A DNA stretch of 64,000 bases from Polytrichum commune (lineage: Eukaryota; Streptophyta; Polytrichopsida; Polytrichales; Polytrichaceae). A program made the position numbers and the translations under genes. The DNA lies in assembly GCA_950295325.1 (NCBI GenBank), contig OX485803.1:66789554-66853553 (forward strand), in the 5' to 3' direction. Positions 1 to 64,000 of the stretch are shown piece by piece (position 1 is the stretch's first letter; each line of letters opens with the position of its first letter). The notes beneath the pieces were generated by a model that saw only the letters and a list, made by a program, of their open reading frames with translations, did no database searches and was not told the origin of the DNA.

Positions 1-194
1 TGTGCAATATCATGTTTAGTCCTATTGACTTCCTATAGTTTATGGGCCCACGCATGCAAGTAGCCTACATATTTTGAGATTGTATAGTGGATCTTGAGGA
101 GTTGGCACTTTGGAGCTTTGGAGTGTTGGAGGTGTCCAAGAGCGCATTTGGTTGTTGTAAGTGTTTCTTTGTGTTTTGCTATTGCTTGAATTTT

Positions 195-540
195 TTTTTG
201 ATACAAAGAGTGTTGACTTGTGAGCCTTGAGGGTTGAGAATCTTGTATGAGAGGTTTGGAGGTGTTCAAACTTTAAAAAAATATTAATTAAATGTTTTGA
301 GTGTTGACAAGCTTATTTGAGAGGTTTGGAGGTGTTTAGACTTCGAACGCATCTGATTTGATTGTTTTGAGTGTTGAAAAGCTTATTTGAAAGTTTTGGA
401 GGTGTTTAAATTTCAAAAGAATCCAACTTAAATGTTTTGAATGTTTGAAAGTGTACTTGAGAGATTTGGAGGTGTTTAGAGTTCAAAAGCATTTGACTTC
501 AATATTTTGGATGTTTAAAGGCTCATTTGTGAGGGTTGAT
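195..540. repeat. 70-bp minisatellite, four to five degenerate copies
   Basis: The box GGAGGTGTT recurs at 258, 328, 398 and 468, exactly 70 bp apart. Between boxes the pattern TTTTGAGTGTTGAAAAGC then TTATTTGAGAGGTTT recurs with substitutions. Related TTGAG-rich sequence runs to about 1000 but loses the period. No gene is visible in 1-1288. Confidence 0.8.
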
Positions 541-1184
541 TGTTGAAAGGCTTGTTTGACACTATTCAAGGTGTTTTGAGTTGAAGGAAATGTTGTTTGA
601 GTGCCTTGAGTGTGGAAAGGCTTATATGAATGCATTGAATGTGATTGAAGATAAAAAAAAAACATCTGAATTGAGTGACTGGAGAGTGCAAAGGGCCCAT
701 TTGAGAGAAATACATTCATTTGAGTGAAACTAAATCTAACTTGAGTGATTGAAAGTCCTAACATACATTTGAGAGCAATTGGACTCATTTGAGGTGTGAG
801 AGATCCGACTTGAGTGCTTAGAGTGTCTTTAGGCATTTTGGAGATGAAGTGGACTCATTTGAGGTGAAGAAGATCATACTTAAGTGATTTGATAGTTCTA
901 GGGCATATTTGAGAGCAAAAGCTCTTATTTATTGTGATTTAGATATGACTTGAGTGATTTGAGAGTTTAAAAGTCCATTTGACACCACGAGAGCATTTAT
1001 GAGTCCCAGTGATCCGACCCAACACAACGTGGGAGCCATAATATTTTACGCACAAACCAAGCAACGTATGATGTCTACAACCCAACATGTAAGATTGGAC
1101 GTTCACACTACAATGACCTTGGACTAACTAGGACTGTGTGGTCCTTTATTGAGGATATGTGAATAGATATGACAAAATATCGCC

Positions 1185-1215
1185 GACTCTGGTACCAAAT
1201 GGTATTCTCCCCCTT
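1185..1215 (-). repeat. Copia-like LTR retrotransposon remnant (primer-binding site and LTR edge)
   Basis: On the minus strand, TGGTACCAGAGTC differs by one base from the plant initiator-tRNA primer site TGGTATCAGAGC. It follows a purine-rich GGGGGAGAATACCA edge, as at the end of a Ty1-copia 5' LTR. No gag or pol coding sequence is found beside it. Confidence 0.4.
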
Positions 1216-1507
1216 GCAAATGTAAGAGGCGGGAAACCGTCAATTTAAAAGGACCCAACGTATGGTAAACATGATGGCAAAGATGCAACACAATAACTTT
1301 CTTACAATGGAAGAAAACAATGCTTTGCTAGACTTGGGGACACCAGAGCAAAAACATTCAACAAGTCGTTGAAATCTATAATGGTGAGCACAAAAGAAGC
1401 CATGGGAAATGTCGTCACAACACCGGAGGTGACATAGAACCCCTCTTAAAGTCGCTTAAAACTCCTTGATTACAAGCAATTGACCAGTGAACAATGGGAA
1501 GTCATAG

Positions 1508-3290
1508 ATGAAGCCAAAAACAATATTAAGGACTAAAATGTTGTGCCTAATGATCACCATAGTGTGCAGGGTGGTGGGTATGGCAAGATCTTTGGAATTA
1601 CCATATAAGCACTACCACAACGGGACACAAACACTCAAATTATCACTACCTACATTTTGCATTACTGTTTCTAACTCAAGATATGTGTGCAATGTATGCA
1701 ATTAAACAATTTTGTCACATTACAGTAATAAAGTCATGAAAACAAGGAAATGCAATGAAAACTTACAAAAACAAGCACACATAAGCCCTAGGGGTTGCAC
1801 CTTTCATTAAAAGCAAAGAATCTCGTGCATTTGCAACATACTCTTAAAACCCCCTATATACAAGTTCTTTATTGTAAAATCATGCAATACAAATACACTT
1901 TCAATGATGAAAATATATGACAATATGTATACATAAAAAAATTTACATTCATGTATAGTCACTAACATAAGTAACATAAGTATACAAATATACTTTTGAA
2001 TAATAACGAATTCCTATTGTATCATGTATAATGTAAAACCCTAGCATTTATTAATAGAATTCTTGAAGAATTGTGAATCCCTTGGATGTAACTCACAAAT
2101 ATCTAAGTCTACAATATATGTCATAGGAGCTAATACAATTATTGCTTCTAAATATAACATCAAATGATATATAAGATTGCAAGTCCTCTTATTGTTGATT
2201 CCTTTTTAATATCAACATAAGCCAATCTCCATGATTGATGGATGGTCCCTCAAGTCAATTGGATCCCTATACTCTACCCAACAATTACCAAATTTTCTAC
2301 GCATTTTATAAACCCTCCCAATAAACCAAACCTTAATTGGAGATAATTTCTTTAGTCTTCAATGGTTCTTGACAAGTAAAGCTTCAAATGTGTTAAAAAA
2401 CACACTCCACAATCATAACCAAGATTTAACATAGTATCATGATTTGCAGCTATAAGGAGTTTAGGCTTCATATATAATATGATAGCCTTAATCCCAATCA
2501 ATCGATATTTAGATAAGTTTGAATTGCCATTCAATTGACAAACAAATGTACTTTTGAAATTTCTACACTCCCCTACCTCTACATAAGCCACAATGAACTC
2601 TACATTAAGTTGAAATGGCATTTCAACATTTTCATGTTCATCAATTAGGACATCCTAGGCTTGTTAGAGTTCACTTTGCAACTCCACATCTTAATGTAAA
2701 TCACTTTCAACTTGCGACTACATCAATTCCGTCTTTATGACAACATCCTTGCACATGTTTGAATTATCTTCTCCAACACTATAATTTTCCTTGTCACCGC
2801 CATGTGCATTAAAATCATCAATGAATGTTTGATCATAATCACACTCTTCGTCCTCCTGCCTACTTCCAAATAAATAAGCCTCAATAAGTGTTCCAAATAA
2901 GTGTTCCAAGAACAAATGTTGTACATTTTCTAAAGGTCCTCCATACTTGCACATAACTACAAGTTATAATTTGTGTAACATATATATACATGTAATGGAA
3001 GTTCAAATTAATACCCCTTTTGTGCAGTCACGTATACTCATACGTGTCATGAAAGGTGCAACCCCCCGGAGGTCAAGTTCACTGGACTCCTTTGCAACTC
3101 TCAAGTTGTTCATAGGATCAACTCACATGTTCCCAATAGAACACCACCAAACACAAAACTAAACACAAGCAAGGTCGAGAATAGGATAAAGACCTTTGAA
3201 TATGTGTTATTTAGAGGTCTTAAGATAGGAAATGCAAACAAAATTGTAATAAGACTACAATTGCCTATGTTTGTGGTTGTCAACCGATGA
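1508..3290. other. Duplicated non-coding stretch, possibly old transposon
   Basis: Conserved with 47650-49400 in unit 2 but broken by many stops. A short peptide-like stretch, LDYKQLTSEQWEV in unit 1 and LDYKQLTLEQWEV in unit 2, sits at about 1470 and 47600. This is too little to assign a family, and I see no intact gene. Confidence 0.35.
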
Positions 3291-5310
3291 ACTAGCCACA
3301 ATCTTATAGGAGCATGTTTTTAACATGGATGATTGAGAACTTCATTCAAGTATGCAACAAACTTAAGCACATCCTTGATTTACCAATTTGATCTAACATA
3401 TTGGATTTTTTTTTAAAATTTTCACTTTTTAACTCAACGTTTGAGAATTTAATTCCTAAAATGTCTCGTCTCACAAAAAATATATCACCAAGGTGAAATT
3501 GTTCATTGTGGGTTTGTTCATGAACCATGATGCTCTTCCACTTAGGACTCTACAATGATATGTGCAATTAGGTTGCCCAACGCTAATTTATTGACCTTCC
3601 ACACTAGCTGGAACATTTATTACCACAACATCAAAATATAAGAGTTGTTCTATTTGACTCCGATTGCCATAATATACAAAGTTGTAAGTCATTGTAATAT
3701 GTTTTTGAGCAAGGTAAGTAATTTGCATGGGTAAAGAGGCATAATATTGTTTGACTAAGTGATCAGGATGAGTGGTGCCATAAATATATTATATGAGGTG
3801 CTAGAATTCAACCTAAAAATTGAGTGAGATTCAAGTGAAACACTTACTTAATATTAAGAAAATGAAACGATTGATTGCAATTGAGTTATGTTATGGGCAA
3901 CCTATTTGCGAAGGCAACCTAAATTATTGCACATGTCAGTGTAGATAACAAATTTCCATCTGTCAGCCTTTTTGTTATTGCTTGGAACTTGATGTCAGTA
4001 TTTAGATTTATTAGGTCAACTTATAGGAATGAGTCACAACCTTCAAAGGTTGATGGTACCTTCAATTTGTCTAGACTTTAAACTTGAGAGTTATTCTAAA
4101 CGAGCCAGGAGCAGTCGTAAGCTAGGTGACTTCTTATTATGTTGGCCTTAGGGTTTATTTATTTATATTTTAATAAGAATAATAATAACTGAGTGTTTTT
4201 TAGGAGTATTGTTCTCCCTCTTTAGTATGACACGTTTGGGAAACACAAAAAGTTGTATTATTGAGGTGTCGTCTTTGAATTTATATGACAAATGGCATAA
4301 AGTTGTTGTATTATTGAGGGAATACAAAAACATAAGTAATATGAGGCTTAAAAATATAAAAAACGAGTTTAAGCAATATATATGGTATAAAATAATAGCT
4401 TATAACTCTAAACAAATACAAATATTCTCAAGAACTATTGAAATAGGAGTTCAAAGATCTCTGGTGTTGCCTACCCAAGTTAGCAATTGTCATCTTATCT
4501 AGATTTCCTACTAACTTTTAAAAACTAATAATTTCATTAACACCAAAATATAAAGAGTTCTCTAATAAGAAACTAGACAACAATGATGCATGATGTTTAA
4601 TATGATCACTAAGGTTTACCGTAGGTGGAGCAACATCATTCACATGTACTAAATGTAGATTAACGTTAAGATCAAAGTCTTGTGCATAATTGATTCTCAA
4701 AGCAACATCCACCAACTCATCAGTACTCATTTCTAGCTCAGTAATCTCTTCCCCTTCCATCTGAATGTTCTTGATTGACATCTCATCATCACCCACTGCA
4801 AGAATGCAAGAGAGTGCACAAACGATATTGGTCATACAATATCACCCGTGTACAAGGCAACATACTAGGCATGAGGCCACTCTAACCCTAACCATGTCCA
4901 TTCTACACTAGTAACCCTAATTATCATTAAGTTCCCAATGATGAGTGAAGTTCCCAAGTAGTTCCCAAGTGAATTTGGATGTAGTTTAGATGTACATAAC
5001 ATAGATGAAAGGTGTTTTAGCATTAACTACCTCTTTAATATGACAAAATGGAGATTCTGAATGTTGCATTATCGAATGTCGTAGTTGTATAAAAGAGAGA
5101 GTTTTGAACTAAAAAGTTTGGTCTTGCAAAAATGTGTTGTGATATCGAGGGTGTCGTATAAATGAGTGTAATATTAGCGTGGTTAGACTATATCCGCATG
5201 ATGGTTGCACAATGCACATTGAAGAATGCCATTTGTTTTATCCACTTTTAAAATTGACGATAGGATGCAATATTTTCCTTTTACTTACATCACAAGGGAG
5301 GAACTATTAT
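3290..5310. other. Unit 1-specific non-coding sequence
   Basis: About 2 kb without a counterpart in unit 2, where the colinear point holds a 435-bp inverted-repeat element instead. Only short open frames (under 110 codons) occur, with no recognisable domain. Confidence 0.4.
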
Positions 5311-5483
5311 GACTAATGTGTTGGCGACAACATAGATTTGCGTGATGTGACATTTGATTCGGAGTTGACACTAACCCGGCAAGCTATGTTGCTTTGTATT
5401 TTCTATAGAATATCCTAAAGTGCCTGTCAGAACTCTAATGATTTGTTGACTGTGCTAACTATATTTCTTAAATTATTCTAGTC

Positions 5484-5500
5484 CAGGCTCTGATACTTTT
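5484..5500 (-). repeat. Copia-like primer-binding-site remnant, unit 1
   Basis: The minus strand reads TATCAGAGCCTGG, the 3' part of the initiator-Met tRNA primer site of Ty1-copia elements, beside a TGGCAACAGGGCC edge. The same sequence is kept at 50028-50045 in unit 2, so the insertion predates the duplication. Confidence 0.4.
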
Positions 5501-6389
5501 GGCAACAGGGCCTACCATATGACAAAATAGTGTAGGTTCGGGCTTTGTGGCCCCTACACACTCTCATCAATCGTGCAGACGAACCCGGGCTCATAGAGTA
5601 AAACCAACAAGCCTTGTATAGTCGTATGAACTCGATCTCACATAGATTAATATTGGATTCCATTTTGGAGTCCGTTTTATTTTGGAAAAGGATTAGTGTC
5701 ATGTAAAATAACTTGTTGAGTTTTTACTTTGCCAATGGATGAGTTTACTTAGACACTAGAATGTTCCGTTGGAGCTATCTTTTATCCATCCAACACCAAA
5801 ACTTGACTACATATAGGTTTCAAGTTGCCAATTGATCACAAATGAATAGGATTAGACTCGTTTGGAAATTTTGAAGCTAATTTTAGTGTTAATAAACTTA
5901 AAAAGTAACCTCCGGGTTGTATTCTATTTGAGAGCACCTATATTGAATCAAGTGCATCGGAAGTTTGCCATGACATTATTCAAATGAATGACTAGGTTGG
6001 GTGGGGTTGGGAATATGTCGTGTAAGGTGCTAGAATTATACCTTATGGATGTTTGTCAACAAGCATATTCAACCAAAAATGTGACCAGGTTTGTTATTGT
6101 ACATTAATAGAATGGAATGGTTGATAGCATTTGAATGATGATATGGTAGGCCCCTCAGCAGACTACCAATGTACATTGGCCCCCCAAAATGTGTCAAAGT
6201 TGTCCATGATTACTTCTTAGATCATAAGATGTGGGCATAATCAAGGAGTCCTTGGCATAGGCTAATCACTAAGAGGAAGATGTCTTGGAATATTGGGGTG
6301 CCTAATGTTGGGTTGACAAATTGTACCTAAGATGGTATCCTATCTTAGGGTTGTGTGGTTCGGAGAGAGGAATTATCACATGTGAGTGT

Positions 6390-6545
6390 AACCTCTTATT
6401 CATCCAACATAAAAGCCTTGAAATCATTTGTAACTCAAAAATTATTATTTTGAAATAATTTGACACCAATTTATCTTCAAAGACCCCAAATTAGTATGAT
6501 CCAAGTCAATTGAGATAAATCGGCCACAAACCTATAGGGGTCTAA
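6390..6545. repeat. Dispersed repeat, copy in unit 1
   Basis: A block running from CTCTTATTCATCC to the GACACCAATT and AAAGACCCC segments is related to 17690-17850 and to 51540-51690. The 51540 copy is explained by the duplication. The 17690 copy lies outside unit 1, so the sequence is a dispersed repeat of unknown class. Confidence 0.55.
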
Positions 6546-6690
6546 CAAAAATTTGTAGTTGGATGGATGAGAGGTATCCTCATATGCGATAATTCTCTCG
6601 CAGTGTGGTTCCACCGTGAGCACCAAGCACCAAGCACCAAGCACCCAAGACAACTACCCCTCTCTTTGCTGTGGGTTTCGGTGACCTTGT

Positions 6691-6766
<76 letters not shown>
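6691..6766. repeat. (TTG)n followed by poly-T microsatellite
   Basis: About fifteen TTG repeats run into about thirty T. The tract and roughly 70 bp around it are missing at the colinear point near 51800 in unit 2. Long homopolymer frames here are artefacts, not genes. Confidence 0.9.
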
Positions 6767-6767
<1 letters not shown>

Positions 6768-7918
6768 GTGTAATGAAAAAAATATTTCATTTGTCTCCCC
6801 CGCGTCTGTCCCCCCACACACACACCAAAAAAAGAAGAAATTAACCACCAAATTACCAATGTATGATGGTCCTGGATTTGCATCCTAAATGAAGGTCATG
6901 CTACATTTTAGAAGAGTTTGACCATTTTACATCTTTGTTTTAAGCTCATATATGTTGATGGAGAGGCAAGAAACATAATCTCATAGTCTAAATGTGGGGA
7001 ATATCCGGGAAGATTACGTGGAATACTATTTGTCCCACACAACACTGTTATGCATCTGAATAATATTATGTTGATGGTTCGAAGCCTTCCCTCCATGCAT
7101 TGTGGCCTCAATACAAAATTTTAATTCCACTCTAAGGTAGTTGGGCCTAAAAGCGACACTTTAAGAAGCTTTCAATATTTTAGGTAGGTTAAATAGCTGG
7201 AAAATTCAAATTTTTTTCCATATATTAGCAAGTCTATAGAAAGTCTATACTTTTTAATAAATAATAACATATGCAACCTACAAGAAATTCACAAAATTGT
7301 TCTAAAATGTGAGTCTTTTATTCTCCGCTAGGGGGATTCATTGATGTTGGATTGTTAGGTTCGAATCATATCAAAATCAACCTTATTGCGGGTGAGAGTC
7401 TTTTATTAAATGAAGGTGATGTCCCCATTATGTGGAACACTGCTTATAGTGCCTCATTGAGTAGATAAATCCATGATTAGCCATTGTGATTGGCCAAAGT
7501 TAGTACTCTCTTGAAAGCGTTCTTGCATTCTTCTTACAGTGCTACTATGAATGACCAAAGTTGTGCTATTAAACAAAGAACTAATTCGACAATGACTTAA
7601 TGACACTGGTGCACTCACTTATTGACGGCTTAAGAATTAAAAATAGGTGTCACCAAAAGGAAGGTGTTACTTTAAAGCACTGCTACCTTACATTTGTTTC
7701 CAGTCGCGGTCTCACTCTTTCAGTTTCGTAATGTGCTGTGTCCATGCACACTACAAAAAGTGACATGAGCAGGAGAACAAGTGATACTTCTCGTAATAGT
7801 TTCAATAAATTACCCACGCGTAAAGAGCATGAATGTGTAGGAGGTACTAGCCAACGATTGTCTCGACCACAGTGCCACCAACTGTGACGAGAGTACTTTG
7901 AACTTGTCGACTTTAAAC

Positions 7919-7926
7919 TATATAAA
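7919..7926 (+). promoter_or_regulatory. Candidate TATA box for laccase copy 1
   Basis: TATATAAA lies about 1.26 kb upstream of the laccase ATG, inside the best-conserved non-coding block of the duplication (about 7680-9186). If used, the 5' leader would be long and probably spliced; a possible donor GTAAGC lies near 8239. The distance makes this tentative. Confidence 0.35.
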
Positions 7927-9186
7927 GTTCATGTTGGCACTCGCTTGAGGAAATTCAAGGGCCCCGAAGCTTGTGTTGAGGTCGAGAGTTTTGAGGTCGG
8001 GTTGAGGATCACTAGGGAGTCCGAGCTGGTAGGAGGTGTAACATCTGAAATTCCATGCGTGAGAGAGTTACCAAGTTTTGTGCTGCTTCAAATCTGCATC
8101 TGTAACAATATATGTCAGCTCACAAGAGGTCTCAGCTGAATCTGAAGCTGAATTTGAGCTAGTTTACATATTACATTGAAAACGACTGATGTGAATGAGT
8201 GTCCTCAGAATTTTCGCCTGCAGTGTTTCCCTGATTCTGGTAAGCTCAATCTGGTGTTGCAAGAAAGTTCTAGGCATTCATGAAGTTTCTTTTGAATTTA
8301 GGGTGAAGTTTGTGACACAGAAATTAGATTGAGATCTGGGAGGCAACAATGTTGCAGTATTTATTCAGATGGTTGATTATTAATGCCTGCAAATTTAATT
8401 CTGGAGCTGAATAATAACATTATATGGTTACCATCAGTATTTCTCCTGCAACATTGCACACCAAGAACAGGCTATTTTTCCTCGTCGCAGTTACAGAGTG
8501 GTGATGATTGAATCAATGGCAACAAAACTCTATTCTCTGTGGATATCAGTTATAGTCTGGGTCATGCATCAATCACAGTTATACTCCAGGGATCCATTAG
8601 TTAGTAGAATTTCAATTGAATTTTGTGTCATCCTCAGCCTAGCTAGCTGTGAGTAAATGAATTTGAAGCGTGTGAATCAAATCTGTTAGAGGACTCTGCT
8701 CTTTGAGCCGAATATAGGCTTGTGGATTAATCTTCACTACTTTATTTTAAGTTCCATGAAGCTCAATCTCAGGCACGGAGTACTCTCTTGCCAGTAAAAG
8801 TTTCTAGAATGTTTGGAAGTTCTAGATTAGATGTGAATCTAATTTCTTGAAACTAAAAATCATCAAGAGTGGCATTCAGATTCAGCAGCACCAAAAATTT
8901 AGTGTTTACAAGATATCAAAAGTCATCATTCATTCACTGGCCTCATCAACATCTACAAAAGAAAGAAGTCTTCATTTAGCACTGTCTAGAAAAAAAGTCT
9001 TCACTTTTTCCTAACTGAGTCACCTTGAATGTGTTTAACCTGTCCATTGAACTCAGCTGAGGATCATGCTCTTTTGAAAAAGAGCTCCAGAGGAGAATAA
9101 AGAGCAGTTTGAGCGTTACATCTAGAGAATTGCTGACCCATGAGCATTGAAGAGAAACTGAACAAAGTTTGAAGGAGTCATTTGTC

Positions 9187-12100
9187 ATGGGTAGAGGAGC
9201 TGGCACAGCTATGGTTGCATCCATTCTTGCGACCTTCTTGTTCATTTTCATTTCACTAATTCCGCAACCGGCAGCAGCAACAAAGCACCACCGCTCCAAA
9301 AAGCACCATCTGCACTGGACGGTAATTAGACTTTCATTAATTTTTTAGATTTAAGTTATTTTTCCAGCCTTTCAATCTAAGTACATTATCAACAATCATC
9401 TTGTCTCTGGGCAGTGGTGCCTTCCGGAACATCCTGGTGGGGTGGAATTTTTGTGACGATTCTATAATTCAATATTGAGGCCTGATGACTACTTGTCATC
9501 GTGAAAATTTGGAGTACCATTATTATAGTGCTGTCTGGGTCGCCACATTGATGTTGAGAGCTAATTCCATGTTTGATTGAACATGGTCTTGACCAATGTG
9601 GATACGACACGTGGCAAAAACCTTCCATAAAACAATTATGTTGTGGTGAACCAGAGACCACCTTATCATGTGTATATATACAGGGGGTCGCTTACATGTG
9701 CTTTGTATTAATGAATGAAAATTATAATTGTACAGGTGGAGACCAAAAATGTGACTCGAGATTGCGAAACTGTGGGCATTGCGATTGTAAATGGGCAGTT
9801 CCCAGGCCCTTCTGTACACGTCAACGAAGGAGACACTCTCATAGTTAATGTGACAAGCAAAGTGGACACTGACGTCACTATACACTGGTGAGTGTGTTGT
9901 AGCCAAATTATGTCATCTATCAGAAATTTCTATTTAGAAGAATTTTGTATTTAAATCATATTGCAAATTATATACGACTTATGGCCAGAGAATTCACTGG
10001 AAGGAAGAAAAAATTCTGCCGGAATGATTTGATATAACATGCAGCTAGAAGAAGGGATTTTAGGACTTCTAGGAGTACAAAAGTTTACCTGCACCCACTC
10101 TTGAGTTGTCTTTGGAGAATGTAAGGTGCTATTATGCGACAAAGTCTTCCATAGTACGGCACACGCTACTTGTGACTAGAGTGTTTTTATATTTAAATTT
10201 GGGCGAGATAATCAAGGCACCACGAGGGATGTCCTTGCGTGAGGTGTCAGAAATATTAATGGATAGTCGTCAATATCCTGGAACGAACATTTTGTTTGAT
10301 CACCAACCACAAGAAAAACTGCCTGCTGACCTGAAATATGCTGTTTCTGAAACGAATGATTGCAGCGACCTATATAAACACAGTGCCACTAAGATATGCG
10401 GCCCTCTTGTGGGCACTTCCCGTGCCCGGGAAGTTTTAGTCATAGTCGGTCAAGATCCTAGTGATTCTAAATCCAACCGGTTACATGCTGACATCTTCCG
10501 GTTCTGCTATATTCATTTGAGGTATAGTCTATATATTCCTCTAAAATGATCAGTAATTCTTCTGAAGTCGAAACTTCAACCGGTTATTTCTCAAACTCAA
10601 GTGGTTCATTTGTAACTAGCCGCTGGTTCTCCCTGAGCCCTGGTACTTCCAACTCCATAGACATATTTAACCATTGGGTCAGCTTGAAAATTCTGTCATC
10701 CGGTTAGCAATTGCAAATAAGGAAGGTTGTCATTTCGTGTTTCACAATCGGAATAAGAACGGGTGAAAAATCTATCATAAGTTCACAATGGATATTTTCT
10801 TTGTCTTTAAACGATCACATAGGTCTTCATAATTGTGTTAGCTATTGAACCTGTAATGGTGTTTATGATTCGTTTCCACTATCCAATCTCATCATAACAC
10901 ATGTCTTTTAAATATCCGGTCTTAACGAGAAGTGTTGCTATGAACTACTGAAATATAAGTCATGTCCAATTAAAGTGTAGATAACTAATGAGAGGAGAAT
11001 GGATGATGAACCGTGCAAGCGGCGAGTCAACTACCTACTCGAGCCGGTTATCGGTCATAATTGATTAGCTCATGGATAGAATCTTGGAGTCCTGAATGAT
11101 ATCACGCCTCCACAGATGAAGCTTTGTGACGAGTCATCATAGCCTTCTTCTCTTGGACGAGTGATCGGTTATGAGGAGTGACCAGTGACCACATAAGGCC
11201 CACATACCTTCCTGCCAGTGCGTCTGTACAGATCTGTACTTGAGAACCACTTCTTGGAATGGTGAGATGTGGAGCCTTCAGAATCTTTCACACTTTCATG
11301 GGGTCTACGAATATTTTTGAATTGCAAGTACTTGCAAGTTTCTCGAAGTGGCGAATTTGGCTTTGGAGACTCTCACACTTCTAAGTCCGTCAGGCCTCAG
11401 TAACTAGGAATATTTGTGAGTGCATGCAGGCATGGAATTAAGCAGATGCTTACGAATTGGGCGGACGGACCCACGCACATAACTCAATGTCCATTGAGCT
11501 GCGGGGAGTCGTACACATATGAGTTTACTGTGGCCAACCAAAGCGGCACGTACTTCTGGCATGCACATGCTCATTGGTTGCGCGCGACTGTCTATGGTGC
11601 CTTCATTGTCCACTCCAAAGCCACCCCCCCTTATTCTAAACCCACTGCGGAAAGGTCCATTCTTTTTGGTAAGTACCCTCTCACTAACCTCCACCACTCG
11701 GGAACAAAATTGATCAAAGTGCTTCCTTATCATCTTTTTTAATTAGCTTGGTCAAAGTAAAAGGTTAAAGTAGTGCAGTACTACTTAAGAGATGCCATTC
11801 ATTTGAATGGGAAACTGCAGCCATACTAGCAGCCTCGATCCACCAAATGTTATCATGGCTCCCATCAACGCATATAAGATAGCCTTGGTGCAAAGGGCAG
11901 CTTAAACGGAGCTTGGTCTTAACCCTTATCCATAGGAACTCCGAGGTTAAGCCACCTAAGGTCCAAATAGTACTCGGATGGGTGACTTGCCCAACATTTG
12001 AAACTCTTGTGTACCCTACCACCTAGGGTCCACTCGATCATAGTGGGAGTATGAGGGTCAACTGGATGTGTTCAACCACCCACATGGGGGGTTTACGGGC

Positions 12101-15100
12101 TTGTCCTTGGCGAGGGGGGTAGGTGCATGCCAACTTGTTTGCACATGCTCAAAGTGTTCACATTTGAAAGGTATTAATAGTCTTTATGGTCTTCTTATAT
12201 TTGCAATGCTCATTTTGGGGTTACATATTGATCACTACCAACATATGAGTCCTAGAGAGTTGTCTTACGTTGGTGAAAGAACAATGTTGAAATTCACCAT
12301 TGTGCTAGAATTGCAGATTCTCCAATGACAGAGGTCAATTGTCCAGGACCCACATGCTTGTTGTAGATTTAGACCAAGTGCTTGAAGATGAAGCAACACC
12401 AATTGGTGGCAAAATTGGAGTCGTCTTTCTTTCATTTTTAGAGTTTGATGCATGCACGTCTTTTCCAAAAGATTTGAATTCTATAGCTAAGTTTGCAGAC
12501 ACCAGACGAACACACATGACCACAGTTGTTTTAGTCTACTTCTAGAAACTGATATTGGTGAATCTTGTTTCTTTGCAGGAGAATGGTACCCTAAAGATCC
12601 AAATGTAGTGGAATCAAATGCCCTAGCAGGACATGCTGCAAACTTCCAAGTGTACACATCATACACCCTCAATGGGTGGCCTGGACCTTTGAACAATTGC
12701 TCTAATGGTAAATTAAATTCATCCTGAAAGAATCTGATCAATTTTCTCCGACTATTCACAATGCCTTCATCATTATTCGCCCAGAAGATCATGTTACGCA
12801 AGAAGCACGACTTTACTCATAAACGAATCAACACCTACCAATTACATGTATCAATGTCAGTGTTCAAGTTAACATTTCACCCAGTCCACTATAAAAGTGC
12901 CTTCAATACAGAATTTTCTTGAACATATAATTATAAGCTAGCAGTTATACAGCATTGCATTTCAGTGTCTTACTTCTTGAGAGAAGTTAGTAATTTGTCA
13001 ATATAGAATGCCCATTGTTTGGTGGGTGTATTCAACACACTTAATCCTAGACTGTTTGTGGTAATTCTTTTGCTGCTGCAATTAATCAATCAATCTATTG
13101 ATTTGAGTAATTGGTGCACAGGTTATGCGAAGCTGAAGTTTGTTGCAGGGAAGACATATTTGCTGCGACTTGTTAATGCGGCACTCAATAATCACCACTT
13201 TTTCATGATAGCAAACCACACGATGACAGTTGTTGCAGCCGATGGGGAATATGTGAAACCATTTACAGTTACAGTGGCATTGCTCTCGCCTGGACAGACT
13301 ACGGATGTCCTGGTTACAGCTGACCAACCAAAAGGTAATTTAGGACACATTGGAGTTTAATATCCTCCATTTCAACAAGACTTTGTTTTGGAAGTTGGTC
13401 TCCTATGATATTTAATTGGTTTTTCTGCATAGAACATCAATAATTTTATTAGAGTCAACATTCAATTCAACAGGACTTTTTGCTGGGCATTGGTCTGCTC
13501 TAATTTTCCATTCGTTGTTTTGCATAGAACATCAATAAAAAAAAACAAAAAAGTATGTTTGTGGTGTAATATGTTTGGAGATAGTGTTTGAATTCTGAAT
13601 GAAGAGAGAAACTTTTACTTATTTTCCAGGTTCATTGAGGGTCAAACTAGTTTTAGCACCTCTTGACATGTCAAAATGAGTTGGACCTCCAATGAACCAT
13701 TGAACCAATGTAGAATGTTCTTCGTTCAAACCTCCACACTACCTTCAAAAATGTACGAAAAACTTACCAAACAAAAAACTTGGTGTTGTTTATTTATTAT
13801 AATCAACTCGTGACCAAAATCCCCATGGTCAATTAAAAGATAACTCTACTATGTTTACCAAATGTCATGCTAAATTCATCAAATCTAGTCCTATGTAAGA
13901 AGAAAGCACCGTAAACACCATGTGGAAATTTTCATGAAAAAATAAGTATCGCGGGTTGAACCAGACACAACTCTATGGGTACCAGGTCCTTATGCAGGCA
14001 AAGTTGTTTCCTGGAATTAGTGGGTGGCAAGCCTAAGCTTGTGGTCAAGAGAACATAAGTATTTTTTACAAAGAGACTAAGGTATAGCATGCTATAATCA
14101 TTACCCTACCCTTACCAAGAATCTAATATCTTACACCATACTTAGATATTGATTTTGAGAATGTTCAACACCTTAACATTAAGCTCTCGGGATGATTTTG
14201 GGTCGTCTACAAATAACACTCTGAATCTTTGTGATTTTTGCACATGAAATTCAAACAAGAAATATTACCCTAGACCTAAATTGAATTCATTCCTTGCATT
14301 CCATTTAAAAATAAATAAAATCTAATAACAGTAGCAGCTACCTATACTCAATGCTTCTTAGAGTGATGCTTTTAACACCCGTCACAAAGATTAAATTGGA
14401 TCATTGTCACTGGTTCTTTGCCACTACAAGCAATTTTTAGGTATCCAACGACCCATAATCCTTGTAGTTACCGTATATTTTACCTTAGCGTACCTATCTG
14501 AGTAGAAAATTTTGGAAGATTATGGAGACAAGTTTGTGTGCACGGGAGTCATTGAAATTGCTTTAAATGTTGGCTTCACCAGTCACATTCTTATGGTGTC
14601 TTGAACTTTTTCTTTCAATGTAGGCAAATATTACTTCGGAATAAGCGAATGGCGACCGTTGTCATTAGCCACGGATACTTCACCTTCAACACCCTCGATT
14701 GGAATTCTTGAGTATAGCGGTTGCCCCTCCTCTTCATCAGCAGCGGCGAAACCCTCTATAAATATGCCAACATTTCCTCCGCTTAATGACTCAACATTGG
14801 CACACAACTTCTCAAACAGTCTCTTTGGGTTGATCAATTCCAACCTTCCACGCACCACGGACCGTAGCTTTGTTTTCGCGGCGGCGGTTGCGAATGTTGT
14901 GTGCACCGCGGCCGAAAATTGCACGACGGGGACCAAAATTGCAACCACCCTCAACAATGTGACCTTCGACACCCCGACCAACAGCTCGATTTTGGAGGCC
15001 TACTACTACAAGACGAAAGGCGTGTACACGACGGACTTCCCTCCGAACCCGCCGGAGGTTCTCAACTTCACATCGAGCTCCACGGTCCTGCAGTACAACT

Positions 15101-15724
15101 TGACGTCGCACCGGGGAGCGAAAACACTGACGTTGAAGTATAACCAGACCGTGCAAATTATCCTGCAAGATGTCGACGTGTATCTTCTGGACTACCACCC
15201 GTTCCACTTGCACGGACACAATTTCTACGTGATTGGCTCCGGGTTCGGGAACTACAATGCCACCAGCGACCCGAAGAACTTCAACTTGGTGGATCCGCCG
15301 ATCCGCAACACCGTGGGGCTGCTGGAGGGCGGATGGGTTGCCATTCGTTTCTTAGCCAACAATCCAGGTGAGTCCTAGCATCCTTCAGGTCTTGTCAAGT
15401 AATGATGCTCCCAAGAAAAGATGGAATAGTTGGCATGCGATATCCGTTCATCACCTTCTACCCATGTCCACGTGGGCATGGGGGTTGCAAAGTTGATTGA
15501 TAAACTGAAGGCACAACTCATACCAAAATGAAAATATTTTCAATGTTTTTCTTACAGAAGTGTGTTAATCATCTTTGGTGACATAACAAAATATTGGTTC
15601 ATTGATAGAAGCATTAGAGCAACCCCTATGGTCATTAGAAAAGGAACCTATCATATTCGGTTTTCAAATGTTTTTTGGGCCAATATGACATGCTTGTTAT
15701 CTTTCACATAAATCATAAATCTTC

Positions 15725-15758
<34 letters not shown>

Positions 15759-16999
15759 CTTTAACTTTCAAATCTTGAGGGTGGGAAGGGGTGTAGAGTG
15801 TTGTCTCTTTCCTCCCCCCCCCCACCCCCCCAAAGAAATTAAAAAGAATCTAGAAAACCAATTATTGAGAGAAACATTTTCTAGTGACCATAGGACTTGT
15901 TAGATGATGGTGCTCATGGATTGATGATTTGTTATTTCACAAAGAGGAGAAACATGTCGGATCTTGAATATTGTGCATTGAGAAGGTCCATCCAATGATA
16001 GCATTCAAGTTTCTGATTTACAAATTAAGGGTTTTAACACTTTGAAATGTCTAGATATTTTTATAACTTATTAGAAGCAATTCTCTAAAGCATGGATCTA
16101 GTACATGCAAGTTCCTTTTCCTTGGAATATTTGGTTCTTTGTCCTAGAACCAAAGTCCCTACACTATTTGTGACTTTCAACCTAAATCTGCTCTGCAAGG
16201 ACCCTTCACAAAGTCTTAACTCATATAAGAATGAGAACAACTTGCAATGGCTGAACTGATATTATGATGTGTACTCTTAAAAGAAACTCTTCCATACTAC
16301 GAAAGCACTCCAAATTAAGATTTACTATTCTTAAAAATGTTTAGCAAATTTAGAGTCCGAACTAGGCTCTAAAGACAATTAAAGGTGCTATATAGGAATT
16401 ATTCGGTTACTTTTCTAAATTGGACATCTATATTTGGTTGGTGTGTGGTTAGACAAAGTTCGAGGAACAAAGATCATAAATGACACATAGTTCAAAGAGA
16501 TTGGTTTACGTCTTTAAATTTTCTCAACTATTCCACAATCAATAGTGAACACAATTGAGAGAATCCATGTATTAACCTACGGAATCAACAAACATGCACT
16601 TCCGATAACCATGAATCGTGGAACCTCCGATTTTCAATCTGGTTTTCGATGATGTTTCATCATAGTTTTGCTAATGCAACACAAATTTGACGGCGTAAAC
16701 CTGATGAATAAGAGAGTAGAGAACAAGAAAACCAAACCGTATAACACCCTCATGCCTTTGTTGCCATCCCAGGGAAGCAATCACTTAATTACACCAAAAT
16801 TCTCACACCAGTTTCTAATGTATGCACCTTTTTTTTTTTTGACTTGGCAGGAGTTTGGAACTTCCACTGCCACATTGAGAGGCACATGTCATGGGGCATG
16901 ATGATGGCCTTCATCACAGAAAATGGGGAGGGACCGACCGCAACATTGCCTGCCCCAAAACATCGCTTGCCACAATGCAAATATGACCCAAACCCCTGA
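9187..16999 (+). CDS. Laccase (multicopper oxidase), copy 1, seven exons, intact
   Basis: Secreted blue multicopper oxidase that oxidises phenols such as monolignols or flavonoids with reduction of O2 to water, in the apoplast. Exons read 9187-9321, 9736-9887, 11430-11668, 12579-12707, 13122-13334, 14624-15367 and 16851-16999; all introns are GT-AG. The joined frame is 1761 nt, 586 residues, usual for plant laccases. Residues 1 to about 31 form a signal peptide (MGRGAG start, hydrophobic core, PQPAAA end). All four copper motifs are present: HWHG at 95-98, WHAH at 139-142, HPFHLHGH at 481-488 and HCHIERH at 543-549. Cys544 is the T1 ligand and Met554 the axial residue, where most plant laccases have Leu. 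Many N-x-S/T glycosylation sites are visible. The first ATG after upstream stops is used; it starts the signal peptide and matches the start of copy 2. The substrate cannot be read from sequence. Confidence 0.96.
10421..10650 (+). mobile_element. Short insertion in laccase intron 2, dispersed AACCGGTT-rich repeat
   Basis: Unit 2 has the uninterrupted site at about 55200. In unit 1 the insert is bracketed by the direct repeat ACTTCC (10415-10420 and 10645-10650), which looks like a target-site duplication. The insert is related, in the opposite orientation, to 20885-21075. Both contain CAACCGGTT twice at similar spacing. I see no inverted repeats and no poly-A tail, so the class is unknown. 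Confidence 0.7.
11905..12020 (+). repeat. 5S rRNA-derived sequence in laccase intron 3, unit 1
   Basis: GGAACTCCGAGGTTAAGC (11935-11952) and AGTACTCGGATGGGTGAC (11969-11986) match the box A region and box C of the internal 5S rRNA promoter, at the spacing found in 5S genes. CTCTTGTGT follows as in the 5S 3' stem. The 5' stem is lost and the sequence lies in an intron, so this is a 5S pseudogene or a 5S-derived SINE. Confidence 0.7.
13371..13545. repeat. Imperfect ~100-bp tandem duplication in laccase intron 5, unit 1
   Basis: The segment from TTCAACAAGACTTTG to the TGCATAGAACATCAATAA block is followed by a diverged second copy ending in the same TGCATAGAACATCAATAA. Unit 2 has one copy (about 57886-57960). 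Confidence 0.6.
15729..15756. repeat. (GA)n microsatellite in laccase intron 6
   Basis: About fourteen GA repeats; unit 2 has a shorter, interrupted run near 60105. A poly-C tract follows at about 15812 in unit 1 and 60182 in unit 2. Confidence 0.9.
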
Positions 17000-17689
17000 A
17001 TGATAATTCACAGCACTGACCTCGAACTTCTTGCTAAAGATGGGATTGGCATTTGAGCATTTCTCATCTGATGTCAAGAGGTTGCCAATTTTGGTGTTCT
17101 TCGATTATTCTTTTATAAACACTTTGATTTGTTACAGAGAGGCTCAATTGCCTCTTCAATGATTTCAGTATCACTTTGAAACGAACTTGCGGACCATCTT
17201 TCACATAACTCCCCCCCTCTCCAAAAAAAAAGGGATTTGGTTTCGATTGAGTCTGTATATTATAAATTGGATTTGAGTCATTCTACTTGAAATTAACTTA
17301 ACCCTTTCAGATATTTCCTCCTGCCCACGGACTGTATTTGCTTTGAAAACTCTTCTCCATTTTGCATCCGCAGTTCAGTCTACTGTTGGAATATGAATTT
17401 TTTAGTCGCTTGAGTCAGAAAAATTCGAAGGGATATAGATTTAGGTGAGATTTTTGTCTTTTGGTCTTTAAATTGCAGTTTCCCTTTTGGTAGAAGCGAA
17501 CTCTTAACCCGTTAGGAGTTTGAAAGAGCAGTATGCATCCACTTCTGTCAAAAACCTCACTGTGTTGAAGATTTAATTCCTGTTGAACAACAGTGCAAAA
17601 ATCAACGGCCGAAACTGGAAAAGTAAGAAAACAAGAAATGTCATGGAGGAATCTGAGGGCAAGAGGGGGTTACCGCATAGGAGCTGCTT

Positions 17690-17850
17690 ACCTCTCATTC
17701 ATCCTACATAAAGGCCTTTGAATAGTATGCAGCCTAGAGGTTATTCTTTTTGGTTAATTTGACAACCAAATTAATTATAAAGACCCCGAAGTAGTCTTGT
17801 CCAAGTCATTTGAGACAACACAATTACAAATCTATAAGGTAGAGGGTGCT
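17690..17850. repeat. Dispersed repeat, copy in the spacer
   Basis: Diverged copy of the block at 6390-6545, sharing CATCCTACATAAAGGCC-like sequence, AAAGACCCC and the TTGAGACAACAC region. It marks the first few hundred bases after unit 1. No gene is seen in 17186-18179. Confidence 0.5.
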
Positions 17851-18179
17851 TAAACTAACACTTTAAGTTATTGCACATACATATGGTTATGTGGTTGATA
17901 GAAATATTATACATTTATATTAGCCTTTGGGCCAAACATGAATATAAAGAAAAGAAAAATAGTCTTACTTGAACATTTGATGAATACTCAAAGTCAAAAC
18001 CACCAGCTACCTTAAACTTATTCATAGGCCCTCTGTATGACAACCTTGCATATGATGAGGACCCCCGCCTTTTGTTGGTTCATTGCCTAGAACCAACAAA
18101 ACATAGTGGGGTACTAGATCCAAGCTAGATCATAGCCCAACGTGGCCACCTCTATGATCCCACCTGGTTGAGTTGTAAA

Positions 18180-19535
18180 CACGGGGGGGTGACTATCGGA
18201 ATTTTAGAAACCACGTGAGATAAAAAATAGGGTCAATTTAATTCGTTGAGGGTAAAATTTAAAAATTCGTTAGATCTACCATAGCTTTGGAAATATGTCC
18301 CATACATGATTATATATAAAATAGGGCGGTGAATAATTCCTCCATTTTAGTAATCAGTAGAAAAAAAATAGGATTATAGATATTGGATCCCCCCAAATGT
18401 GTGTAGTAGAATCAATAGAATAATTATGGGTTTGACTACTTGGATGAAGAATTGTGTAAATTCTGTCCAAATTTGAATGAAAAGTGTTAGTATGGAGGGA
18501 AAATGTTGTGGATTTTTTTGGGGGAAGGAACATTGTGATTTCTCAACGGCCCTTGGGTTGGCTTAGGGTTTGGACAAGCATAGTGGCGTGAAGGCGGTGA
18601 AGCGTTTGGGTAGGAGGTCTTGCGTTGGTGAAGCGTGAAGGGATGAAGCAGTGAAGCAGTGAAGCGTGGCACAAAGGCGGTAGGTAAGACACATTTTTTG
18701 GAGCTTTCTTCGTTGCTCCATAGCATTCATAGCATTCACACAGGTGTTTCACAAGCGCCAAAGATTCGGCTTGCTCCTCTTGCGGTAAGAGTCAATTTCG
18801 AACTCCAATTTCTTGATTTTTCTTGATTGGAAGTTAAACCTCTCCAAAACATTTTGTCTTATCATGACATTGTAGAGGATATCGATATGTACCTTGACAT
18901 GTATTGGAGGGTGCATAGTTATATCCTAACCCTTCACATTGTAAATATTTGGTACAAGGTTGAATGTGTTTGTGAACACAATTAAAGTAAATGTTTTTAA
19001 TTTTTGTATTTGGTTTTTTCAATTGAATGCAATCTTTTGTTTTGGAGAAGATAATTATGCAAAATTTCATATCTTATGACAATTGATTATAATTCTTGTT
19101 TTGTTCTATCCGTGTTTACAACTTGTCTATGTTATCTTCATGTTCATTGGTAATCTTTTAACTAAACTCCAAGTGTTATTGGTTGTGTTTTGAATGGCAT
19201 TTTGAATGCTTTAGCATTGGTATAACTAATTGAAACCGATTAAATAAAAAGATGGATGGTGTGGAACGTTTGTTGCTCACATAGTTGATTTTGCAATGCT
19301 ATAGTATTCCGTTCACTATTTGGTACTTGTACGATTTATAAAAAAAATATGATGCCAAAAATTGGTCTCTCTAAAAAATTACAAATAAACATAGGGTGCT
19401 TAAAAATATGTCAAAGCAACTTTATATCTACAAATAGGGAGGGAAAAAATACCAAGAGGTGCATAAATACCCCCCCATTAAATACCCCATTATCGCACGT
19501 GGTTACAAACTGTAAGGGGGTGTGACCCCCCCGTG
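18180..19535 (+). mobile_element. hAT-like non-autonomous element A (CACGGGG family, 1.36 kb)
   Basis: Starts CACGGGGGGGTGAC and ends in the inverse of CACGGGGGGGTCAC; each end has AACCACGTG about 30 bp inside. It is an inverted copy of 31343-32687, which has a clear 8-bp target duplication. Here the flanking octamers differ (GTTGTAAA and GGAATCAC), so this copy may be rearranged. Only short frames without a transposase domain are present inside. Confidence 0.75.
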
Positions 19536-19814
19536 GGAATCACTCCTTCATAGCCAAACAATTGAGATTACAACCAAACTTCAACACTAAAAATGTCCAA
19601 GAATAAATACCAAGTAGTATAATCACCATGGAGAGAATTTAACCATTTATTCAAACACGAGGCAATGAACTTGCAATTAAGTATTACAAGTCATTGATTC
19701 AGGATACAACTCTGTGTATGATATTTAATTTACAATGACCAAAAAAATAAAAAATCCAACAAAGATTTGGCCTCACAATAAATGTTTTGGGCTCTCCATT
19801 TTTGTACAAATTTC

Positions 19815-20335
19815 TCTCCTCAAATACTATATTCGTTAATCGGCGACTTTGGAAAGTCTCAAAATAGAATTACTCATAATTTGGGATGCCAATATTGTGA
19901 GCATACGGAACATAAGGCAACATCGGGAACATGACGGTTTACAAAGTCGCATCCGAAGAATATTCACATTCCTAAATAGAATAAGTATTTAAATCATAAT
20001 CAAAACATAAACTACACATGGAAATAATAATCTAATCCCAAAAACAAATGGTTTTATGTCATTATAGAGTCTAGGATGCGCATCCATACATAAAGGTCTT
20101 ATTGAATTGGATGGCACATCCCAAACCTATCTATAAATTTGAATGTAGCCGCAATAAAACCAAGTCTATAAAGTGCCCTATTTTTCAGACTAATTCCAAC
20201 CTACATTATGTTTCCCCATCTCCATCTTCCGCTTCACATCCATTCTTGGCGTCATTTTCCGCAGTTGCAATGCGTGCCAAGTTGTCTTTGGCATAATCTA
20301 TATGTTTTTGGGGGATGGTCATTGTTTCCGATTTG
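19815..20335 (-). mobile_element. 3' fragment of the DUF7869-like transposon (copy A)
   Basis: Reading the minus strand, 20335-20200 gives the end of a protein with TMTIPQKHIDYAKDNLARI and AENDAKNG, closely like the plus-strand end of the frame at 31149-31342, then a stop and a 3' tail. The tail (to about 19815) matches 32696-33120 inverted and 34830-35175 direct. This copy lacks the hAT insertion and gives its empty site. Upstream homology stops near 20335, so the fragment is truncated. Confidence 0.7.
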
Positions 20336-20727
20336 AAGTACTCTTGTGCACAAAACTATTATGAATATAACATTTAATGTCACCAATTCTAATTGTCTTT
20401 CTCAATACTAATTGTAAACTGTGGTGTAGTATCACCAACACTAAATATTAACCCAACATTATTTGTCATTCCTTGTAAATTTTTTGGGGCATTATAGATT
20501 TACAGTGCTGCAATTACTATCACTTACCAAGTGGTTTTCCATCCATATTTCAATCATCCATGCCAACATTTCATCACAAGTTGCTGACAAGAGAAGGTAG
20601 GGTTTCGGCCAATGGATGCACTCATCCATCATCCATGACAGTATTTGTAAACTATTCAGAAGTAGTGTTGTCCGAAAAATTACCATGGTGACACTAAATA
20701 TCATATTTAGTGCAATAGTCATCTCTG

Positions 20728-20749
20728 ATATATATATATATATATATAT
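20728..20749. repeat. (TA)n microsatellite
   Basis: About eleven AT/TA repeats in spacer DNA between the hAT-like element A region and the GH5 gene. Confidence 0.9.
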
Positions 20750-20884
20750 TCATTCCACTCAAGAAAAATCCTGGCTTGAATCCCAATTTCTAACAGAAGT
20801 GCAAATTTCTAACACAATTATATCACAAACACAGGTAAATGATATAATCTCAGTTGGACTGTCAGGTTTCTGCTGAATCAATGA

Positions 20885-21075
20885 TCGGGGAGAACCGGCA
20901 GTTAGTTACAGATGAACCGGTTGAAGTTCAAGACTGCAGGAAAATTACCGATGATATTAGAGGAATTTATAGAATATATTCCGATTTAATAAAGGAAAAC
21001 CGGAGGATGTCAACATGTAACCGGTTGGACTTGCAAACACTAGGATTTCAACCGATTATGACCAAAATCTCCAGG
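20885..21075 (-). repeat. Second copy of the AACCGGTT-rich dispersed repeat
   Basis: Read on the minus strand, this block follows the 230-bp insert at 10421-10650 nearly end to end, including the TCCAACCGGTTACATG and CTTCAACCGGTT segments. It lies in non-coding spacer between the hAT-like element and the GH5 gene. Confidence 0.65.
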
Positions 21076-21085
21076 ATCACTGTGC

Positions 21086-22067
21086 TGAATTACCATAAAT
21101 TTGGAGTACATCATGGATGTGTTTTCTAAAGAATTCAAAAGCTTGGCAAAGTCTAGACTCTGGTGAAATATATTATATGGTTTTTTGTGGTCAAGATATG
21201 TGCTCGTGGATAATATTATGAAATATAATACTTGAACTCAGATTGTGCGCCATTATACTCATGAAAGTAGATACTAGAGCTGCTTATCCTGGGTTTAATG
21301 GGTGCTGAGTATGGCATCTGAAACTTACAGCAGGTACTCTTCGATAATCTTCACCTCCTTCGAATGTACCCAAATTCCATCCAATCGACGAGGTGGGTTA
21401 ATCCCTCCAACCATGTTGATTTGTATTTCTAAAAATCGATCAGCAGCCGTCCCAGGTGTATATCTCTACCTGAAATATATGCCTCCATGTGCACCGGCAC
21501 AGCCATTACTGAATCAAGTGGGAATTCATTTATTCTAGCTAAGTGCTTTGAAGAATGATCAGCTAAAAATCCATACTTTAAGACATGCAAATTGCAAGCA
21601 AACATTGAGTGACCTGAAATGACTCAAAACAGACTAGATCTCAATTCACTTTGGTACAGCGACCATGGAAATCATTCCATATCCATCAAGACAGTGATAT
21701 CTTTTGTGAGGACAAACTTATGAAACATTTCATTACTTATATGCATACAACTTTACAAGGTCGCCAGGACCGGAAAGAGAGAGCGAAGGAGAGAGAGGCT
21801 GCTCTCCCTCCAGGTGCACGAAGTTGTCAAGAATTTCCTTACAGCAGAAGACTAATTTCGTCGAGGTGCATATATGCTTCGACACATTTTGGTGTTGCAT
21901 AATGTTCCTTTTCTCATCCCGGATTCTGCAGTTTATTTAAGGTCAGTCATTACTGATGTGATCCGGCGAAAGTGCACAATGCAATGTGAGGGCTATGTTT
22001 TGCAATCTCTGATCAATTCGGTTAATTATCACAGGGTCGTGGCCATGTGCACATTCTTCACTGATCC
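21086..22067. other. Non-coding stretch downstream of the GH5 gene
   Basis: Lies 3' of the minus-strand GH5 gene and must contain its 3' untranslated region. Short frames on both strands (up to about 83 codons) show no domain. A minus-strand stretch near 21330-21430 reads as a protein-like GGINPPRRLDGIWVHSKE and ends in GTAAGT, possibly an orphan exon; support is weak. Confidence 0.3.
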
Positions 22068-23368
22068 TCAGATGATGGCCTGCTTCTTGTAGCAAAAAGA
22101 ATCTGTTTGATTGAGGAGCTCCAACTCGATCTTCAAGTTTTTGCAGACATCAGGATTATTAGCCTCGGTAGGATCGGTTCTTGGGATTACACCAGCTTCC
22201 ACGGCTTGGTTATACCCCCACCGCCAATCGTTCCGCCCACCGATCCAGTTCACTTTCCATGTCCAGAAGATCCATCCTTTCTGTTTCTCATAGCTATCCA
22301 TTTGAGCACCGAACCAGCTTCGGTACCAACTCACCGCGTCACCTTTGTTGATGTCAAAGTCATCTGAATTAGGGTATTCTGTCGCCAAGCTCCACTCTCC
22401 GACAATGATAGGCGAGTTTCCACCAACATCCTCAAAACAAGGGTGGAACAGGTAATCTCTCCGCGTGGGCGGGACAAAGCAGCTATGAGAGGGCTGACAA
22501 TCTCCATCGTAGGCCCGGTAGTTATGGTCATCGTAGAGTGCGAAGCTTAGGTCGACGTCCCCCAGGCCTTGGGTAGGGTTACCTCCACCCGCGTACCATC
22601 GGCCATCCATCATCTGAATGTGGAGTCGACTATCCGCAGACACTTTCAAGCCATCCTCCACAGCCCGGATGCGTTTCCACGCATTAGGGTAAAACTCATA
22701 AAACATGCTGTGCTTCTCGCCGTTTGTAAACGGCACAGGCTCGTCCACAATTTCGATGGCGCCAACGTTACCGAACGTGCTGTCTGTATGTCTGACGCTT
22801 GTGATCCACTCCAACCACTGGTATGCTCTCTCGTAGATTCCAGAGTCGAAGAACCCCACCCGCTTCACGGATTTCCTCGTAAACTGATGGTTAGGGCTCT
22901 GCCCTCCCGGTGCAGCATGTAACTCTAAGATGATGTACAAGCCCGCGGATGTAGTCATGCGGCAGACATTCTCGAGGTAAGGAAATTCACCTCGAGAGAA
23001 GAGCTCACCAGATTGGACAAGCTCGTCGTGGATCCAAACCCTAATGGGATCCGCACCGTGTTCAATCCATAGCTCTTGATCAGATTGATATCCTCCTGAG
23101 TGATCCAGGATCCCCAGTGGCGCTGGAACGTTGCATCTGCAGCGGCTTGCCCCAGAGCTTGAGTACACTCAAACTCGTCGTTGCGATGCCTGCAACCCAT
23201 GCTGTTCCATTCGTCCCCCATCATCCATGGCTCCACGATGAAGAGTCCTCCCAAATTCACCCCCCGAATCTTACTTTCGTTCGGAAGCCATTCATTGGCA
23301 CTCGAAATGCTGCAACATAGTAGCAGGATTAGGCCCAAAGCAATCTGCAAATCGCCGCACTTGATCAT
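22068..23368 (-). CDS. Secreted GH5-family beta-glucanase, fungal-like, intronless, one-base frameshift
   Basis: Clan A glycoside hydrolase resembling fungal exo-beta-1,3/1,6-glucanases. The frame opens at 23368 with a signal peptide (residues 1-25, start MIKCGD), chosen because it follows 57 non-conserved in-frame residues and begins the hydrophobic leader. Family blocks follow: IRGVNLGG at 35-41, GLNTVRIPLGF at 101-111, LHAAPGG near 150, IEIVDEP at 205-211 (acid/base Glu210), DDHNY near 280, IIVGEWS at 321-327 (nucleophile Glu325) and GWIFWTWK near 365. The residue before the acid/base Glu is Asp, where GH5 enzymes almost always have Asn. After residue 111 the frame must shift by one missing base near 23036-23040 to continue; both parts then total 433 residues, the usual family length. 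The frameshift is either an assembly error in a short homopolymer or a disabling mutation. No introns are seen, unlike the neighbouring laccases. The closest relatives I recall are ascomycete proteins, so transfer from a fungus is inferred. Confidence 0.85.
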
Positions 23369-24620
23369 CACTGAATCCTCAATCACCCTCATTCCTGGAG
23401 CTGCTTTGAAATTCTCTGCAGCTTGATCATGTGCTATTCTGAAGATCTGCTCGAGCATGGGTGAGTTTGTGGATGGATCAGTCTCCATATTCATGCCATG
23501 ATGTATGCTGTGACTTTGCTGTGGGCCACATGCAATCACTGCAAGGTATTTGTTGCGTCACCGGCACAGGGATGAAGTAAGCGGTACCAAAAGAGCCCTA
23601 AAGACCCACAATCTCGGAGCCTGCGACCTTGCCTTTGAAGATCTACAAAGCAGATGCTAACTTCGAGGCCCGTTTGTGGCTTCATGAGTGGGGACGATCT
23701 AAGGGTCGCTTCACACACGAGACTGAGGGCCCGCGACCATTGCACTTCAAGCACTCTCATGGGTGGAAAAGGTGGAGCCAGTCCAAGTTCGCTTCGCACT
23801 ACGCCTGACGGACCAAACGAAGTGAATGCAAGATGGATGTAAGGTCTACATGGATTTCTACATGGCATCAATTGGATCATGTTTTCATGGTTACATGGTT
23901 ACTTGGATTATTTGTAAGAACCATCTCTTGGAGGTAGGCCTAACACAAAACCGGGAGACCATTGCAATCTGGAACCTCACAATCGTTGATTTATTATATT
24001 TTATCATGTGTGAGGACCCTGTATGAATAGAAATTCATTGAAATAGCTTTTGGTTGAGGGCATGGTCACATATGACTTCACACTACACTTGAGGACCCGT
24101 GACCACGCTACATGATTTTGGAAATGTCTTGGGATGGCCTTTGGACACTTCTTTTGGACTCTCACAAATTACAACTCTTAGCTCGTGTGTGAAGGGGCAC
24201 CAAGAGCCTTGAAATTCCGTCACTGTTGTGTAGAATATGGGATTGAGTAGATGTTGTCACTACACCATTTATGGTATTTAGTATCACATGCGTAATAGTG
24301 TCATTGACCCTATTTTGAGGTGAATGCTAGGTTATATTAATGATCAACAACTTCACCATAATTTTAGTGTCATCTCATGACACTTGGGGTTCAAGTGCGC
24401 TTACTAATAACTTGGCACATTAAGTATGTTCAAAGTGTTATCAGGTGTGTCACACAATGGTCTATGAGATGACTAAAGTATACACAAATGGCACTTGGCA
24501 TTAGTATGCTCAATAACATCTTCCCCTTTCATACTAAAACATAGAACTATCATCTCAAATATCTCAATGTGCTAAGCTAAATGTCATAATATAAATTTGT
24601 TTGAATTTAAAACGTGATTT
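23369..24620. other. Non-coding stretch upstream of the GH5 gene
   Basis: Contains the presumed GH5 promoter (minus strand) at its left end and otherwise short frames without recognisable domains. A partly repeated phrase, GAGGCCCGT / GAGGGCCCGCGACC / GAGGACCCGTGACC, occurs at about 23665, 23725 and 24091 and may be an old dispersed repeat. Confidence 0.3.
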
Positions 24621-27600
24621 ATGTTGTCGAATACTATCACATTGGCAATTAGTAGACATGTCATTGCGTGTGATGGAATTGAACAAAATCGTAAGCGAAA
24701 TTGTAACTTAGAAGTTGGGTCACCTTTGTTTTGTGAGACGATTCCTTCGGTGCTCTTAATTGGTGAGAACCTCAAGGCTTATAAGGTTCCAGAGAGTGGT
24801 CAGGGCCCGGGTGAGGGGCTTGAGAGTTGTAAGGTTGCATTGTGTAGTGACGTGCCCATGAGTGCTAGGATTTATGTCAATGTTGAAGGTTTACAAGAAG
24901 GCTTACTCACAAAAACTACCAAGTTAGAAGCACCTGAAGGTCTTGGTAGCATATCAACACTTGAACCAAATAGGCATGTTAAAGAGGTTGAGCGATATAA
25001 GAATTTGTGTGAGAATTTGATGGTAATCCAAGCAGAGTTTCCAATTGACACTCATGGAATTTTCAGCATTCAATCTCTTTCGGGGATTTTCAAGGTTCAT
25101 TGTGAAACTTGTGATATGGCATATGCAATTTCAACACCTAATTACAACCTTCAAAACTTCAAGCAACAACATTTGAAGAGGAAGAAACATGGAGATACAG
25201 TATTGAAGAGACAGTCCAACAATCGCGAAGCACAACTATTGCACGTGAAATTTGACCATGATTTGGAGGTCAAATTGAGAATATAATGTTTAACAAAAAA
25301 AAAATCATTTATATTGCTCTATAATGTCCAAACAGCCTATTCAACTTTTGCCAATAAAAGTCGAATTCCTGATTAAGAGGTTATTGCATTTTGTAATTCC
25401 AAATAGTAAGTGACAATAAATACCATAATTGGTGTACTTTCCTATTTTTTATCTGTCTGTATAATTACATCCATGGCAAAATGCGCCAGGTCAGGATATG
25501 TCCAATGTTGTTGGTTTCAACCCTGGCCACAATATGTATATAAACCAATGGTTTATCACAATAGTCTATGCATGAGTCTGGTACTATAAGTCTGAGATAC
25601 CAAGTTTGTGTATCATCGACTGCTGCATAACATTTCTGATCCATTGGTATGTATATCTCGTTCATGCATGTTGTCTTATTATTTGTTCTAACTCGGTATG
25701 TTTCAGATGTAGATTGTGTGAAGCGAACTGATCAGTGTAATTATGAGTTGGGACCGTGCAGTAAAACAAAAATTGCTACTCGATTGTCGATTTCTGTGTA
25801 ATATGTATAACCATGCTCGCCCAGAATTTCTTTCTCTGGTCAACAATATGTAACGTACATATTGAGATCTATGTCTTCATTCTTCGACATTCTTATGATC
25901 AATGATCAACACGTTTTTTGCAGGTGAAATTTGACCTAGATTCGGAGGTCAAATATCGAGCATGGATATTTGAAATGAAGTCGCATGGAGCTGTGTATGT
26001 TGATGCCAACACATGGGCATGCACAAAATGTGATTACAAGGCTGGGTTTGTGTCAAGAAACAACATTAAAGTGCATATGCAAAGCATGCAACATCTTGCT
26101 CGTGTTACAAAATTAAACAATGGGCTTAAATTGGAAGGTGGACAAACGACCATACTTCCAAGTTTTGCAAAGACAATCTCAGCTGGGCGAGCAGAGTATC
26201 CTCTAGGCTACCAAGTCCAAATTGATGATATTGGAATTGATGATATCAAAGTTTATGTAGCAACTCATCTTTGTCATGGCTTCTATGATGACTTTCTTAC
26301 CGTCTCTGAAGTGTAGGTTTGCATACGGTCTTTGAAGTCAGATCTTCATCATGGTCTTGAATATTATGCTGTGCCACAATATAGATTTCAGAAGTTCAAT
26401 GACGAAGGAGAAATCACTTTCAATTGGATATTTCAAAAACATTACGCTATATGATATACACGGGTTTTAAGTGTACTGTATGCTCCTTAATTCCTAAAAT
26501 GGAAGATTTTCGGAAGAGGGTGTTCAGGGAAACTCAAGCAATTGTGAAGAGGGACAAAAGAGTGCTTGAACCAGGGTTGAATGTGGAGTATCTACAAGCA
26601 AAGGAGCTTAGAGAAGCATCAAGGGAGCTCATGCAACGGAATGAATTGTTAGCTTCTGAGCTCTTCATTGTAAACAAGAAACTTGTAAATTCTTCATTAT
26701 CAAAATCCTATCTCAGCAATAAATTGAAGAATGTAATCTTGGAGCAGAAGTTGTCGGAGGTAGCTGATTTTTTGAAAACGAGCTTATGAGAGGCGCTTTT
26801 TCCGGTAGATCGACACTACTGAATTTTCTTATAGATACTGGGAAAGAATTTGTTGTCTGTCACGAAATGTGGAGGAAATGGGCAAGGGAAACAATATACA
26901 GCAAATACGAAGTTGTTATTTGAAATGATTTTGAAAGTTGGGGGTCCTTTGGCTCACAACTTTGTGAGCATTAATTTTCTTGGGCCGGTCCAGAATACCA
27001 CCTTGAAGGTTTCAGGAAGACGTCTTTTCATTTTAGAGGCTTTATTGATGAAGGTGGATTTCAGTATATGGCTACTGTCCTCCAGAAACACAAAGAGCGT
27101 TTAGGAATAGTTGGTGTAGTTCCTGTAGAATGTAGTGAAGATGAAACAAGTTGTATTGAACTTGCTACTTGGAATCGGAGAACAAACGAAGTGGATGGGT
27201 TTTGTGGCACATTAGGTGCTGAATATAAATGTGTTTCACCTTGTGTGATAAAGGCTGATTGTATCGACACTCTTCAACTAGCATTCAAAAATCTTGATAT
27301 TGCAAGTATGGTCAGACTTTTGTCTGTGAATATTTTGGTTAAAGGATTTCCAAAACTAGTGTATGCATTGCTGCCTACCTGCAATAAATTTGATGCAACC
27401 GAGGTTCAAAGGCAGTGGGTCTTGATTCACGTTTTTCACAACAAATTTTTGAAAACAGTGGTGGGTCCTTTGATTAGCCATGGGAGTGATAGTGATGCAA
27501 GAAGAAGATCATTTTTGCTGAGAAGTATTGCAAAGGGTACGTTTGGACTTACATCTCCAAGTTTTATTGTTAAGGCGCCAATTATAAATGGTTTGCCCGG

Positions 27601-29380
27601 CCTGATGAACCAAGATCCAGTTCATGTTGCAAAGAAAATGCGAAATCCTTTGTTGAGTGCAAAGAGGGACATCTTTTAGGAAAAAGCTCGTGTTGTATTA
27701 AATCACGTGGCACTGGTGATGGTGATCTTTTCCAAAGATGAGCATGGATGACTTGAAGAAGATGTAAACGTCAAAGACAAACAAAATTTTCCGGTTGTTC
27801 AACGATTGGCATCACCATTTGTAAGAAGGTGTCTTACTTTATTTATTGAAGGGGTTACAAATAATAATGGTAGATTCTACAAAGAAGATGGTAGAAGAAC
27901 AGTTCTCCATTTGGAATTGATATGGGCATATTTACAAATATTCTTTGGTCGTGATACTTTAGGCCATGGACTTAGTCTAGCTGAGAATTGGTTCACAAAA
28001 CAAAGTGAACAAGATTTATTGATATACTCTCATTTTGTTGTTTTATTCATTATGACAATGCGTGATCACTTTGTGCATCTTCCCGTATCTTTGGATATGA
28101 GTGGATCAGATTGTTGTGAAGATATTTGTAGCTTTCTTGGACAGGAAGTGCACAACAAAAAGAATTTTTCATTTGGAGAGGCTTTAGAGAGGATGGGACA
28201 TATTTGCAGGACATGAGAGATTAAAGTTGACAAGGAGAGTCCCATTTTTGTTTCACCTCACAGGAAAAAAAAAATCTTTGGTAGAGTTTAGCAACTAATG
28301 AACACACAACTTTAGCAAATTTAGAAGATTATTCTAGTGTAGAAGACACAAAGATGGAAAGTCTTTGGTTGGATGGTCTGCAATATGCTCGAATGAAACC
28401 TGTGAACGTGGGTATGCTTAATGTATTGGAACAGACAGAGAATTAGATTTCTCCACGGCCCAATTCAATCGATGCAAGCTTTCGGGGACAATGACAATCT
28501 AAAAAGTCTCCTTTGATTGTTGGTGTTGAATCTCCAAGTGAGATTTCAACCATAGTGCATTTAGCTGTGTTGGATGCAAAGCTAGGAACTCAATTTGATG
28601 GAAGCGAGTATTAGAGAAGATGTGCAAGTTGAAGTTGATGTTTAAAGCAAAGTTGAATCAACCATTGAGGTTCCAGGAAAGGGAAGTGTGCACAAGATGA
28701 GGATTATTACAGAGCTAAACTTAATACCTAACAAATTGCCACTTGATAGGCTTTGGAGAGTACAAATGAAGCAAGGGTCAGTGCATATTGCAGGCACTTT
28801 ATATGGCCATGAGAATGATGAAGTTGGCTTATTTGATGATATTGGAATCTGCATTGTACACAATCACGTGCCTCAATGCTTTATTGCTCGAATTCAACGA
28901 ATTTACAAAGAGTTGGACAATGGAAGTAGAGTGGAATATCAACGGCCCGTCAACATTGGTGCTTCATGTGACAAGAGTGTACATGTGATGTTGAAGTATT
29001 ACAAGGTTACATCGGGATTGATGTTGGAGTATGGTGGCTTTGAGAAAAATGGTGAAGCTGATCCTTGAGCATTTATTGTGTCATTGCTCCTGTTACTTTG
29101 ATTTACAATGCAATGAGTCAGTTGTATGAATTACAAGATGCAGATAAATTTGCTATAGATAACTATATTAGAATTGAGATGCTTAGATCAAAGTCTATTG
29201 GAATTGAGATTCTTAAGTCCAAGTCTGTTGGACGAATAAACGTGATGCTTTGAAAGCTCAATTGGCACCACAAGCATCTGTAGGCATTGCAACAATAGAT
29301 GAATCTAGCTCAGTAAAGATAATGACTACCACTAGAAGTGGTCGGATTGCCAAGAGAAGTATACAAATTTTATAAATTAT
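24621..29380 (+). pseudogene. Decayed zinc-finger transposase-like gene
   Basis: A broken coding region of a DNA-transposon-like protein. In order: a frame at 24621-25286; a C2H2 finger at 25918-26316 (CTKCDYKAGF then HMQSMQH); a coiled coil at 26500-26789 rich in L/E/K; HNFVSINFLGP at 26850-27000; a long core at 27068-27679 with CSEDETSC, KGFPKLVYALLPTCNKFD and DPVHVAKKMRNPLL; then 27806-28216 with SGSDCCEDICSFLGQ; and a 28688-29068 segment ending IARIQRI..EYQRPVNI. The DPVHxxKKxRN motif resembles the D-x-x-H..RN pattern in P/Kolobok-type RNase H-like transposases; this is analogy from memory, not a search. In-frame stops lie at 27677-27679 and 27749-27751, and the frame changes near 27000. 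It is therefore dead, with the plant-typical order still readable. Confidence 0.65.
25240..25960 (+). repeat. 35-bp direct repeat bracketing about 640 bp inside the decayed transposase
   Basis: GTGAAATTTGACCATGATTT followed by GGAGGTCAAAT at about 25245 recurs with few changes at about 25922, encoding VKFDxDxEVK both times. The first copy runs into a stop and the second resumes the protein. This may be an insertion with local duplication, or an intron flanked by duplicated exon edges. Confidence 0.5.
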
Positions 29381-29389
29381 TCAAATAAT

Positions 29390-30110
29390 GAATCCAAATT
29401 ATTTGGAAAATAATCTAGATTATATGTATGATTATGTGTACATAATCTATGCCTTTGTGAAAATTTTGGACGAGCCCCTTGTAATTATTTGCATTAGTTG
29501 TCACCATGGGCTCGAGGCTTCTAGCTCAAGCGGCTAAGGGAAAATATCTACTTGGCCCCAACCCTTCTAGAAAGACAAAAGGATACTTGACGGTGGGGTA
29601 GGGGCCCTGCCCAAAGTCCTAGAGGCTTACATGGGTGAGGCGGCTTAGCCGACCGACCCCACCCGAAGGATACTTGGCAATTTGCTCCGGGTTGTTGTAG
29701 TGTTGTTTTGGCAACATAATGATCAACTCAAGAGTGGACATCCATGAATGAAAGCCCACATTAACCATTGGCTACCTACTAAGGGGAGAGTCTTGAATGC
29801 ATGTATAGGAGGGTTTGGTTACCAAGCCATGAGCCTGGAGGTCCGCGGTATTGGGAGCTAACCATACATGTGCGTGGGATGTGCAGGTTAGCACTCATGG
29901 CACTTGCTAGAGTTGGAAAACGGTCAAGCTAAGTTAAGGAAAACTAGCAAAGGTCGCGACATCCCATGCTTTTTTTGATGGTTGTCAATTGACACCCCTT
30001 TATGAGGCAGTATTTCAAGGGAAGGATGTTTGTATATCTTCATTCCCAAAACCACTTGGAGAACCCATTTTTGCTAAACCCTTGCCTCTAACTCTGCATG
30101 TACAATTTTA
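29390..30110. other. Non-coding stretch between two decayed transposases
   Basis: No gene. TAGCTCAAGCGGCTAAGG near 29520 resembles a tRNA box A, and the region around it is GC-richer than its surroundings, as in tRNA-derived SINEs. No matching box B (GGTTCGANNCC) is found at the right distance. Confidence 0.3.
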
Positions 30111-30111
30111 A

Positions 30112-31342
30112 AATTGTGCTAAAAATAACAAATATCGATATATGATTTGTTTTTGGTCGTTGCTCTTCGCAAAAGGCATTTTCAAAATGTTGTTTGTGTT
30201 TTTCTTTATCATTATGGGGCACACGCACGACGACATTAATGCGTCATTTGGCCGTTGGAGCATGAAGTTGCATAAAGAGGATTTTCCCACCATACCACTT
30301 CTCATGAAATTATAAATAAATTTGGATAATGCATCGGTGATCCTGCACATGATTGAGGAAATACCGAATTTCAAGGCCTTCATCAAGCCATACATGTTGA
30401 AGGGAGTGGACCGTTTGGTTGCACATACCAAAGAACAACAATTTTGCTTCTATATGGGGGATGATGGTGTCCTAACATGCAATTCAAGCTTTTGTGCACA
30501 TATCTTAATTGGGGGCCAGAGGATGGTATACTCGTGTGGCGTCAAGACAAGGATGAGAAATGCATGCTCCTAGTTGGGGATCTGAAGCTTTGCAAACCCA
30601 ACCCATGAGGAATGGGCCGGAACTCATCAAAGGTATATCCGGATTCATTGAATATTGGAAAGAATTGTTTGAAGAATACATCACCAGACGTGTTTGAGAT
30701 ACTCATGAATCATTGATTGCGTATTGGGATGACATTCGCTTGGCCTTGTTGACACTTGGTATCAAGATCCGTACGACTTTTATACAAGAATATTGGCCAC
30801 AAAATCGATGGGTTGTTGTGGGGTCTGATGTCATATTCTTCAGTAATGGAGATGTCTGTGAGGAGTTCGCAATGGACGAACATTATATTGACCCTGCGCA
30901 CAATCATCTAGCTTCATCGTTTTATGTGGTTGTTGATTGCCATGAAGGTTATATGGTCCTTATACATGCAAGAAATGAGGAGCACCTCAAGCCAATTTGG
31001 TTGGTGAAAGCATTGTCTTCATCCAATTTTGTTTGAACTAGCCCCAACTTTCGTTAAATTGAAGTGGAATATTGCCGTCCAAGCACCAAAGACCAAAACT
31101 TGCTCCACACCTATTTAGGTTGACACCAAAAAATGTTTCAAATGGACAATGGACTCAACATACGGATCGGTTTGGATAAACACAAGTACCATATTTTGTG
31201 TTTGGAAGCCGCGCAAAGATTTCAAATCGGAAATAATGACCATCCCCCAAAAACATACAAATTTTGCCAAAGACAGCTTGGCACGTATTGTAGCTGCAGA
31301 AAATGATGCCAAGAATGGGTATGAAATGGAAGATGGAGATGG
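30112..31342 (+). pseudogene. Decayed C-terminal half of a DUF7869-like transposase
   Basis: From about 30112 the plus strand reads YMICFWSLLFAKGIF, then GHTHDDINASFGRWSMKL, the GHTH(E/D)DID box that marks the RNase H-like DUF7869 domain of plant and animal transposon proteins. An in-frame TAA follows at 30313-30315, then IPNFKAFIKPYMLKGVDRLV. After a frameshift near 30500 comes WGPEDGILVWRQDKDEK. The next frame (about 30610-31036) has IAYWDDIRLALLTLGIK and CHEGYMVLIHARNEEHLKP. The last (31149-31342) has DSTYGSVWINTS and DSLARIVAAENDAKNG. At least one stop and several frameshifts make it non-functional; the N-terminal half is missing. The hAT-like element B interrupts its final codons. Confidence 0.65.
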
Positions 31343-32687
31343 CACGGGGGGATCACACCCTCTTACATTTTGTAACCACGTGCGATAATGGGGTATTTAA
31401 TGGGGGGGTATTTGTACACCTCTCGGTATTTTTTCCCTCCCTATTTGTAGATATAAAGTTGCTTTAACATATTTTTAAGCACCCTATGTTTATTTGTAAT
31501 TTTTTGGAGAGACCAATTTTTAGCATCATATTTTTTTTATAAATTGTGCAGATACCAAATAATGAACAGAATACTATAGCATTGCAAAATCGACTATGTG
31601 AGCAACAAACGTTCCATACCATCCATCTTGTCATTTAATCGGTTTCAATTAGTTATACCAATGCTAAAGCATTCAAAGTACCATTCAAAACACAATCAAT
31701 AACAATTGGAGTTTAGTTAAAAGATTACCAATGAACATGGAGATGACAAAATGTACAAGCTAACATAGACAAGTTATAAACACGGATAGAACAAAACAAG
31801 AAATATAATCAATTGTCATAAGACATGAAAATTTTGCATAATTATCTACTCCAAAACAAAAGATTGCATTCAATTGAAAAAACTAAATACACAAATTGAA
31901 AACATTTACTTTAATTGTGTTCATAAACACATTCAACCTTGTACCAAATATTTACAATGTGAAGGGTTAGGATATAACTATGTACCCTCCAATACATGTT
32001 AAGGTACATATCAATATCCTCTCTTATGTCATGATAAGACAAAAAATTTGGAGAGGTTTAACACCAATGATGACAAAGAACTAAAACTAATTGTTGGCAT
32101 GAGGCGGACATACCTCACGAGAGCGGAGCAAGCCGAATCTTTGGCGCTTGTGAAACACCTTGTGTGAATGCTATAAATGCTATGGAACAAAGAAGAAAGC
32201 TCCAAAAAATATGTCTTACCTACCGCCTTTGTGCCACGCTTCACCAATGCAAGACCTCCTACCCAAACGCTTCACCACCTTCACACCACTATGCTTGTCC
32301 AAATCCTAAGCAAACCCAAGCGTTGAGAAGTCACAACATTCCTTCCCCCAAAAACATCCACAACGTTTCCCTCCAAACTAACGCGTTTCATTCAAATTTG
32401 GACAGAATTACACAATTCTTCATCCAAGTAGTCTAACCCATAATTATTCTATTGATTCTACTACACACATTTGGGGGGATCCAATATCTATAATCCTATT
32501 TTTCTTCTACTGATTACTAAAATGGAGGAATTATTCACCGCCTTATTTTACATATAAACATGTAGGGGACATATTTCCAAAGCTATGGTAGATCTAATGA
32601 ATGTATAAATTTTACCCTCAACGAATTAAATTGACCCTATTTTTTATCTCACGTGGTTTCTAAAATTCCGATAGTCACCTCCCCGTG
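31343..32687 (-). mobile_element. hAT-like non-autonomous element B (CACGGGG family, 1.35 kb), nested
   Basis: Bounded by CACGGGGG and CCCCGTG and flanked on both sides by the 8-bp direct repeat GGAGATGG (31335-31342, 32688-32695), the target-duplication length of hAT transposons. The empty site survives in the related fragment at 20216-20223 on the minus strand, where GGAGATGG continues straight into GGAAACATAATG. The insertion split the last codons of the decayed transposase at 30112-31342. No transposase is seen inside. Confidence 0.88.
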
Positions 32688-32695
32688 GGAGATGG

Positions 32696-33130
32696 AAAAA
32701 CATTATGTAGGTTGGAATTAGTGTGGAAAATAGGGGCACTTTATAGAGTTGGTTTTATTGTGGCTACATTCAAATTTCATAGATAGGTTTAGGATGTACC
32801 ATCCAATTCAATAATACCCTTGTATACTGAATGCACTACCTATATTCTATAATACCATAAAACCATTTATTTGGGAATTCGATTGTTATTTTCCACGTGT
32901 AGTTCATGTTTTGATTATGATTCAAAGACTAACTATATTTAGGATTGAAAATATTCTTCGTGTATGAATTTGTAATTTATCATGTTCCCAATGTTCCCAA
33001 TGTTCTGTATGCTCACAATATTGGCATCCCAAACTATGGGTAAATTTTATTTTGAGATTTTCCGAAGTCTCCGATTAGCAAATATAGTGTTATCCCATTT
33101 TATAATCAAATGTGCAAGGAACAAACAACA
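32696..33130 (+). mobile_element. 3' tail of the DUF7869-like transposon (copy B)
   Basis: Continues the element after the nested hAT insertion: ACATTATGTAGGTTGG and onward matches the inverse of 20215-19860 over several hundred bases, through TGCTCACAATATTGGCATCCC and AAGTCTCCGATTA. Non-coding. Confidence 0.65.
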
Positions 33131-33394
33131 TGTCATTTTGAAGATCATACAACATAAATATTTACATGGGTATAAAAAATATTAGTCACATACACAGTTG
33201 ACAAGATGTATGTCATCGATCATAGGCCGAAAATACGAGAAGAATATGACTTGGGTTATACAAACGGCTGTTTGTATACCTCCCTACACATGTTTCAGGA
33301 GGATATATTTACGAACATCCGTTCGTATGTCCCAAGCCGTATTGTTTATGTCAACTAAAACATAGATCATAACAATTGAGGTATTTACGGATGT

Positions 33395-33805
33395 CACGGG
33401 GAGGTCACTCCATTGTCAAGTTGAAAACCACGTGCGAACAAAGTTTGCTACCCCTATATTATATGCCATAGATAATTTTAAAAACTATGATATTTTTTCT
33501 ATATATACATATCCATTGATAATATCTTTTTTGTATTTTTTTGAAATTTTTAGTCATCTCCATTTTTTCTAGTAATTTGTTTAGTTCAATTCTGCGTCAT
33601 TCTAGTTAGAAACGGTATATTTTCTAGGAAAAACAAATTATCAATTTTGGTTATCAATTTTTACTATGTAATAGATACCATGTATATGTACTCATAAATT
33701 TTTTTTGATAAAATTTTGACCCATTTTGTTAATGCAACTTAGAAAAAGTAGATTTTTTTTGTTCACACGTGGTTTTCAACTTGACAATGGAGTGACCTCC
33801 CCGTG
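33395..33805. mobile_element. hAT-like MITE (CACGGGG family, 411 bp)
   Basis: Near-perfect terminal inverted repeats of about 48 bp begin CACGGGGAGGTCACTCC and include AACCACGTG. The flanks ACGGATGT and ACCGATGT form an 8-bp target duplication with one mismatch. End sequence and inner box match the 1.35-kb elements at 18180 and 31343, so one transposase probably moved all three. The inside is non-coding and AT-rich. Confidence 0.88.
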
Positions 33806-33881
33806 ACCGATGTACGATCGTAAAACGCTTGTAAAACATGCAGAGCAAAGCTCTTGCCATTTTTACATGTTGGCACGAGTG

Positions 33882-33991
33882 TTGGGAGTCGCAAATTTCC
33901 CTTGAGAGTTGCAAACTTGGGAGTAGAGAGATTGAGAGTTACAAGCTTGAGAATTGCAAGCTTTAGAGTAGCAAGCTTGAGAGTTGCATGC
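33882..33991. repeat. 15-bp minisatellite, seven copies
   Basis: Unit TTGAGAGTTGCAAGC, with copies starting at 33882, 33902, 33917, 33932, 33947, 33962 and 33977 (the first has 5 extra bases). As 15 is a multiple of three, all frames stay open; on the minus strand one frame reads a degenerate ACNSQ pentapeptide array inside a 70-codon frame. It starts 77 bp beyond the 411-bp MITE. Confidence 0.85.
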
Positions 33992-34809
33992 ACATAAAGT
34001 GTTGTTGCAAGGGTTTGTATATAACGTGTGAGGGCTTGAGAGTGTTAGGGAGGATTGAGTGGTACGAGGGTGCAATCAATTGAGTGTACATTTGTGAGGT
34101 TTTATGGATTTTTCACTAAGAGAGGAAGCACATATTTTGGGTGTAGACCAATTCAATGTGAGTAGAGCAATCCTTCTGAACTCACTTCCCTCACATTCTA
34201 AAATTTGTTCATTATTAAATTCTATTTGTTTTCTTAATGCAAGCTGAGCATTGGCATGTTCTGTATGCAAGTTTTGCCATGTTCTTCAATTTGGTGTTCT
34301 CTCACATTCTAAAATTCAAATAAGTTTTGATTCAATTTTTTTTCTTCAGTTTCAATCATTCTCTCGTTTTATCTTCACTTAGTGTATCCAAAGGCACTAA
34401 TTCGAGGTTGATATGTATCAATCACAAACCAAGAGTTACAGGAAACCATGCAAGGATTGTTGATACATAGCAAGCAAACCTATGTAAAACACATTCATAT
34501 ATGTACAGATATATAATAAAGTTTTATACATGACATATAGGCGCATCCATTTATGAACGCGCATTCATAAATTCCAAACCAATGGATGAAAAATTTAACA
34601 ATAAAAAATAAAATAAACACAAAACCCTTTTATGAATGGGCGCTTGTAAACATCTGCATAATAACCAAGGGCTACATATTTACAAACGCACGTTTGTAAA
34701 TATATGCTACATACAGAATACACAACACGCCAATGCTATAATAATTGTAGCGAATAAAAATACATATACATGAAGACCCATCTTATGTATGTTATATAAA
34801 TAACAAAAA

Positions 34810-35180
34810 CCACTATATGTATTCGACACTATATTTGTTAATCAAAGACTTTGGGAAGTCTTAAAATAAATTGGACCCATAGTTTCGGATGCGAATATTG
34901 TGAACAAAAGGAACAATGGCAACATAATGTTTTGGAAATCCATATGAAATAAAAATATATGATTCTAAATATAGTAATTCTCTAAATGATAACCAAAACT
35001 ACATCAAACACAAATTTTTAATGACAAAAATTCATAATTATTTTGTCTTGTCGGTTTTGTATTGAACAAAACTATCAAATCCATATATAACCATTTGTTT
35101 TAATAACTATAGACTCTTGCATGCGTATCTCAAACATAAAGGTCTTATTAAATTGGACGGCACATCCCAAACCTAACAAT
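34810..35180 (-). mobile_element. Diverged copy of the DUF7869-like transposon tail (copy C)
   Basis: Same orientation as 19815-20125 and clearly related: the TATTCGACACTATATTTGTTAATC block, GAATATTGTGAACA, AAACCATTTGTTTT-like sequence and AAAGGTCTTATTAAATTGGA. Divergence is greater than between copies A and B. A short inverted remnant also appears at about 38680-38780. Confidence 0.5.
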
Positions 35181-35398
35181 ACTTAGAATAATTTGACAAT
35201 GGTATTGAGAATTTGCAAATTAGCATTTGGAATATATAATTTGGATTACACATCCGCAAAAAATTATAAAAAACTTATGATAGCACGTGGGAAGTTGGTT
35301 TCCACATCTGTAAACTATTATAATCATGTAATATAATTGTAATCTATAAAATTTATATATAATGTGTTTAATATAGTATTCGACCCAAGTGTCATAAT

Positions 35399-35936
35399 AT
35401 GGAGCTGATCTTGAGGCCCAACATCTCTCTATACCGTGAGAGTCAACGGAAGAGGAACAAGACTCCGTACAACAAATACCCTAAAGGCGCGGTCTTGGAC
35501 CTTTTCAATGAAGACGAGGATGAGGTTAAGATGTACAATGCCATCTCTGCCTTGCCTCCTGAGCCTGGCAAGGTGAAAAAGAGCCAACGTCCATGTCCGA
35601 ATTGGACATGAATTGAAGATGGAGAAGAGAATGAAGGAAGAGCTTGACCACGGGCTCCAGGAGGCCAACAAGTTGCACGCCAAGAAGATGCATGCCATCC
35701 AAGTTAAGATGGAGCAAGCTAGGTTGGAGCCGCCTTCATCTAGTAGCCATGCAATGTATATACCAAAGCATGCCTATCCAACCCCCGTGTTGAACGTCCC
35801 ACCCTCTCCCCAGGTTGCCGCCACTCTAGAGCCCTCCTCTCGACTAACCTCTACCGGCAACCTAGACTCACGGGCGCGCGTCCAAAACTCTCCAGAGCTC
35901 CCCTCCCTTCATAGTGCATGGGCCACACCCCCTTAG
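35399..35936 (+). pseudogene. Transposon-like ORF remnant, basic and coiled-coil segments
   Basis: Two overlapping frames. 35399-35611 encodes 70 residues with ESQRKRNKTPYNKYPKG and LFNEDEDEVKMYNAIS. 35613-35936 encodes 107 residues beginning with a charged helix (KRMKEELDHGLQEANKLHAK) and ending in a Ser/Pro-rich tail. GC is higher than in the flanks, suggesting former coding DNA. I recognise no family. Its place between two palindrome clusters suggests the interior of a large element. Confidence 0.4.
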
Positions 35937-35972
35937 AGTGCCACAGAGGAGGACGCCTCTAATTTCACAATT

Positions 35973-36287
35973 TTGAGGGGGGATGTAAATAGGGCGGGCA
36001 AAGACATTGCGCGACACACCGACAATGTGGAGGAGCCACATGAGAGCCCGACACGTGAGACAATAGGTGACGATGAGATAGTTGTCAATCAAGACAACGC
36101 CTCCATCGGCAATGAAGATGTACATATGCGGGGGAGCCACGACGTCACAGAGGTGGAGCAACCTTACGTAGATCTATACCCAAGCCTCTCTAGCAGCTCA
36201 AGACACCTTGATGGTGGACACAAATGGTCTTTACAATATCACGGATGCGCGTCTAGAACCTGTGCCCATGGTGACGAATCATGGTGA
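35973..36287 (+). pseudogene. Acidic ORF remnant of unknown family
   Basis: 104-codon frame, acidic and low in hydrophobics (DNVEEPHESPT, DDEIVVNQDNASIG). It probably continues the decayed gene at 35399-35936 after a stop. No domain recognised. Confidence 0.3.
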
Positions 36288-36839
36288 AGGAGGCACTACT
36301 GGCCTGGACCTCGCCGTTGAAGAGGTAATCAACCTATGAACATGCCTCCCACGTTGCGGATGCGCGTCCGTATGTACCATGTTTGCCACCTTCGTGGCGG
36401 TGCATGTTTTTGAGTTCAACTCTAGCCTTCCCCCCACAAATGGAGGCAATTTTTCTAGCATAGATTCCATTAACTTCTGGAAAGAAAGCGCTAGATTTTT
36501 GGGCTCATTGATAGATGTTCTTTGAAAAATGTATATCACCTATTACATTAATAAATCTTTTTGAACAAGATAGTTTGGATTATTTTGGCCTTCTATTTCT
36601 TTGTTGAATTTATTTATGTTTGTCAATTAGTTTTCGTAAGTAGTATCATTCACCTAGATAGAATGATTCATCACAGGGTCCGTCGGAGATAGCTTGCAAC
36701 CCTCTGGAAGACCAAGTTGGCCATTCATAATATCTTACCTCAATGGGGTGCTTTGCCATTCCAAGCATATCCCACAAAGTGCGTTCAAGGGGCCCTTCCG
36801 TAGTCCACAAGACATGGATTAAGGCGGACAATTCGATAC

Positions 36840-37390
36840 CTTCATTAACAAAAAGGCCGTCTAGGCCCGACCCAGCTACGTGAGTCCTTCGTGAGGTCCT
36901 CGGCTTGGCCCATGTGCTCATGGACAACATGGAGGTCATCGCCAATTTTATTTTCCAATAATTTACAATGCCCTGCTTGCTTCTCGGTCAAGAATACTGC
37001 GATGAGCTTCATGACCGTAGTGGCAAGATTGTACCCAAGGTCGCAGGAGGTGGTGGGCCGCAATTCCTAAAGGTCCTCAAGAAGAACCTTTGGGTGGGTG
37101 TTCCTGTGTTGGAGGAAGTGCCCCACGGTTGTTTGCCCTCCCCAGAGAACGCTCTCCTCGTCGATGACAACCCTCAAAGAGTCTCCTCAACCCTCCGGGC
37201 ACCGTCACCTTCTCGGATCATTGGAAATGCAATAGAAATGACACCTTCCTAGAGAATGAGCTAGGTCTCTACATTAGGAGGCTTGCCTGTCACCCCGGAA
37301 GTGTCCCGGATTTTGTCCTCTCCAACCCCATTGGCAATAGGCCTCTCGGTCCACGAGATGAAGTATTTAGGAAGTTGTATGGGAATGCTA
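36840..37390 (+). pseudogene. FCP1/NLI-type HAD phosphatase fragment, decayed
   Basis: The plus strand reads VLMDNMEVIANFI, then a TAA, then LLLGQEYCDELHDRSG, FLKVLKKNLW, ENALLVDDNPQRV and, after a frameshift near 37215, DTFLENELGLYIRRL and PDFVLSNPIGNRPLGP. The LL(V/I)DDxP motif followed by a D-x-FL..L..YL..L stretch matches the C-terminal half of plant FCP1-homology (NLI-interacting) phosphatases. The N-terminal catalytic DxDxT motif is not found. A stop and a frameshift make it non-functional. It may be a host fragment captured by the surrounding element, or part of an element family that routinely carries this domain. Confidence 0.45.
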
Positions 37391-38037
37391 AATTCCATAA
37401 GTTAAATTGAAAACTTTGAACATTTTTTTATTTGTACTTGGATCCTCCATGTTTATATCAAACCATTCCCCCATTTTTTTTGTAATGTATTTTTGTGTCT
37501 TAGTTGCCTCACCAAGCGTCCCAAAGTGTCGTCAATGGCCCGTCCGCATCTCCATTGGGCCCTGGCTCCCCTTCCCTTGGTATGAGCGATGTTGCAATGC
37601 CTTCACTATTCCATTTTTTGGATGTCGAGCTACCTCTGTTGTTGATTACTCCGAAGACTCTAGGTTTGAAGACGGAGTTGTGGATTGCTCTCCTACAAAG
37701 GTAGCAAAACTCAACTACCCTCCATCTCCCCTCCGCAACAAGAAACACGTTCGTATTATTGACATTAATGCGTCACCATCCAAATATTTCATCCCCAAGG
37801 GCCCACGGTCGACTAGAAGCCTTTGCATGGATGAACCCTGGATTGATGTCCCAACCTTTACGAACGTCCCTATCATGCTTGTATCTACCCTCATCGATGT
37901 CCCCGAAGCTCAAACAAACACCCCCAAGGCCAAGGTGCCCAACTCTTGGCCTTCTCAAGTTTTTCCTTGACAATGTTGGTTTCCATGTATTAATGCATTT
38001 GTGTTTTTTGGGTTTTTCGGACTTGCATCCATAACTT

Positions 38038-38448
38038 GTGCCCACTTATACAAACCCACTTCATCATATACATTTGTGGTCGTTGTTTCAAACCCTACCG
38101 TACTCGAATGTGGGCCGTCCATCCTCGATTTTTTCATTGGATAGGCGAACCATGAAGACCGATTCTTGCGAGTCCGATCGTTGTTTGGCCCTTCGGAGGA
38201 GTGCAAGACATTCAGTTTCACAAACGCCTTCATATTCCACTCACAATACCACATCCCACAATTTGGTAGCGCGTCGGCAAATATGGACGAACGGCACATA
38301 TTCCGGACCAGTAAACAAACAAGGTTACAGCCTTGGGTCCAAGATCTTTAGAGCCATGGAGGGCATTAAAGCAAAAGAAAAAGAAACGGCCACAAAGGCT
38401 ATCGCAAAAATAAAAGTAGTGCGTCGTATTGACGATCCAAACGTGTAG
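38038..38448 (+). CDS. Hypothetical 136-residue basic protein, probably transposon-derived
   Basis: Longest open frame in the 35.4-38.5 kb block. It has ALRRSARHSVS in the middle and a lysine-rich end (GIKAKEKETATKAIAKIKVVRR). No domain recognised. It follows the FCP1-like fragment on the same strand and precedes the right palindrome cluster, so it may be the 3' end of the same dead element. Confidence 0.3.
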   Translation: MPTYTNPLHHIHLWSLFQTLPYSNVGRPSSIFSLDRRTMKTDSCESDRCLALRRSARHSVSQTPSYSTHNTTSHNLVARRQIWTNGTYSGPVNKQGYSLGSKIFRAMEGIKAKEKETATKAIAKIKVVRRIDDPNV

Positions 38449-38778
38449 GTTATATTAATATACATTTAGTTTTCAAATGTATTGGCTAGTGATCGATTAT
38501 ATTTCAAGGACTTTGGCCTAATATTACATATTTCACTTGTATTTTGTATTTCAATCCTATTCAATAAATATGATACCAATTTTGTATACGCAAATGTTTT
38601 CATGTATCCCATTTTCTTATTTCCGTGTGTGTAGTTTCATGCATTTGAATCTCATAACTATATCCAATATTGGGAACATAGCATATTCATAGTGTTTTCC
38701 TTCCTACAAATGTGAAAGCCATGTTCTTAAATAGTCTCAAAGTCATCAAAAAGTCTTTGATTACTGAATATTGTGTTA

Positions 38779-39019
38779 TTTACAAACGTGCATTCGTAAA
38801 AATGTCTAATGTACATTTACACATGGCACATTACATTTTGTATTTATGGACGGTCGTTCATAAATATGCTACCAAAATCTAGTGTAACAATTCAATGTGG
38901 ATATACTTCATGTTGTGCAAAACATTTCCACACAAAGAACATACTACACCCATGCCTACAACGCTCGCAATAGTGCATGCCACACGGTATTGTTATTTAC
39001 AAAGGAAACGTTCGTAAAA
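38779..39019. repeat. Right cluster of short palindromes
   Basis: Same palindrome family as at 33250-34710: 38779-38800 (TTTACAAACG / CATTCGTAAA), 38841-38866 (about 12-bp arms with one mismatch, 2-bp loop) and 38997-39018 (imperfect). Together the two clusters bracket the ORF block at 35399-38448. Confidence 0.7.
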
Positions 39020-42000
39020 ACAAATCTAAATGTGTTTGTTATTTTGAAGATGGCGAGAACAAGCAGAAGCACAATCAATTGTTTGCAATGCTTATAATGC
39101 GTTTGCTAGATACCATTTAGGACATAAATGGCAATGACACCTATCTTCCCAAAGAGGACTTCATGGAGGAGTATAGGACACTAGTGCGTGTATTTCCAAT
39201 ATATTTCCTTACTCACCGCTCACAAGTTACTACTCACATGGTAGCACTCCCTATAACCAAATATAGTGTTTTGGATGACAATTTTGATAGCCATGGGTAG
39301 GCTCTTTGACACCATTGAATTTTTTTGATTATATACTCTACCATGCATTCACATATAAATAACTTGATCCAACATTGGTAAATCATGATGACCTCTAAAG
39401 CACATGGGTGCAAGCATGGTAACGTGGACCAAAATATTGGTCCGGTATACTAAAACCATAGTTTTTTGGTCAAAGGCCTATAAGTAGTAGCAAAGTGTTG
39501 TTTAAATTGGATTTTTTTTCATGACGACTTCTAATGTTGTGTTAAATACTCAAATATAGAATATCAGGTTGAGATCTTCAATACGTTGTCATTCAAAATG
39601 ATGCTCAAAAGCAAATGGTTGAGTATAGTTTCGAACATAGATTTCATGACCTTAACTATTTTGAAGTTTGAATTTCCTTCCATATTCCTTGAATCTATTG
39701 TCTACTTGAGGGCATCATCACAAAACCTTGTAGAAAACCAATTATTTAATGTAATTCTATCGTATTTTAAACAAATTTTAGACAATCATTTGATCAATAT
39801 CACCTACTAGCACACCACTTGCGCCGTCTTCTAAAATATGTAGACTTTTCTTGGAATTGTTTTGTCATCATAATTTGCTTGGCTTAGTAGATCAATATGT
39901 TTTTAAAATGTCTATGATTTTTTCTTCACAAATTTCAAAGTTTGTGTATAGTTTTGAAACACTTTCACCGAACACTAGGCAGGATCATGAGGTGTCCACT
40001 TTACCGTGCTTGCACCCACATGTGCAATGCTTTACTACCGACATATGAGTCCTAGGCAATCATCTTAGATTGTGAGAAGAAAAAATGAAAATCTACTACT
40101 GTGATAAATTTGCATATTTTCTGGTATGTAGAACAAGTTTTAGTGATGCAGGTCAATTACCCATGACTCAAAGAATGTCACTACTCACTGCAGCGTCCTA
40201 TGTCATATTCCCGGTTGACTGTAGTAACAGTAACAAAACAAGGTGTGCTGGAGGAGTTGCCTTGTCGTCACCACAACTGGTGAATGATGGAAGCTGACAA
40301 GAGTCAGGTACATGGGAAGCTTAAAAGCTGATATTATCCCCTCACATCACTCAGTGGTTAGCCCTCACAACTTAAAGATTCTGTTGATTTAGATTAATGT
40401 TGCTCAAGGGAGTTTTCAATGTGTTAACATTTAACCCCTAAACGCTCAAGCCTTCACCTTCCAATTTTGGGCACTTCCAAAATCAATGCTGAATTTTTTT
40501 TGTCATGTAGCAAAATAGAGTATGTTTTCTTGAAATTCAACCATATGGATGCAAACTAGATTACCATGTATTCTTGTTGTGAAAATTTGAAGTCAAATCG
40601 GACCACATTTGCTAGGTTAGCTTGACATATGAACATGGTCTTCATCCGGAGGGCAACTAGAGAAAACTTTAATTTTTTTGATCCATGACCATTTCGGTCA
40701 TGCCACAAATTTTAGAAGTTTTGGAAACCTTGCGATGATATGTTATATGGATAACAAATGAGCTACTCCCAGAAATTTGGGTTTCTTCAAAAATTTAGAT
40801 GAAGTCCATTACCCTCAAAGTTAGAGGGCCACATAAGGTAATATTTGGGAGATTCCCCCTTTTCACGGGGCAAGCAAAATGTGCACTAAATATTTTCCAA
40901 ATCCATCTGAATAAGTTGTCCACAATTGTTACCTTGTCTTAAGGAAAAAAACATTACCCAAATTGGGCATCATATGTGAAAAATATCAGCTCCTAAATGT
41001 GGCTCCTAAATTTGGCTCTTACATTTGGGCAACTCATGAGACCACCTCCCAAAACAAGCATTCTAACCTAATAAAAATTTATACACACTTGAAGTAAGAG
41101 GCTTTTAAATGTTATTTTGGCCCATATAAGCACCACCCTACACCGGTAGATACCTTCCATCCCACTAGATTGCCACCTACTCAGTCGCAAACCCCATCTG
41201 AATATTAGGTGGTGACCCATTTCAGGTTGCATGAGCGCTTAAGGGTTGAACACAGAAGAATGTCGGTTGAAGGGGACTTAGTTTGCAAAGAAATTTTGAT
41301 CGCACAAGCATAGGGAGGGTTATCAAGTTACAAGTTATAAGTTGGATAGATTTGATGACAATTCATGATTGCTGTTACATACAGATCCAAGTCTTTATCC
41401 ATTTCTCGAGAGGTGGTTAGATTGATAGTATGTGACAAAGGCCATGTGTTGACATGACTTGGATTTTTGCAGTGGTAGTGCATTGTAAATTGCAGAGTCA
41501 TTATTCTTAACACTATATTAGGTAATTTGAGACTTTGGGCATTTTGAGACATTTACATATATAAGAACATAGGAAAAGTTACATTAATATTAGGGAATGT
41601 GTGAAACTCAAGCATGCGAACATTTAAGAGTGGCGATATTCATCAATACACAACCCAAATAAGAACCAGAATTAAGATGATTTCGTAAGACAACCCAAAC
41701 ATGAGACAATATTGGAGGAGACATGACATATTCATATTACGGGAAATAACTAAAATACAAAGTCTAGTCAAAGAAACTAAGTAGCAAACAAGCACCACAT
41801 AACCATTATTGGACGGTCCAACCTAAACTAAGCCTACTTATGTACAATTTCTATGCTAAAGTTGGCATTTTTGGCTTTGGCCCTTTTTTTCTTTTTCTTT
41901 TTTGTTTCTTGCATCGCCTTCATGTTCTAGAAAATCTTTGCTCCATGGCTATAGCCAAGGTTGGGACACGGTCCTACAATGATACATTTACAAGGCTGAC

Positions 42001-42430
42001 AAGAACCCAAATTATAGAAGGATGAATCTAAATGGGATGTCATTTGGGAAGAAGATTGCCTCGCACTTCTTCGCAAGGCATAGAAATGCTCTGAGTCAAT
42101 GGATAAGGCGCCTTTGGAATGGGTTGGTTTTGAAAATTTGGATGCAACCTACAAACTAATGGAATGAAGGGGGTTAGTTTGAGGAAGAAGACTGAAATCT
42201 ATGTTGAACAAAGGGATCGAAAGAATGCAAGAAGGAAAATGCAACTTGGCAGAGGCTATAGCGTACCTTGGGACATGGGACAACCAGGGAAAAATCAACA
42301 TAGGTGGGCAACGCATCACAAAAAGGATTAGGCACATATGGTGTCAGTCAAATGTCTATATGAAGCCATCAATGAGGTGCCATGTCGCCTCCATACCGAG
42401 AAGAGGAGTCCCGGTCATAATCGCGCGCAA
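39020..42430. other. Spacer without recognisable genes
   Basis: AT-rich, with frames under 85 codons and no domain. A short piece near 40030-40065 (ACATATGAGTCCTAGGCA) is shared with laccase intron 3 of both units (12242 and 56735), pointing to an old dispersed repeat. Nothing else stands out. Confidence 0.4.
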
Positions 42431-42769
42431 GCTTGACGCCCTTGAGTAGTGACGGGGACGGCGAGGGATGGAATATTTGCTTGGGTAGGGGATTAGCGTG
42501 GGTCTCTTTCTTTCTTACTTTATCTCTCTCCCTACCATATAGGTAAAGGCACAAAATTCCTAGAATGCTAGCAAACTAAATATTGAATAAAGAAGTTTGT
42601 AAACCCTATTAATGTTGAATAAAGGGGTTTTAACCTTGTTGGATCATTGTTGCACGGATTCGTGCTTGTTGGAGTGAACTGTATACGGATGTGTGACTAC
42701 TGGAGTGAAGGCTGCACTTAGTTGCAATTTCATGTTGTATTGTTGTTGGTTGCATAAGTTTGTGTTTGT

Positions 42770-42985
42770 ATAAGTTTGAATTTGCACGAGTTTTCATTTG
42801 TATAAATTCTGGTTGCATAAGCTCTTGGTTGCCCTAATTGCTATTTCATTAGCTTTTATTGCATAAATTGTTGGTTACATTAGCTCCTGGTTGCATAAGC
42901 TATTGGTTATATTAGATGTGGTTGCATTAGTTTTTTATTATATTAGCTCTAGTTGCATTAGCATTGGTTGCATTGTTGGTTGTTG
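42770..42985. repeat. Degenerate TTGCATTAGCTC-type tandem repeat
   Basis: Variants of GGTTGCATTAGCTCTT and GGTTGCATAAGCTATT recur about ten times at roughly 17-25 bp spacing. The length is irregular, so it is an old, eroded minisatellite. Confidence 0.65.
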
Positions 42986-43399
42986 AGGGTTTTGCTGCAT
43001 TTGAGGCTTACATGCATAAAGTAAAGGTAGAGTTAGATTTAGTAATTAGAGTTAAAATTAGTGATTAGTAAAGTTAGATATAAAGTTATAGAGTAAAGCT
43101 CTAGCTTTACTCTAGATTGGATTGTTGGCTTGGAGGGTGGCAAAATGTCAACCATCCAAATACTATTCCTCGAAAGAGTGGCTTAACTCTCAATCTTCAC
43201 ACCACACAGCCAACCCAAACGAGGGTGGCTGGTGTGGAATTTGGTAGAAGCTAGGTAAATTTAGGTAGTATGAAGAACGGATCCATGAGGGATGAAATAA
43301 TGAATGTAGGATGAACTTAGGTGGTTTAGATAGATGAGTGTAATACACATATGAATGTATTACATAGATGAACGGGATGTATAGATGAATGTGATACAT

Positions 43400-44600
43400 G
43401 AATAAATGTGTAGAACCAATTTTTTGGCCATTGCCTGTCCGAATAAGGCTATTAGCCAATTTTGATGATTTTCATCTGGCGATCGGCGGTTGGACTTCAT
43501 TTGGAGTCGATGAAGGGGGCGATTGCCGTTCAGAAGCGGTTGCTACAGCTAACCGACTCGTCACCTCCCTCAACGATAAGGAGGAGCCGGCCATCGTCAA
43601 ACGTAGGCTATTTGCACACAATAAAGATCTTACCTAGTCTCAATCAGTTTTAGCAATAGACATAGGAAGTCTGAAGCTCAGTGATTGAGTTCGGCTATAG
43701 GCAGACCAAACGAAAAGCTTGAAGTCGTAGGGTTAGGAGAAGAAGAGCCGTAGGAATCGGACTCTGGAATAGGCAATTGACATTGTGCTAATGAGCAAGT
43801 TATAAGTAAAGTTATGTTGTGTAACTGTTTGTCGAGAGTAGGCACAAATTGTTTGAAGAAAGCTATTACATTTGCATGTGAGTAACGTCAATGAGTGTGG
43901 AACTGAACAAGTAGTCTGGCGCAGCATTGTAATGTCGAGATCATGCAAGTAGGCTGATAGGAAGTGGCATTGTAGTGAATCAAAATTGATTAAGTGTGAG
44001 TGGACATAAAGGAAGCAAGAAAGGCTACTGGCCGAAGAACGCTCAGTCGTAAGGGAGAAGTCGAAGAGGCCGAGTGGCCAAGATGTGTCTGAGAGTAACG
44101 ACAAGATGAAGCCAGAAGGTGGCAAGGCAACTGGTCTAAGAAAGGACTTGACGGATGAGAACAGAATGTCATAAAGAAGGCAGATTATGAGAGAGCTCAA
44201 TGAGGAGCAAGATAGGCAATGAGCTTACACTGAGGCTGTTAGCCGAAAGCAATGAGTGCAGGCAATTGGCCAAGTAATGAAAGAAGATAGCCATAGTCTT
44301 GAGAGAGGGTTGAGAGAACCCTCAGTGAGCTCAGTAGCCAGCCGAGAGGGCGATAACCTTTACAGAGAGGCTGACAGAGAGTAAAGAGAGGGTTTATCGC
44401 CTAGGCAAGTGTTGTTACTTTACTGGCCATTAGCCAAGAGAGCAAAGAGAGGTTCAAAAGGAGAGTTGGGCTAATAGCCAACGTTGGACATGGAAGGACT
44501 AGAGGGAGACTATAGGCTGTCAAGACATTACCTTCCCGAGAAGGGGAGATTATCTTATTGGAGTAAGACTTTACCATCCACATGACATTATAATTAGTTC
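43400..44600. repeat. Purine-rich tract with recurring GGCNATTAGCCRA boxes
   Basis: Boxes such as GGCTATTAGCCAA (43447), GGCTGTTAGCCGA (44231), GGCAATTGGCCAA (44260), GGCCATTAGCCAA (44424) and GGGCTAATAGCCAA (44467) recur in an A/G-rich strand. No gene is supported; the minus-strand frame at 43733-44200 is low in typical plant codon bias and shows no domain. Confidence 0.5.
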
Positions 44601-47432
44601 AAAACAAACTAAAGCCTTAAGGAAAGAATATAGCCTAGCTGTTGATGTATGGAATTTCATATTAACAAGTGGATGATTGCTTGAGATGAGTCACCAGGTG
44701 ATTGAAGACAAAGGTGGTGACTTGAGATATGCGAATACATGTATGATGATTGTAAGTTGAATTAAGAGGGAATTAAAAATGTTGAATTACCGCAATTGTG
44801 ATTTATGTTGATCAAAGACTATGCGGTTACCAAAAGACATTACCCCGGACTTCGGTCCTGACAAATTGCCAAGAACAACTTGCCAAGCTTTTGAGCTTCA
44901 CAACTGAAATAGGTCAAGACATAGAGTGATAGAAAATTCCTTGAAGATAGGACGGAATCACCCACGACTGAGGAAGCACAAAGGAACCATAAGAGTGGAG
45001 AGTAAGCGGAATTAAGAAGGAATGAAGAAAGAAAGGCCCTAAGATGTTATTGTGATCCTTAATCCAATGTGACATTAACCCTTATAAACACTATCTCAGT
45101 CTTCCTGGAGACATAGTTCCCTGGGTTTTGTTGTTTTGAGCCATACCCAAAAACTTATTACAAAATGTGACGCATACATGAAGGTGACACATTAAGAGGA
45201 TTGTATGAGAAAGAAGATCAAAGTTTGGAGGCACTAGAATACTCCACCCAAATGGCCAATCTTGTGGGTTGTTATTTCGGTTGGAGGAGCAATTGTCAGC
45301 ACATGTGGTTTATAGAACTTTATTTCTTTGTATTGGTATTCAGAAACATAATTGTAATTGATATGGAATCCACACTCAATAATGGGTCTTTGGATTGTTC
45401 TTACATGGATGATTTCTTATGACCATAGTGATGGCAAGTTTGTCCATTCTATTTTAGATTTGTATTTGGCAGATTTAAACCATAACATTGGATCATTTGC
45501 AAAAATATATATGCTTGAATTCATTGCCAGAATCCTTTAATGAGCTTATAATGGAAAAAAATTACTCCTAACTATACATTTCCAACTAGACAACTACGCC
45601 AAAGACAATAAGATGACGTAAGATTCAAAGGTTATCTCTAGAAGATCCGAAGTGAAAAAATGCCAAGATAATTGAACAGATGGAGGCAAGTTGATTTCAC
45701 TAGTAGTTGATTAAATCTAATATTTTTAGTCAGTAGAATTTGTCTCAATGATGTAGGATTCCATGTGATACGTATTTTTTGACATTACAAAGTCAATAAT
45801 AGAAGAAGAATTATTGGATGAAAGATGACAAAACTAAAACTTCAGAATAAATATCCAAAGCAAAAAACACTAAAAATTTGTACACTAAGTCAACTGGATA
45901 GACAATGAGGTGCAGAACAAAGAAAATGCTCACTCCCAATGCCTGAGGCGAAACCTTTAAAATGAAAGCTCAACTTTCTCTTCAATCATCTTTCATTTTT
46001 TATGTTCACTCCCTAAAGTTAGAACTTTCCCTCTAACAACTTCATCTCACATCCGGCCAACGCTCAAACTTGACCAAATGATTGAGTTATATTTATTGGA
46101 GTATACTAATATTGAATGTTAGCTAATTTAATACTTCTAGATATAAATTGTGCAAAAACTTAGAGTAATAGTCTAGTACTATAAGAGATGATAGTGTGAT
46201 CTCTATATCTTAAATAAAAGTTTGTTTAGTTTTGTTGATTCTTGCCCTTTCAAATTAATTTATCTTGATAACTATCTTTTTTAGTTGTTAAATAATAATT
46301 GGTTATACAAGGAATTTGAATAATGAAAGATCTTGAGTTAGTAAAAAAATTATAGACAATCTTGAATTGATATTGAATATTTTGAAGCCCGTGGTCCGTT
46401 AAGAATAACTAACTTCAGAGGCTTATCAAGGCTTGTGACAACATTTGTTTTTGTGACATTTATACCAATGGATAATTCTTGAAGTATTCTTTATAGCCCA
46501 AATTTTTTTGTTGTAGGAATTTAAAATTTTGTTTAGAAATTATAGGTGTTTTTGTGAGATATCCTTCCATTTGAAGCAACTGACTTTAGAACCTCACCAT
46601 GGATTCTATGGGCATCGATTTCTACAAATCTTATGTCTATAGGTAGGTCTTAAATTTTTTCTTTCTATTCTAAGTAGCTTCATTTCATTCTAAAATTTTG
46701 AGATGGAGTTACAAGAGTTTGTGTGAGGCAAGTCCAACATGTTAGTTTTTTTTTCAATAAAATCTTCTACTACTTATAAATAATCAATTGGACTTTATAC
46801 CACACTAGGATGCATTGTAGTAACTAGAATATATTAGAAAGATCAAATTTATATTTTGTACGTGAAATAAGGTTCAATTGGACTTTGAGGCATTCTGTAC
46901 AAGTAATTAGATTCATTTCACTCACAAATACTTCTGAACCTTAATATAGTTAGATGTGACTCAAAAATACGTAAAATTCTACCTTTGGCTTGGATGTCCA
47001 AATGGTACAAACTTTACCTCACATGCGACAAGCAAATGGACTTTGAGATCCTTGGATTTTACGACCATGATTGAAAAGTAGTATTAGTTTTCACTTGTTT
47101 GAAGTACAACTCTAGGATGTTCAAATGCAATAATTTGTCTTATATACTGGTTAGTTTTCACTCAAATTTTTATTTTTGATATTTGACATTTGTGGAGTAA
47201 TTTGTGGGTGTTATCAAAATTTTTTTTAAAACAATTCTATCTAGAATATAGATTTTTTGTGAAAAAAATTCTTTGATGAACTAGGTTGATCAATTTCCAC
47301 ATCCCAGACTATTGTCTTGGAGAAATGTTGGGAGAAATAAAATTGAAGAAAACAAAAATTATAAATATCTAAGATTTTGGTGCTGAGCACAATTTAGTGA
47401 ACATCAATAGTCAGAGTGATTTTTTTAATAAT
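44600..47432. other. AT-rich spacer before unit 2
   Basis: No frame over 75 codons and no domain. Homology to unit 1 starts abruptly at 47433. Confidence 0.4.
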
Positions 47433-49411
47433 CACAATAACTTTCCTACAATGGAAGAAAAGAATGCCTTGCTAGAGTTGGGTACACCAAAGCAAAAACA
47501 TTCAACAATTCGTTGAAATCTATAATGGTGAGCACCAAAAAAGCCATGAGAAATGTTGTCAAAACACCGAAATCAACATAAACCCCTTTATAGCAGTCGC
47601 TCTAAACTCCTTGATTACAAGCAATTGACTCTCGAACAATGGGAAGTCATGGACGAAGCCAAAACAATATTCGAGGCTAGAATGTTGTGCCTAATGATCA
47701 CCATAGTGTGTGGGGCGGTGGGTTTGGCAAGATCTTTGAATTACCATATATACACTGCCACGATGGGACACAAACATCCAAATAATCATTACCTACATTT
47801 TGCATTACCATTTCTAACCCAAGATATGTGTGCAATTATGCAATTAAACAATTTTCTCACATTATAATACTAAAATCATGAAATCAAGGAAATGCAATGA
47901 ACACTTACAAAAACAAGCACAAATAAGCCCTGGGGGTTGCACCTTTCATTAAAAACCAAAAACCACATGCGTTTGCAACATACTCTTAAAACCCTTTGTA
48001 TGCAAGTCCTTTTTTGTAAAATCATGCTATACAAATACACTTCCAATGATGAAAATACAAGTGACAATATTTATACATAAAAAGCTTTACGTTCATGTAT
48101 AGTCACTAACATAAGTATACAAATATATTTTTGAATTAATAATGAACTCCTATCGTATCATGTATAATGCAAAACCCTAGCATTCATTAATAAATTGTAG
48201 AAGATTTTTGAATCCCCTGGATGTAACTCACAAAATAATCTAAGTCTATCTTATATGTCATAGGAGCTAATACAATTATTTCTAAATATACCACCAAATG
48301 ATATATAAGATTGTAAGTCCACTTATTGTTGATTCCTTTTTTATACCAACATAAGCCAATCTTCATGATTGATGGATGGTCCATCAAGTCAATTGGATCC
48401 CTCTACCCAACAATTATCAATTTTTCTACGCATCCTATAAATTCTCCCAATAAACCAATGCTTGGTTGGAGCTAATTTCTTTAGTCTTCAACGTTTCTTG
48501 ACAAGTATAGCTTCAAGTGTGTTAAAAAAAACACTCCACAATCACAACCAAGATTTAACACAATATCATGATATACGGCCATAAAGAGTTTAGGCTTCAT
48601 ATATAATATGATAGCCTTAATCCGAGTCAATCAATCTTTACATAAGGTTGGATTGCCATTCAATTGACAAACAAGTGTACTTTTGAAATTTCTACACTCC
48701 CTACCTCTACATAAGCCATAATGCACATTACATTAGATTGAAAGGGCATTTCAACATTTTCATATTCATCAATTAGAACATCCAAGGCTTGTTGAAGCTC
48801 ACTTTGGAGCTCCACATCCTTATGTAAATTACTTTGAGCTTGTGACTACATCAATTCCGTCTTTATGACAACATCCTTGCACATGTTTGAATTGTCTTCT
48901 CCAACACTATAATTTTCCTTTTCATTGTCCTGTACACTAAGATCATCAATTAATGTGTGATCATAATCACACTCAATATTCCTCCCTACTTCCAAAAAAA
49001 TAATCATGAATAAGTGTTCCAAATAAGTATCCCAAGAACAATTGTTGTACATTTTCTAGAGGTCCTCCATACATGTACATAACTATGAGTTATAGTTTGT
49101 GTAATATATGTATACATAGAACGAAGTTCAAATTAATATCCTTTTGTGTAGTCACGTATCATCATACGTGTTATGAAAGGTGCAACCCCTTGGAGGTTAA
49201 GTTCACCAAACTCCTTTGCAACTCCCAAGTTGTTACCATAATCAACTCACATGTTCCCAACAGAACACCACCAAACACAAACTACACACAACCGAGGTCA
49301 AGAATAGGAGAAAGACCGTTGAATATGCGTTACTTAGAGGTCTTAAGATATGAGATGCAAACTGTAGTGTAAAACTACAATTGCCTATGTTTGTGGCTGT
49401 CAACCGAAATA

Positions 49412-49846
49412 CGTAAAGCGGTGAATGACCAGTATTGGTGTACTAGAATAGGGGTTTATTGATTCTTGTGTGGACCCAAAATGGCTAATTGGAAAATTGG
49501 TGGCCTGAAAAGGATGCACTGCTAGATGGGATGCAATGATTGGCCGGATAGGTGTTGTTGCACACCACTTGCGATCACTTTTGGGTGCCAAATTAACCAT
49601 TTTGTGTGTTGTTGTATGCGGAGTAGAATATTTTGATGTTAGATCAGGGAGCCTCTATTGTACAAGTAGAGGGTTTGACTTACTTGCCTCGTTGAAAAAT
49701 TGTGACTTATTATTTACAAGGAATAAAATTGCGAAACAACTTGCATTCCTCATCATTTCCTCTTCTCCATCTTTGAAAAATATTGCACGTACAAAAATTT
49801 CAAGCCACTCGTTCTAGCCGGATCAACTTATTTTCACCGCTTTAGG
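49412..49846. mobile_element. TA-flanked inverted-repeat element, 435 bp, unit 2 only
   Basis: Ends are CGTAAAGCGGTGAA and the inverse of CCTAAAGCGGTGAA, flanked by TA on both sides, as for Tc1/mariner-type MITEs. If the TA is not the target duplication, the inverted repeat extends to AATAC. It is absent from unit 1, where a different 2-kb sequence occupies the colinear interval, so no clean empty site exists. Confidence 0.65.
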
Positions 49847-50027
49847 TATTTCTAACTTAATGTGTTGGCTTCAACATAGATTGCGTGATGTGACGTTTGA
49901 TTCGGCATTGTCACCAACCCGGCAAGCTATGTTGCTTTGTATTTTCTATAAGAATATCCCAAAGTGCCTGTCAGAACTCTAATGATTTGTTGACTGTGAT
50001 GACTATATTTCTTAAATTACTTCTAGT

Positions 50028-50045
50028 CCAGGCTCTGATACTTTT
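50028..50045 (-). repeat. Copia-like primer-binding-site remnant, unit 2
   Basis: Paralogue of the remnant at 5484-5500, with the same minus-strand TATCAGAGCCTGG and the same flank. Confidence 0.4.
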
Positions 50046-50630
50046 GGCAACAGGGCCTACCATATGACAAAATAGTGTAGGTTCAGGCATTGTGGCCCCT
50101 ACATACTCTCATCCATCATGAAGATCAACCTGGGCTCTTATTAGAGTGAAACCAACAAGCCTTGTATAGTCATACGAACTCGACCTCACTAGATTAATTT
50201 TGGATACCATTTTGGAGTCCTTTTTATTTTGGGAAAGAATTCGTGTCATGTAAAATAAATCGTTGATTTTTTACTTTCTCAATGGATGAGTTTACTTAGA
50301 CATCAGAATGTTCCGTTGGAGCTATCTCTCCTCCAACCAACACCAAAACGTGACTCCCTGCAAGTTCCAAGTTGCCAATTGATCACAAACACATTGGATT
50401 AGACTCAATTGGAATCTTTGAAGCTAATTCCAGTGTAAAATAAACTTAAAAAATAACTTCTGGGTTGTGTACTATTTGAGAGCACCTATGTTGGATCATG
50501 TACATCAAAAGTTTGCCATAACATAATTCAGCCAAGTGACTAATTTGGGTGGGGTTGGGGACATGTTATGTAAGGTGCTAGAATTATACCTTATGGATGT
50601 TTGTCAACATGCATATTCAACCATGAATCC

Positions 50631-51210
50631 GGGTACGCAACCCATATTATATGTAGGGGGCATCGGCATTAAAACGGCTTAGAGGATGGCTTTATAAAAA
50701 TTATATCAAATCATACAAAAATAAAAGGACCAAAAAGTTGGGTGAGGACCAAATTAAATAAATTGAGATGTAGAAAAAAATTGGGTTGTATGTATATATA
50801 TATATATATATATATGTAAAATGCACAACGTATGTAAAGAATTGAATCACCTATTCTTTTAACATATGCCTATGCAAAATGCTAAGAGATCCACACAAGT
50901 AGTTGCCTTAAATTAAGATTAAAACTCATTCGCAATGTTTTATTTATAATAAAAAATCTCTAAATTTTATTAAATTGCCCAAGAAGTTGGGTAGTTTGGC
51001 CTATGGTACTTGTATTAAAAAACACACATAAGTAGGTTTTTAATGCAATTACATGCTTCAAGGAATATTTAGATTTACATTTTTGAATTCCTTGTTAAAA
51101 GGGCGACAAGAGTTTCCTACATTTAAAAAAAATTATATCAATTGAGATTGGATGAAAATGCATTATAAGTGATTACAATCCAAGCCATATAATACGGGAG
51201 TTGTGTACCC
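50631..51210. mobile_element. Inverted-repeat element of about 580 bp, unit 2 only
   Basis: Begins GGGTACGCAAC, continuing CCATATTATATG, and ends in the inverse of GGGTACACAAC with a TATTATATG box inside. It is absent from the colinear point near 6075 in unit 1. A (TA)n run lies at about 50792-50815. I cannot find a convincing target duplication, so the superfamily is open. Confidence 0.6.
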
Positions 51211-52035
51211 AAGACCCTAAAAATGAGTGAAATTCGGGTGAAGCATTTGTCATTGTATATTAAGAGAATGGAGTGGTTGATAAATAATGGTATGGTAGGC
51301 CCCTTAGCATACTACGGATGTACATTGGCCCCCCAAATTGTGTCAAAGTTGTGCAAGATTACTTCTCAGATTATATGATGTGGGCATAATTAAGGAGCCC
51401 TTGCCATAGGCTGATCGCTTATGGGAAGATGTCTTGGAATATTGGGGTGCCTAATGTTGGGTTGACAAATCATACCTAGGATGGTATCCTATCTAGGGGT
51501 TGTGTGGTTCAGAGAGAGGAATTATCGCATGTGAGTGTAACCTCTTATTCATCCAACATAAAAGCCATGAAATAATATGTAGCCCAAAAATTATTATTTA
51601 AAAATAATTTCACACTAAATTATCTTCAAAGACCCCAAATTAGTCTAATCCGATTCAATTGAGATAAATCGGCCACAAACCTAAAGGGGCCTAACAAAAA
51701 TTTGTAGTTGGATGGATGAGAGATATGCTCATATGTGGTAATTCCCTCTCTCGGTGTGGTTCCACTGTGAGCACCAAGCACCAAGCACCCAAAACATCCC
51801 CCTACACAAACACACATAAAAGAAGAAAAAGAAATTGACCACCAAATTACCAATGTATGGCGCTCCTGAATAGATCCATGATTAGCCATTGTGATTGGCT
51901 AAAGTTGGTGCTCTCTTGAAAGCGTTCTTACATCCTTACACCGCTACTATGAATGACCAAAGCGGTGCTATCAATCAAAGAGCTATTCTGACAATGACTT
52001 AATGACACTAGTGCACTCACTTATTAACAACTTAA

Positions 52036-52563
52036 GGGCCGGTTTAGACTTGGAGTCAAGGCTCAAAAATGGGTTGGGGTGAAAGAAATCCACTCCTCTC
52101 ATTGGTAGAGAGGTTGGGACTCGCCTCTTCAAGTTTACACCATGAGTTGGGGCCAATTAACAAATAAATTATTTTATTCATCATGACAATGGCCTCAAGC
52201 CTTGGAAAAGAGAGCTCCCAACCTTGTGGACTCTTTCCCTCTAGTTGAGGCCATTATCATAGCTTTTATTTGCTTGTAGTAGTTTATTCTTTGGGCATTG
52301 AATAGGAGGGGAGACATTCTAAATTTATTATACTTTAATCATTATCCATAGAATAGTTCATGAGTACGTTGGAACCTCTCATAACCCTCTCATAATTGCA
52401 ACCTCCAAATGGCCCCAACCCCACCTAAATAGGTTTAAACATGAAAGCAATGAATGAAGTTAGGTTACTTTCTTATTAATGACCTTGGGGGACCATTTGC
52501 ATGCCACATGGGACATATTGGCCTTCGTTTACAATGGCCTTGACCCCAAGTCTAAACAGGCCC
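52036..52563. mobile_element. PIF/Harbinger (Tourist-like) MITE, 528 bp, unit 2 only
   Basis: Terminal inverted repeats of about 26 bp: GGGCCGGTTTAGACTTGG at the left, GGGCCTGTTTAGACTTGG inverted at the right, both continuing into GTCAAGGC. Flanked by TAA on both sides (52033-52035, 52564-52566), the 3-bp target duplication of PIF/Harbinger. Unit 1 keeps the empty site CTTAAGAATT near 7630. No coding capacity. Confidence 0.92.
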
Positions 52564-52846
52564 TAAGAATGAGAAATAGGTGTCGCCAAAAGGAAGGTGT
52601 TAAGGCACTGCCACCTTATATTTGTTTCCAGTCGCGGTCTCACTCTTTCAGTTTTGTAATGTGCCGTGTCCATGCACACTACAAAAAGTGACATGAGCAG
52701 GAGAACAAGTGACACTTCTCGTAACAGTTTCAATAAATTACCCACGCGTAAAGAGCGTGAATGTGTAGGAGGTACTAGCCAACGATTGTCTCGACCACAG
52801 TGCCACCAACTGTGACGAGAGTACTTTGAACTTGTCGACTTTAAAC

Positions 52847-52854
52847 TATATAAA
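52847..52854 (+). promoter_or_regulatory. Candidate TATA box for laccase copy 2
   Basis: The same TATATAAA in the colinear block, about 1.27 kb upstream of the second laccase ATG. Conservation of this block beyond that of other flanks is the main support. Confidence 0.35.
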
Positions 52855-54121
52855 GTTCATGTTGGCACTCGCTTGAGGAAATTCAAGGGCCCCAAAGCTT
52901 GTGTTGAGGTTGAGAGTTTTGAGGTTGGGTTGAGGATCACTAGGGAGTCCGAGCTGGTAGGAGGTGTAACATTTGAAATTCCATGCGTGAGAGAATTACC
53001 AAGTTTTGTGCTGCTTCACATCTGCATCTGTAACAATATTTGTCAGCTCACAAGAGGGCCTCAGCTGAATCTGAGTCCCCGTGTGAATTTGAGCTAGTTT
53101 ACATATTACATTGAATACTACTGATGTGAATGAGTATCCTCAGATTTTTCGCCTGTGGTGTTTCCCTGATTCTGGTGAGCTCAATCTTGTGTTGCGAGAA
53201 AGTTCTAGTCATTCATGAAGTTTCTTTTGAATTTAGGGTGAAAATTGTGACACAGAATTTAGATTGAGATCTGGGAGGCAACAATGTTGCAGTATTTATT
53301 CAGATGGTTGATTATTGAAGCCTGCAAATATAATTCTGGAGCTGAATAATAACATTATATGGTTACCATCAGCATTTCTTCTGCAACATTGCACATCGAG
53401 AACAGGCTAGCTTTCCTCGTTGTAGTTATAGAGTGGTGATGATTGAATCGATTGCAACAAGAAATTATTTTCTGTGCATATCAGTAATAGTCTGGGTCAT
53501 GCATCAATCACAGTTATACTCCAGGGATCCAGTGGTTAGTAGAATTTCAATTAAATTTTGTGTCATCCTCAGCCTAGCTAGGTGCGAGTAAATGAATTTG
53601 AAGCGTGTTTATCATATCTGTCAGAGGACTCTGCTCTTCGAGCCGAAATATAGGCTTGTGGATTAATCTTCACTACTTTATTCTGATCTCCATGAAGCTT
53701 GAACTCAGGCACGGAGTACTCTCTGCCAGTGAAAGTTTCTAGGACATTTGCAAGTTCTAGGTTAGATGTGAATCTAATTTCTTCGAACTAAAAATCATAT
53801 AAAATGGCATTCAGATTCAGCAGCACCAAAAATTTAGTGTTTACAAGATAGAAAAAAGTCTTCATTCATTCACTTTCTCATCAACATCTACAAAAGAAAG
53901 AAGTCTTCATTTAGCACTGTCTAGAAAAAAAGTCTTCACTTTTTTCTAACGGACTCACCTTGAATGTGTTCAAACTGTCCATTGAACTCAGCTGAAGATC
54001 GAGCTCTTTTGAACAAGAGCTCCAGAGGAGAATAAAGAGCAGTTTGAGCATTACATCTACAGAATTGGTGACCCACGAGCATTGAAGAGGAATTGAACAA
54101 CATTTGAAGGAGTCATTTGTC

Positions 54122-57100
54122 ATGGGTAGAGGAGCTGGCACTGCTATGGTTGCATCCGTTCTCGCGACCTTCCTTTTCATTTTCCTTTCACTAATTCCCC
54201 AACCGGCAGCAGCAACAAAGCACCACCACTCTAAAAAGCACCATCTGCACTGGACGGTAATTAGACTGTCATTAAATTTTCAGATTCAAGTTATTTTTCC
54301 AGCCTTTCAACTTAAGTACATTATCAACAATCATTTTGTCTTTGGGCAGTGGTGCCTTCCGGAACATCCTGGTGGGGTGGAATTTTTGCAACAATTCTAT
54401 GATTCAATATTGAGGCCTGACGACTACTTGTCATCCTGAAAATTTGGAGTACTACTATTACAGGGGGTCCCTTACATGTGCCTAGTATTGATGAATGAAA
54501 ATTATAATTGTACAGGTGGAGACCAGAAATGTGACTCGAGATTGCGAAACTGTGGCCATTGCGATTGTAAATGGGCAGTTCCCAGGCCCTTCTGTACACG
54601 TCAACGAAGGAGACACTCTCATAGTCAATGTGACAAGCAAAGTGAACACCGACGTCACTATACACTGGTGAGTATGTTGTAGCCAAATTGTGTCATCTAT
54701 CTGAAATTTCTATCTAGAAGAATATTGTATTTAAATCATATTGCAAACTATATACAACTCATGGCCAGAGAATCATTGATTGCTTGCTGTCAATGAAAGG
54801 AGAAAAAAAATCTGCTTGGAAGGATTTGATATAAGCATCTGGAAGAAGAGTTTTTAGGACTTCTAGGAGAACAAAAGCTTTTCTGCACCTACTCTTGAGT
54901 GGACTTTGGATGATATAAGGTGCTATTATGCAAAAAAGTCTTCCATAGTATGGCACACACTACTTGTGACTAGAGTGCTTTTATATTTAAATTTGGGCAA
55001 GATAATCAAGCCACCATGAGGGATGCCCATGCATGAGGTGTCAGGAATATTAATGGATTGTCGTCAATATCCTGGAACGAACCTTTTGTTCGATCACCAA
55101 CCACAAGAAAAACTGCCTACTGACCTGAAATATGCTGTTTCTGAAAAGAATGAGTGCAGCTATATAAGTAAACACAGTGCCACTTAGATATGCGGCCCTC
55201 TTGTGGGCACTTCCAACTCCATAGACATATTTAACCATTGGGTCAGCTTGAAAATTCTGTCATCCGGTTAGCAATTGCAAATAAGGAAGGTTGTCATTTC
55301 AAGTTTCACAATCAGAGTAAGTATGGGTGAAAAATCTATCATAAGTTCACAATGGATATTTTCTTTGTCTTTAAACGATCACATAGGTCCTCATAATTGT
55401 GTTAGCTATTGATCCTCTAATGGTGTTTATGATTCGTTTCCACTATCCAATCTCATCATAACACATGTCTTTTAAATGTCCGGTCTTAACGAGAAGTGTT
55501 GCTATGAACTACTGAAATATAAGTCATGTCCAATTAAAGTGTAGATAACTAATGAGAGGAGAATGGATGATGAACCGTGCAAGCGGCGAGTCAACTACCT
55601 ACTTGAACCGGTTATCGGTCATAATTGATTAGCTCATGGATAGAATCTTGGAGTCCTGAATGATATCACGACTCCACAGATGAAGCTTTCTGACGAGTTC
55701 TCATAGCCTTCTTCTCTTGGACGAGTGATCGGTTATGAGGAGTGACCAGTGACCACGTAAGGCCCACATACCTTCCTGCCAGTGCGCCTGTACACATCTA
55801 TACTTGAGAACCACTTCTTGGAATGGTGAGATGTGGAGCCTTCAGAATCTTTCACACTTTCATGGGGTCTACGAATATTTTTGAATTGCAAGTGCTTGCA
55901 AGTTTCTCGAAGTGGCGAATTTGGCTTTGGAAACTCTCACACTTCTAAGCCCATCGGGCCTCAGTAACAAGAAAATTTGTGAGTGCATGCAGGCATGGAA
56001 TTAAGCAGATGCTTACAAATTGGGCGGACGGACCCACACACATAACTCAATGTCCGTTGAGCTGCGGGGAGTCGTACACATATGAGTTTACTGTGGCCAA
56101 CCAAAGCGGGACGTACTTCTGGCATGCACATGCTCATTGGTTGCGCGCGACCGTCTATGGTGCCTTCATTGTCCACTCCAAAGCCACCCCCCCTTATTCT
56201 AAACCCACTGCGGAAAAGTCCATTCTTTTTGGTAAGTACCCTCTCACTAACCTCCACCACTCAGGAACAAAATTGATCAAAGTGCTTCCTTATCATCCTT
56301 TTTAATTAGCTTCGTCAAAGTAAAAGGTTAAAGTAGTGCAGTACTACTTAAGAGATGGCATTCATTTGGGAAACTGCGGCCATACTAGCAGCCTTAATCC
56401 ACCAAATGTTATCATGGCTCCCACCAATGCATATAAGATAGACTTGGTGCAAAGGGCAGCTTAGACGGAGCTTGGCCTTAACCATTATCCATAGGAACTC
56501 TGAGGTTAAGCCACCTAAGGCCCAAATAGTACTCGGATGGGAGTATCAGGGTCAACTGGATATGTTCAACCACCCACATGGGGGGTTTACGGGCTCGTCC
56601 TTGGCGAGGGGGGTAGGTGCATGCCAACTTGTTTGCACATGTTCAAAGTGTTCACCTTTGAAAGGTGTTAATAGTCTTCATGGTCTTCTTATATTTGCAA
56701 TGCTCATTTTGGGGTTACATATTGATCACTACCAACATATGAGTCCTAGGCAGTTGTTTGACGTTGGTGAAAGAACAATGTAGAAAATCACCATTGCGAA
56801 AGATTTGCAGATTCTCCAATGACAAAGGTCAATTATCGAGGACCCATATGGTTATTGTAGATTTAGACCATGTGCTTCAAAATGAAGCAACACCATAATT
56901 CATGTTGGTGGCAAAATTGGAGTCGACTTTCTTTCGTTTTTAGAGTTTAATGCATGCATGTCTTTTCTAAAAGATTTGAATTCAATAGCTAAGTTTGCAG
57001 ACACCAGATGAACACACATGACCACAGTTGTTTTAGTCTACTTCTAGAAACTGATATTGGTGAATCTTGTTCTTTGCAGGAGAATGGTACCCTAAAGATC

Positions 57101-60100
57101 CAAATGTAGTGGAATCAAATGCCCTGGCAGGACATGGTGTGAACTTCCAATTCTATACATCATACACCCTCAATGGGTGGCCTGGACCTTTGAACAATTG
57201 CTCTAATGGTAAGTCAAATTCATCCTGAAAGAATCTGATCAATTTCTCCGACTATTCACAATGCCTTCATCATTATTCGCCCAGAAAATCATATTACGCA
57301 AGAAGCACGACTTTACTCATAAATGAATCAATACCTACCAATTACATGTATCAATGTCAGTGTTCAAGTTAACATTTCACCCAGTCCACTATAAAAGTGC
57401 CTTCAATACAGAATTTTCTTGAACGTATAATTATAAGCTAGCAGTTATACAGCATTTCAGTGTCTTACTTCTCGAGAGAAGTTAGTAATTTGTCAGTATA
57501 GAATGCCCATTGTTTGGTGGGTGTATTCAACACACTTAATCCTAGACTGTTTGTGGTAATTCTTTTGCTGCTGCAATTAATCAATTAATCTATTGATTTG
57601 AGTAATTGGTGCACAGGTTATGCGAAGCTGAAGTTTGTTGCAGGGAAGACATATTTGCTGCGACTTGTTAATGCGGCACTCAATAATCACCACTTTTTCA
57701 TGATAGCAAACCACACGATGACAGTTGTTGCAGCCGATGGGGAATATGTGAAACCATTTACAGTTACAGTGGCATTGCTCTCGCCTGGACAGACTACAGA
57801 TGTCCTGGTTACAGCTGACCAACCAAAAGGTAATTTAGGACACATTGGAGTTTAATATCCTCCATTCCAGCGAGACTTTGTTTTGGAAGTTGGTCCCTTA
57901 TGATATTTAATTGTTTTTTCTACATAGAACATAAATAATTTTATTGGAGTCAATATTCAATTCTGAATTGAGGGAGAAAATTTACTTATTTTCCAGGTTC
58001 ATTGAGGGTGGAACTCATTTTAGCACCTCTTGGCATGCAAAAATGAGTTGGCCGTCAATAAATTATATAGAATATAGAATGTTCTTCGTTCAAACCTCCA
58101 CACTATCTTCAAACATATAACTTGGTGTTGCACATTTAAAATAATCAACTTGTGATCAAACTCCCCATAGCAAAAATTAAAAGACAACTCTACTAACTTT
58201 GTCAAATGTCATGCTGAATTCATCTAATCTAGTCCTCTATAAGATGAAAGCACTGTAAGAAGACATACCATGTGAAAACTTTCATTAAAAAATAGGTATT
58301 GTATGTCGAGCTAGACACAACTCTATGGATACAAGGTCCTTATGCAAGCAAAGTTGTTTCTTGGAATTAGTGGGTGGCAAGTCTAAACTTGTGGTCAAGA
58401 GGATATAAATATTTTTACACAGAGACTAAGGTATAGCATGCTATAATCATTACCCTACTCTAATCAACAATCTTATATCTTACACCATACTTAGATATTG
58501 ATTTTGAGAATGTCCAACACCTTAACATTAAGCTCTCGGGATGGTTTTAGGTCATCTACAAATAACACTCTGAATCTTTATAATTTTTTGCACATGAAAT
58601 TCAAACAAAAAAATTACCCTAGACCTACATTAAATTCCTTCCTTGCAATCCATTTTATAAAAAAATCAATCTAATAATAGTAGCTGCCTATACTCAATGC
58701 TTCTTATAGTGTTGCTTTTAACACCCGCCACAAAGATTAAATTGGATCATTGTCACTGGTTATTTGCCACTACAAGCAATGTTTAGGTATCCAATGACCC
58801 ATTATCCTTGTAGTGACCGTATATTTTACCTTAACTTACCTTTCTGAGTAGAAAATTTTGAAAGACTACAGACAAGTTTGTGCGCATGGGAGTCATTGAA
58901 AGTTGCTTAAAATGTTGGCTTGACCAGTCACGTTCTTATGGTGTCTTGAACTTTCTCTTTACAATGTAGGCAAATATTACTTCGGAATAAGCGAATGGCG
59001 ACCCTTGGCATTCCCCATGGATACTTCACCTTCAACACCCTCGATTGGAATTCTTGAGTATAGCGGTTGCCCCTCCTCTTCATCAGCAGCGGCGAAACCC
59101 TCTATAAATATGCCAACATTTCCTCCGCTTAATGACTCAACATTGGCACACAACTTCTCGAACAGTCTCTTTGGGTTGATTGATTCCCACCTTCCCCGCA
59201 CCACGGACCGTAGCTTTGTTTTCGCGGCGGCGGTTGCGAATGTTGTGTGCACCGCGGCCGAAAATTGCACGACGGGGACCAAAATTGCAACCACCCTCAA
59301 CAATGTGACCTTCGACATCCCATCCAACAGCTCGATTTTGGAGGCCTACTACTACAAGAAGAAAGGGGTGTACACGACGGACTTCCCTCCGAACCCACCG
59401 GAGATTCTCAACTTCACATCAAGCTCCGCAGTCGTGCAGTACAACTTGACGTCGCACCGGGGAGCGAAAACACTGACGTTGAAGTATAACCAGACCGTGC
59501 AAATTATCCTGCAAGATGTCGACGTGTATCTTCTGGACTACCACCCGTTCCACTTGCACGGACACAGTTTCTACGTGATTGGCTCCGGATTCGGGAACTA
59601 CAATGCCACCAGCGACCCGAAGAACTTCAACTTGGTGGATCCACCGATCCGCAACACTGTGGGGCTGCTGGAGGGCGGATGGGTTGCCATTCGTTTCTTA
59701 GCCAACAATCCAGGTGAGTCCCGGCATCCTTCAGGTCTTGTCAAGTAATGATGCTCCCAAGAGTACAAATCACTTGTAAGAGAAATTGAATTTAGTAAAA
59801 GAAAAGATGGAATAGTTGGCGTGCGATATCCGTTCATCACCTTCTACCCATGTCCACGTGGGCATGGGGGTTGCAAAGTTGATTGATAAACTGAAGGCAC
59901 AACTCGTACCAAAATGAAAATATTTTCATTGTTTTTCTTAAAGAAGTGTGTTAATCATCTTTGGTGACATAACAAAATATTGGTTCATTGATAGAAGCAT
60001 TAGAGCAACCCCTATGGTCATCAGAAAAGGAATCTATCAAATTTGGCTTTCAAATGTTTTTGGGCCAATATGGCATGCTTGTTATCTTTCACACAAGAGA

Positions 60101-61371
60101 GACAGAGAGAGAGAGATCTCAAGTCCTTTAACTTTCAAATCTTGAGGGTGGGAAGGGGTGTAGAGTGTTGTCTCTTTCCTTCCCCCCCACCCCCACCCCC
60201 CAAAGAAAATAAAAAGAATCTAGAAAACCAATTATTGAGAGAATCATTTTTAGTGACCATAGGACTTGTTAGATGATGGTGCTCATGGATTGATGATTTT
60301 TTATTTCATAAAGAGGAGAAACATGTCGGATCTTGAATATTGTGCATTGAGAAGGTCCATCCAATGATAGCATTCAAGTTTTTTATTTACGAATTAAGGG
60401 TTTTAACACTTTGAAATGTCTAGATATTTTTATAACTTATTAGAAGCAATTTCTCTAAAGCATGGATCTAATACATGCAAGTTCCTTTTCCTTGGAATAT
60501 TTGGTTCTTTGTCCTAGAACCAAAGTCCCTACATTATTCGTGACTTTCAACCTAAATCTACTCTGCAAGGAACCTACACAAAGTCTTAACTCATATAAGA
60601 ATGAGAACAACTTGCAATGGCTGAACTGATATTATGATGTGTACTCTTAAAACCAACTCTTCCATACTATGAAAGCACTCCAAATTAAGCTTTACTATTC
60701 TTAAAACTGTTTAGCAAATTTAGAGTCCGAACTAGGCTCTAAAGACAATTAAAGGTGCTATATAGGAATTATTCGGTTACTTTTCTAAATTGGACATCTA
60801 TATTTGGTTGGTGTGTGGTTAGACAAAGTTCGAGGAACAAAGATCATAAATGACACATACTTCAAAGAGATTGGTTTACGTCTTCAAATTTTATCAACTG
60901 TTCCACAGTCAATAGTGAACACAATTGAGAGAATCCATGTATTAACTTACGGAATCAACAAACATGCACTTCCGATAACCATGAATCATGGAACCTCCGA
61001 TTTTCAATCTGGTTTTCGATGATGTTTCATCAGAGTTTTGCTAATGCAACACAAATTTGACGGTGTAAACTTGATCAATAGGAGAGTAGAGAACAAGAAA
61101 ACCAAACCGTATAACACCCTTGTACCTTTGTTGCCACCCCAGAGAAGCAATCACTTAATTACACCAAAATTCTCACACCAGTTTCTAATTGATGTATGCA
61201 CCTTTTTTTTTTGACTTGGCAGGAGTTTGGAACTTCCACTGCCACAATGAGAGGCACATGTCATGGGGCATGATGATGGCCTTCATCACAGAAAATGGGG
61301 AGGGACCGACCGCAACATTGCCTGCCCCAAAACATCGCTTGCCACAATGCAAATATGACCCAAACCCCTGA
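54122..61371 (+). CDS. Laccase (multicopper oxidase), copy 2, seven exons, intact
   Basis: Paralogue of the laccase at 9187-16999, in the same orientation about 45 kb downstream. Exons are 54122-54256, 54516-54667, 55993-56231, 57080-57208, 57617-57829, 58970-59713 and 61223-61371. Each exon has exactly the length and intron phase of its partner, again 586 residues with no stop or frameshift. I count about 24 amino-acid differences by eye (roughly 96% identity). They cluster in the signal peptide, at the start of exon 6 (after the shared EWRPL) and in the middle of exon 6. All copper-ligand residues are kept. Two changes lie beside copper motifs: HPFHLHGHS for HPFHLHGHN, and HCHNERH for HCHIERH at 543-549. 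Introns have diverged more than exons, which fits purifying selection on both copies. Function is as for copy 1; differences in expression or substrate cannot be judged here. Confidence 0.96.
56475..56545 (+). repeat. 5S rRNA-derived sequence in laccase intron 3, unit 2 (truncated)
   Basis: Paralogue of the unit 1 copy, with GGAACTCTGAGGTTAAGC at 56494-56511 and the start of box C at 56528. About 60 bp after ATGGG is deleted between short G-run microhomologies. Confidence 0.65.
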
Positions 61372-61557
61372 ATGATAATTCACAGCACTGACCTCGAACT
61401 TCTTGCTAAAGATGGGATTGGCATTTGAGCGTTTCTCATCTGATGTCAAGAGGTTGCCAATTTTGGTGTTCTTCGATTATTCTTTTATAAACACTTTGAT
61501 TTGTTACAGAGAGGCTCAATTGCCTCTTCAATGATTTCAGTATCACTTTGAAACGAA

Positions 61558-62727
61558 ATGTTTGTGAAAGATAAATCCCAATAAAATACTTTTTAAATAG
61601 TCAAAACATTGGCCATAATTTGTATGAGATAAGCATAAACTCTTAGATTTTGAAGCTAAGGATGTTTTTGTACCTACTTTTGAATCAAATATATTAATTT
61701 TAAGATTTGAAAGTCTCGGTAACTGAAATGGATTTAGATAGTTTATACATGTCTAAAAGTCCACTTCAAACTTAGTTACCATAAATTGAACAACTTAGAT
61801 CTTTTGTAATATATTTATATTAATACAATACGAACCAATATAGCCTAAAACATATTTTGGTCATTCATAAGTCAAAAGAGATTTTATAGAAAATAGAAGA
61901 GAGATGAGGTTTAGAGCTACCTCATAAAAACGACTCCAACTTAATTATAAATTTTTACAATGAAGTGAAACTATTTAGACTAGTGAGACAACTTCAAAAT
62001 CTATTTAAGCATTTAATATTTAAAGGAGATTAAAACTACACAAAATCGTGGTAAGTCTTGAAAGCTAGATGTTAACTTCCTAGATAGGTAACTTTCTAGG
62101 TAGTCTTATAAAAACCTCCATAATTTTAAAACATAACTTAAAATAATATTTTTGAAAATAAACTATAAAGAAGACTCGAAGATATATTCAGAAGTATAAA
62201 TTTTGTAGAATATGAATGCTTTAAAAACCTATGCTGAGCCTTTGAAATCAGCTGTATCTAAAGGTCAAGGGGTTTTTAAATATTCACTTCTATTGACTCA
62301 AAGTTATCTAATACTTAAGTGTCTTTTAAAAATTTACTGAAGACTAAAGATTCAAAAAATACAAGTCATACACTTAAATAAAAAATGGGTACAAAAAAAT
62401 CAATTTTTATTAAAATGAGAGATCTCATTTTCTAATTTCTTACAACACTAAAACTATCACTCAAACGCCTCACACCAACTAGTCCTACATAATCTTCATT
62501 CAATAGTATCACACTATAATATAAAAATTAGTGACTACGGCCTTCGTTCATATGAGACTAGACCAAATATAAGATGATAGTTGAACAAGATAAACAAATA
62601 AGGATTTAAACCATGTGAAGGCCAAAGTTGAACAAGATAAGTAAGAAATGTCAAAGATAAATGATATTGGAGTTATATTAGGGTCGAAGTTAAACCATTT
62701 TTTAAAATATTGTCTCAAGGGGATGGG
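61558..62727. other. AT-rich non-coding stretch after unit 2
   Basis: Homology to unit 1 ends at 61557. The following 1.2 kb is AT-rich and holds no convincing frame, RNA gene or repeat. Confidence 0.4.
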
Positions 62728-62735
62728 GGTGAGCC

Positions 62736-63369
62736 CAGGGTTGTTTATCCCGCTGTTATGACGGTGTCGTGCCGTCATGACGTGTCGTGTCGTGACGGAC
62801 CCCTCCATCACGACACAATAGGGTCTACGTAGGGTCAACCTAAGGGGCAGCTAGTAGGGTGGGTAAAATACTTACCTTCTTGCCAAGGTGGTGTCTTATG
62901 TGGCAGAAAAGGCCGACGTGGACGTGGATATGCCTAGCACCAGGTAAACCATTTTGCCATTATGTTTATCATTCTATTAAAATCAAAGTAGTAAAATATA
63001 ACTAAGGAGGGTGTGGGGCGGACGGGGGGGGGGGGGGGGGACGGGGCGGACAGGGGTCGGGAACGGAGCGGACGGGGGTTGGGAACGGGGGCGGACGGGG
63101 GAGGGAACGGGGCGGACGGGGGGGGGGACGGACGGGCGCTAGTAATTTTTTCCCCACTTTACCTCTACTTTGCTGACATGTCATCACACGTGGACATCTT
63201 ACATCCTACGTGTCCGAAATGGGGTAATGTAATTACACATAGAATTCGATAAAATTCAAGTCCGTCAGGATAAAGACAGCATCCGGCATAATGTCATGAC
63301 GGATACGTGTCGTGACGGCACGACATTATGCCGAGATTAGCCTCCGTCACGACACAATAGACAACCCTG
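62736..63369. mobile_element. hAT-type MITE (CAGGGTTGT ends, 634 bp) with G-rich core
   Basis: Terminal inverted repeat CAGGGTTGT, with a perfect 8-bp target duplication GGTGAGCC (62728-62735 and 63370-63377). Subterminal arms carry repeated GTCGTGACGG-like and CATGACG-like boxes in both orientations. The core at 63006-63137 is a G-run minisatellite. No transposase is encoded. Confidence 0.9.
63006..63137 (+). repeat. G-rich minisatellite, potential G-quadruplex array
   Basis: Imperfect repeats of about 17-20 bp built on GGGAACGG and GCGGACGGGG, with many runs of four or more G, including one of 18. On the plus strand this would meet the G4 pattern several times over. It lies inside the MITE at 62736-63369; the open frames there are low-complexity artefacts. 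Confidence 0.9.
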
Positions 63370-63377
63370 GGTGAGCC

Positions 63378-64000
63378 TCTTCGTTCATATAGAAATTCTA
63401 GGTACCATACATTATCTTGGTTGATTCAGTGGAAAATTTTACATCGTTCATTCGTCTAATATTCATTTTTTGAAGTTCTAGTTATCAAAAAATTTCATCC
63501 AATTATTTATCATCTATTAACTTATTAATATCGAAGAACAGTTGTCATTAGAATTTTCTATCATCAAGGGAATCCATACTAAATCAAGACAAGATTTCAA
63601 TTGTGACTATCAAAATTAACTTGCCCCCGCGCTACGTCCAATCATCTAAGTGCCTTCACCTCAAAACCTCTGGATGACTTTGGGATCAAAAGAAATATCC
63701 ATTGATCCAATATCGATGTAAAACAACTAAGGTTCTCATCTTTAATATCTAATTTAGCTTACTCCTCATAAATAATTTGTAAATAAAGCATTAAAATTTA
63801 TTATTTAAGCCCTCTTCTCTCTAAACTAATTTCTATCATTAAAACCTTATAATAAAACATTTGATTATGTATATAATCTAAATGATACTAAAGTAAAGAA
63901 TCTTTGGTAAGGAAATGCAAATAAATTCATTATAATCTATATGATGGTGATCACAATGGTAGAACAATTTGACAAAAACACTACAACCTATTCAATTCTT
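63378..64000. other. AT-rich non-coding window end
   Basis: Sequence after the hAT MITE target duplication. I see no gene, repeat or structured element. Confidence 0.4.

Follow-up and report, generated by a model that had tools for sequence, protein, structure and literature searches.

Fungal-type glucanase genes have already been described from the genomes of two grasses. The beta-1,6-glucanase-like genes LpBGNL of Lolium perenne (PMC5567365) and AsBGNL of Agrostis stolonifera (PMC8432771) are both reported to come from fungi of the Epichloe lineage. LpBGNL is described as lying on a chromosome beside transposon-related sequence, as having one intron, placed as in the fungal genes, and as 72-82% like fungal proteins; the role suggested for it is against fungi or in symbiosis (PMC5567365). 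For AsBGNL an intron at the fungal position was inferred by PCR, and its DNA is given as 93% like that of Epichloe (PMC8432771).

About 20 well-supported fungus-to-plant transfers are counted in a review (PMC12448838), 59 genes from fungi are reported from a gymnosperm genome (PMC12122422), and 14 further transferred genes are likewise reported from a gymnosperm genome (PMC10006428). The Cycas and Ceratopteris genome papers name other transferred genes (PMC9023351, PMC9477723), and the words 'glucanase' and 'GH5' are absent from their main texts. Among the matches listed by a literature search, no title or opening of an abstract describes the transfer of a GH5 glucanase into a non-grass plant; the gene may already have been noticed among the sets of PMC12122422 and PMC10006428.

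Four subfamilies of GH5 are relevant here. As listed in PMC3526467, GH5_14 is restricted to plants and carries a fascin-like module after beta-strand 1, GH5_9 and GH5_15 contain fungal sequences only, and GH5_11 is found in both plants and fungi.

The locus described here is in the window, by which we mean the whole 64-kb stretch of DNA that was analysed. It has in common with LpBGNL and AsBGNL that a fungal-type glucanase gene is found in a plant genome. It differs from them in having no intron, where the grass genes have one (that of AsBGNL by PCR inference), and in its distance from fungi: the best fungal match compared is 28-33% identical, whereas the grass genes are far closer (72-82%, and 93% for the DNA). 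This kind of transfer is already published for grasses, and the window gene is possibly an independent case. We interpret it as a resident of a plant chromosome that encodes a secreted GH5 glucanase of fungal type; the gene was most likely acquired horizontally from a fungus long ago and is now frameshifted. We assign this reading a probability of roughly 0.55.

The gene and its reading frame

The features of the gene are as follows.

22068-23368, minus strand: GH5 gene, with ATG at 23368 and stop at 22070-22068, 433 codons
23036-23368, minus strand: N-terminal part of 111 codons, with the leader and the motifs RGVNLGG and GLNTVRIP; its own PDB matches go down to E 1.9e-16
23294-23368, minus strand: signal-peptide-like hydrophobic leader, first 25 codons, judged by eye from the translation
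23034-23042, minus strand: site of the one-nucleotide frameshift that joins the N-terminal and C-terminal parts, located by comparing frames
22068-23036, minus strand: C-terminal part of 322 codons plus stop; its own PDB match has E 1.7e-12
22737-22745, minus strand: acid/base motif D209-E210-P211, compared with Asn-Glu-Pro in 31 of 32 relatives
22392-22400, minus strand: nucleophile motif G-E-W, Glu codon 22395-22397, located by alignment

An earlier note on this DNA had placed a GH5 gene without introns at 22068-23368. These limits hold: the gene fills the span on the minus strand, with its ATG and stop at the two ends, and no intron was found within the homologous span. The note gave no strand, however, and missed a one-nucleotide frameshift, which splits the gene into parts of 111 and 322 codons in different frames, with the junction near 23036. 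Homology is unbroken across this site when the read-through protein is used in a PDB sequence search. The frameshift is the sole frame lesion in 433 codons. At the local base composition, 322 codons would run free of stops by chance with a probability of 1.3e-7.

A single lesion over this length fits a frame that was maintained until recently. A frameshifted copy would yield a truncated protein. Barring a sequencing error at this site, the present copy is on this reasoning probably an inactive pseudogene. If there is such an error, the gene could be intact and working, whatever its origin, the error being one of base calling at a short single-base run. That there is only one frame lesion across 433 codons speaks for such an error, to which we give somewhat less than an even chance. 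Against it, the long laccase exon described below is open in both of its copies, so that frame errors are not common in the window, as judged from this small sample; and the gene is also unusual in another respect, its D-E-P motif.

The two catalytic glutamates (acid/base and nucleophile) are invariant in a 23-row alignment of the C-terminal part with 22 bacterial rows. The fungal rows have NEP at the acid/base position and GEWT, GEWS or GEF at the nucleophile. In the window protein the residue before the acid/base Glu is Asp (IEIVDEP), in contrast to the NEP of all three fungal relatives and of 28 of the 29 bacterial ones, the 29th (locus L037) being unreadable because its translation is broken. 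To our knowledge, Asn at this position is nearly universal in the clan to which GH5 belongs. The change to Asp is therefore likely to have reduced or abolished activity, even in a protein with its frame whole.

Family and relatives

The read-through protein matches PF00150 (cellulase, GH5) with E 3e-10 and 40.5 bits, against a curated cut-off of 23.5; neither of the two GH5 open reading frames taken alone gives a Pfam match at E 0.001, and the protein has no match in NCBIfam. As judged from its predicted protein, the gene is a member of GH5. The PDB search with the read-through protein returned 22 distinct sequences within E 0.1, the first 11 of which are named as glucan exo-1,3-beta-glucosidases, and none of the 22 is a plant enzyme by name. 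The top match is 8z2w (E 5.3e-31). Nine sequences of one exo-glucanase follow at E 4e-25 to 4.1e-24, which we take to be the Candida enzyme, and a further exo-glucanase at E 1.8e-15 is presumably yeast Exg1. Searched alone, the N-terminal and C-terminal parts both have the same exo-glucanase group at the top.

Identity to 8z2w is 28% over 88% of the query (BLASTP); in the alignment, each of the two fungal rows is 33% identical to the window protein across the parts that align. The motifs RGVNLGG, VRIP, LHxAPGxQ, E-P, GE(W/F) and W-K are common to the window protein and the fungal exo-glucanases. A predicted model of the C-terminal part alone, with 22 of the 37 bacterial loci described below in the folding alignment, has a mean pLDDT of 56.9, which is too low for the fold to be read. 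The earlier description of the protein as a fungal-type GH5 enzyme thus stands in so far as PF00150 identifies GH5 and the closest solved structures by E-value are fungal exo-glucanases; it is weakened by the bacterial relatives, which score nearly as well.

The subfamily can be narrowed further. About 60 residues separate the strand-1 and strand-2 motifs in the alignment, as in fungal enzymes. This spacing leaves no room for a fascin-like module, so that plant GH5_14 can be excluded: the GH5 family is common to the window protein and to rice OsGH5BG, but the OsGH5BG type has the module and the window protein does not. A provisional plant GH5_14 sequence scores 71 bits against the window protein.

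The window protein and the fungal GH5_9 enzymes (8z2w, Candida Exg and yeast Exg1) have the motif set in common, and neither has a fascin-like insert. They differ in that identity is only 28-33%, the branch of the window protein is long, and it has D-E-P where GH5_9 has N-E-P. Moreover, an NGFDN(G/S)G-like stretch after LHxAPGxQ, common to the fungal and most of the bacterial rows, is absent from the window protein, which is therefore no close kin of either GH5_9 or the bacterial rows.

The resemblance to GH5_15, the fungal endo-beta-1,6-glucanases of the ExgB/BGN16 type, is a lead from a provisional sequence of ExgB. Aspergillus ExgB, which we take to be an endo-1,6-glucanase, was in this provisional form 45% identical to the window protein and scored 332 bits, compared with 122 for the best database protein. 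If this resemblance is right, the protein would be an endo-beta-1,6-glucanase of the GH5_15 type, an identification that we treat as a lead only.

A single-query search of genome contigs and viral contigs found no relatives. A query built from a three-row alignment found 37 related loci in bacterial genomes and no viral locus. Searches of plasmids and phages gave 20 records at 22.6-32.0% identity and one record at 23.8%, respectively. The tree was built from the window protein, 8z2w, Candida Exg, yeast Exg1 and 29 of the 37 bacterial loci; the other eight (L013, L018, L020, L024, L025, L026, L030 and L033) were dropped as seemingly redundant, by judgement and with no computed cut-off. L037 was kept despite seven stops, and L023 and L031 have one stop each.

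In this unrooted tree the window protein and the three fungal (GH5_9) proteins are split from the 29 bacterial rows with support of 70/70. The branch of the window protein is 3.0-3.2 changes per column long, and no starred group contains it. The split is weak support for a grouping with fungi, which it neither shows nor rejects. Bit scores against the window protein are 122 for 8z2w, 113 for the best bacterial row, 99 for Candida Exg and 69 for yeast Exg1, the last two falling below several bacterial rows.

These scores bear on whether the donor was a bacterium rather than a fungus. The 37 bacterial loci, and a best score among the 29 in the tree (113 bits) close to the fungal 122, would be consistent with such a donor. 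Nevertheless, the window protein falls, weakly, with the fungal rows (70/70), and the closest lead, the provisional ExgB sequence, is fungal; we consider a bacterial donor improbable. The missing stretch after LHxAPGxQ does not argue against a bacterial donor, since the fungal rows have the stretch too.

Surroundings and composition

The following features flank the gene.

~9650-15378, plus strand: first laccase copy, made up of several exons that have been mapped in part; limits approximate
18180-19535, plus strand: copy 1 of a 1.35-kb element that has CACGGGG as its terminal inverted repeats
20915-21067, no strand assigned: 153-bp repeat, an 80% inverted match to 10434-10585 in the laccase region
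31343-32687, minus strand: 1.35-kb element, inverted copy 2, flanked by the 8-bp duplication CCATCTCC
~54430-59748, plus strand: laccase copy 2, limits approximate

The two laccases are part of a direct segmental duplication (1289-17185 and 47433-61557, with 87-96% identity by stretch), whose two segments have the GH5 gene in the interval that separates them. The laccases make it nearly certain that this is plant DNA; that the plant is a gymnosperm is a guess from the low GC. The laccase exon matches NCBIfam TIGR03389 with E 5.8e-66, below the whole-protein cut-off because only one exon was supplied, and PDB 6klg with E 8e-43. The expected last laccase exon is not cleanly readable in either copy (15360-15700 and 59730-60100), so the laccases may be incomplete.

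Pfam was run on 16 translated stretches: two from GH5, two from laccase, and 12 others, two of them overlapping; the window has 75 stop-to-stop open reading frames of at least 90 amino acids. The 12 others gave no Pfam match that exceeded a cut-off. Searches for tRNAs and with Rfam at its gathering threshold found nothing in the 64-kb window.

The gene had been described in the earlier note as lying between plant transposons. Repeat elements are indeed present on both sides, at 18.2-20.3 and 31.2-33.1 kb, but the region from 24.6 to 31.0 kb holds broken reading frames with no Pfam match above the cut-off, and the firm markers of the surrounding genome are the laccase copies. Our assignment of the 1.35-kb CACGGGG element as hAT-like is a guess. 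A 415-bp miniature element at 33393-33807 has 50-bp inverted ends of similar sequence. The broken reading frames run along the plus strand from 24618 to 31036, with no Pfam match above the cut-off, and are perhaps a single degenerate mobile element or an unknown gene; parts of them resemble what we take to be cnidarian mobile-element proteins.

The laccase copies and common repeats that flank the GH5 gene make a contaminant contig unlikely. An assembly chimera, or fungal contamination joined to a plant contig, would have to account for laccase segments 87-96% alike, and copies of the 1.35-kb element, on opposite sides of the gene, as well as for the 153-bp repeat, whose distance to the stop codon of the GH5 gene is 1.0 kb and which recurs in the laccase region. 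The 12 other translated stretches, with no Pfam match above the cut-off, also argue against it, and we give it little credence. As far as sequence can show, the gene is flanked to left and right by DNA of a single genome.

The gene has no convincing signs of origin as a retrocopy. No run of A or T of eight or more was found in 21301-24300, and the single exact direct match of at least 10 bases between the searched flanks is 11 bases long, at 21492 and 23559.

The high GC content of the gene had been offered as a sign of foreign DNA. The gene has a GC content of 51.5% and a GC3 of 61.2%, which is above its flanks, and the raised GC extends beyond the gene to ~23.8 kb. It is not, however, above the longest laccase exon (14605-15372), which has 51.8% and 65.6%, with 51.4% and 62.3% in the second copy. 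Two shorter laccase stretches have GC 50.8% and 41.5% with GC3 53.8% and 38.1%, respectively, and in our reading the 41.5% stretch includes intron sequence. Since the longest native exon has the same GC as the gene, the argument fails and we reject it; raw GC contrast is a poor marker of foreign origin. Relative codon use in the GH5 gene correlates poorly with that of the laccase exon (0.16 and 0.24 to the two copies). This fits a foreign gene, and is too little to weigh because the two laccase copies are in effect one reference gene.

Origin and significance

The closeness of GC and GC3 to the longest native exon is also what would be expected if the gene were not foreign at all, and had been inherited vertically as part of an old eukaryotic GH5 lineage, retained in this plant and poorly sampled elsewhere. 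GH5_11, which is listed for both plants and fungi (PMC3526467), is an example of such a lineage, and the tree is unable to place the window protein. We regard vertical inheritance as unlikely, given that the GH5 gene lacks introns where the adjoining laccase has several exons, and that the fascin-like module of GH5_14 is absent. The low score of the provisional GH5_14 sequence points the same way.

A fungal origin is thus the best reading, and is plausible but unproven. The proposal in the earlier note, of transfer from a fungus followed by fixation, remains plausible on the grounds that fungal exo-glucanases are the nearest solved enzymes, that the GH5_14 module is missing, and that the gene is embedded in its surroundings. 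Its GC argument is lost, and the frameshift makes the fixation of a working gene doubtful. The absence of an intron is weak evidence for transfer, as the transferred gene described from a grass still has one.

On this basis, the intact ancestor would have been secreted to the apoplast, where it may have acted on the walls of fungi, cutting their beta-glucan by double displacement as GH5 enzymes do. The substrate would be beta-1,6-glucan if the resemblance to GH5_15, as represented by the provisional ExgB sequence, is right. Like the role suggested for LpBGNL, that of the ancestor may have been defence or keeping symbiotic fungi in check.

A more specific version of the fungal reading is that a non-grass plant acquired, independently and long ago, a fungal gene of the endo-beta-1,6-glucanase type, in parallel with the Epichloe-to-grass transfers. 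The gene would have been under selection for a long time, and would now be decaying or, in view of D-E-P, have taken up a new non-hydrolytic role. We put this forward tentatively, as a possibility with the odds against it. If the fungal origin is confirmed, plants would have taken up GH5 genes for enzymes that cut fungal walls on more than one occasion, and such repeated capture would point to selection for using fungal wall enzymes against fungi.
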